DNA of 36,758 nucleotides from Fretibacterium sp. (GTDB lineage Bacteria; Synergistota; Synergistia; Synergistales; Aminobacteriaceae): the NCBI GenBank assembly GCA_017476945.1, contig JAFUYV010000075.1:1-36758 (forward strand), in the 5' to 3' direction. Positions 1-36,758 of the stretch are shown piece after piece. The stretch's first letter is position 1. Every line of letters begins with the position of its first letter. A program made the translations under genes and the position numbers. The notes beneath the pieces were generated by a model that saw only the letters and a list, made by a program, of their open reading frames with translations, ran no database searches and was not told where the DNA came from.

Positions 1-276
1 ATCGCCATCGACGCGGCGGACGTCGTCCTGATGAAAAGCCGCCTCAGCGACGTCCCCGCGGCGATGCGCCTGAGCCGCGCGACGTTGCGGAACATCCATC
101 AAAACCTCTTCTGGGCGTTCATCTATAACGTCATCGGCATCCCCCTGGCCGCGGGGCTGTGGGGCTGGTCGCTGGACCCGATGTTCGCCGCGGCGGCCAT
201 GAGTCTGTCGAGCTTCTGCGTCGTCTCCAACGCGCTGAGGCTGAACCTGGCGGACATCCGGGGGAAGAAGGGATAG
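1..276 (+). CDS. copA: Copper-type P1B ATPase, C-terminal fragment (5' end outside window)
   Basis: The reading frame is open from base 1 and ends at TAG 274-276, so only about 91 C-terminal residues are visible. They cover the end of the P-domain (AADVVLM, typical of heavy-metal P-type ATPases) and the last two membrane helices. The first helix carries the tyrosine-asparagine pair ([13 protein letters not shown]) and the second carries the M-x2-SS motif ([16 protein letters not shown]). In the P1B family this pair of motifs marks Cu(I) exporters of the CopA type. The likely role is ATP-driven export of Cu(I) from the cytoplasm. The protein ends soon after the last helix with a short basic tail, as usual for the family. 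The catalytic DKTGT site and metal-binding domains lie outside the window. larE follows on the same strand after 54 bases. Confidence 0.9.
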
Positions 277-330
277 GCGGGGCGGCGCCGGGTTCTGGGC
301 GGCAATTGGAGTTTAACTGGAGGTGTGCGT

Positions 331-1158
331 ATGGCGGTGAATGAAGTGAATGAGAAGTATGAAAAATTGCGGGATTATCTCGCCGGGTTGGGCAGCGTGG
401 CGGTGGCGTTTTCGGGCGGCGTGGACTCCACCTTCCTTCTGAAGGCGGCCCACGACGCGCTGGACGGCAGGGCCATCGCGGTCACGGCCTCGTCTCACTC
501 CTTTCCGGAGCGCGAGATGAAGGAGGCCGCGGCCTTCTGTCAGCAGAACGGCATTGAGCAGGTCATCTGCCGCTCCGAGGAGCTGGACATCGAGGGCTTC
601 CGCCAAAATCCGAAGAACCGCTGTTACCTCTGCAAGCACGAGCTGTTCGAGAGGATATGGGCCATCGCGCGGGAGCGGGGCATCGCGGCCGTCGTGGAGG
701 GCTCCAACATGGACGACGAGGGGGACTACCGCCCCGGGCTCCAGGCGGTGGCGGAGCTTGAGGTGAAGAGCCCCCTGCGGGCCGTGGGGCTCAGCAAAAA
801 GGAGATACGCCAGCTCTCGTGGGAGCTGGGCCTCCCAACGTGGAACAAACCCTCCTTCGCGTGCCTGGCCTCGCGCTTCGTCTATGGCGAGACCATCAGC
901 GAGGAGAGGCTGGGCATGGTCGAGAGGGCCGAGCAGCTCCTGCTGGACCTGGGCTTCCGTCAGGTGCGGGTGCGGATCCACGCCCCCTCCGGCGCGGGTG
1001 CGATGGCCCGCATTGAGGTGCTGCCGGAGGAGCTGCCCAGGTTGGCGGAGGAACCCACGCGCCAGCGCGTCTGCGGGGAGCTCAGGGCCCTGGGCTTCAC
1101 CTACGTGACGCTGGATTTGAGCGGCTACCGCACGGGCAGCATGAACGAGGCGCTGTAG
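331..1158 (+). CDS. larE: LarE, ATP-dependent sulfur transferase for the nickel-pincer cofactor
   Basis: LarE adenylates the carboxylates of the LarB product and converts them to thiocarboxylates, a step in making the nickel-pincer nucleotide used by lactate racemase and related LarA-like enzymes. The 275-residue protein has the PP-loop SGGVDST (28-34) of the N-type ATP pyrophosphatases and ends like full-length family members. Cysteines sit at C98 and C101 (RCYLC) and C178 (FACLASR). This three-cysteine pattern is the one associated with LarE proteins that carry an iron-sulfur cluster, rather than the single sacrificial cysteine of Lactobacillus LarE. I chose ATG 331 because GGAGG at 319-323 is 7 bases away; a GTG at 325 would be too close. 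No larB, larC or larA is visible nearby. Its 3' end overlaps the convergent gene by 34 bases. Confidence 0.9.
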   Translation: MAVNEVNEKYEKLRDYLAGLGSVAVAFSGGVDSTFLLKAAHDALDGRAIAVTASSHSFPEREMKEAAAFCQQNGIEQVICRSEELDIEGFRQNPKNRCYLCKHELFERIWAIARERGIAAVVEGSNMDDEGDYRPGLQAVAELEVKSPLRAVGLSKKEIRQLSWELGLPTWNKPSFACLASRFVYGETISEERLGMVERAEQLLLDLGFRQVRVRIHAPSGAGAMARIEVLPEELPRLAEEPTRQRVCGELRALGFTYVTLDLSGYRTGSMNEAL

Positions 1159-2108
1159 CGCTCCAGGACGGCCTGATGATACGGCGTGGGGATGCCGGCC
1201 TCCCGGCCCATCTCCACCATCCTGCCGACGAGGTGGCGCAGCTCCGTCCGCTCCGCCGGTTTGCCGGAGCGGAGGTCCCGGTAGAGCGACGTGATGGTGT
1301 CCGGCCTCTCCTTCTCAAAGGTCTCCACAAGCTGGTCCGGCAGGTCCGGGGGCAGCGTCACGCCCCTGGCCGCGGCCACGGCCGTCATCGCGCCGATCAC
1401 CTCGCGCAGCACCGCCTCGTGCGCGGGGTCCTCCCGCGCCTTCCCCACCGGCCCGTCGTAGTAGGCGCACATCACGCCCAGGCTGCACACCCTCGCGTAC
1501 TTGCGCCAGCTATCCACCAGAATATTGCCGGAGACGTCCGTCCTGACGCCCCCCTGGTTCAGCAGGTCCGCGAGCTCCGTCAATGCGGCGGGTTGGCTCC
1601 CGTCCCTCATGCCGAGGGTCACGCGGCACAGGCCGGAGGTCTGCACCACATGCCCCGGTCCCTCCAGGTGGCTGAAGATATAGATCACCCCGTCGGCCAG
1701 CACGCATTGGGGTAGCAGGGGCTCCATGACCTCGGAGACCAGCACCCCGTTGAGCAGGGAGACCACGAGGGTTTCCGGTCCCACCATCGGCGCGATGGCC
1801 GCGCAGGCCGCCTCCAGGTCATACCCCTTGCATGCCACGATGACGGCGTCCATGAGGCCGAGGTCCTCCGCCCGGTCCGAGGCCAGGACGGGCCGGACGG
1901 TGAAGTCCCCCACCGCCGGGGACTCCACCCTCAGTCCCTCCCGCCGGATGGCCTCCAGATTTTTGCCGCGGGCGATGAAGTACGTCTCCGCAGGGGGTCG
2001 CTGGGAAAGGGCCTCAGGCCCACGCTGGGAAAGGGCCTCAGGCCCACGCGCCAGCGCGCCGCCCACGATGCCCCCAATGCCGCCGATGCCAAAAACTGCG
2101 ATCTTCAT
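1125..2108 (-). CDS. Ketopantoate reductase (PanE/ApbA family) with an internal 8-residue tandem repeat
   Basis: A 327-residue NAD(P)-dependent reductase of the ApbA/PanE family. The N-terminal Rossmann motif is GIGGIGG (7-13). The conserved asparagine (SLLNGV, N120) and the catalytic lysine in the WRK motif (K203) of ketopantoate reductases are in place. Ketopantoate reduction to pantoate (coenzyme A synthesis) is one possibility; many family members act on other 2-keto acids, so I give no symbol. Between the first helix and second strand of the nucleotide fold the protein carries RGPEALSQ twice in tandem (residues 21-36), encoded by two identical 24-base units at 2001-2048. Family members normally go straight from helix 1 to strand 2, so this looks like an insertion in a surface loop. 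A GGAGG-type ribosome site precedes ATG 2108. It lies 21 bases downstream of the antiporter operon and may be its last gene. Confidence 0.85.
   Translation of the reverse strand: MKIAVFGIGGIGGIVGGALARGPEALSQRGPEALSQRPPAETYFIARGKNLEAIRREGLRVESPAVGDFTVRPVLASDRAEDLGLMDAVIVACKGYDLEAACAAIAPMVGPETLVVSLLNGVLVSEVMEPLLPQCVLADGVIYIFSHLEGPGHVVQTSGLCRVTLGMRDGSQPAALTELADLLNQGGVRTDVSGNILVDSWRKYARVCSLGVMCAYYDGPVGKAREDPAHEAVLREVIGAMTAVAAARGVTLPPDLPDQLVETFEKERPDTITSLYRDLRSGKPAERTELRHLVGRMVEMGREAGIPTPYHQAVLERYSASFMLPVR
2001..2048 (-). repeat. Perfect 24-bp tandem duplication inside a coding region
   Basis: Two identical 24-base units occupy 2001-2024 and 2025-2048, in frame in the ketopantoate reductase gene. 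Each unit contains the palindrome GGGCCTCAGGCCC and adds 8 residues (RGPEALSQ). Perfect identity suggests a recent duplication. Confidence 0.95.
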
Positions 2109-2129
2109 GACGAAAATCCCTCCCGTTTG

Positions 2130-4226
2130 TCAGAATTGTATCAGATAGGCCAGGATGAACAACAATCCCAGCGCGAAGGTCGCCAGGCTGTAAGCCAGGC
2201 TGGAGGGCAGCAACGCCCGGACCATCGGCCCGCCCTCCTCCTCTTGATAGATGCCGAACTCCTGATCCTCCGGCGGGCGGATGAACCGTATTCGAGCGGC
2301 GTGGGACAGCACAAGCGTAATGGGCCCGGCGCACACAAGGTCGATCGCGCGGGCGGCCAGCGCCCCCAGGAAGGGCAGGACGCGGATGAGGATACTGGCC
2401 GCCCTGTCAACGCCCTTCGCGAAAGCTCCGCCCAGGGCTGGAAGCAGCCCGGCGATAAGCGGCCGGAAGGCCAGGTGTTCTAGGTCCAGCCAGCCCGGCC
2501 ACAGGTCAACGCAGACGGGTTCCCCGGCGGCGTCCTTCCGCATCAGGACGGTTCGAACGACGAACAGGTAAATGAGCAGGCCGAGGCCGAGGGAGATAGC
2601 GGCCCCCTCCAGGGAGGAGAGCGAGAAGTAGCTCACGGCATGGTGCTTGGCGGGCCCGTTCATAAAGGACGCGCCGAGGAAGGCGATGGGGTCCGCCAGG
2701 ACGTGCGGCAGGCAGCCCAGCAGGGGCAGCACGGCGGCGGAGAGCGCCAGCACGGCGGCGGAGAGCGGGCTGATGTAGCGCCCCTTCTGATGCAGGCCGG
2801 GGGCGGGCCTCGCCACGAAGAGCACGACGAGGAGCTTGAGGACGTAGGCGGTGGTCAGCGCCCCGGAGACGAGGAACGTCCACTCCGCGGCCTGGAACAG
2901 CAATCGCTCAGAGCTGGGCGTCATGAGGAAACCCAGTGCCCCCGCCCCGGCGCGGCCAATGTGGTGGATGTGCTCGACGATGGCCTCGTGGACGAGGGTC
3001 TTGCCGAGGTAACCGTTCCACAGCGGCATCCCCATGAGACCCAGCCCGCCCATCAGGAAGGCGAAGAGGAAGAGAGGCTTGTCGCGCCCGAAGCCGCGGA
3101 TCTCGTTCAGGCCCAGCTCATGCGTGTTCATGTGGACGACCCCGGCCGCCAGGAAGAGCACGAGCTTGATGAGCGAGTGCCCCACCATGTAGAGGATCGT
3201 GCCGCGCACGGCGAGGTCCCCAAATTGAAGCTCAGGGCGAAAAGGCCCCCCTGCCCCCCCCGTGTCCGCGCCCAGGAAGCACTGCATGGCGATGCCCGTG
3301 AGGATGAAGCCGAGCTGCGACATGGACGAGCAGGCGAGCGTCCTCTTGATGTTGACGGAGAAGACGGCCAGCACCGCGCCCAGCGCCATCGTGACGAGGG
3401 CCAGAGCCAGCAGCGCCAGGCCCCAGCGCGCGTCGTGGAGGAAGGGCCCGGCGCTCAGGGCCAGAACGCCGAAAAGCCCGGACTTGGTGAGGAGGCCGGA
3501 GAGCAGGGCGCTGGACGGGGCGGGGGCGGCGGTGTGGGCGGTGGGCAGCCAGATGTGCGCCGGGAAAATAGCGGCCTTGGCCGCGAACCCGGAGAGGACG
3601 AGGCCGCCGGAGACGTAGAGTGCGCCCCTGTCCTTCACGGCCGCCGCGGCCGCGGCGAGGTCGGCGGTGACGAGCGTACCGAGCTGGTGATTGAGCAAAA
3701 GGAGCCCCATGAGCGTTGACAGCCCGCCGATGATGGCGATGGCGAGGTAGGTCTGGGCGGCGCGAAGGGCGGCCGGCGTCTCGTCCTGGACCACCATGAT
3801 GTAGGAGAAGAGCGACATCATCTCGAAGAAGACGAAGGTGGTGTAGAGGTCCGCGGAGAGGAAGACCCCCATAATGGCCCCCTCGGTCATGAGGACGAAG
3901 AGGTAGTAGCGATTGCGGTTGCGGTGGTGGTCCAGGTATTCCGGGGAGAAGAGCGTCGTCGCGGCCCACATGAAGGCGATAATGGCCGCGTAGATCAGGC
4001 GGAAGCCGTCAAGAGTCAAAGTCAGCCCCAGGCCGCACACGCCATCAAGGGACAGTTTTGCGCCCAGAAGCCCGCGGCAGTGGAGGGCCGCCGCAAGTTC
4101 TACCAGTGTGACCGTCCCGGCGGATATGTCACGCAGGCGCCTGTTGAGCCGCCCGGCGATGAACGACAGAATACCCCCGGCCATGGGCCAGAGGACGAGG
4201 AACAGCAGGAGGGGATTGCCGGTCAT
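2130..4226 (-). CDS. Large proton-conducting antiporter subunit (NuoL/MrpA/HyfB-like), fourth of the operon
   Basis: This 698-residue polytopic membrane protein belongs to the proton-translocating family of complex I NuoL/M/N and Mrp MrpA/D. The helix-5 glutamate is E135 (VFFEMM). The helix-7 lysine is K217 in AAKAAIFPAHIWLPTAH, and a second conserved lysine is K248 (LLTKSG). A lysine also sits in the broken-helix region (YLGKTLV). These residues form the ion-transfer path in the family. The protein is about 200 residues longer than the three other antiporter subunits upstream, with extra C-terminal membrane segments and a charged stretch (PPEDQEFGIYQEEEGG) before the last helix. It is the final membrane subunit of the operon, after the metallo-beta-lactamase gene. 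ATG 4226 follows that gene by 17 bases with a weak GGTGAG ribosome site. Whether it moves H+ or Na+ cannot be read from the sequence. Confidence 0.88.
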   Translation of the reverse strand: MTGNPLLLFLVLWPMAGGILSFIAGRLNRRLRDISAGTVTLVELAAALHCRGLLGAKLSLDGVCGLGLTLTLDGFRLIYAAIIAFMWAATTLFSPEYLDHHRNRNRYYLFVLMTEGAIMGVFLSADLYTTFVFFEMMSLFSYIMVVQDETPAALRAAQTYLAIAIIGGLSTLMGLLLLNHQLGTLVTADLAAAAAAVKDRGALYVSGGLVLSGFAAKAAIFPAHIWLPTAHTAAPAPSSALLSGLLTKSGLFGVLALSAGPFLHDARWGLALLALALVTMALGAVLAVFSVNIKRTLACSSMSQLGFILTGIAMQCFLGADTGGAGGPFRPELQFGDLAVRGTILYMVGHSLIKLVLFLAAGVVHMNTHELGLNEIRGFGRDKPLFLFAFLMGGLGLMGMPLWNGYLGKTLVHEAIVEHIHHIGRAGAGALGFLMTPSSERLLFQAAEWTFLVSGALTTAYVLKLLVVLFVARPAPGLHQKGRYISPLSAAVLALSAAVLPLLGCLPHVLADPIAFLGASFMNGPAKHHAVSYFSLSSLEGAAISLGLGLLIYLFVVRTVLMRKDAAGEPVCVDLWPGWLDLEHLAFRPLIAGLLPALGGAFAKGVDRAASILIRVLPFLGALAARAIDLVCAGPITLVLSHAARIRFIRPPEDQEFGIYQEEEGGPMVRALLPSSLAYSLATFALGLLFILAYLIQF

Positions 4227-4243
4227 GAAAGGCTCACCGTCCT

Positions 4244-4894
4244 TTAAGCGCCGTGCAGTCTCACGCAGAAGCCGTGCCCCGGGGCGATCAGCTTTGGCGA
4301 GGCGGACAACAGAGCCTCCTGGAGCTTCTGCCGCCGCGCCTCGTTCGGGACGCGCTCAGGGGAGATGCCCGCGACCTCATCCTGCCAGCTCCCCTCGATG
4401 ACCTTGCCGCCCGCGTTGCCGAAGCGGAGCATCAAGTCTGCGCTGTAAAATATCCCGCTCCGTCCCTCAAGGCACACGAGCCCGTCCTGAAGGTGAACCT
4501 CCGAGGGGTAGTCAAAGAAGCGGAGGGAGAGCGCCCCGTCCTGAAGCGGTGCGTCGGGGCCGGACACCCGGACCTGTCCCTCATAACCCCAGCCCGGCAG
4601 CTCCCTCGCGCCGAGCGCCGAGCACAGGACGGTGAGCTCCGGCCATGCTTCCAGGAGCACGGGCAGCCCGCCGCTCTCGTCCGACTCCATGTGCGAGACG
4701 AAGACGTACTTGAGCGGACGGCCGTTCAGCACCTCTCGCATCTGGGGCAGGGCCGCCCGGGCCTGCGGGACCGTTCCGGCGGCGAACAGCACCGCGGGCT
4801 CGGCCGCAAGCAGGTACTGATGGAGTGTGAAGTCCATCGGCGGGACGTACGTCGTGAACTGATAAAGGTTTTCACAGATTAGAGACATGCTCAT
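4244..4894 (-). CDS. Stand-alone flavodiiron-type metallo-beta-lactamase domain protein within the antiporter operon
   Basis: A soluble 216-residue protein with the diiron ligand set of the flavodiiron (ODP) branch of the metallo-beta-lactamase fold: H68-x-E70-x-D72, H134, D153 and H207. The spacings (61, 18 and 53 residues between ligands) closely match the H-x-E-x-D-x62-H-x18-D-x60-H rule of flavodiiron proteins. The family's oxygen- or NO-reducing members carry a flavodoxin domain after this one; here the protein stops right after the last ligand loop (APGHGF), so no FMN domain is present. An electron partner, a sensing role or a hydrolytic role are all possible. The start ATG 4894 has GGAG 10 bases upstream; the longer open frame upstream overlaps the preceding gene and is not used. 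It sits between two antiporter subunit genes in one transcript, so a link to that complex is likely but inferred. Confidence 0.85.
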   Translation of the reverse strand: MSMSLICENLYQFTTYVPPMDFTLHQYLLAAEPAVLFAAGTVPQARAALPQMREVLNGRPLKYVFVSHMESDESGGLPVLLEAWPELTVLCSALGARELPGWGYEGQVRVSGPDAPLQDGALSLRFFDYPSEVHLQDGLVCLEGRSGIFYSADLMLRFGNAGGKVIEGSWQDEVAGISPERVPNEARRQKLQEALLSASPKLIAPGHGFCVRLHGA

Positions 4895-4920
4895 TTGACA
4901 GCGGCTCCTTTCCCGTAATT

Positions 4921-6420
4921 TTATATCTCCCCCGCCGCGACGCGGGTGAAGAAGGCGATCAGCGACTCCGCATAGAGGCCGTAGAGGACCGCGCCAAGGG
5001 CCAGGATACCCATCGGGACGAGCATCCGCCAGCTGGGGTCTCTCACGCCCTCGTTGGCCGTCTTGAAGTCGAAGTTCTTGCCCGGCATGAGGGCGGTACC
5101 GAAGATGGAGAAGATATACAACACCGTCAGGACGGCCGACACCCCGATCACCGCGAGCCCGATGTACCCCAGGGGCAGGGCCGCGACCCCTTTCCCGGCG
5201 GCGGCCGCGATGCCGAGCTGCCATTTGCCCATGAAGCCCGCCGCCGGAGGAAGCCCGCAGAGCGCCAGCCCGGAGACGAGCAGCGCCACAAAGGTCCAGG
5301 GCATCCCCATGCCGATGCCGCGCATGTCGAAGAGGTATTCCCGGTGTGTCCGGCAGAGGATGGCCCCCGCGCAGAAGAACAGGTTGATCTTCATGATGGC
5401 GTGGGCCCCCATATGGGTCAGCGCCCCGGTGAGTCCCTCCGGCGTCAGGAGCAGCACGCCCAGCAGGATGTAGGAGAGCTGGCTGATGGTGGAGTAGGCG
5501 AAACGCCGCTTCATGTGCTGGGTGCCCAGGGCCATGGAGGAACCGTAGAGGATGGTGGCACAGGCCATGCAGAACGCCGCCGTCTGAGCCCAGGTCCCGC
5601 TCAGGGACTCCGGCTCAAAGACGTACCACGTCAGGCGGATGATGGCGAACACCCCCGCCTTGACCACCGCCACGGCGTGCAGCAGGGCGGTTACGGGCGT
5701 CGGGGCGATGGAGGCCGCCGGAAGCCAACTGTGGAAGGGAAAGACCGCCGCCTTGACCCCAAAGCCGACGAAGCCCAAGAAGTACGCGGAGAGGAGGAGG
5801 TTCGACGGAGCCTGGGGCCAGATGCCCAGCGTGCCGCCCAGGGCGAAGTCCCCTCCGCCGTGGAGGAGGGAGAAGGCCAGGGGCATGAAGGCGAGCGCGG
5901 CTCCTCCGACGGAGTAGATGAGGTACTTCCGGCCCGCGTAGCGTGCCCGGCCGTCCATCGCGTGCATCACCAGCGGCAGCGTGGTCAGCGTCATGACCTC
6001 ATAGAAGAGATAGAGCGTCAGCAGGTTGGCCGACAGGGCAATCCCCGCCACGACGCCGTAGGTCAGGATGAACCAGGCGTAGAAGGTGCGCTCTCGCCCC
6101 TCATGTTCCATGTACTCGAAGGCGTAGAGCGCCGTCAAAGGCCAGAGCAGCGCGATCATCGCGGCGAAGGCCCTCCCCATTCCGTCGAGGCGCAGGGCGA
6201 AGGAGGCGTTGCCCGACAGGTGAAAGAGCCCCAGCGTCCCCGCCGGGGCCTCCCAGACCAGGAGGAGGAGGAAGACGGAGTTGAGCAGCACAGCCGCCTC
6301 CACAGCGACGTTCCTCCAGAAGCGCATCCGGTAGCGGTGCAGCGGGAGGGCGGGGACGGAGAAAACGGACGTCATGAACACGGGGAACAGGATGGGGAGC
6401 AGCAGCAGTTTCTCAGACAT
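4921..6420 (-). CDS. Proton-conducting antiporter subunit (MrpD/NuoN/HyfB-like), third of the operon
   Basis: A 499-residue polytopic protein of the NuoL/M/N-MrpA/D family. The key ion-path residues are E141 (LYLFYEVM), K223 (GVKAAVFPFHSWLP) and K254 (VVKAGVF), plus the later lysine in FMGKWQL. It is closely similar to the product of the gene upstream (6432-7937): both share ANLLTLYLFYE and LLTPEGLTGAL, which points to a tandem duplication. Position 237 region reads PAASIAPTP where relatives have PTAHPVAPTP, so the usual histidine after the WLP motif is missing here. ATG 6420 has AGGGGAAT upstream and lies 11 bases after the previous stop. It probably forms one of four antiporter blocks in the membrane arm. 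Confidence 0.88.
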   Translation of the reverse strand: MSEKLLLLPILFPVFMTSVFSVPALPLHRYRMRFWRNVAVEAAVLLNSVFLLLLVWEAPAGTLGLFHLSGNASFALRLDGMGRAFAAMIALLWPLTALYAFEYMEHEGRERTFYAWFILTYGVVAGIALSANLLTLYLFYEVMTLTTLPLVMHAMDGRARYAGRKYLIYSVGGAALAFMPLAFSLLHGGGDFALGGTLGIWPQAPSNLLLSAYFLGFVGFGVKAAVFPFHSWLPAASIAPTPVTALLHAVAVVKAGVFAIIRLTWYVFEPESLSGTWAQTAAFCMACATILYGSSMALGTQHMKRRFAYSTISQLSYILLGVLLLTPEGLTGALTHMGAHAIMKINLFFCAGAILCRTHREYLFDMRGIGMGMPWTFVALLVSGLALCGLPPAAGFMGKWQLGIAAAAGKGVAALPLGYIGLAVIGVSAVLTVLYIFSIFGTALMPGKNFDFKTANEGVRDPSWRMLVPMGILALGAVLYGLYAESLIAFFTRVAAGEI

Positions 6421-6431
6421 CGTTTATTCCC

Positions 6432-7937
6432 CTAGTACAGTATCCCGATGATGGGCCGGAAGCAGCTCGTCAGCGGCCCGGCAAACATGCCCGTCAGCAG
6501 CGCCCCCGCGCTGAGCAGCAGCAGCGGCAGCCGCATGTTCATGGGCAGGTGAAAGGGGACGACCGTCGAGTAGTCGTAGTCATTGCCGGGGAAGAAGGCG
6601 TCCACGACGATGGGCAGGAGATATCCCGCCGTCAGCAGCGCGCTGGCCATGAGGACGGCGATGCCGCCCACGCCGAGCCAGCCGAGCTCCGGCGTCAGGG
6701 CCCCCGACGCCATGTACCACTTGGCGACGAATCCCCCCGTCACGGGAAGCCCGATGATGGACAGGGAGGCCACGGCGAAGCAGCTCATGGTGACAGGCAG
6801 CTCCTTCCCAACGCCCCGGAGCTGGTCGGCATAGTGATAGTTGGCCCCCTGGAGCGTGAAGTAGATGACGACGCCCGCGCTGAGGAAGAGGCAGCTCTTG
6901 GCCATCGCGTGGGCCACGATCTGGAGCAGCGCGCCGGTCAGGCCCTCCGGCGTCAGCAGCATCATGGCGAAGACGACGTAGGAGACCTGGCTGACGGTGG
7001 AGTAGGCGATGCGCTTCTTGAGGTGCTTTTCCGTGTAGGCCATCATGGACCCCACGAAGATCGTGAGGAGCGCCAGGCTGATGATGGCCTTCTGCACCCA
7101 CGTGCCCCGGAGGAAGTCCGGCCCCGCGAGGAAGTAGACGACCCGGAGCATCGCGATGATGCCCGCCTTGGTGATGAGGCCGGAGAGCACGGCGCTGGCC
7201 GGGGTGGGGGCCACGGGGTGGGCGGTGGGCAGCCAGGCGTGCAGGGGCACCATGCCGGCTTTCGCCCCGAAGCCCATCAGGGTCAGGAACGTGACCGTCA
7301 GCATCATGTCCCGATTCATCGCGACCTTTTCCATGTCCAGAATGCCGCCCGGCGTGAAGTCCATTGAGACGCCGTAGATGTGAAAGAAGAAAAAGCCCCC
7401 CAGCGCCAGGGCGGCCCCAGCGAGTGAGTAGAACAGGTACTTCACCGTGCCGCGGATGGCCTCCCGCTGCTGAGAGTGCATCACCAGGGGCAGGGTCATG
7501 AACGTCATGAGCTCGTAGAAGAGGTAGAGCGTCAGCAGGTTGGCGGCGCAGGCGACGCCGATCAGGATGCCGAACGTGGAGAGGAAGAAGGCGAAGAAGC
7601 GCCCCTCCGGCGGCCGCCGCCTGAGGTATTCAAAGGAGTAAAAGGTCACGAGCGGCCAGATGAAGGCCACCAGCGCGGAGAAGATGCGGGCCAGCGTGTC
7701 CATGCGGAAGGCGATGCTGAGGGTGTCCGTGACGCGGCAGAGGACGAGGAGCTGGCTCTTCGTGAGGAGCACCGCTGCGACGATCAGGGCCGAGCTCAGC
7801 AGCGTCGTGAGGCCCACCCAAGCGTGCCTGAGGGCGGGTCTTCCTCCGGAGGGGAGAAAGAGAATTGCGACGCCGGCGGCGATGGGAAAGAACACCGGCA
7901 GGAAAGCAAACAGGGGCAGGAACGAAGCGAACGTCAT
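6432..7937 (-). CDS. Proton-conducting antiporter subunit (MrpD/NuoN-like), second of the operon
   Basis: A 501-residue polytopic membrane protein of the NuoL/M/N-MrpA/D family. The ion-path residues are E142 (LYLFYELM), K226 (GAKAGMVPLHAWLPTAH) and K257 (LITKAGI), with a further lysine in GGFVAKWYM. The histidine after the WLP motif is retained (PTAHPVAPTP). I chose ATG 7937 rather than a TTG at 7952 because GGAGG lies 8 bases before this ATG and overlaps the TTG. It is 45 bases downstream of the first MrpD-like gene and is the closest relative of the gene that follows it. It is expected in the cytoplasmic membrane as a cation/proton exchange subunit. Confidence 0.88.
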   Translation of the reverse strand: MTFASFLPLFAFLPVFFPIAAGVAILFLPSGGRPALRHAWVGLTTLLSSALIVAAVLLTKSQLLVLCRVTDTLSIAFRMDTLARIFSALVAFIWPLVTFYSFEYLRRRPPEGRFFAFFLSTFGILIGVACAANLLTLYLFYELMTFMTLPLVMHSQQREAIRGTVKYLFYSLAGAALALGGFFFFHIYGVSMDFTPGGILDMEKVAMNRDMMLTVTFLTLMGFGAKAGMVPLHAWLPTAHPVAPTPASAVLSGLITKAGIIAMLRVVYFLAGPDFLRGTWVQKAIISLALLTIFVGSMMAYTEKHLKKRIAYSTVSQVSYVVFAMMLLTPEGLTGALLQIVAHAMAKSCLFLSAGVVIYFTLQGANYHYADQLRGVGKELPVTMSCFAVASLSIIGLPVTGGFVAKWYMASGALTPELGWLGVGGIAVLMASALLTAGYLLPIVVDAFFPGNDYDYSTVVPFHLPMNMRLPLLLLSAGALLTGMFAGPLTSCFRPIIGILY

Positions 7938-7982
7938 GACAAACACCTCCAAACGGACCGGGTGAGAACGGCCAGATACCCT

Positions 7983-9473
7983 CTAGCCAAACACCCTCAC
8001 CCCCCTCTCGATCAGCCGCAGCAGCGGGACGCAAAAGAGCCCCAGGTAGAAGTTCAGCGCCAGGAAGGCTGCCATAGACAGCTTGTAGAGCCGCGTGGGC
8101 GGAGGGGGCGGGGCGTGGTGCTCCGCGGCCGGGGTCAGGATGACGATCACGGCCGGGACGTAGTACAGCGCGTTCAGCACGGAGCTCGCGGCCAGGGCGG
8201 CCAGGGCCCAGACGATGGCGGGGCTGTCGAACGACGCGAGGGTGAGGCTGAGTTTCGAGGCAAAGCCCGCGAAGGTAGGCAGCCCCATCATGGAGAAGGC
8301 CCCCGCGATGAACCCCAGCCCGGCCCAGCGGTTGGCGTGGAAGGAGCCCATCAGCGCGTGAAGGCCCTTCTTGTGGCCCGCGGCGTTGCTCAAACCCCCG
8401 GCGGCGGTGAAGATCATGGGCTTGACGGCCGCGTGGACGATGATGTGGAGGCACGCCGCCGCGATGCCCGCCACCGTGTTCAGCCCAATGCCCAGGAAGA
8501 TGTAGCCCACCTGGGCCACGGAGGACCAGGCGATCATCCGCTTGACGTTCTTTTGGCTCAGGGCGTGGACGGAGCCCATAATCATCCCCAGCAGCCCCAG
8601 GATCAGGAGCGCGTTGTCCACGCGGAGGCGCTGAATGATCTCCAGGCCGTACACGCGGCAGAAGACCTTGATAATTAGGAGGATGTGCCCCTTGAGCACG
8701 AGGCCGGAGAGGATGGAGCTGGAGGCGTTGGTGGCGCTGCCGTGAGCGTCGGGGAGCCAGAAGGCGAAGGGGTAGAGAGCGCTCTTGACGGCGAGCCCCG
8801 CTGTCATCAGGTTGAGCGCGGCGGTGAGCGGCAGCATATAGCGTCCCGAGGCGGCGAGGTCCTGGATAGCCACGCGCATGTTCTCCATCAGCAGGTGCCC
8901 CGTCAGGCCATAGAGCAGGCAGATGGAGATCAGGACCAGTCCGGAGCCCACCAGGCTCATCACCAGATAGCGCAGCGCGGCCCGGACCGTCTCACCGCCC
9001 TCCTTCGCTGCGACGATGCCGCAGGCCGCGATGGTGTTGATCTCGATAAAGACGTAGGCCGTGAAGATGTCGTTCGTGTAGGTCAGCGCCAGGAGCGAGC
9101 TCATCAGCAGGCTGATCAGGGCGTAGTAGAGCGGCTGACGGCGCGGAGGGATGTCCTCGGCCGTGGAGTTGGCGTTGCCCGTGACGGACAAGAGCATCGC
9201 GGCGCAGAAGACCAGCGCCAGCAGCGCCTCCAGCGGTCCGGCGCGCAGCTCGTTGCCCCAGGGCGCGGGGAAGTGCCCCATCGCGTAGGTGAAGGTCAGC
9301 TCGCCCCTCAGCTCCGCCAGCAGGAACGCGGACATCACGCCGGCGGCGGCGATGGCGGCGGTGGCGGCGCACTCCGGAATTCGGTTCCGATTGGGCAGGA
9401 GCGGCGTCACGATGGCCGCGAGCATCACCAGGAAGATGCTGAAGAACGGGATGTTGTACGCAAGGAAGCTCAT
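7983..9473 (-). CDS. Antiporter subunit MrpD/MbhH-like, first of four
   Basis: A 496-residue polytopic protein of the NuoN/MrpD/MbhH family. It has E144 (YVFIEINTIAACG), K230 (VKSALYPFAFWLPDAH), K261 (LVLKGHIL) and a lysine in the late broken helix (GFASKLSL). Its place right after MrpC is that of MrpD in Mrp operons and MbhH in archaeal membrane-bound hydrogenases, so it is probably the core antiporter subunit, while the other three are additions. The usual proline-rich stretch after the WLPDAH motif is altered to GSATNASSS. A cytoplasmic loop with HHAPPPPPT lies near the C terminus. ATG 9473 overlaps the MrpC stop as ATGA and has GGAGG upstream, so the two are translationally coupled. Confidence 0.9.
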   Translation of the reverse strand: MSFLAYNIPFFSIFLVMLAAIVTPLLPNRNRIPECAATAAIAAAGVMSAFLLAELRGELTFTYAMGHFPAPWGNELRAGPLEALLALVFCAAMLLSVTGNANSTAEDIPPRRQPLYYALISLLMSSLLALTYTNDIFTAYVFIEINTIAACGIVAAKEGGETVRAALRYLVMSLVGSGLVLISICLLYGLTGHLLMENMRVAIQDLAASGRYMLPLTAALNLMTAGLAVKSALYPFAFWLPDAHGSATNASSSILSGLVLKGHILLIIKVFCRVYGLEIIQRLRVDNALLILGLLGMIMGSVHALSQKNVKRMIAWSSVAQVGYIFLGIGLNTVAGIAAACLHIIVHAAVKPMIFTAAGGLSNAAGHKKGLHALMGSFHANRWAGLGFIAGAFSMMGLPTFAGFASKLSLTLASFDSPAIVWALAALAASSVLNALYYVPAVIVILTPAAEHHAPPPPPTRLYKLSMAAFLALNFYLGLFCVPLLRLIERGVRVFG

Positions 9474-9967
9474 AGCAGCCCCTCCCGTTCCAGAAGCTCC
9501 CGGCCCGTCAATGACCGCTCCTCCGTCTCCTGGCCGAACATGCCGTCCTCGTCCCCGACGGCTTCATGGGGCGGTTCCGGAACGGGCACGCCCCTCATCA
9601 GGATGGACGCTGCGTCTATGTCCAGCGTGCCGTAGTGTTCATACAGCCGGAGGGTGAGCGCCAGGGCGAAGGCCGTGACGCTGACGGAGACGACGATGCC
9701 CGTCAGGACGAGCCCCGCCGGGATGGGATTGACATAGGCGGAGGTCTGTTCCACCCAGCCGCCCTCCGCGTTGGGAATGAGGATGGGCGCGGCGCGGCCG
9801 GCCACATAACCCTTGGCGGCCAGGAAGAGGTAGACCGCCGTGTCCATGATGTTGAGTCCGATGATCTTCTTAATGAGGTTCCTTTGAAGAAGCAGGTTTG
9901 CCAGCCCGATGCCCAGCAGGATCACCGAGGCGGCCTCGTAGTGGTTCAGCAGCAGTTTGCTCAGCAT
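9470..9967 (-). CDS. MrpC/MnhC/NuoK-like subunit with a charged C-terminal extension
   Basis: A 165-residue protein with three predicted helices. The family signature of MrpC and NuoK is clear: GIGLANLLLQRNLIKKIIGLNI near the N terminus and NPIPAGLVLTGIVVSVSVTAFALAL at 80-104. In Mrp and complex I this small subunit packs beside MrpD/NuoN and carries part of the ion path. Typical MrpC proteins end soon after the third helix; this one continues for about 55 mostly hydrophilic, acidic residues (for example HEAVGDEDGMFGQETEE), which should be cytoplasmic. ATG 9967 has GGGGGAG 8 bases upstream and follows the preceding stop by 2 bases. The stop overlaps the next start as ATGA. Confidence 0.88.
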   Translation of the reverse strand: MLSKLLLNHYEAASVILLGIGLANLLLQRNLIKKIIGLNIMDTAVYLFLAAKGYVAGRAAPILIPNAEGGWVEQTSAYVNPIPAGLVLTGIVVSVSVTAFALALTLRLYEHYGTLDIDAASILMRGVPVPEPPHEAVGDEDGMFGQETEERSLTGRELLEREGLL

Positions 9968-9969
9968 GG

Positions 9970-10968
9970 CTAGATCTCCCCCTCGCTGAAGAGCGCGTAA
10001 AAACCGTAGAGGGTTCCGGCGACGACGAGCCCAACGCAGATGTTCAGGGGAAGGATCAGCCCTCCGCTCAGGATGTCCCCAACCGTGCCCGCCGGGATGC
10101 CAGAGGCGATGTGGTTGGCCCCCGTGAAGAAGGCGTATCCCTTCGCCGCGGCGTAGGCGAGTAGGGCTCCGCTGCTGGACACCACGAACGTCCGCTCAGG
10201 GAAGAAGGCGTGGACCCGGTCGAACCCGTAGGCGTTGGCGCAGAGGATCAGCGCCGTGCTGAGGATGGCCCCGCCAGAGAAGCCGCCACCCGGCGACAGG
10301 TGTCCGTTGGCCACAACGGCGCAGCCCAGAAGGAGGATGGCCGGGATCGAGAGCGACGCGACGCCGCGCAGGATGGAGTCGTCTCTGCGGCAGGTGTGGA
10401 GGCGCATCTCCGGCGGCCCCCGCAGGGGCTGTGCGCTATCCAGGATGAGCCCGGGGAGGGCGGCGTCTTCGGCGCGGGTCCTGCCGGAGGCCCTCAACAG
10501 CATCAGGACGCTCACCGCCGCCGTGAAGAGCACGGCCGACTCCCCGAAGGTGTCGAAGGCGCGGTAGTCCAGGATCATTCCGGCCACGATGTTCCGCGCG
10601 CCGGTCTCATGACCGCCGCGCTCCACGTAGCGCTGGATTACCTCGTTATGGGCGGGGTTGGCTGGGTCGCCGAAGGGCGGCAGGTCCGCCACGATCACCA
10701 GGAGCAGGGTCACCAGCAGCGCGCAGGTGAGGACGCTCAGCCCTGCGTACAGAGACGAAAATAGGTGCAGACCGTGCTGCTCCAGCCATTGTTCGTAGCG
10801 CTCCCGGATGGTCAGCTCATGGAAGCGCGTGCGGTGCGTCTGGGGCCTCAGCGTGAACGGCAGGGCAGGAGGCGGCTCCGGCGGGACGACCTCGTTCTCC
10901 GGGCGCGGGCCATTGCCCTCCACCCAGTCGCGGAAATGCTGCCAGAGGGCTTTTATTTTCTCATTCAT
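9970..10968 (-). CDS. Fused MbhE-like and MnhB/MrpB-like antiporter subunit
   Basis: A 332-residue protein that joins two parts usually made separately in Mbh operons, or as the MrpA tail plus MrpB. Residues 1-70 are a hydrophilic, proline-rich, presumably cytoplasmic N terminus. Residues 75-160 match MbhE and the MrpA C-terminal tail (NIVAGMILDYRAFDTFGESAVLFTA, shortened here to its core GESAVLFTA). After a linker, residues 200-325 match MnhB/MrpB, with the conserved GHLSPGGGFSGGAI motif. The likely role is a structural and ion-path subunit of the membrane arm. ATG 10968 overlaps the stop of the upstream gene by 8 bases (ATGAATGA) with a strong GGGGGGAG site before it. The fusion is uncommon as far as I know, which I cannot check here. 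Confidence 0.85.
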   Translation of the reverse strand: MNEKIKALWQHFRDWVEGNGPRPENEVVPPEPPPALPFTLRPQTHRTRFHELTIRERYEQWLEQHGLHLFSSLYAGLSVLTCALLVTLLLVIVADLPPFGDPANPAHNEVIQRYVERGGHETGARNIVAGMILDYRAFDTFGESAVLFTAAVSVLMLLRASGRTRAEDAALPGLILDSAQPLRGPPEMRLHTCRRDDSILRGVASLSIPAILLLGCAVVANGHLSPGGGFSGGAILSTALILCANAYGFDRVHAFFPERTFVVSSSGALLAYAAAKGYAFFTGANHIASGIPAGTVGDILSGGLILPLNICVGLVVAGTLYGFYALFSEGEI

Positions 10969-11278
10969 ACGGTTCTCCCCCCTTGTGTTTGGGCTGCCCC
11001 GCTTGGGTGTCCTCAGCGGTCTTGCCGCCCTGATCGCGTCTGTGCCCGATCTGTCCCAGGCGGCGGAGCGCCAGGAAGAACAGGACGCTCGTCACCCCGG
11101 CGCCGACGGCGGCCTCCGTGATGGCGAGATCCGGCGCGCGGAGCAGGACCCACACGGCTGACATGATCAGGCTGTAGCTCATGAAGATGATGACGGAGTT
11201 CAGAAGGTCCCGGGCGAGCGAGACAGCCAGCGCGCAGACGATAAGGAAGCCCAGCAGCAGCCATTCAACGGTGGCCAC
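10961..11278 (-). CDS. MbhD-like / MrpA C-terminal domain subunit (DUF4040 type)
   Basis: A 105-residue protein with three hydrophobic segments matching the MbhD domain, which in Mrp proteins is part of the MrpA C terminus. The signature is RDLLNSVIIFMSYSLIMSAVWVLL followed by APDLAITEAAVGAGVTSVLFFLAL; the second stretch is nearly invariant in the family. A hydrophilic tail follows. In membrane-bound hydrogenase and Mrp structures this domain lies in the ion-path region next to MbhE. The start is GTG 11278 with GGAG 7 bases upstream, one base after the MrpG stop. Confidence 0.88.
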   Translation of the reverse strand: MATVEWLLLGFLIVCALAVSLARDLLNSVIIFMSYSLIMSAVWVLLRAPDLAITEAAVGAGVTSVLFFLALRRLGQIGHRRDQGGKTAEDTQAGQPKHKGGEPYE

Positions 11279-11279
11279 G

Positions 11280-11660
11280 TTATCTCTCCCCCTTCTCCTC
11301 GGACCGGAGTTCCTCGGGGGCCAGCGGGACCAGCTCTCCGTCCCCGTCGAGCTCCAAAAAGTCGCAGAGCTCTTCCAGATTGCGGCAGGTCCGCACCTCC
11401 GCGCGGGCGACGAGGTGGCTGGCCACGGGGTTGCTCAGCCACAGGAAGACGATTGCCAGCAGCAGCTTGAGCGAGAGGACGCTCCAGCCCGCCAGCACCA
11501 TCAGGCCCGCCAGCACCAGGAGCGCCCCCAGCGTGTCGCACTTCGCGGCGACGTGGATGCGGTTCAGCATCGTGCTGAAGCGGAAGATGCCCAGCGTGGC
11601 GACGCCCAGCACAAAGAGCCCGGACAGGATGAGCAGCGCGGCGATGGCGAGGCCGGTCAT
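11280..11660 (-). CDS. MrpG/MnhG-like antiporter subunit
   Basis: A 126-residue protein with three helices and the MnhG family pattern: LFVLGVATLGIFRFSTMLNRIHVAAKCDTLGALLVLAGL. The F-R-F-x-x-M-x-R-I-H-x-A-x-K-x-D-T-L core is the diagnostic part. The role is a small structural subunit of Mrp/Mbh-type cation-proton antiporters. The C-terminal 40 residues are acidic and hydrophilic. ATG 11660 overlaps the MrpF stop as ATGA, indicating coupling. Confidence 0.9.
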   Translation of the reverse strand: MTGLAIAALLILSGLFVLGVATLGIFRFSTMLNRIHVAAKCDTLGALLVLAGLMVLAGWSVLSLKLLLAIVFLWLSNPVASHLVARAEVRTCRNLEELCDFLELDGDGELVPLAPEELRSEEKGER

Positions 11661-11989
11661 AGCTTCGCCTCCTCAGGACCGCCGGGCTCCCCAGCCTCAT
11701 CAATGACCATGCGTGCGAGCACGACGACGGAAAGGAAACTGATGACGGCGTAGATAAGACAGATGTCGGCGAGATAGGACTCCCCGACGATGAGGGCCAA
11801 GATGGCGATCAACACGATGACCTTAGTCCCCACGATGTTGACCGCGATGACGCGGTCGGTGAACCGCGGGCCCAGCACGGCCCGGAGAAGACAGAGAAAG
11901 AGCGTGATGGACAGAAAAACGGCGCTCCCGGTGAGCAGGAGGCGGCGCAGCCCATCGAGGGTCAGGACGCCTTGAAACAGATCAGACAC
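11657..11989 (-). CDS. MrpF/MnhF-like antiporter subunit
   Basis: A 110-residue protein with three helices and the MnhF signature LCLLRAVLGPRFTDRVIAVN followed by a stretch in which GESYLADICLIYAVISFLSV is typical. I chose GTG 11989, which overlaps the MrpE stop in GTGTCTGA and has GGGGAGG 9 bases upstream. A longer open frame reaching an ATG at 12043 would overlap MrpE by over 60 bases and adds residues foreign to the family. In Mrp operons MrpE, F and G are adjacent in this order, as here. Confidence 0.9.
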   Translation of the reverse strand: MSDLFQGVLTLDGLRRLLLTGSAVFLSITLFLCLLRAVLGPRFTDRVIAVNIVGTKVIVLIAILALIVGESYLADICLIYAVISFLSVVVLARMVIDEAGEPGGPEEAKL

Positions 11990-12506
11990 GGGCGCGCACC
12001 TCCCCTGGAGTTCCGGCGGGAAGGGGACTGCGGCCCGCCTCATGGGCCTCCATCTCGGAGAGGAGGCGCTCGAAGGACGAGTCCGCCAGTCCCTCAGCGA
12101 TCTCGTGATTGAGCGCGTGAATCAGGAGCTCGTCGCCCTCCAGAGCGACGGTGATGGTTCCTGGGGTCAGGGTGATGGAGTTCGCCAGGGCCACCCGCGC
12201 CGCCCTGGTCCTGAGCTTCGTGCGGAGGCGGACCAGGCAAGGTTCCACCTCGATGCTTGGGGCCAGGATCAGCCGGATGATCGCGACGTTCGCCTTGATG
12301 ATCTCACAGACCAGAGCCCCGGTGTACAGCAGCGCGCCGGGCAGAAGGCGGACCAGAACGGGGACGGAGACGGACGGAAAGCGGATGCCCAGGGCCCGGC
12401 GCATGAGGTAATCAAGTCCGACGGCGACGGGGATGCCAAGGATGAGGACCTCCCCCGTCACGCGGCCGTTCAACGCCAGCCAGAGGACAAAATACGCTAA
12501 GGTCAT
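11982..12506 (-). CDS. MrpE/MnhE-like antiporter subunit, first gene of the operon
   Basis: A 174-residue protein with two N-terminal helices and a C-terminal cytoplasmic domain. It matches MrpE by the segment LVCEIIKANVAIIRLIL and by the strictly conserved LANSITLTPGTITVALEGDEL stretch (core SITLTPGT). MrpE is required for assembly of Mrp complexes in characterised systems. ATG 12506 has AAGGAGG 5 bases upstream. The gene begins the operon just after the terminator at 12544-12577, so the promoter must lie in the 40-70 bases between or transcription must read through. Confidence 0.9.
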   Translation of the reverse strand: MTLAYFVLWLALNGRVTGEVLILGIPVAVGLDYLMRRALGIRFPSVSVPVLVRLLPGALLYTGALVCEIIKANVAIIRLILAPSIEVEPCLVRLRTKLRTRAARVALANSITLTPGTITVALEGDELLIHALNHEIAEGLADSSFERLLSEMEAHEAGRSPLPAGTPGEVRARV

Positions 12507-12543
12507 GATAGCCTCCTTATCTTAATCTTAAGATGCTGCGCGG
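12507..12543 (-). promoter_or_regulatory. Leader of the antiporter operon with an AT-rich inverted repeat
   Basis: The short gap before mrpE holds the ribosome site AAGGAGG and the imperfect palindrome CTTAAGATTAAG. No good -35/-10 pair is visible; TTAAGA-like boxes could serve as a weak -10. This is the only place for an operon promoter downstream of the preceding terminator. Confidence 0.3.
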
Positions 12544-12577
12544 TTGAAAAATTCAGGACGGGCCCGAAGGCCCGCCC
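12544..12577 (-). terminator. Rho-independent terminator of the ilv-DUF815 operon
   Basis: On the minus strand GGGCGGGCC, loop TTCG, GGCCCGTCC (12569-12577 and 12556-12564) forms a nine-pair stem with one G-T pair and a UUCG tetraloop. It is followed by TGAATTTTTC. It lies just past the stop of the DUF815 gene. Confidence 0.85.
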
Positions 12578-12580
12578 TTA

Positions 12581-13897
12581 TTATAAATCATGACCGCGTC
12601 CCGCCAGGTGGTCGATGTACTGCCGGGCCGTCCGGCCGGAGACTCCGCCGTGGCGTATCTCCCAGGCGTCAGCCCCCTTGGTGAGCGCATCGCTGACGGG
12701 CAGGGAGGCGCTCCGGGCCAGCGCGCACACGATCTCGTGATACTCCTTTCGGTTGGGTGCGGAGTAGTTTAAGGCCAGACCGAACCGCGACGCGAGGGAG
12801 AGCTTCTCCTCCACCGTGTCCGAGCGATGAATGTCGCCGCTGCGCTCCATGTCGTCCCGGTCGCCCCAGGTCTCCCGGATGAGGTGCCGCCGATTGGACG
12901 TAGCGTAGATCAGCACGTTCTCCGGCCTCGCCTCCAACCCGCCCTCGACGGCAGCCTTGAGCGCCTTGTACTCCGTCTCGTGTTCCTCGAAGGACAGGTC
13001 GTCGATGAAGAGAATGAAACGGTAGCTGCGCCGCCTCAGCACCGCCAGGATGGACGGCAGGGCGGCAAACTGCTGACGGTAGAGCTCCACCATGCGGAGC
13101 CCGCTGTTGAAGTAATCGTTGACGAGCGCCCTGACGCTGGTGGACTTCCCTGTGCCCCCGTCGCCGTAGAGCAGGACGTTGTTGGCCGGGCGTCCCGCGA
13201 GGAACGCCTCGGTGTTGGCGCGGAGCTCCCGCTTCTGGACCTCGTACCCGGCGAGGGCGTCCAGGGAGGCGGGCTCAACCGCCTCGATGGGCTCAAGCGC
13301 AAGCTCCCCGTTCACGTGAAAGGCCCGGTGGAAGGCCAGGGCCCCAACGCCGTGAGCGCGGTAAAAATTTTTCAGCAGCGAAAGCGCCTCGCCTGCGCTT
13401 TTGCTGTGGGCGATTTTTTCGCTCATGTCCCTCACAAGGGGGCCCGCGGGGTGGGGTCTGCCGGTCCGGCCGGCCTTAAAGCTGCGCAGGATAGAGAGGC
13501 CGCCGGTCCCCAACGCCCTTTCAAGGGGGCCAAAGTCAAAGGCGAACAGCCCCCGGAACACCTCAAGGTCCTGTCGGGCGAGGACGTCAAGACTGCCGCC
13601 GGGCACGCTTTCCCCGTCCGGAAGATCCCCTGACGGGCCCTCGCAACCCAGGGAGAAGGGGTTCTCGTCCGTCAGGAGCAGCCAGGTCAGGTAATTCTGC
13701 CACAGGTCACCCTCGAAGCCATAACGGGTGGCCAGCCCTATCAGGCACAAAGACTGGGCATGAACCTCTCTCAGCAGCGCGTCGCCCGTCTCCCCGCCCT
13801 CGAAGCGCCGGAGGATGTCGCCCAGACGGGCAAGGGAGGTTCCCCCGCCCCTGAGCACACCGCTGTACAACAGCAGTTTTGATAGTTCCCGATGCAT
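12581..13897 (-). CDS. DUF815-family AAA+ ATPase coupled to ilvD
   Basis: A 438-residue protein of the DUF815 family (AAA+ P-loop ATPases of unknown function). The Walker A motif is GDGGTGKST (245-253), Walker B is FILFIDD (294-300), and a sensor-like segment is IYATSNRRH (330-338). SGRTARQ near 420-426 resembles a sensor-2 arginine. The first 200 residues are a helical domain without a recognisable motif; residues 80-105 are a glycine- and proline-rich stretch of low conservation appearance. The start ATG 13897 shares its A with the ilvD stop (TAATG), and no separate ribosome site is obvious, so translation is probably coupled to ilvD. A longer upstream frame runs inside ilvD and is not used. 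The biochemical role is unknown; the placement at the end of the ilv operon may be chance or a chaperone-like link to the Fe-S enzyme. Confidence 0.87.
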   Translation of the reverse strand: MHRELSKLLLYSGVLRGGGTSLARLGDILRRFEGGETGDALLREVHAQSLCLIGLATRYGFEGDLWQNYLTWLLLTDENPFSLGCEGPSGDLPDGESVPGGSLDVLARQDLEVFRGLFAFDFGPLERALGTGGLSILRSFKAGRTGRPHPAGPLVRDMSEKIAHSKSAGEALSLLKNFYRAHGVGALAFHRAFHVNGELALEPIEAVEPASLDALAGYEVQKRELRANTEAFLAGRPANNVLLYGDGGTGKSTSVRALVNDYFNSGLRMVELYRQQFAALPSILAVLRRRSYRFILFIDDLSFEEHETEYKALKAAVEGGLEARPENVLIYATSNRRHLIRETWGDRDDMERSGDIHRSDTVEEKLSLASRFGLALNYSAPNRKEYHEIVCALARSASLPVSDALTKGADAWEIRHGGVSGRTARQYIDHLAGRGHDL

Positions 13898-15558
13898 TAT
13901 TCCAGAACGGCGCCCTTGTCGGCAGAGCTGACCAGCTTGGCGTACCGGGCCAGGTACCCCGTCTTGATCTTCGGCTCCGGGCAGACCCACTCCGCACGGC
14001 GGCGGGCCAGCTCCTCGTCCGTCACTTTCAGCTCGATCCTGCAAGCCGGGATGTCGATAGCGATGATGTCGCTTTCCCTGACCAGCGCGATGTTGCCGCC
14101 GGAGGCCGCCTCCGGACTGATGTGCCCGATGGACGCGCCCCGCGTCGCCCCGGAGAAGCGACCGTCCGTGATGAGCGCCACGCTCTCGCCAAGCCCCATG
14201 CCGCAGATGGCCGACGTGGGGTTCAGCATTTCCCTCATGCCGGGGCCCCCCTTCGGCCCCTCGTAGCGGATGACCACAACGTCGCCGGACTTGATCTTCT
14301 TGTTGTAAATCGCGGCGATGGCGTCGTCCTCGGAGTCAAAGACGCGGGCCGGGCCCTCGTGAACCATCATCTCCGCCGCCACGGCCGACCGCTTCACCAC
14401 GCAGCCGTCCGGGGCCAGATTGCCGCGCAGCACGGCGATCCCGCCGTTCTCGGAGAAGGGGCTTTCCACAGGCCGGATAATATCAGGGTCAAGGTTTTCC
14501 ACGCCGGTCAGGTTCTCCGCCACGGTCTTTCCCGTGACGGTGGGCAGCGACGTGTCCAGCAGGCCCTTCTTCGTCAGCTCCTTCATCACGGCGTAGACCC
14601 CTCCGGCGCGGTCCAGGTCCTCCATGAACGTGTCGCCCGCCGGGGCCAGGTGGCAGAGGTTCGGCGTGCGGGCGCTGATGGCGTTGGCCCCGTCCAGGTC
14701 GATGGTCACCCCCGCCTCCCGCGCGATAGCGGGCAGGTGCAGCATGGTGTTGGTGGAGCAGCCCAGAGCCATGTCCACCGTCTCCGCGTTCTTGAAGGCC
14801 GCTTTCGTCATGATGTCGCGGGGACGGATGTCCTTCTCCACCAGCTCCAGGATCTTCATGCCTGTGTGCTTGGCCAGGCGGAGGCGCGCTGAGTACGGCG
14901 CGGGGATGGTGCCGTTGCCGCGCAGGGCCATGCCGATGGCCTCCGTCAGGCAGTTCATGGAGTTGGCCGTGTACATCCCGGAGCAGGAACCGCAGCTGGG
15001 GCAGGCGTTCTCGATGTAGTCCTCCACCCCGGACTCGTCCAGCGTCCCCGCATGGTAGGCCCCTACGGCCTCGAACATATGGCTGAGGCACGTCCGCCGC
15101 CCGTCCTTCAGGTGTCCGGCCAGCATGGGCCCTCCCGCACAGAAGATCGTGGGGATGTTCAGCCGCGCGGTGGCCATGAGCAGGCCCGGCACGTTTTTGT
15201 CGCAGTTGGGCACCATGACAAGGCCGTCGAACTGATGGGCCAGGGCCATGGCCTCCGTGGAGTCGGCGATAAGCTCGCGCGAGACTAAGGAGTACTTCAT
15301 GCCGATATGCCCCATCGCGATGCCGTCGCACACGGCGATGGCTGGGAACAGGATGGGCGTCCCCCCGGCGGCGCGAACTCCGTCCTTCACCGCCTGGGCG
15401 ATCTTGTCCAAATGCATATGGCCGGGCACGATCTCGCTGTAGGAGGTCACGACGCCAATGAGGGGCCGCTCAATCTCCTCCTTCGTGAAGCCCAGCGCAT
15501 AGAGCAGGCTCAGATTGGGGGCGCGGTCCACGCCCTTCTTGATGTTGTCGGAGAGCAT
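13897..15558 (-). CDS. ilvD: Dihydroxy-acid dehydratase IlvD
   Basis: IlvD removes water from 2,3-dihydroxy-isovalerate and 2,3-dihydroxy-3-methylvalerate to give the keto acids before valine and isoleucine. The protein is 553 residues, the normal family length. Fe-S ligands fit C119 (VPNCDKN) and C192 ([15 protein letters not shown]). The N-terminal motif reads VPGHMHLDK like Escherichia coli IlvD, which holds an oxygen-sensitive [4Fe-4S] cluster, and lacks the extra cysteine found there in the [2Fe-2S] plant/actinobacterial type. This supports an anaerobic lifestyle. ATG 15558 has GAGG 7 bases upstream. It follows ilvC by 12 bases. Confidence 0.96.
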
Positions 15559-15570
15559 GAGGGGTCCTCT

Positions 15571-16593
15571 TTAGTTGGACGCGGAGTCCAGGTCCGCGGC
15601 GCTGTCCTTCCAGAGCATCTGCTCACGCAGCTTCTGACCGATGACCTCCATGGGGTGCTTCGCCAGGGCCGCCCGCTTGGAGTTGAAGAAGGTGCGGCCG
15701 TTCTTGTTCTCGGCGATCCATTTGCCCGCGAAGGTCCCGTCCTGAATGTCGGCCAGCACAGCGCGCATGTTGGCCTTGATCTGCTCGTGGGGCAGGACGC
15801 GCGGGCCGGAGACGTACTCGCCGAACTCCGCCGTGTCCGAGATGGAGTAGTTCATGGCCGCGACGCCGCCCTTGTTGATGAGGTCGATGATGAGCTTCAT
15901 CTCGTGGATGCACTCAAAGTAGGCGTTCTCTGGCTCGTACCCGGCCTCCACCAGCACCTCGAAGCCGCAGCGCATCAGGTCCACCACGCCGCCACACAGC
16001 ACGGTCTGCTCGCCGAAGAGGTCGGTCTCCGTCTCCTCGTGCATGGTGGTCTGCATGATGCCGGCCCGCGCGCCGCCGATGCCCGCGATGTAGGCCAGGG
16101 CGATGTCCAGACATTTGCCGGAGGCATCCTGTTCCACGGCCACGAGGCAGGGCACGCCCTTCCCCACGACATACTGGCTGCGGACCGTGTGCCCCGGCCC
16201 CTTGGGGGCGGCCATAAAGACGTCCACGCCCTCCGGCGGGACGATCTGTCCGTAGCGGATGTTGAAGCCATGGGCGAAGGCGATGGCCTTCCCCTCCGTC
16301 AGGTGAGGCGCGACGTCCGCCCGGTACATGTCCGCCTGCTTCTCGTCGTTGATGAGAATCATGATGATGTCCGCCTGCTGCGTGGCCTCGGACACGGTCA
16401 TGACCTTAAAACCGTCGGCCTCCGCCTTGGGCCAGGATTTCCCGCCTTTGCGGAGCCCAACGATGACGTCGCAGCCGGAGTCACGGAGGTTCAGCGCGTG
16501 CGCGTGCCCCTGGGAACCGTAACCGATGACGGCAATCTTCTTCCCGGTCAGCTTGCCAAGGTCGCAGTCCTTCTCGTAGTACATCTTTGCCAT
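15571..16593 (-). CDS. ilvC: Ketol-acid reductoisomerase IlvC (class I)
   Basis: IlvC isomerises and reduces acetolactate or acetohydroxybutyrate to the dihydroxy acids used by IlvD, with Mg2+ and NAD(P)H. The 340-residue length is that of the short class I enzymes. The Rossmann motif is [16 protein letters not shown], and the knotted C-terminal domain is present (for example GISDTAEFG-like [16 protein letters not shown]). The cofactor loop reads GLRKGGKSW; the first of the two positions often held by serine in NADPH enzymes is glycine here, so cofactor preference is open. ATG 16593 has AAAGGAG 9 bases upstream. It lies between ilvN and ilvD in the operon. Confidence 0.96.
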
Positions 16594-16624
16594 AATAAAA
16601 CGCTCCTTTATTTAGTAGTCTGGT

Positions 16625-17173
16625 TTATTCGGGTTTTCTGTCATCGTGTATCGTCCTGGGACCGCGCTCGATGGCGACGATGCCCGTCCGGGCAAGCTCA
16701 AGAATTTTGAACTCCCGCAGCAGCCCCTCGAATGCCGATGTCTTGCGCTCGTCTCCAATCACCGAGAGGGTGATGGCCGTCGGGGTGATGTCGATGATGG
16801 AGGCGCGGAAAATGTTGCAGATCTGAATCACCTCGTCCCGCGCCAGGCGGTCGGCAACGTTGAGCTTGACCAGCACCAGCTCGCGCCGGACGGCCTCCGC
16901 AGGGGCGAGCAGCTTCACCGAGTAGACGGGAATCAGCTTCCGCAGCTGATTGCAGAGAAGCTGTACGCGCGATTCATCGGAGAAGATCTCGATCGTGATC
17001 CTGGAGATCATGGGGTCCTCGGTGCAGCCGACGGCCAGGGTCTCGATGTTGTAGCCCTTTCGAGAGAACAGATGCGCCACCTGGGACAGCACGCCCGCCA
17101 TGTTGTCCACGAGGACGGCTATCGTGTAGCGCGTCGCGGCCTCCTTCGCCTTTGAAACCGTTTTTTCAGCCAT
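16625..17173 (-). CDS. ilvN: Acetolactate synthase small (regulatory) subunit IlvN
   Basis: The regulatory subunit of acetohydroxyacid synthase, which confers valine feedback control and stimulates the large subunit. The 182-residue protein has an N-terminal ACT domain from about residue 16 (YTIAVLVDNMAGVLSQVAHLFSRKGYNI, core NMAGVLSQVA) and the C-terminal IlvN domain (ELVLVKLN ... VIGDERKTSAF). Length is normal for bacterial IlvN/IlvH. ATG 17173 has GAGGGG upstream and follows the ilvB stop by 11 bases, so the two subunits are co-expressed. Confidence 0.95.
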   Translation of the reverse strand: MAEKTVSKAKEAATRYTIAVLVDNMAGVLSQVAHLFSRKGYNIETLAVGCTEDPMISRITIEIFSDESRVQLLCNQLRKLIPVYSVKLLAPAEAVRRELVLVKLNVADRLARDEVIQICNIFRASIIDITPTAITLSVIGDERKTSAFEGLLREFKILELARTGIVAIERGPRTIHDDRKPE

Positions 17174-17184
17174 GCCAGCACCCC

Positions 17185-18912
17185 TCAGTCCAGCATAAAG
17201 TCGGCGATATGGCTGTCCCCGCCCACCATGGGACGGACCATCTCGTCGATGTTGATGTGGCAGTCGATGATGGACCCCACCCCATCTTCGCGCGCCGCCA
17301 TCGCCTGCCTCAGCGCGTCACTCAGCTCGTCCACGCTCCGGACGCGCCGCCCGTTCAGCCCATAAGCCCCCGCCAGGGCCACAAAATCCGGGCCCCGATC
17401 CAGAGTAGTCTGACAGTACCGCTCCTTGTAGATCAGGTGCTGCCACTGGCGGACCATGCCCAGCGTTGAGTTGTTAAACAGAAGGGTGATGATGGGCAGC
17501 CTGTAAAACTGCTCCGTGCAAAGCTCGTTGCAGTTCATGCGGAAGCTGCCGTCTCCGGTGACGTGCAGGATGGTCTTGTCCGGATTGCCGACCTGAGCGC
17601 CGATGGCGGCCCCCAGGCCGAAGCCCATCGTCCCAAAGCCCCCTGACGTGATGAGCTGCCCGGGGTAGGAGAACTTGAAGTGCTGAATTGCCCACATCTG
17701 GTGCTGCCCGACGTCGGTGGTGACGAGGGTCTCCTCCGGCAGGATCGCCGCCGCGGCGGAGAGGAGCTGTTTGGGGGTCAGCGTATCAGTGGCGGGGTCG
17801 TCGTATTCAGTCTCCGTCTTGAAGGAGAACACGTAGTCCTTCCACTTTCGGTGCTCCTCCGGGTCGGGCTCGAAGCTATCGAGGCGCTCAAGCAGCAGGG
17901 ACAGGACCTTCTTGGCGTCGCCAATAATGTGGTGCGAGGTCCTGACGTTTTTGTCGATCTCCGATTCGTCGATGTCGATCTGCACAATTTTTGCGTTTGC
18001 GGCGAAACTGGAGGGATTCAGCGTCACACGGTCGGAAAAGCGGCAGCCGACGGCCAGCAGCAGGTCGCAGGCGTCGCAGGCCATATTGGACGCCTGGGAG
18101 CCGTGCATCCCGATCATACCGGTCTTCAGGGGGTCGTGGCCTGTGAAGCCGCCGCCGCCCATCACGGTGATGGCCACGGGCGCGTCCAGTTTGAGGGCGA
18201 GGGCGCGGAACTCCCTGTGGGCCCTGCCGCGCACTACCCCGCCGCCGCAGATTAGCAGGGGGCGCTTGGACTCCCTGAGCATCTCGGCCAGAAGCTCCAC
18301 GTCATCGAGATCGGGTTCGGGGATTTTCAGCCCCGCGTGGTCCATCAGCTTGGCCAGGCGGCCTCGTGTGAAGTGCTGCTCGATGGGGAGAAATTCATAT
18401 TCGCACGCGGCTGCCGTGACGTCCTTCTGAATGTCGATCAGCACAGGGCCGGGCCGGCCGGACCGGGCAACCGCGAAGCCCTCGCGTACCGTGTCCGCAA
18501 GCGCGCTGACGTCGCGCACCAGATAGTTGCACTTGGTGATGGGGAGCGTTACCCCGGTGATGTCGCTCTCCTGAAAGGAGTCCTTGCCGATCAGGTTGCC
18601 GTTGACGTTGCAGGTGATGAAGACCACGGGGGAGGAGTCCATATAAGCAGTGGCGATGCTGGTGGTCAGGTTCGTCGCGCCGGGGCCCGATGTGGCGAAG
18701 CACACGCCCACCTTCCCGGTGGAACGAGCGTAGCCATCGGCGGCGTGGCCCGCGCCCTGCTCATGCGCGGTCAGGATGTGTCGGATCTTCCCCGCGTAGT
18801 CATAAAGCGCATCGTAGATATTCAAGATCGCGCCGCCCGGGTAGCCGAACACGGTGTCCACGTTCTGCTCCAGCAGACATTCGATCAATATATTTGCGCC
18901 CTTCATGTTCAC
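17185..18912 (-). CDS. ilvB: Acetolactate synthase large subunit IlvB
   Basis: The catalytic subunit of acetohydroxyacid synthase, a ThDP enzyme that joins pyruvate with pyruvate or 2-oxobutyrate. With this start the protein has 575 residues. The ThDP-activating glutamate is E51 (HEQGAGHAADGY), followed by ATSGPGATNL. The ThDP-metal motif GDGSFRMNCNEL lies in the C-terminal third, and PEG-type loop residues (MVRQWQ) follow. I chose GTG 18912, 10 bases after GGAGG; an ATG two codons later (18906) is the alternative. The same frame is open for 28 further codons to an ATG at 18996, but that ATG has no ribosome site and the extension is not family-like. It is the first enzyme gene in the operon after the leader. 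Confidence 0.94.
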   Translation of the reverse strand: MNMKGANILIECLLEQNVDTVFGYPGGAILNIYDALYDYAGKIRHILTAHEQGAGHAADGYARSTGKVGVCFATSGPGATNLTTSIATAYMDSSPVVFITCNVNGNLIGKDSFQESDITGVTLPITKCNYLVRDVSALADTVREGFAVARSGRPGPVLIDIQKDVTAAACEYEFLPIEQHFTRGRLAKLMDHAGLKIPEPDLDDVELLAEMLRESKRPLLICGGGVVRGRAHREFRALALKLDAPVAITVMGGGGFTGHDPLKTGMIGMHGSQASNMACDACDLLLAVGCRFSDRVTLNPSSFAANAKIVQIDIDESEIDKNVRTSHHIIGDAKKVLSLLLERLDSFEPDPEEHRKWKDYVFSFKTETEYDDPATDTLTPKQLLSAAAAILPEETLVTTDVGQHQMWAIQHFKFSYPGQLITSGGFGTMGFGLGAAIGAQVGNPDKTILHVTGDGSFRMNCNELCTEQFYRLPIITLLFNNSTLGMVRQWQHLIYKERYCQTTLDRGPDFVALAGAYGLNGRRVRSVDELSDALRQAMAAREDGVGSIIDCHINIDEMVRPMVGGDSHIADFMLD

Positions 18913-18944
18913 AGGCGTTTTGCCTCCTTTGACTTTGCGATGTT

Positions 18945-18987
18945 CAAAAACAAGGGCGCCCCCGCCATTTTCAGCGAAGCCGCCCTG
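18945..18987 (-). promoter_or_regulatory. Terminator-like stem in the ilvB leader (possible attenuator)
   Basis: On the minus strand CAGGGCG (18987-18981) can pair, with one bulge, with CGCCCTTG (18958-18951), and a run TTGTTTTTG follows, about 35-40 bases before the ilvB start. Smaller hairpins (GGGCGCCC, GCTTCGC) lie within. It resembles an attenuator. I see no T-box motif and no leader peptide rich in Ile, Leu or Val codons, so the signal sensed is unknown. Confidence 0.35.
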
Positions 18988-19044
18988 ATGCGCCATTTAA
19001 GATATGTTGATACGCTACTTTAAGGGATCGAGCTGCGGCTCCTT

Positions 19045-19215
19045 TTATGTCAGGCCAACAAGGGCCCCAATAATTAGAAGGACAAGAACAGACACCACAG
19101 GGGCGCCAGCTTCCCTGAGGGCAATAACAATGGAAATAGCCAAAAGCAACGCGGAGCAGAGCACAGCCAGGGACGGCAAAAAACGCGACACACTCTCTTT
19201 GTTCCAGAACAACAT
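19045..19215 (-). CDS. Small two-helix membrane protein ahead of ilvB, unknown function
   Basis: A 56-residue ORF with ATG 19215 and a good ribosome site (GGAGG, 8 bases upstream). Residues about 13-33 and 37-55 are hydrophobic and would form two membrane helices joined by REAGAP. I recognise no family. A longer in-frame start at 19296 overlaps the promoter boxes and is unlikely. It is the first ORF after the promoter at 19269-19296 and precedes ilvB by 132 bases, so it should be on the ilv transcript. It is not an amino-acid attenuator peptide in the classical sense, although it is rich in Leu, Ile and Val as membrane helices are. It may be a real small membrane protein. Confidence 0.6.
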   Translation of the reverse strand: MLFWNKESVSRFLPSLAVLCSALLLAISIVIALREAGAPVVSVLVLLIIGALVGLT

Positions 19216-19268
19216 CGCCGTCCCCTCCCTTCCAAACACAAAACTATAACTTAGTATAACAAAACAAA

Positions 19269-19296
19269 ATTTTACCATGTAAATCAAAGATGTCAA
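19269..19296 (-). promoter_or_regulatory. Sigma-70-type promoter of the ilv operon
   Basis: On the minus strand a consensus -35 TTGACA (19296-19291) is followed after 16 bases by -10 TAAAAT (19274-19269). It points to the small ORF and ilvB. The AT-rich block stands out from its GC-rich surroundings. Confidence 0.75.
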
Positions 19297-19300
19297 ATTT

Positions 19301-19319
19301 TGCGGCGGGCCGGAGCCGC
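19301..19319 (-). terminator. Possible terminator after the AtpI/AtpZ-like gene
   Basis: On the minus strand GCGGC, loop, GCCGC followed by AAAATTTG lies 12 bases past the gene stop and just before the ilv promoter. The stem is short and the T tract is weak. Confidence 0.4.
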
Positions 19320-19330
19320 CTCCTGCGAGG

Positions 19331-19564
19331 TTATTGCTTATCCTTTTCCCGTCCTGTGGGGCGCGTGAGGAAAAGCCACCCCTGCCACAGTCCGAAGGCG
19401 GCCGTCAGAAGGAGGGCGGCGAGGGACAGCCAGATGGGGTATCCGTTGGTCTGAAGCCAGTTGGACAGCCATACCCCGAGGAACACATAGCCCGCCACCG
19501 CCAGCGCGGTTGACAGCACCCGTCCAAAGGCCGCGAAATCCTTAAGCCCGCTGCGCATCTTCAT
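19331..19564 (-). CDS. Small membrane protein, AtpI/AtpZ-like
   Basis: A 77-residue protein with two predicted helices (about 15-37 and 42-66) and a basic, hydrophilic C terminus. The pattern, a glycine-containing first helix, a short NWLQTNGYPIWL linker and a second helix, resembles the AtpI/AtpZ family that sits before F0F1 ATP synthase genes, where members assist c-ring assembly or Mg2+/Ca2+ uptake. No atp gene is in the window, so the assignment rests on the fold pattern only. ATG 19564 has AGAGGAG 8 bases upstream and overlaps the rsmG 3' end by 23 bases. It is last in the helicase-rsmG operon. Confidence 0.6.
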   Translation of the reverse strand: MKMRSGLKDFAAFGRVLSTALAVAGYVFLGVWLSNWLQTNGYPIWLSLAALLLTAAFGLWQGWLFLTRPTGREKDKQ

Positions 19565-20384
19565 GGCGTTTTCTCCTCTTTTCGTTTTGCCCGTGGGAGG
19601 ACCACCAGGCGTTTGTCAAAGCCATGCCCGCCGGGCGCGGATAGGCGCGCGGGCAGGGAGCAGCTTTCTCCCAGAACACCAGCGCGCGGGAGGAATCCTC
19701 CGGCCCGGAGGGCAGCACGAAGGGGGAGTTGAGCCCTAACCGTCCCCACTTGGGGGGGGCTGGAAGGCAAGCCCTCCCTCTGAGTTTCGATGAGGCCTCC
19801 ACATCCGCCAGCTCTCCGGCTAGTTTGGCCCCCTTGAAGGTCAGCAAAAGGCCGCCCACCCTCACGAGGGGGGACAGAAGCTCGGCTGTGACCCCGGCGC
19901 TGGCGACGGCCCGGGCGCAGGCGAGATCAAACCTCTCCCGCTCCGAACGGGCGGCGTCCTCGCTGCGGGCGCAGACCACCCTTGCGTTGGAGAGGCCCAG
20001 GGCTTCCGCGATGGACTGGACGGCGCGGCACTTCTTGCCCACGCTGTCCAGCAGGACGGCCTCGATATCGGGACGGCAGATGGCCCAGACCAGGCCGGGC
20101 AGCCCGCCTCCGCTGCCGACGTCGATCACCCGGCCAGGCCCCTGGGGCAGGAAGGGCACGGACTCCAGACAGTCCCGGATATGTTGAGCGTAGATATCCT
20201 CAGGCCCGCGCGTGCCGGTCAGACGGGCCGTAACGCAGGCCGCGAGGAGCTCCGCGTAGCGCAGAAGCGTCTCCCGGTGCGCAGCCTCCAGCTCTTTGGG
20301 GGTGGGGCCCTGCGCGGGCGGACTGCCCCTGAAGGATATCTTGTCGAAGGATATTTTGCCGCCGTTTCTGACTGGGGGCACCAC
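19542..20384 (-). CDS. rsmG: 16S rRNA (guanine-527-N7) methyltransferase RsmG with two short insertions
   Basis: RsmG methylates G527 in the 530 loop of 16S rRNA using S-adenosylmethionine. The AdoMet motif is VIDVGSGGGLPGL (86-98), and the family segments DSVGKKCRAVQSIAEALGLSNARV and ARAVAS follow. The protein is 280 residues, longer than the roughly 210-240 usual. Two stretches look added. The N terminus contains a pentad repeat KISFD-KISFR (10-19). Residues about 199-214 (SKLRGRACLPAPPKWG) sit between the helix after strand 5 and the conserved LGLNSPFVLP segment, where relatives have a short link. The C terminus is a basic tail. The start is GTG 20384 (or GTG 20381) after GGAGG, 16 bases past the helicase stop. 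Confidence 0.9.
   Translation of the reverse strand: MVPPVRNGGKISFDKISFRGSPPAQGPTPKELEAAHRETLLRYAELLAACVTARLTGTRGPEDIYAQHIRDCLESVPFLPQGPGRVIDVGSGGGLPGLVWAICRPDIEAVLLDSVGKKCRAVQSIAEALGLSNARVVCARSEDAARSERERFDLACARAVASAGVTAELLSPLVRVGGLLLTFKGAKLAGELADVEASSKLRGRACLPAPPKWGRLGLNSPFVLPSGPEDSSRALVFWEKAAPCPRAYPRPAGMALTNAWWSSHGQNEKRRKRHEDAQRA
19743..19790 (-). repeat. In-frame palindromic insertion in rsmG
   Basis: About 48 bases encode the extra SKLRGRACLPAPPKWG. On the minus strand they contain two hairpins: GGAGGGC/GCCTTCC (19777-19762) and CCCC-AAGT-GGGG (19755-19744). Their borders are set by comparison with the family pattern recalled from memory, so they are approximate. Confidence 0.5.
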
Positions 20385-20400
20385 GCCTCACCTCCTGCCC

Positions 20401-22011
20401 TTACCGGCTCGTCTCGATCTCTCCCAGCTTCTCCTCGAAGCCGTAGATGGTCGGGTCGATCTCGTCCACCGTGCGATTCAGGTCATCCATGGCGCGGAGG
20501 CGCTTTCCTCGCGGGAGCTGGTTGGCAAAGCGTTTGACCTTCAGGAGCGACTGAAGGTAGTTCCGCTCGTAAGGCATGACCATCTGAGCCGCCATGAGCG
20601 CGTTGGGCTCCGGCTCCTCCAGGAACAGCAGCGCCATCTCCAGGTTCTCGTCAACCTCCATCTCGTCATACCAGATATCCGCCAGGATGGAGCGGAAGCG
20701 CGTCCGGTCGGAGCCGCGCACAAGACGGGACGCCACCCGCTCGATCTTCCGCATCCCCCCCTCAAGGGATCGCAGCACGGAGCGAACGCTCACCGCCGGG
20801 AGGGAGTTCTCGGCGATGTACTCGGCCTCCACCTCCACTATCACCTGCCTGCGCAACAGGCGGCCGTAGGATGGGCGGAGCGTCACCACCGCGGGCTCGG
20901 AGGGCGCGTTCACCAGATCCTGAAAGACCTTGCACGTGTCCACGCCTCGCCGCTCGAAGGGAGAGCGGTGCAGCCAGGTGACGTAGCCGGGGTCGAAGAG
21001 CCCCTTGCGCCCCGCGCGCCCCGACATCTGAAGGAACTCGTTCTTGGTGATGGGCTCGTCATGATGGTACTGCACGAGCTGGGCGAACACGACGGTCTGC
21101 GCGGGCAGGTTCACGCCCAGGGCGAGGGCGTTCGTCCCACAGACCACGTCCAACAGGCGCTCTCGAAAGGCGGACTCCACCAGCAGCTTCTCCTTCGGGA
21201 ACATTCCTCCGTGGTAGATGCCCACGCCGTGCATCAGGGGAGGCGCGACCTTCGGGACCTCCAAGATTGCCGCCAGCTCCTCAAGCCGGCGGCGGGCCTC
21301 GGCGGATATCTCGGGGCGGGAGGCGGAGATGTCCGCAGCCAGGGATGCCGCTCCCTTCTGTGAGAAGAGGAAGACCAGCGCGTCGTGTATCCTCCCGCGC
21401 TTTGCGGGGTGCTTGGGGGTGTAGATGAGCTGGGTGGTGCGCTTGCGGCTCTCATGGATGACGAACTCCCGGCGGCAGATCTCCGAGAGGTAGCGGCCGA
21501 CGCTCTTCACCCCGCCCAGCGTGGCGGACATCACCAGGATGGGCGTGTCCGGGTGCGTGTTCCGGATGCCGTCGATGTACGTCCGGGCACGATCCGGGTC
21601 GCTGAAGATATAGTGGAACTCATCGACGATGAGGCGCTGCCCGGGGAGGCCCGCGTACTTCATCGTGTAGATCTCCTGGGTGCAGCAGATGACCTGCGCG
21701 CCCTCGTTGCGCTTGAAGTCCCCCGTCTCGATGCCGACGTCCAGCCCCATGCGGCGGAGGTCCATGTAGCGCTCGTTGCTCAGGGCCTTGATGGGGGCGG
21801 TGAAGATAATGCGCGTGGGATTTGGATCGCTCTCGCCGAGAGGCTGATCGGAGTGGCGGACATTCCCCTCCCCGTCCAGAAGCCCGGCCCACAGATAGGC
21901 GCACAAGGTCTTGCCGGACCCCGTGGGCGCGGAGAGGACGGCGCTGTGCCCGGCGATATGGTTACAGGCGTTTTTCTGCCAGTCGTAAAGCTCGAATTTT
22001 GTCATCTTCAT
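20401..22011 (-). CDS. Ski2-like DExH-box RNA helicase
   Basis: A 536-residue superfamily 2 helicase. Motif I is APTGSGKT (28-35), motif Ia is TAPIKALSNER, motif II is DEFH (130-133), motif III is SATLG, and motif VI is QMSGRAGRKG. The DExH box with QMxGRAGR places it with Ski2/Mtr4/Hel308-type helicases, which unwind RNA or branched nucleic acid. An RNA turnover role fits the neighbours (rnpB, rsmG, and rny opposite). Residues 51-65 (VRHSDQPLGESDPNP) look inserted between GEGN and TRIIFTAPIKAL. The start is uncertain: ATG 22011 and ATG 22005 have no ribosome site, and the same frame is open upstream through an AT-rich repeat to GTG 22074. The stop is 16 bases before rsmG, in one operon. Confidence 0.88.
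   Translation of the reverse strand: MKMTKFELYDWQKNACNHIAGHSAVLSAPTGSGKTLCAYLWAGLLDGEGNVRHSDQPLGESDPNPTRIIFTAPIKALSNERYMDLRRMGLDVGIETGDFKRNEGAQVICCTQEIYTMKYAGLPGQRLIVDEFHYIFSDPDRARTYIDGIRNTHPDTPILVMSATLGGVKSVGRYLSEICRREFVIHESRKRTTQLIYTPKHPAKRGRIHDALVFLFSQKGAASLAADISASRPEISAEARRRLEELAAILEVPKVAPPLMHGVGIYHGGMFPKEKLLVESAFRERLLDVVCGTNALALGVNLPAQTVVFAQLVQYHHDEPITKNEFLQMSGRAGRKGLFDPGYVTWLHRSPFERRGVDTCKVFQDLVNAPSEPAVVTLRPSYGRLLRRQVIVEVEAEYIAENSLPAVSVRSVLRSLEGGMRKIERVASRLVRGSDRTRFRSILADIWYDEMEVDENLEMALLFLEEPEPNALMAAQMVMPYERNYLQSLLKVKRFANQLPRGKRLRAMDDLNRTVDEIDPTIYGFEEKLGEIETSR
21825..21849 (-). repeat. Palindrome inside the helicase gene's extra segment
   Basis: An inverted repeat with GATC at both ends and the core CTCTCGGCGAGAG, in frame, encodes DQPLGESD in the segment that appears added relative to the family. 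Confidence 0.5.
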
Positions 22012-22020
22012 TATTTTAAC

Positions 22021-22050
22021 TTTGTCTTTATCAAATTTATCTTTATCAAA
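22021..22050 (-). repeat. 15-bp tandem repeat in the helicase leader
   Basis: Two 15-base units, 22021-22035 and 22036-22050, agree at 14 of 15 positions. In the helicase frame they would read FDKDKFDKDK. The block is strongly AT-rich in a GC-rich region. Confidence 0.9.
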
Positions 22051-22082
22051 ATATAACAAGCCATCAAAATTCACATTATTAA

Positions 22083-22428
22083 CGAGCAGCTCATAAGCCG
22101 GGTTCTGTCTACCTGTTCGTAGCGGCGGCCATTTATCTGGACGCATCCTCGCGGAGCGCCTCGAGCGGCCGTACCCGGAGGCCGGCGGGCCGCCGTATTC
22201 CTCCCTATTCGGCCTTGCTCCAGATGGGGTTTGCCTGGCATGCGGCTTGCGCCGCATCCGGTGGGCTCTTGCCCCACCCTTTCACCCTTACCCCCGCTGG
22301 GGGCGGTATCCTTTCTGTGGCACTGTCCCTCGGCTCGCGCCGGCCGGACGTTATCCGGCATCTCGCCCTGTGGAGCCCGGACTTTCCTCTGCGCCAAACG
22401 ACAACGCAGCGGCCGCCTGAGCTGCTCG
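22083..22428 (-). ncRNA. rnpB: RNase P RNA, class A
   Basis: This is the catalytic RNA of RNase P, which matures the 5' ends of tRNAs. On the minus strand the 5' part contains the hallmark GAGGAAAGTCCGGGCTCCAC (P4 and the universally conserved region), and the 3' part ends with ACAGAACCCGGCTTAT, the second half of P4 and its flanks. The ends are set by helix P1: CGAGCAGCTCA (22428-22418) pairs perfectly with TGAGCTGCTCG (22093-22083). The length of about 346 bases and the presence of internal segments such as GGGTAAGGGTGAAAGGGTG and ACGGCCGC-type hairpins fit bacterial type A RNA. Any open frames here are incidental. The helicase starts about 70 bases downstream with no clear terminator between. 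Confidence 0.96.
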
Positions 22429-22433
22429 CTCCC

Positions 22434-22462
22434 ATTGTATCATGAATAGGTAGAGCCCTCAA
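22434..22462 (-). promoter_or_regulatory. Promoter of rnpB
   Basis: On the minus strand -35 TTGAGG (22462-22457), a 17-base spacer and -10 TACAAT (22439-22434) sit 6-7 bases before the predicted RNA start. This fits a vegetative promoter. Confidence 0.75.
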
Positions 22463-22481
22463 ACAAAAAGGCGTTTTGCGC

Positions 22482-22510
22482 TTGTGAAACCATGACAGGA
22501 AGGGTACAAT
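22482..22510 (+). promoter_or_regulatory. Promoter of rny-ymdB
   Basis: -35 TTGTGA (22482-22487), a 17-base spacer and -10 TACAAT (22505-22510). It would give a 5' leader of roughly 90 bases before rny. It is divergent from the rnpB promoter, 20 bases away. Confidence 0.6.
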
Positions 22511-22609
22511 TTGAGGGTGTGTCCAAGTTCATTCTGGATGGTGCGTTATGCGCACGATGCACAATACAACCGCCCCCTCTTGTGGGGAACATAAAGGAGA
22601 GTAGCAGAA

Positions 22610-24139
22610 ATGCAGTTTGTCTGGGCAATTCTTGTCTTCGTAGCCGGCGTCGGGCTGGGCTACCTGTTACTTCGAGCGTGGGACAATACGCGCCTTGCCG
22701 GGGTCAAAAATCAAACCATCATTTTGTTGCAGGAGGCCAGCGACGCGGCCGAACGCCTGAAGCAGGAGCGGCTTGCCGAGGCGAAGGACGAGGTCTCCCG
22801 CATGAAACAGGACGCCGCGAGGGACATCAAGGAGCGGCGCAGCGAGCTCCAGAGGTCGGAGCGGAAGCTGGAGCAGCGCGAGGAGAACCTCGACCGGAAG
22901 CTTGACCGCGTCTCCCGCAAGGAGGATGAGCTGAGGGCACGGCAGGAGTCCCTTGAGAGGCGCGGCGCGGAGTTGGAGGACCTTATCCAGCAGCAGATCG
23001 TGAAGCTGGAGGAGGTCGCGGGGATGACCCGCGAGGAGGCGCAGGAGATCCTGCTCCGCAGGACGGAGGAGGACGCTCAGTACCTTATCGGCCTGCGTCT
23101 GAAGGAACTTGAGGAGAAGGCTCAGCGCGAGGCGGACCGCAGGGCGCGGGACCTCGTCGTTGGCGCCATGCAGCGCTGTGCTGTGGAGAGCGCGGGCGAG
23201 GCGACGGTCAGCGTTGTCCCCCTGCCCTCCGAGGAGATGAAGGGGCGCATCATCGGGCGTGAGGGGCGCAACATCCGTGCCTTTGAGACGCTGACGGGTG
23301 TGGACCTCATCATTGACGATACGCCGGAGGCCGTGACCCTCAGCAGCTTCGACCCCGTGCGCCGTGAGATTGCCCGGCGCTCGCTGGAACGCCTGGTGGT
23401 GGACGGCCGCATCCACCCCGCGCGCATTGAGGAGCTTATCGAGAAGGCCACCCACGACATCGAGGAGGAGATCATCAGCGAGGGAGAGTCCGCCGTCCTG
23501 GAGATGGGCATCAAGAACATCCACTCCGAGCTGGTGCGGACCCTGGGGCAGTTGAAGTTCCGCTTCAGCTACGGCCAGAACGCCCTGTCCCACAGCCTTG
23601 AGGTGGCGCAGATCTCCGGGGCCATCGCGGCGGAGCTTGGGCTGGATGAGGAGCTGGCGCGGAGGGCGGGCCTGCTGCACGACCTGGGCAAGGCCATCGA
23701 TCACCAGGTTGAGGGGCCGCACGCCGCCATCGGGGCGGACCTGGCGCGGCGCTTCGGCGAGAGGCCCGAGGTGGTCAGCTCCATCGCCTCCCATCACGAC
23801 ACGCTGGAGGTCAGCTCCATCTATGAGGTCATCGTCGCCATCGCGGACGCCATCAGCGCCTCCCGGCCTGGCGCCCGGCGCGAGAGCCTGGACGCCTACA
23901 TCAAGCGCCTGGAAAAGCTGGAGGAGGTGGCGCAGTCCTTCAACGGCGTCTCCAAGGCCTACGCCATTCAGGCGGGTCGCGAGGTCCGAGTGGTGCTCGC
24001 CGCGGGCAAGACGGACGACGCCTCGGTCCACAAGCTGGCCTACGACATCGCCCGCAAGATCGAGGCGGAGATGAAGTATCCCGGCCAAATCAAGGTTAAC
24101 GTCTCCCGCGAGACCCGGGCGACCGAGTTCGCGAAGTAG
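22610..24139 (+). CDS. rny: Ribonuclease Y
   Basis: RNase Y is a membrane-anchored endoribonuclease that starts mRNA decay in many bacteria lacking RNase E. The 509-residue protein has the normal length and domain order: one N-terminal helix (about 3-23), a long charged coiled coil (about 35-180), a KH RNA-binding domain with the GxxG loop in GRIIGREGR (212-220), and an HD domain with the H357-D358 metal pair in LLHDLGKAID. The C terminus (YPGQIKVNVSRETRATEFAK, core IKVNVSRETRA) is typical. ATG 22610 has GGAG 10 bases upstream. ymdB follows after 18 bases, an arrangement common in Firmicutes and others. Confidence 0.97.
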   Translation: MQFVWAILVFVAGVGLGYLLLRAWDNTRLAGVKNQTIILLQEASDAAERLKQERLAEAKDEVSRMKQDAARDIKERRSELQRSERKLEQREENLDRKLDRVSRKEDELRARQESLERRGAELEDLIQQQIVKLEEVAGMTREEAQEILLRRTEEDAQYLIGLRLKELEEKAQREADRRARDLVVGAMQRCAVESAGEATVSVVPLPSEEMKGRIIGREGRNIRAFETLTGVDLIIDDTPEAVTLSSFDPVRREIARRSLERLVVDGRIHPARIEELIEKATHDIEEEIISEGESAVLEMGIKNIHSELVRTLGQLKFRFSYGQNALSHSLEVAQISGAIAAELGLDEELARRAGLLHDLGKAIDHQVEGPHAAIGADLARRFGERPEVVSSIASHHDTLEVSSIYEVIVAIADAISASRPGARRESLDAYIKRLEKLEEVAQSFNGVSKAYAIQAGREVRVVLAAGKTDDASVHKLAYDIARKIEAEMKYPGQIKVNVSRETRATEFAK

Positions 24140-24157
24140 CGCACGGGAGGTTGCGGA

Positions 24158-24964
24158 ATGCGCGTCCTCTTCTCCGGCGATGTCGCCTGGAACATCGGGC
24201 GGTATGCGCTTGCGCAGGCCCTGCCCGTCCTGAGGAAGGAGTGGGGCGGCTTCGATTTCACCGTCATCAACTGTGAGAACGCCGCGGCCGGCAAGGGGAT
24301 GACGGAGAAGATTTTTAACGAGTTCCTGGAGCTGGGGGTGGACGGCATGACCTCCGGCAACCATATCTGGGACAAAAACGCCTTCTACCCCGTCCTGGAT
24401 GCGGAGATGAGGGTGCTCCGCCCCGCTAACTACCCTCCCTCGTGCCCGGGGCGGGGCTGCTCGGTGATTGAGCGCGGCGGGAGGAGGCTGGGGCTCCTGA
24501 ACCTGGCGGGGCAGGCCTTCATGCCGCCCATCGACTCCCCTTTTCTCTGCGCGGACGCGATGCTGGAGGCGCTGAGGGCAGAGGAGGGGACCGCGTTGCC
24601 CGTGCTGGTGGATTTCCATGCGGAGGCGACCTCCGAGAAGAAGGCCCTGGCCTGTTATCTGGACGGGCGCGTGTCCGCCGTGCTGGGCACCCACACGCAC
24701 GTGCAGACCGCCGACGAGCAGATCCTCCCCAAAGGGACGGCCTACCTCAGCGACGCGGGCATGACGGGCGGGCATGGCGGCATTTTGGGCGTGAAGCTGG
24801 AGTCCGTGTTGCCGCGCTTCCTGACGGGAATGCCGGCGCGCTTCGAGATGTGTGAGAACGCCCCGGCATTCAACGGTGCGGTCATTGAGATCAGCGACAC
24901 AACGGGCCTGGCGGAGAGGATCACCCGTGTGCAGCTCCCCGTGGCCCCGCGGGAAATAAAATAA
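24158..24964 (+). CDS. ymdB: YmdB-family metallophosphoesterase
   Basis: A 268-residue metallophosphoesterase of the TIGR00282/YmdB type, shown in Bacillus to hydrolyse 2',3'-cyclic nucleotides and to affect RNase Y activity and developmental choices. Metal ligands are visible: D8 (SGDVAWNIGR), E40-N41 (INCENAAAGKG), N68 (TSGNHIWD), the histidine of VDFHAEATSEK and the pair in GTHTHVQTADE. The SDAGMTG motif near the C terminus is family-typical. ATG 24158 has GGGAGG 7 bases upstream. It is co-transcribed with rny, as in many genomes, and ends before a strong terminator. Confidence 0.94.
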   Translation: MRVLFSGDVAWNIGRYALAQALPVLRKEWGGFDFTVINCENAAAGKGMTEKIFNEFLELGVDGMTSGNHIWDKNAFYPVLDAEMRVLRPANYPPSCPGRGCSVIERGGRRLGLLNLAGQAFMPPIDSPFLCADAMLEALRAEEGTALPVLVDFHAEATSEKKALACYLDGRVSAVLGTHTHVQTADEQILPKGTAYLSDAGMTGGHGGILGVKLESVLPRFLTGMPARFEMCENAPAFNGAVIEISDTTGLAERITRVQLPVAPREIK

Positions 24965-24985
24965 TAACGAAAAGAATAAAGGAAA

Positions 24986-25022
24986 GCGAGGCCCTGGATG
25001 ACAAGCCGGGGCCTCGCCTTTT
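24986..25022. terminator. Bidirectional terminator between ymdB and the aminotransferase
   Basis: GCGAGGCCC (24986-24994) pairs perfectly with GGGCCTCGC (25009-25017) and is followed by CTTTTGCTCTT on the plus strand. The other side is A-rich (AAAGAATAAAGGAAA), so it can also end the convergent gene. Confidence 0.88.
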
Positions 25023-25043
25023 GCTCTTGTCCTTCCCTCCGCC

Positions 25044-26225
25044 TCAGCGCTTCACCAGGGCGTTCAGCTTTTCCAGCCGCTTCAGCGACTCGTCCAGCGT
25101 GGACTCCTGACGGGCGAAGTGCAGACGGATGAGGTTGTTCACCGGCTCCTTGAAAAAGCTCGACCCCGGCACCGCCGCAACGCCGACGTTCTTAATCATC
25201 CACTCGCAGAACTCCAGGTCCGTCCAGCCCTTAAACTGCGGCAGGTCCAGGAAGTCCAGGATGTCCACCATGACGAAGTACGTCCCCTGGGGCACGTTGT
25301 GCTTCAGACCGATGCGGTCCAGCCCGGCGACGAAGTGGTCCCGCTTCCGCGTGTAGAGAGCCTTTAACCCGTCGTAGTAGCTCTCCGGCAGGTTCAAGCC
25401 CGTCACCGCGGCCTCCTGGAGCGGCGCGGCCGCCCCGACGGTCAGGAAGTCGTGGACCTTCCGGGCCGCGTCCACCACGTCCGCCGGACCGATCAGGTAG
25501 CCCAGGCGCCAGCCCGTGATGGAGAAAGTCTTGGAGAGGGAGTTGCAGGTGATGGTGTTGTTGAACATCCCCGGCAGGCCGGACATGTAGACGTGCTTGT
25601 ACGGATCGAAGACGATGTGCTCGTATACCTCGTCGGTCACGACGAAGCCGTCGTACTTCACCGCCAGCTCGCCGATGGCGGTCAGCTCCTCGCGGGTGAA
25701 GACCTTGCCGCAGGGGTTGGAGGGATTGCAGATGATGATGGCCTTCGCTCCTTCGCGGAAGCCCTTTTCAATCAGGCTGAGGTCGAAGTTATACTCCGGA
25801 GGGACCAGCGGGATGTAGATGGGCTCCGCCCCGGACAGGATGGCGTCGGCCCCGTAGTTCTCGTAGAACGGGGAGAAGACCATCACCTTGTCGCCGGGGT
25901 TGCAGATGGTCATCATGGCGCACATCATGGACTCCGTGCCGCCGCAGGTGACGACGATCTCGCTGTTTGGGTCCAGCGTCCGGCCGATGGCCCGGCTCTG
26001 CTTGGCGCACAGGGCCTCCCTCAGGTTCTGCGCCCCGAACGTGACGGCGTACTGGTGCGGCCCGTTGTAGGCGATCTTCGCCAGGGCGTCCAGCATCTCC
26101 TTTGGCGGGTCGAAGTCCGGAAAACCCTGAGAGAGGTTAATCGCCCCATACTGATTGCTGATGCGGGTCATCCTGCGGATCACGGAGTCCGTGAACGTTC
26201 CGACCCTGTCACTTAACTTTGGCAT
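25044..26225 (-). CDS. Class I/II PLP aminotransferase (aspartate/kynurenine/methionine-type)
   Basis: A fold-type I PLP enzyme of 393 residues from ATG 26225. In numbering from the alternative ATG 26234, the Schiff-base lysine is K235 (NSLSKTFSITGWRLG), the PLP-binding pieces are NPSNPCG (170-176) and TDEVYEH (200-206), and the substrate arginine lies in LIRLHFARQ near the end. LSQGFPDFDPP and the following part resemble kynurenine and methionine aminotransferases more than classic aspartate aminotransferase, so the substrate is left open. I prefer ATG 26225 because AAGGGGG ends 9 bases before it but touches ATG 26234. A role in amino-acid catabolism or in methionine or aromatic metabolism fits a fermenter. 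It has its own promoter and is convergent with ymdB. Confidence 0.9.
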   Translation of the reverse strand: MPKLSDRVGTFTDSVIRRMTRISNQYGAINLSQGFPDFDPPKEMLDALAKIAYNGPHQYAVTFGAQNLREALCAKQSRAIGRTLDPNSEIVVTCGGTESMMCAMMTICNPGDKVMVFSPFYENYGADAILSGAEPIYIPLVPPEYNFDLSLIEKGFREGAKAIIICNPSNPCGKVFTREELTAIGELAVKYDGFVVTDEVYEHIVFDPYKHVYMSGLPGMFNNTITCNSLSKTFSITGWRLGYLIGPADVVDAARKVHDFLTVGAAAPLQEAAVTGLNLPESYYDGLKALYTRKRDHFVAGLDRIGLKHNVPQGTYFVMVDILDFLDLPQFKGWTDLEFCEWMIKNVGVAAVPGSSFFKEPVNNLIRLHFARQESTLDESLKRLEKLNALVKR

Positions 26226-26273
26226 CTTGCTCATCCCCCTTAAAAGTTAGAAAACGATAAAACGTAATGTCCT

Positions 26274-26302
26274 ATTATAAGCTATAATGAACGCAGCGTT
26301 AA
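26274..26302 (-). promoter_or_regulatory. Promoter of the aminotransferase gene
   Basis: On the minus strand -35 TTAACG (26302-26297), 17 bases, then a perfect -10 TATAAT (26279-26274). The 5' leader would be about 40 bases. Confidence 0.65.
26283..26288 (+). promoter_or_regulatory. -10 box for the MATE gene
   Basis: A perfect TATAAT on the plus strand forms an inverted repeat with the -10 of the divergent gene (ATTATA-AGC-TATAAT). I see no good -35 at the right distance, so an activator may be needed. Confidence 0.45.
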
Positions 26303-26327
26303 AAACTTTGAGGGAAAACTTTGAGGG
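26302..26327 (+). repeat. Perfect 13-bp tandem repeat duplicating the MATE ribosome site
   Basis: AAAACTTTGAGGG occurs twice, at 26302-26314 and 26315-26327. Each copy contains a GAGGG Shine-Dalgarno-like core. Only the second is at a useful distance (about 10 bases) from ATG 26339. Confidence 0.92.
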
Positions 26328-26338
26328 GAAAGACAACC

Positions 26339-27721
26339 ATGCTTGGAAAATTTCATGGAAGAGGACAGCGCGCCACGGTGACGGATATGACGGAGGGCGT
26401 CATCTGGAGGCATCTGGTGTCGTTCGCCTTCCCACTCTTCGTGGGGAACATCTTTCAGCAGCTCTACAACACCGTGGACAGCGTCGTGGTGGGGAACTTC
26501 GTCGGCGCGGACGCCCTGGGGGCCGTGACGTCCACCATCCCGGTCGTGTTCACGCTCATCGGTCTGTTCATCGGCATGACGATGGGGGCCAGCGTCGTCA
26601 TCTCGCAGTACTTCGGCGCGAAGGACATGGTGAACCTGCGGAAGTCCACTCACACCGCCGTCGTCGCGACGGTGGTGCTGTCGCTCGTTCTGTCCGCCGC
26701 CGGGTATCTGGCGACGCCCGCTCTGCTGCGCTTCATGAACACCCCCGCGTCCGTCATGCGCGAGGCCGTGGTCTACCTTCAGATCTACTCCCTTGGGCTG
26801 ATCGGCCTGATGCTCTACAACATGGGCTCCGCCATCCTGCGTGCCGTGGGGGACTCCAAGCGCCCTCTGTTCTTCCTGATCCTGTCGTCGGTGCTGAACA
26901 TCGCGCTGGACCTCCTGTTCGTCATCTGCTTCCACGCCGGGGTGGCCGGTGTTGCCTACGCGACGATCCTGTCCCAGCTCACGTCGGGGCTCATCATCTT
27001 CTGGCTGCTCTTCCACAGCCGCGAGCCCCACAGCCTCTCCTGGCGAGAGATGCGGGTGGACTGCGGCATCCTGAAGCGCGTCATCATGCTGGGGTTGCCC
27101 ACGGGCCTCCAACTGGCGGTGACGGGGTTCTCCAACGTCTTTGTCCAGGCGTACATCAACGCCTACGGCGCGGCCAGCACCGCCGGGTGGGGTGTCTACA
27201 GCCGCATCGACGCCTTCGTGATCCTGCCCATCCAGAGCATGGCCATGGCTATCACGACCTTCGTGGGGCAGAACGCCGGGGCGCGAAAGCCGGAGCGGAT
27301 ACGCAAGGGCCTTCGGGACTGCATGGTGATTTCCCTTGGCCTGACAGTGCTCATCGTCGCCGTGATCTACGCGGCGGCCCCCTTCATGGTCTCGCTCTTC
27401 AACCGCGATGGGCAGGTGCTGTACTACGGCGTGCTGTTCCTGCGGCTCAACAGCATCTTCGACCCCCTGAACGTGACCAACCAGATCCACGCCGGGGCCC
27501 TCCGCGGGGTGGGCGACGCCAAGACGCCCATGTTCATCATGCTGGGCTCCTTCGTCCTGCTGCGGCAGATCTACCTGTTCATCGTCTCCCGCCTCACGCG
27601 GTCGATCTACTTCATCGCCTTGGGCTACCCCGCCGGGTGGCTGACGTGCAGCCTGCTCATGATGTGGCATGTCCGGCGGAGCGGCTGGGACCGGGAGATC
27701 GAGCTCTTCGCCGCGCGCTAG
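26339..27721 (+). CDS. MATE family multidrug/cation exporter
   Basis: A 460-residue polytopic protein of the MATE (NorM/DinF) family. These exporters expel drugs, cationic compounds or metabolites using Na+ or H+ gradients. The N-terminal half carries the typical LVSFAFPLFVGNIFQQLYNTVDSVVVGNFVGADALGAV stretch (cores FQQLYNTVDS and VGADALGAV). The second half repeats the fold with LGLPTGLQLAVTGFSN and GWGVYSRIDAFVILPIQSMAMAITTFVGQN (core GQNAGARKP). The length is that of a full 12-helix member. ATG 26339 follows GAGGGG by 10 bases; an in-frame TTG at 26321 lies inside the ribosome site. The substrate cannot be told. Confidence 0.93.
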   Translation: MLGKFHGRGQRATVTDMTEGVIWRHLVSFAFPLFVGNIFQQLYNTVDSVVVGNFVGADALGAVTSTIPVVFTLIGLFIGMTMGASVVISQYFGAKDMVNLRKSTHTAVVATVVLSLVLSAAGYLATPALLRFMNTPASVMREAVVYLQIYSLGLIGLMLYNMGSAILRAVGDSKRPLFFLILSSVLNIALDLLFVICFHAGVAGVAYATILSQLTSGLIIFWLLFHSREPHSLSWREMRVDCGILKRVIMLGLPTGLQLAVTGFSNVFVQAYINAYGAASTAGWGVYSRIDAFVILPIQSMAMAITTFVGQNAGARKPERIRKGLRDCMVISLGLTVLIVAVIYAAAPFMVSLFNRDGQVLYYGVLFLRLNSIFDPLNVTNQIHAGALRGVGDAKTPMFIMLGSFVLLRQIYLFIVSRLTRSIYFIALGYPAGWLTCSLLMMWHVRRSGWDREIELFAAR

Positions 27722-27755
27722 GTGTCCGTCGGCGGCGTAGAAAAACAGAAAACAA

Positions 27756-27782
27756 GGCGCGCCCCGTCTCCCGGAGCGCGCC
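27756..27782 (-). terminator. Terminator of the TRAP operon (possibly bidirectional)
   Basis: GGCGCGC (27756-27762) pairs with GCGCGCC (27776-27782). On the minus strand the stem is followed by TTGTTTTCTGTTTTTC, a good T tract just past dctM. On the plus strand the tract is absent, so termination of the MATE gene is less sure. Confidence 0.75.
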
Positions 27783-27808
27783 TCAAAACGCGTGGAACGA
27801 GACCGGAT

Positions 27809-29098
27809 CTAGAACAGCCCCCCGAATATCACCTTGGGGATCGCCAGCCACAGGTCCGGGAACAGAATCATCAGCAGCAGAACGGCCAGGGACGACAGGA
27901 AATAGGGCAGCGTGCCCCTGAACCCCTCCTCAATGGTCGTCCCGCTGATGGAGGACGCCAGCAGTAGGCACAGTCCGTAGGGCGGCGTCACCAACCCTAG
28001 AGCCAGGGTCACGATGATGATGAGCCCAAGGATAACCGGGCTGATGTTCAGCGCCAGCGCGGAGGGAAGGATGATTGGCACGAACAGGATCATCGCCGGG
28101 ATGCCGTCCATGAACGTCCCCACGAACAGGAAGAACAGCACCGTCACGAGCAGGAAGGTGAACCGCCCGCCCGGAAGGGACGTGAAGAACTGCTGGGCGA
28201 TGACGTTGAGCTGGTAGTAGCTCAGCAGCTCGCCCAGCGCGTTGGCCGTCGCCAGCGCGAACAGGGAAAGCGACGCCATTTTCATGGTCTCGATCAGGAT
28301 GCGCGGAAGCTGGCGTACCTTGATCGAGCGGTAGAAGAACATCCCGACCAACAGCGCGTAGATGCACGCAAAGGCGGCGGACTCCGTCGGGGTGAAGAAG
28401 CCGGACACGATGCCGCCGATCAGGATGATAGGGGTCAAGAGCGCCGGCAGGGAGATCAGCGTGTGCTTGAGCGCGATGGGGAACGGCACCCTTTCGCTTT
28501 GCGGGAAGTGCTTGGAATTGGCGTACATCTTGACCACCGCCATCTGCGCTACTCCCAGCAGGATGCCGGGGACGATGCCGGCCATGAACAGCGCGCCAGT
28601 GGAACACCCTGCGATGCCGGAGTAGACCACCATCGTGATGCTCGGCGGGATGATGGACCCCAGCGTTGAGGACGCGGCGGTGACGCCGACCGACGTGCCC
28701 TTGTCGTAACCCTGCTTCTCCATCGCGGGGATGAAGATTTTGCCCACGCCGGACGTGTCCGCCTGGGAGGAGCCGGAGATGCCGGCGAAGACCATGGACA
28801 CCAGGACGTTGGCGTAGGCCAGTCCGCCCTTCCAGTGCCCGACGAGGTCGCAGATACACTCAATGAGCTTCTCCGTGATGCCGCTCTCGTTCATCAGGTT
28901 GGCCGCCAGGATGAACAGCGGGATGGCCAGGAGCGTAAAGCTGTTCAGGCCGTTGAACATCTTGGTGAAGACCACCGTGTTGGGGATGGCGGGCATGCAG
29001 GCGATCCCCGCGAAGGAGACGATGCCCAGGGAAAAGGCGATGGGCACGCCGATCGCCACGAACAGTACGAACAGGGTCACAAGGATAAACCCGAGCAT
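27809..29098 (-). CDS. dctM: TRAP transporter large membrane subunit DctM
   Basis: The 429-residue large permease subunit of a tripartite ATP-independent periplasmic transporter, which uses the Na+ gradient to take up organic acids or similar solutes. The N terminus VTLFVLFVAIGVPIAFSLG (core GVPIAFSLG), the GISGSSQADTSGVG motif and the SIIPPSITMVVYSG motif are characteristic, as is TFMDGIPAMILFVPI later. The start ATG 29098 shares its A with the dctQ stop (TGATG), so translation is coupled; a longer open frame upstream lies inside dctQ. It is the last gene of the operon, before a terminator. Confidence 0.95.
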   Translation of the reverse strand: MLGFILVTLFVLFVAIGVPIAFSLGIVSFAGIACMPAIPNTVVFTKMFNGLNSFTLLAIPLFILAANLMNESGITEKLIECICDLVGHWKGGLAYANVLVSMVFAGISGSSQADTSGVGKIFIPAMEKQGYDKGTSVGVTAASSTLGSIIPPSITMVVYSGIAGCSTGALFMAGIVPGILLGVAQMAVVKMYANSKHFPQSERVPFPIALKHTLISLPALLTPIILIGGIVSGFFTPTESAAFACIYALLVGMFFYRSIKVRQLPRILIETMKMASLSLFALATANALGELLSYYQLNVIAQQFFTSLPGGRFTFLLVTVLFFLFVGTFMDGIPAMILFVPIILPSALALNISPVILGLIIIVTLALGLVTPPYGLCLLLASSISGTTIEEGFRGTLPYFLSSLAVLLLMILFPDLWLAIPKVIFGGLF

Positions 29099-29583
29099 CA
29101 GTCCGCGCCTCCCTTGATAAGCAGCTTGATCTGCTCGAATATGCCATAGATGAGGTAGACGCTGGCCGTCGCCCCGCAGATGGGAATGCACAGCCACGTC
29201 GGCCCACGCTTCATGGCCGGGATGTTGATCCAACGAAAGTTCCAGAATTGCTTTGCCGCTTTGTACCCATAGATGACCATCAGAACGCAGAAGACCAGGA
29301 CGACGATCTTGATAAAAATCCTGAGGACGGCCTTCTTTCGCTCGGACTGAATGGCGTCGAGGACGGATGTGAAGGCGAAGTGCGCGTCGGAGTGAACCAT
29401 GGCCCCAGCCCCCATGAACACCGCCCATATGAAGGAGTACATGCTGACGTCCTCCGTCCACATGGCCGCGATTCCAAGGTAACGGCAGGCGATCTGATAG
29501 ACGACCGTCGTCAGAAAGATCAGGAGGAGCAGGCCGCCAACGGCGATCTGAACCCTCTGCATGGCATCAATTGCTTTCTTCAT
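29098..29583 (-). CDS. dctQ: TRAP transporter small membrane subunit DctQ
   Basis: The 161-residue small permease subunit with four predicted helices, pairing with DctM. The pattern VYQIACRYLGIAAMWTEDVSMYSFIWAVFMGAG (core W-T-E-D-V-S-x-Y-x-F-I-W) is the DctQ signature. The second loop is basic (SERKK). ATG 29583 has GGAG 7 bases upstream. A 150-base gap with a long stem-loop separates it from dctP. Confidence 0.93.
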   Translation of the reverse strand: MKKAIDAMQRVQIAVGGLLLLIFLTTVVYQIACRYLGIAAMWTEDVSMYSFIWAVFMGAGAMVHSDAHFAFTSVLDAIQSERKKAVLRIFIKIVVLVFCVLMVIYGYKAAKQFWNFRWINIPAMKRGPTWLCIPICGATASVYLIYGIFEQIKLLIKGGAD

Positions 29584-29657
29584 CTTTTTGCTCCCTCTTT
29601 ATTCCCGCTTCAGCGGATGGGGTCCATAAAAAGGCGGCCGTCATTAATAATTAAAGC

Positions 29658-29697
29658 TCAGGGGGTAAAGTACCCGTCCGGGCACTTCACCCCCTGA
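29658..29697 (-). terminator. Long stem-loop between dctP and dctQ (partial terminator or mRNA stabiliser)
   Basis: TCAGGGGGT at the left and CACCCCCTGA at the right form the base of an extended imperfect hairpin of about 18 pairs with the loop near GTCC. On the minus strand it is followed by GCTTTAATTATTAATG, only a weak T tract. Such stems often keep the binding-protein mRNA more abundant than the permease part. Confidence 0.7.
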
Positions 29698-29733
29698 AAC
29701 CCCCGGCTGACGGTCGCTCCTTGTGATGTCTTC

Positions 29734-30744
29734 TTACTTTGCCGCGCGGATCATGTCGAGCTGCGCCTTCATGTTGTTCTTCGCCGCGAACTCGTCCTGG
29801 ATCGGAGTTGCGATGGCCTTGAAAGCTGCGATGTCGATGTCCTTGAACTCCGTAACCACGGCGCCATCGCCGATGGCCTTTTGCTTGGACTCGTCGGACA
29901 TCTTGTAGGTGACGGTGCGCTCCTCCGCTGTGCAGGCCGCGGCGGCCTCGTCGACCCAGCCCTTCTGCTCGGCGGTCAGGCTGTCGTACTTGTCGCCGTT
30001 CATGAGCAGCAGGCGGGTTGTGAAGTCATGGTGAGTCTCGGAGATGTACTTGCCGTTGGGGGTCTTGTGATGCTCCTTGAGGGTGAAATTGGTGTAGTCG
30101 TTCTCCGCGCCGTCAACCACGCCCTGCTGAAGCGCCTGATACAGCTCGCCCCACGCCACCGTCGTCGGGATGGCTCCGCACCCCTTGAAAAACGCCTGCT
30201 GCACCTGGGCGGACTGGATACGGATCTTGAGGCCCTTCATGTCCTCGGGGCTCTTGACGGGCTTCTTGGCGTACACGTCGCGGACTGCCGCCGACCAGTA
30301 GCCCATAATACGGAACTGGTTGCCGGTCCTCTCCAGCACGATGTCCTTCATGGCCTTGCCGAAGTCCCCGTCCAGACACTTCTCCCAGTGCCCGAAGCTG
30401 TCAAACAGGTACTCGAGGGAGAAGATGTCGATCTCCGGCACGCCGATGGCGGTCATGAAGCCGGGGGAGGAGACGACGATATCAGCCGCGCCCATGGTCA
30501 GCTTCTCCACCAGCTCGGACTCGTTCTCGCCCAGGGTCCCCTTGTGGACCGTCACCTGGATCTTGCCGCCGGAGACCCTTTCGGCAACCTCCTTGAACTT
30601 GTCCAGGCCGTAGCTGTACGGGTTGGTCAGGTCCGTCTGGTTGGACGCGACGATGAGCGTCAGCTCCGGCGCATCCGCCAGCGCCATGGGCGCGAGCGCC
30701 GCCAACAGCACGGCCACCGCAAAAGCAGCAAACAACTTCCTCAT
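29734..30744 (-). CDS. dctP: TRAP transporter solute-binding protein DctP
   Basis: The 336-residue extracytoplasmic solute receptor of the TRAP system. It starts with a signal peptide (MRKLFAAFAVAVLLAALAPMALA, about 23 residues; cut likely before DAPELTL). The conserved arginine that salt-bridges the ligand carboxylate in DctP proteins is R175 (KGLKIRIQSAQ), and GAIPTTVAWGELYQALQQGVVDGAEND (core ALQQGVVDGAEN) is the family hallmark. A carboxylate substrate is therefore likely; which one is unknown. ATG 30744 has GGGAGAGG upstream. It is the first gene of the operon and is separated from dctQ by a stem-loop. Confidence 0.94.
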   Translation of the reverse strand: MRKLFAAFAVAVLLAALAPMALADAPELTLIVASNQTDLTNPYSYGLDKFKEVAERVSGGKIQVTVHKGTLGENESELVEKLTMGAADIVVSSPGFMTAIGVPEIDIFSLEYLFDSFGHWEKCLDGDFGKAMKDIVLERTGNQFRIMGYWSAAVRDVYAKKPVKSPEDMKGLKIRIQSAQVQQAFFKGCGAIPTTVAWGELYQALQQGVVDGAENDYTNFTLKEHHKTPNGKYISETHHDFTTRLLLMNGDKYDSLTAEQKGWVDEAAAACTAEERTVTYKMSDESKQKAIGDGAVVTEFKDIDIAAFKAIATPIQDEFAAKNNMKAQLDMIRAAK

Positions 30745-30816
30745 AGTTTCCTCTCCCTTTCCTCATTGTTTTGAAACGAAGGCCTAAGGCCGGAAGCACG
30801 TCCCAGCCTCTCCGCC

Positions 30817-30822
30817 ATTATA
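30817..30822 (-). promoter_or_regulatory. -10 box for the TRAP operon, next to the upstream terminator
   Basis: A perfect TATAAT on the minus strand lies 6 bases past the terminator stem of the preceding gene. The matching -35 position falls within the loop and stem and is a poor match (about ATGAAT). Confidence 0.45.
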
Positions 30823-30828
30823 CCAAAA

Positions 30829-30853
30829 GCCGTGGGATTATTCATCCCACGGC
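30829..30853 (-). terminator. Terminator of the secreted lysine-rich protein gene
   Basis: A perfect 10-base-pair stem, GCCGTGGGAT with ATCCCACGGC, with a five-base loop; on the minus strand TTTT follows directly. Confidence 0.82.
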
Positions 30854-30900
30854 CCCTTGAATTGGAGGTGTCTCTTGACACAGAGAGGTTATCCGGTTGC

Positions 30901-31446
30901 TTACTTCTTACGGACAACCCGCTTGGCCGGCGTCTTGGTCGTCTTCTTGGCTGGCGTTGCGGCCTTCGTGGTGCTCGTCGGGGTCTTGCCCAGCGCGTAA
31001 GCGGCGCCCTTTCCGGCGGCGTGCTTGGGGTCGATAGCGGCAAAGGTCTTCATCGTGGCCTCGGAGCTGTTATCGTACTCTGTCCCGTAGATCTCGTTGC
31101 CCAGCATGTCGTAGTGGCGCAGGTAGGTCACCGCGAACTGCTTGCCGTCCGGGGTGTACTCGTAGCCATACTCCGTGAAGTACAGGCTCCCGGCCACCTC
31201 GGGGGACAGACCGAACTTGGACATCAACAGGTCAACCGTCTCGTCCTTGATGGCGGTGTTCGTGTAGTACTTCCTGGCGATGGCGTAGGGGGTGTCGTTA
31301 TTCTTGCCGTAGTCAAGGAGATACCACGTCATCTTGACATGATCCTGGCCCAGGTTTTTCTGCTTGTTGGCGTCCCACGCCAACACCGGGGAGGCGGCCC
31401 CAACGGTCAACCCCAACAACAAAGCGCACAAAACAAATTTCTTCAT
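30901..31446 (-). CDS. Secreted protein of unknown function with a lysine/threonine/alanine-rich tail
   Basis: A 181-residue protein. Residues 1-23 are a clear signal peptide (MKKFVLCALLLGLTVGAASPVLA). Residues 24-145 are a soluble domain rich in tyrosine and acidic residues (for example TEYGYEYTPDGKQF) with no cysteine after the signal and no motif that I recognise. Residues 150-181 are a low-complexity basic tail with K and R at ten of 32 positions, alternating with T, A and P, like histone H1 tails. Such a tail could bind nucleic acid, polysaccharide or cell-surface polymers. It has its own promoter and terminator, so it is a single-gene unit. The ribosome site is weak (GGGAAGGG, far from ATG 31446). 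Confidence 0.8.
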   Translation of the reverse strand: MKKFVLCALLLGLTVGAASPVLAWDANKQKNLGQDHVKMTWYLLDYGKNNDTPYAIARKYYTNTAIKDETVDLLMSKFGLSPEVAGSLYFTEYGYEYTPDGKQFAVTYLRHYDMLGNEIYGTEYDNSSEATMKTFAAIDPKHAAGKGAAYALGKTPTSTTKAATPAKKTTKTPAKRVVRKK

Positions 31447-31539
31447 ACAAACGCACAGCCCTTCCCTAAAGATAAAAACAGAAGCAGCGGCGCAAGACGG
31501 CCCTCGCCGTGACCCTACGCCTGTAGCTCAGGGTATTGT

Positions 31540-31568
31540 AGCATATAAAATGCTTTTCGCCCCGTCAA
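31540..31568 (-). promoter_or_regulatory. Promoter upstream of the secreted protein gene
   Basis: On the minus strand -35 TTGACG (31568-31563) with 17 bases to TATGCT (31545-31540); a better -10 TACAAT overlaps just downstream (31540-31535) but gives a long spacer. Leader length is roughly 90 bases. Confidence 0.5.
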
Positions 31569-31613
31569 TTCTCCGTATTTAGGAGATCATGTTGAGGCCG
31601 GAAGGTCTTTCCC

Positions 31614-33098
31614 TTATTCCCGTGCCCGCACCCCAAGCCCGTAGCTGATGGAGCGCTCCTTCCCCTCGGAGGGGGAGTTATAAACCCTCCCGTTCACGAT
31701 GATCTCCGTCGAGCCGCCGCCGTCGAGGTTCAGCGCGCAGGACGCGCCGCAGGAGCGCAGGATGGACGTCAGCTCCGTCAGCGTGGCCCCCGAGGCGTGC
31801 AGGCCGTTTCGTCCATCCACGGCGAGAAAGAACCACTCCCCATCCTCGGTGAGCCCCACAGCGGAGCGCGGGTGGCGCGCCGAGATGAGGGCGCTGCTGA
31901 AGCCCTCCGGGTCCCCTTGGGGCTGTCCGTCGTTCAGAAGGAGGGGGCCCGCCTGGATGAGGAAGGGCATCTCCTCCCAGATTGCATCGTCAACGGAATC
32001 GACCCTGCCCAGCGCGGCCTCGTCCTCCTCGTTCCAGCCCAGGCAGCTCCGCCCCGCGTAGGGCTTGCTCAAAAGCTCCCCCTCCACGCGGAGCGCGCCG
32101 ATGGGATAGCCGCGGTTCCTCCCTGTGACGGCGAAGAACCCGGCGTTGATGGCGGCGGCCACACCCTTTTCCCTGGCGATCTTCGAGAGGGGAGCGAAGG
32201 CGCGCGGCCCCTCCGGCGGGATGATGGGACTCAGGCTCCAGAAGGTGGGGTCGATCTTCAGCAAAACCCAATAGTGCGGCGCGATCTCCAGGTTGGCGTT
32301 GGAGAGGGAGGGGATCCGCCTGGGCCTCAGACCGCGCTTGCGGATCAGGGCGGTCAGGCGCTGCACCTCGCCGTAATCGTCCAGGAGCGGCGTTCTCAGG
32401 AACCACTCGTACAAGGGCTGAAGGGGGGACATCTCAAAGCCGTGGGCTTTAAAGAACTTCTGGGCCTCGTCCGCGGCGCTCCTGCTCTCAAAACCATCGG
32501 CGCAGACCCGCCAGCGTGGGATGCCCGTCGAAACCCCGTCCCGGTGGATGTGGAGCGTCAGGCCCTGAAGCGGGGAGAGAGTGATATCGAGCGTCAGGCC
32601 CTCCCCGGCGCGCCTCACCCTCTGAAGGAAGGCGGCCGCCTCCTTCTCCGTCAGACGCTGGGTTCCGCGGAAAGCTCCGCCCTCCGCCAGCAGCGGCGGC
32701 TCCATGTGCGCGGCAACGAAGAGACACCCTCGCTCGAAATCCGTCAGCCCCCCGGCATCCTTAAAGCCGGAGCTCATGTTGGAGAGGACCCCGGCCTCAA
32801 AGGAAAGCCCCAGTGACTGTACGCACCATCGCAGGGCCTCCCGGCGCGTGACCTGTGCGTTCAGGTTGGATACCGCGTCCGTGACCAGGCCCGACCGCAG
32901 GACGAGCGCTGTCGGGTCCTCCTTCATCGGCCCGCCGCTCAAGCCGCGGGCGCCGGCCAGCCCGGCGAGGAACTCCCCGCGCGTCACTGCCCCGGCCGAG
33001 GGCGCGAAGACAGAAACAAGGATAATTAAAAGGGCCGCGCAGAGGGCCCGCCGCCTGAAGAATTTTGCCGTTAACATCTTCAATAACACTCTATTCAC
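31614..33098 (-). CDS. Exported phosphodiester glycosidase (NAGPA) domain protein
   Basis: A 494-residue exported protein. An N-terminal signal segment (basic RRR then a hydrophobic run, about 14-37) leads into residues 38-165, which resemble SLH-type repeats (VTRREALRWCVQSLGL, LTEKEAAAFLQRV). Residues about 193-260 look like a SPOR-type fold (PRWRVCADGFESRSAADEAQKFFKAHG). Residues about 275-494 form the NAGPA phosphodiester glycosidase domain: INAGFF (317-322), the RSAVGLTEDG region (411-420), VDGRNGLHASGATLTEL (427-443) and NLDGGGSTEIIVNG (457-470). In bacteria this domain is linked to cell-envelope glycans or polysaccharide trimming. The start is GTG 33098 with GAGG 8 bases upstream; a later ATG (33077) is possible. 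Substrate unknown. Confidence 0.85.
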   Translation of the reverse strand: MNRVLLKMLTAKFFRRRALCAALLIILVSVFAPSAGAVTRGEFLAGLAGARGLSGGPMKEDPTALVLRSGLVTDAVSNLNAQVTRREALRWCVQSLGLSFEAGVLSNMSSGFKDAGGLTDFERGCLFVAAHMEPPLLAEGGAFRGTQRLTEKEAAAFLQRVRRAGEGLTLDITLSPLQGLTLHIHRDGVSTGIPRWRVCADGFESRSAADEAQKFFKAHGFEMSPLQPLYEWFLRTPLLDDYGEVQRLTALIRKRGLRPRRIPSLSNANLEIAPHYWVLLKIDPTFWSLSPIIPPEGPRAFAPLSKIAREKGVAAAINAGFFAVTGRNRGYPIGALRVEGELLSKPYAGRSCLGWNEEDEAALGRVDSVDDAIWEEMPFLIQAGPLLLNDGQPQGDPEGFSSALISARHPRSAVGLTEDGEWFFLAVDGRNGLHASGATLTELTSILRSCGASCALNLDGGGSTEIIVNGRVYNSPSEGKERSISYGLGVRARE

Positions 33099-33255
33099 GT
33101 CTCGTACCTCGCTCAGCTCATATCAAAACCACTGGCAAATCGAAGCGGTTCAATTATAGGCCCCCTTCCGGGCCGCGAGGCCAGTAGAAGGGATGAAATA
33201 GGGGGGGATGAAATCCGCGTCCGGGCCGGGGCAGAGCCGGGGACGCCTCGTCTGC

Positions 33256-33261
33256 TATAAT
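33256..33261 (+). promoter_or_regulatory. Extended -10 element for hemB
   Basis: TGCTATAAT is a perfect extended -10 on the plus strand about 70 bases before hemB. No -35 match is seen. The rest of the 225-base gap holds a GGGATGAAAT repeat (33190-33199 and 33205-33214) and nothing else that I can name. Confidence 0.5.
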
Positions 33262-33335
33262 CGTTAGCGTAAGGACGGGCGCGGGGAAACAGCCTGACGC
33301 GCCCAAGGTTTTGCGCAAGGAGCGTGTTGAATTCT

Positions 33336-34322
33336 ATGGTCATTCGTCCCAGAAGGTTGAGGCGCACCCAGGCGATCCGTGATCTGGCGGCGGAGACGCG
33401 GCTCTCGCCCTCCATGCTGGTCTATCCGGTCTTCGTCCGAGAGGGGCGGAACGTCGTGGAGGAGATCCCCGCCATGCCGGGGCAGAGGCGCTGGAGCCCG
33501 GACACCCTGCCCCGCATCCTTGAGCAGGCGGCGCGCGCCGGCATTGGGGGTGTGCTGCTCTTCGGCGTGCCGGAGCGTAAGGACCCGGAGGGCAGCGGCG
33601 CGTGGGCCGAGGAGGGGATTGTCCAACAGGCGATGCGCACCGCGAAGCGGGAGTTCCCGGACCTGACGCTCATCGGCGATGTCTGCCTGTGCGAGTACAC
33701 GTCTCATGGGCACTGCGGCGTCCTGAAGGGCGAGGGGACGGGCAGGACGGTGGACAACGACGCGACGCTTGGGCTTCTGGCGCGGACGGCCGTGTCACAG
33801 GCTCAGGCGGGGGCGGACATCATCGCCCCGTCCGACATGATGGACGGGCGCGTGGGAGCCATCCGCTCCGCCCTGGACGGCGCGGGGTTCCAGGACACGC
33901 CCATCTTTTCCTACGCGGTGAAGTACGCCTCCGCGTTCTACGGCCCCTTCCGGGAGGCTGCGGGGTCCGTCCCGGCGTTCGGGGACCGGAGGGGCTATCA
34001 GATGGATCCCCGTAACGCGCGCGAGGCCCTCCGGGAGGCGCGGCTCGACCTGGACGAGGGGGCGGATATGCTCATGGTCAAGCCCGGCCTGCCGTACCTT
34101 GACGTGCTCCGGGCCTTGAGGGAGCACACCTGCGTGCCCGTGGGGTCCTACTCCGTCAGCGGTGAATATTCCATGATCAAGGCGGCGGCGTCCAACGGAT
34201 GGCTGGACGAGGAGCGCGTGGTCTCCGAGGCGGCGGTCTGCCAGGCCCGCGCCGGGGCGGATATCCTCATCACCTACTTCGCGCTCTCCCTCGCGGGGTG
34301 GATGCGCGAGGGGAAGCTGTAG
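33336..34322 (+). CDS. hemB: Delta-aminolevulinic acid dehydratase (porphobilinogen synthase) HemB
   Basis: HemB condenses two 5-aminolevulinate molecules to porphobilinogen in tetrapyrrole synthesis. The protein is 328 residues from ATG 33336. The two active-site lysines are K196 ([14 protein letters not shown]) and K249 ([13 protein letters not shown]). The cysteine triad C117, C119 and C127 ([13 protein letters not shown]) marks a zinc-dependent enzyme rather than the magnesium type. I chose ATG 33336 because the protein then begins [10 protein letters not shown] as relatives do; AAGGAG is 13 bases away, a little far, and GTG 33324 or TTG 33327 are too close to it. No other heme gene is nearby, so it may serve cobalamin, siroheme or heme. 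Confidence 0.93.
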
Positions 34323-34357
34323 CCCCCGGTTTAAAGTTCAGGCGGGGCAGCGCTGCT

Positions 34358-34921
34358 TTACGCATGGCTCAGCGTCACCCTGCGCGCCTCAAGGTCCTTC
34401 AGGTTCTTCTCGTGTCCGGCCTTGTCGACCCAGCCCACGGCGTCCTTCAGGAGCGTCACCCTGCGCCCCGCGTCCAGCAGGGCCAGCACGCTCTCCCGCA
34501 CGCAGAACTCGCTGGCGATGCCGCAGACCAGCACATCGTCCCCGGCGTCCTGAGCGACGGTGTGCCCGGCGGCGTTGCGTGCCTCGAAGGCCGAGTACTC
34601 CTCCCGCCCGTCGTCCATGCCCTTGTGATAGACCGTGGCGTCATTGGGCCTCTGCTCCGGGCGGAGCACGTCCCGCGCGAACGCCTCGTGCAGCGCCGCG
34701 CCGTGAGTTCCCGCGACGCAGTGGACCGGCCATGTGCCGCCATTCTCCGTGAAGCTGCAATGCTTCAGCCCGTGCCAGTCCGACGAGTAAAGCACCTTCA
34801 CGTCCGGGTGGGCGTTGATGTACGCGACAGACTTTTCCACCGCTTCCCCGCTCCCCTCGCAGGCCAGTGTCCCGTCGATAAAGTCATACTGGCAGTCCAC
34901 AACCAAAAGCGATTTTGACAT
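34358..34921 (-). CDS. pncA: Nicotinamidase / isochorismatase-family amidase
   Basis: A 187-residue cysteine hydrolase. The catalytic triad D9 (VVDCQYDF), K100 (VYHKGMD) and C140 (ASEFCVRESV) and the metal ligands D48, H50 and H54 (SSDWHGLKH) match bacterial nicotinamidase PncA, which converts nicotinamide to nicotinate for NAD salvage. The HCVAGTHGA segment after the metal site also fits PncA. Other isochorismatase-like amidases share the fold, so the substrate is likely but not certain. ATG 34921 has AAGGAGG 7 bases upstream. The gene follows uvrB by 34 bases and is convergent with hemB, with only a short palindrome (GCAGCGCTGC) between the stops. Confidence 0.88.
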   Translation of the reverse strand: MSKSLLVVDCQYDFIDGTLACEGSGEAVEKSVAYINAHPDVKVLYSSDWHGLKHCSFTENGGTWPVHCVAGTHGAALHEAFARDVLRPEQRPNDATVYHKGMDDGREEYSAFEARNAAGHTVAQDAGDDVLVCGIASEFCVRESVLALLDAGRRVTLLKDAVGWVDKAGHEKNLKDLEARRVTLSHA

Positions 34922-34955
34922 GACAGATCCTCCTTAAGTCCCTGTTTTTATTTAT

Positions 34956-36758
34956 TTATTTTCTTGGCCGCTCTCTGGCGCGTTTGCGCTGCCGGAAGCC
35001 CTTGGGGGCAGGGCCCTTCTTTTCCACCGGCTGACCCCTGGTCTCCGCTATGAGATCACGCAGGGCGGCGGCCCGCTCAAAGTCCAGCTTCTCCACGGCC
35101 TCCCACATGGCCTGCTCCATCTCGCGGACGGTCATGGACTGGGCCGCGGTCCTGCGAGGGGTCTCCGCTTTCCCCGTGCCGGAAAGGGCGTAGGCGGCCG
35201 CCAGCTCCGGCGGCAGGAGGTTCGTGACCTCCTTCTCGACGCTGTGGGGCACGATGCCGTGGCGCTCGTTGAAGGCCATCTGCCTCTCGCGGCGGCGGCG
35301 GGTCTCGTCCACGGCCTGGCGGATGCTCTCCGTCTCCGCGTCCGCGTAGAGGATCACCTGGCTGTTCACGTTGCGCGCCGCGCGGCCCATGATCTGGATG
35401 AGGGAGCGGTAGGACCGCAGGTAGCCCTCGCGATCGGCGTCCAAAATCGCCACCAGCGTCACCTCCGGCAGGTCCATCCCCTCGCGCAGGAGGTTAATCC
35501 CCACCAGCACCTGAACCGCGCCGGTCCGAAGGTCATGGATGAGTTCCGCCCGCTCAAAGGTGTTGAGCTCCGAGTGGATGTAGCGGACCTTGAACTTCAG
35601 CTCCCCAAGGTAGTCCGCCAGGTCCTCGGAGGAGCGCTTCGTCAGCGTCAGCACCAGCGCGCGCTCCCCCCGCTCGCTCACGGCGCGCAGCCGCTCAACC
35701 AGGTCGTCCACCTGGCCCTGCGCGGGCAGGACGTCCACCAGCGGGTCCGGCACGCCCGTCGGGCGGATCATCTGCTCCACCACCTGGGAGGACTGCTCCA
35801 GCTCGTAGTCGCCCGGCGTCGCGGAGACGAACACGGCCGTCCGCATGTGCTGCTCAAACTCCTCCCAATGCAGGGGCCGGTTGTCCAGGCAGGACGGCAG
35901 GCGGAAGCCATTTTCCACCAGAACCGTCTTGCGCGCGCGGTCGCCGTTGAACATGCCCCTCACCTGCGGCAGCGTGATGTGCGACTCGTCGATGAACATC
36001 AAGAAGTCGCCGGGGAAGAAGTCGATGAGCGTGCCCGGGGGCTCGCCGTGCTGCCGCCCGTCCAGGTAGACGGAGTAGTTCTCAATTCCGGAGCAGTACC
36101 CCACCTCGGTGAGCATCTCCAGGTCATAGCGCGTGCGCATCTCGATGCGCTGGGCCTCCAGCAGCTTTCCCCCCGCGGTGAAGCGCTCCTTCATCCGGGC
36201 GAGCTCGTCCTCGATGAGGGGCGCCGCGCGCGCGATGGCGTCCGTCTGGGTGACGTAATGCTGCGCGGGGAAGACCGAGGCCTCCGGCGTGTGCTCCACA
36301 AGGTGGCCGGTCAGCGGGTCGATGATGTCGATGCGCTCGATCTCGTCGTCGAAGAAGGTGACGCGGATGCAGTTCTCGTCGTAGGCGGGGAGGATCTCGA
36401 TCGTGTCGCCGCGCACGCGGAACTTTCCCGGCTCCAGCGAGGAGTCGTTACGCTCGTAGTAGTTCTCCATCAGGTGCTCCAGGAAGGAACGGTGCTCGAT
36501 CTGGTCGCCCTCTTTGAAGGAGAAGATGGCGTTCTCATAGTTCTCGCGCTTGCCCAGGCCGTAGATGCAGGAGACGCTCGCCACCACCAACACGTCGCGG
36601 CGCTCGATGAGGGCCTTCGTCGCGGCCAGCCGCAGCCGCTCGATGCGGTCGTTGATGGAGGCGTCCTTCTCGATGTAGGTGTCGCTGGAGGGGATGTACG
36701 CCTCCGGCTGGTAGTAGTCGTAGTAGCTGACGAAGTAGTGCACGGCGTTCTCCGGAAA
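34956..36758 (-). CDS. uvrB: Excinuclease ABC subunit B, 5' end outside window
   Basis: UvrB verifies DNA damage and holds the site for UvrC in nucleotide excision repair. The frame is open to the window edge and begins inside the conserved FPENAVHYFVSYYDYYQPEAY region; the Walker A part is missing. About 600 C-terminal residues are present. Visible are the beta-hairpin stretch YYDYYQPEAYIPSSDTYIEKDASIND (core YYDYYQPEAY), helicase motif II FIDESHIT, the motif V/VI region QIMGRAARNV, and a C-terminal UVR motif (EMEQAMWEAVEKLDFERAAALRDLI, core DFERAAALRD) that contacts UvrC. The tail is strongly basic (RQRKRARERPRK). No uvrA or uvrC gene is in view. It is followed by pncA on the same strand. 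Confidence 0.97.
   Translation of the reverse strand, partial: FPENAVHYFVSYYDYYQPEAYIPSSDTYIEKDASINDRIERLRLAATKALIERRDVLVVASVSCIYGLGKRENYENAIFSFKEGDQIEHRSFLEHLMENYYERNDSSLEPGKFRVRGDTIEILPAYDENCIRVTFFDDEIERIDIIDPLTGHLVEHTPEASVFPAQHYVTQTDAIARAAPLIEDELARMKERFTAGGKLLEAQRIEMRTRYDLEMLTEVGYCSGIENYSVYLDGRQHGEPPGTLIDFFPGDFLMFIDESHITLPQVRGMFNGDRARKTVLVENGFRLPSCLDNRPLHWEEFEQHMRTAVFVSATPGDYELEQSSQVVEQMIRPTGVPDPLVDVLPAQGQVDDLVERLRAVSERGERALVLTLTKRSSEDLADYLGELKFKVRYIHSELNTFERAELIHDLRTGAVQVLVGINLLREGMDLPEVTLVAILDADREGYLRSYRSLIQIMGRAARNVNSQVILYADAETESIRQAVDETRRRRERQMAFNERHGIVPHSVEKEVTNLLPPELAAAYALSGTGKAETPRRTAAQSMTVREMEQAMWEAVEKLDFERAAALRDLIAETRGQPVEKKGPAPKGFRQRKRARERPRK

Follow-up and report, generated by a model that had tools for sequence, protein, structure and literature searches.

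A redox-free Mrp-type operon with four antiporter-type subunits in a Fretibacterium-like member of the Synergistota, predicted to encode an enlarged cation/proton antiporter

The window, a 36,758-nucleotide stretch of DNA from a gut bacterium (a Fretibacterium-like member of the Synergistota), carries a ten-gene Mrp-type operon (positions 12506 to 2130, minus strand) encoding MrpE, MrpF, MrpG, an MbhD-like subunit, an MbhE-MnhB fusion, MrpC and four antiporter-type subunits (APLS), named D1 to D4 in gene order. The best reading of the sequences is that the operon is a variant of a known Mrp kind, the new element being four APLS without a redox part; no redox-free precedent for four APLS was found. 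The most probable product (probability about 0.7) is a stand-alone, enlarged Mrp-type (CPA3) cation/proton antiporter, in which the H+/cation ratio would probably be raised. A first-pass annotation had proposed either a stand-alone exchanger or the membrane arm of a larger complex; the former is supported, as a predicted function, by the lack of redox homologues in the genome and by the conserved ten-gene order.

Pfam matches placed all the genes that had been named at their expected positions and in the expected order (Table 1), and the Mbh-like gene order of the membrane part was borne out. The mrpE gene is preceded by a clear Shine-Dalgarno sequence (AAGGAGG). The long N-terminus of MrpF is probably over-extended, with the true start downstream, and the TTG start assigned to D2 is probably over-extended as well.

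Table 1. Genes of the operon in order of transcription (positions in the window)
Feature	Position	Strand	Details
MrpE/MbhA-like subunit	11982..12506	-	174 aa, first gene; PF01899 2e-28
MrpF/MbhB-like subunit	11657..12043	-	128 aa as annotated; PF04066 4e-12; alignment to 7qru_F
MrpG/MbhC-like subunit	11280..11660	-	126 aa; PF03334 1e-22
MbhD-like subunit (MrpA C-terminal part)	10961..11278	-	GTG start; PF13244 2e-22
MbhE-like (MrpA C-terminus) + MnhB/MrpB domain fusion	9970..10968	-	332 aa; PF20501 + PF04039
MrpC/NuoK-like subunit	9470..9967	-	165 aa; PF00420 5e-21
D1 antiporter-type subunit	7983..9473	-	496 aa; PF00361 2e-48
D2 antiporter-type subunit	6432..7952	-	506 aa; PF00361 2e-50
D3 antiporter-type subunit	4921..6420	-	499 aa; PF00361 2e-52
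Diiron-type metallo-beta-lactamase (ODP/FDP-like)	4244..4894	-	216 aa; PF19583 5e-6, PF00753 8e-5
D4 antiporter-type subunit	2130..4226	-	698 aa; PF00361 1e-41

The genome contains exactly four PF00361 genes, all within the operon. Mrp complexes have at least two 14-TM subunits with a Glu in TM5 and Lys in TM7, TM8 and TM12; here there are four with all these residues. The helix-5 Glu/helix-7 Lys pairs, which the residue check recovered in each as anticipated, are E144/K230, E147/K231, E141/K223 and E135/K217 in D1 to D4, respectively; the catalytic residues are invariant among the APLS and the Glu/Lys chain is complete in all four. The histidine switch of MrpA and NuoL was found in D3 alone of the four (His248, the residue number of the MrpA switch, with Thr147, Thr311 and Lys344), and the switch His was kept in 68 of 68 D3 sequences; its position is occupied by Ser in both D2 and D4, and D1 lacks the switch. 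The NuoL/MrpA-type C-terminal extension (TM15, lateral-helix region and TM16) was present only in D4, for which Foldseek returned MrpA and NuoL as the best matches; the AlphaFold model of D4 has a pLDDT of 85, with low confidence in the lateral-helix region. The two hallmarks of MrpA thus occupy separate subunits. In the trees, D1 fell on the MbhH/MbsH/NuoN side, while D2 and D3 were sisters.

The small subunits are also of Mrp type: MrpB, C, E, F and G were all identified by Pfam, and the cation-site residues are retained (the MbhD Glu, the equivalent of MbhE E780, and MrpB F41), as is the equivalent of H34. The position of MrpA E687 is taken over by an Mbh-type Glu one turn earlier, within the APDLAITEAA motif of the MbhD-like subunit, which aligns to subunit D of MBH and MBS. 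Asp38 of MrpF is functionally important in the Mrp complexes studied; this position is Asn here and in 74 of 74 relatives, so that the cation may enter by another route or may even be another ion.

The metallo-beta-lactamase encoded between D3 and D4 had been taken for a flavodiiron-type member of the cluster. It has no flavodoxin domain, and its best PDB match was rubredoxin:oxygen oxidoreductase (1e5d, 4e-6). The gene was absent from 80 other loci; the same site holds a Sel1-repeat gene in two congeners and just 60 bp in a third genus. A role as a functional subunit was therefore ruled out: the gene is a non-conserved passenger in the operon, outside the complex.

When other genomes were searched for the same arrangement, as the first-pass annotation had suggested, the order E-F-G-MbhD-MbhE/B-C-D1-D2-D3-D4 was found to be identical in 49 of 80 loci, nearly all in Clostridia, with about 45–80% identity and a median gap between APLS genes of 16 bp. 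Conservation of a ten-gene order in 49 loci from two phyla indicates that the arrangement is not due to chance. No conserved neighbour beyond the ten genes was seen among ∼58 loci. The 13 other carriers tested all had exactly four APLS per genome, five were present in one Lachnospiraceae genome, and the operons of gut Clostridia have three to five; the four-subunit operon is widespread in the latter group. Cultured carriers include Anaerotignum neopropionicum and Coprococcus catus.

NuoB, NuoD and NuoH were searched for across the genome (rated 100% complete), and NuoI among the window proteins scanned. PF01058, PF00146 and PF00346 had no match anywhere in the genome, and the earlier statement that the window lacks NuoB-, D-, H- and I-like proteins held among the window proteins scanned. 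The genome-wide absence of NuoB, NuoD/NiFe and NuoH homologues indicates that the genome does not encode a redox arm of any known type at another locus, contrary to the second proposal of the first-pass annotation. The absence of redox subunits is as in Mrp; the NuoB, D, H and I core of complex I (its four-APLS form included) is missing, as are the NiFe-type or NuoB/D-like and NuoH-like subunits of the membrane-bound hydrogenase, Mbs and Ech complexes. NuoB, NuoH and 49-kDa/NiFe genes were likewise absent from the carriers of the same genus and from two genomes of genus g16 (G018, 100% complete, and G029). The same check in the 13 other carriers (Clostridia) revealed no NuoB-type protein in 11 of them; the matches in the other two, both Anaerotignum, were single genes far from the operon. 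One genome (G015) is the only carrier in the phylum with a 49-kDa-like gene; its NuoD/NuoH-like genes were considered as the missing redox arm but form a separate cluster with a divergent APLS-like gene of its own.

These results leave little room for the operon being the membrane arm of a larger redox-driven pump with its electron-transfer part encoded elsewhere or of an unrecognised kind. This alternative draws on the fact that the best-studied homologous arms with at least three APLS have redox modules (complex I and the four-APLS rhizobial form, pSymA), and on the presence of an RnfD-family gene in 18 of 18 carriers; against it stand the missing gene families in this genome and in G018, the results for the other carriers, and the lack of any conserved non-Mrp gene travelling with the operon. 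The relation of the module to the 49-kDa gene or to Rnf in Synergistota was strong at the genome level but not significant at the genus level (p = 0.30 and 0.12), and since most carriers belong to one genus these co-occurrence statistics were set aside as evidence. It is similarly improbable that the operon encodes two machines, an Mbh/Mrp-like core with D1 (or D1-D2) and a separate D3-D4 unit. In genus g16, the genes E-F-G-D-E/B-C-D1-D2 are kept together as an operon, but D3 and D4 are each found by themselves, far from it, which means that a looser association is also allowed. These relatives, with their genes scattered over three loci, nevertheless keep all four APLS, so an origin of the four subunits in two unrelated complexes, named beforehand as a possible refutation, is not favoured. 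Moreover, the genes form a compact single operon in 49 loci, no partner genes of D3 or D4 were seen, D2 and D3 are sisters, and the His switch, which in Mrp is contributed by MrpA, is found in D3 alone.

The exchanger might, with a low probability, act on another ion (K+, Ca2+ or NH4+) or work in reverse, taking up Na+ and expelling H+. A different ion would fit the Asn at the Asp38 position of MrpF in all members, and a group 1 Mrp is reported to transport Ca2+ instead (PMC5703873), but the MbhD Glu and the E780 and F41 positions of the cation site are retained. A reversed direction would agree with a Na+-type V-ATPase and Rnf, which point to Na+ as the primary gradient; on thermodynamic grounds, however, an exchanger running backwards with many H+ per Na+ would have the membrane potential against it. 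Energy-coupled uptake of CO2/bicarbonate, as in DAB, is very improbable. DabB is a related APLS, and D4 matched DabB2 in the PDB (7e-14), but no DabA-like partner (PF10070) was detected beside it among the operon and neighbouring window proteins scanned. The E/F/G/MbhD/E/B/C set is not known to belong to DAB, which also counts against this alternative.

Compared with known systems, the operon is related to the three-APLS Mbh-type Mrp of Peptoclostridium acidaminophilum (EAL2_RS12435-12475) and the haloarchaeon Halomontanus rarus (P1Y19_RS26135-26175), which have the same small-subunit order, E-F-G-MbhD-(MbhE)-MnhB-C, and likewise lack redox genes. In the version from Clostridia, P1 corresponds to D1, the His-switch subunit P2 to D3 and the extended P3 to D4, with P2 as the single middle subunit in place of the D2+D3 pair. 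Canonical Mrp (Bacillus pseudofirmus 7QRU; groups 1 and 2) shares E, F, G, B, C, APLS with the Glu/Lys chain, the His switch, the E780/F41 equivalents and the absence of a redox part. It has, however, two APLS (MrpA and MrpD) rather than four, its MrpA is one polypeptide, and its MrpF has Asp38 rather than Asn. In the present operon the parts of MrpA are divided among D3, which has the His switch, D4, which has the lateral helix, MbhD and MbhE/B; lacking both a one-piece MrpA and Asp38, the operon falls outside the canonical seven-subunit form. Archaeal MBH (6CFW) and MBS (6U8Y) share the gene order of the membrane part and the split MbhD/MbhE, with D1 on the MbhH/MbsH side, but have one or two APLS plus a redox module, and lack the His switch (PMC13358369). 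Complex I with four APLS is known (Chadwick et al. 2018, as cited in PMC7419157); in the Sinorhizobium pSymA type the extra pair, Sm_cI_D1/D2, groups in the tree with the P2 class and haloarchaeal P3, and the complex has NuoA-E etc. and NuoJ/K but no MrpE/F/G. Group 3 Mrp (Microbacterium mrpFGBCDDAE, Aphanothece mrpCD1D2EFGAB) resembles the present operon in having more than two APLS genes, an irregular order and no redox part, although the examples given have at most three APLS plus an MrpA gene (PMC5703873). The contrast drawn in the first-pass annotation, of two such subunits in Mrp and three in complex I, has to be set against the three-APLS Mrp, the four-APLS complex I and the wide occurrence of the four-subunit operon in gut Clostridia.

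In the enlarged antiporter that we favour, the cation path would be formed by the small subunits E, F, G, MbhD, MbhE/B and C beside D1, as in Mrp and MBH, and gene order and topology suggest that D1-D2-D3-D4 are stacked outward from MrpC, with D4 as a distal cap whose lateral helix may brace its neighbours. Protons would enter via the APLS, driven by the membrane potential, and the cation, probably Na+, would be expelled at the MbhD/MbhE/MrpB site. For two-APLS Mrp, ∼2 H+ per cation has been proposed; as the APLS serve as the proton paths, a larger number of them would probably raise the number of protons exchanged for each cation. With such a lower gear, a weak proton-motive force could be enough to keep up a steep Na+ gradient in anaerobes that are Na+-based. 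The RnfD-family gene of 18 of 18 carriers also counts in favour of this reading, as does the V-type c subunit of this organism, which has as its nearest PDB entry the Na+ V-ATPase K subunit of E. hirae, and keeps PGTQG, QGK and VETYA. The trees show D2 and D3 to be a duplicated middle subunit of a three-APLS Mrp of the Peptoclostridium type, and the four-subunit state probably arose through this duplication in a three-APLS ancestor. Tentatively, anaerobes might tune how many H+ one and the same Mrp-type machine exchanges per cation by gaining or losing proton-channel subunits (three, four or five) between a fixed inner D1 and a fixed outer cap D4, usually with a single histidine-switch subunit; this natural variable-gear series is possible rather than probable.

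How serial antiporter-type subunits are coupled, and whether they each carry one proton per cycle, are questions shared by Mrp and complex I, and doubt now attaches to the model in which there are four pumping paths, each self-contained (PMC9568556). Since related complexes exist that have three, four or five APLS and no redox part, the H+/cation ratio could be measured against subunit number with no electron transfer, and the series could show whether added subunits change the protons exchanged per sodium ion. The operon also separates features joined in MrpA and NuoL, with the histidine switch in D3 and the lateral-helix cap in D4, and, being common in gut Clostridia, bears on sodium/proton handling by gut anaerobes.

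The rule of one switch per complex is not universal, since the His-switch subunit was absent from the P1+P3+P3′ clusters and from a Treponema cluster. In the records examined, automatic annotation is the sole description of the three-APLS Mrp. At one locus (L049) an Mrp-Rnf fusion was suspected; what comes after the Mrp genes there is actually a LysE-type exporter together with a glycine-betaine transporter of the OpuA type.

The minus-strand operon at 12506-2130 was translated and scanned for domains. All the genes named in the first-pass annotation were found: those for MrpE, MrpF, MrpG, MbhD, a fused MbhE-MnhB, MrpC, four antiporter-type subunits (APLS; D1-D4) carrying the proton-conducting domain PF00361, and a small diiron-type metallo-beta-lactamase. 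The genes almost abut, with recognisable ribosome-binding sites for most, and a genome-wide search of the source genome (2.09 Mb, rated 100% complete) yielded no PF00361 genes other than D1-D4. A ketopantoate-reductase-like gene begins 21 bp past D4 and may be co-transcribed with it; a congener locus (L036) has another gene there.

The D4 protein was used to query 84,980 genomes, giving 477 relatives. The best 80 of these came from Synergistaceae and mainly from Lachnospiraceae, Oscillospiraceae, Anaerotignum and other Clostridia, plus a Treponema. Among these 80, the order of the ten genes (all but the metalloprotein gene) was identical in 49 loci, with a median APLS-APLS gap of 16 bp; no conserved gene beyond the ten was seen across ∼58 loci. 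Within Synergistota the occurrence was patchy (46/188 genomes, 4/63 genera, one family), and horizontal acquisition from Clostridia is plausible. In one Synergistota genus (comprising G018 and G029) the operon is split into an E-F-G-D-E/B-C-D1-D2 unit, a lone D3 and a lone D4. The retention of all four APLS despite this split argues for D1-D4 being part of a single machine.

The metalloprotein, which the earlier reading had counted as a member of the cluster, did not hold its place there. The D3-D4 site contains a gene for a Sel1-repeat lipoprotein in two congeners and ∼60 bp in another Synergistota carrier (G015), and no metallo-beta-lactamase gene was present in the 80 other loci (the best 80 of 477 relatives). 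Since this site differs among relatives, the protein was rejected as a member of the complex. Its ligand pattern, read from the sequence as HxExD...H...D...H, is that of flavodiiron/ODP proteins; its top PDB match was rubredoxin:oxygen oxidoreductase, and no flavodoxin domain was found in it. Sel1-repeat proteins occur at varying positions within the antiporter operon (see table), their gene lying in the D3-D4 gap in the two congeners and in the MbhD-MbhE gap in the genus with the split operon.

Features of the window and of related loci
Locus	Positions	Feature
Window	11657-12043	MrpF
Window	7983-9473	D1
Window	6432-7952	D2
Window	4921-6420	D3
Window	4244-4894 (-)	metalloprotein
Window	2130-4226	D4
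Window	2130-12506	four-APLS operon (D1-D4)
Window	1125-2108	ketopantoate-reductase-like gene
L036	9513-10400	Sel1-repeat protein
L037	11168-12055	Sel1-repeat protein
L040	5832-6395	Sel1-repeat protein
L043	4257-5048	Sel1-repeat protein
Peptoclostridium, haloarchaea, many Clostridia		three APLS (P1-P2-P3)
L162, L165		four APLS via separate gain
L163, L164, L166 (clostridial clusters)		P1 and two P3-like extended subunits; without His-switch subunit
L105 (Lachnospiraceae MAG)	4006-12064	five full-length APLS in one operon (D1, D2, D2', D3, D4); D2 duplicated again
L114 (Treponema MAG)	5364-12304	four APLS (D1, second D1-like, D2, D4); without His-switch subunit
L147 (rhizobial plasmid)	7008-17173	complex I cluster, four APLS
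L144 (rhizobial plasmid)	7008-17020	complex I cluster, four APLS
L049 (Synergistota)	7206-17390	Mrp cluster, two APLS

It had also been proposed that a redox part might be encoded elsewhere. Since NuoB (PF01058), NuoH (PF00146) and 49-kDa/NiFe-like proteins (PF00346) gave zero matches genome-wide in the source genome, a redox partner from a known family is excluded there; the same searches gave none in congeners G001 and G002. NuoB and NuoH were likewise missing from two less closely related genomes, G018 (100% complete) and G029, neither of which is in the set of PF00346-positive genomes. NuoB-type proteins were missing from 11 of another 13 carriers (Clostridia, a Treponema, a Fretibacterium), all 13 of which have exactly four PF00361 genes; the matches in the two Anaerotignum were single genes distant from the operon. 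G015 has NuoD/NuoH-like genes; these lie apart, clustered with a divergent APLS-like gene of their own. A redox partner of an unknown, non-homologous kind is possible. An MBH or complex I identity was rejected, and canonical Mrp, with its single-chain MrpA and MrpF Asp38, was ruled out by the split MrpA and by the replacement of that Asp by Asn. Taking Mrp/CPA3 broadly, we class the operon as a divergent member. Automatic annotation labels these genes 'proton-conducting transporter membrane subunit', and the open-licence literature searched yielded no account of a four- or five-APLS complex lacking a redox part, so the genes are already catalogued while the architecture appears undescribed.

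The Glu of TM5 and the Lys of TM7, Lys of TM8, His/Lys of TM11 and Lys of TM12 were retained in essentially every D1-D4 sequence. The switch histidine (MrpA His248, NuoL His254; PMC9568556, PMC13358369) was present in 68/68 D3 sequences, its position being Ser in D1 (71/71), D2 (70/70) and D4 (97/97), in sets containing some loci more than once (fetched twice). Together with its partners Ser/Thr150, Thr312 and Lys342 (NuoL numbering) it formed a complete set in D3 only; in the three-APLS forms it sits in P2. The long C-terminus is a feature of D4, not D3: the AlphaFold model of D4 (mean pLDDT 85; top PDB matches MrpA and NuoL) has a 14-helix core, TM15 (536-561), a low-confidence helical stretch (582-643) and TM16 (677-697). 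Two hallmarks of MrpA/NuoL are therefore divided between separate subunits.

A survey of APLS number in a sample of Clostridia and in plasmid records showed that Mrp operons with the Mbh gene order and without redox genes form a family in which this number varies (see table). Only local tree groupings were used because the deep branches were long and several weakly supported. The first tree placed D1 with P1 of Peptoclostridium acidaminophilum, on the MbhH/MbsH/NuoN side, D4 with P3 of that species (support 100/99), and D2 and D3 with P2 (100/100). In the second, D2 and D3 paired with each other rather than with P2 (98/97), which indicates that both derive from a single duplication of the middle subunit; the extra subunit of L162/L165 fell outside. 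The extra APLS pair of the Sinorhizobium four-APLS complex I grouped with P2 and haloarchaeal P3 in the first tree. In the two rhizobial plasmid complex I clusters tabulated, the extra pair groups with haloarchaeal Mrp P2 and P3, which suggests that Mrp parts replace NuoL there.

Homology with Mrp and MBH (PMC7419157, PMC9568556) would assign the cation path to the small subunits and inward proton paths, powered by the membrane potential, to the APLS. Gene order and D4 topology suggest a putative stack MrpC-D1-D2-D3-D4. If each extra APLS adds one proton, the H+/cation ratio would rise above the ∼2 put forward for Mrp with two APLS, so that a steeper Na+ gradient could be maintained by a weak proton-motive force. 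Cation-site residues are mostly retained in MbhD, MbhE and MrpB. The Asp38 of MrpF, important in the Mrp so far studied, is Asn in 74/74 sequences examined, three-subunit and haloarchaeal forms included (residue 69 in the window); this Asn is a marker of the group, and it is the main reason for caution over the transported ion. The genomic context fits a Na+-based anaerobe: an RnfD-family gene was present in 18/18 carriers tested, and the V-type c subunit of the source genome is nearest the Enterococcus hirae Na+ ATPase K subunit, with retained motifs around the ion site. In L049 the antiporter genes are followed by those of a LysE-type exporter and an OpuA-type glycine-betaine transporter, neighbours pointing to salt stress.
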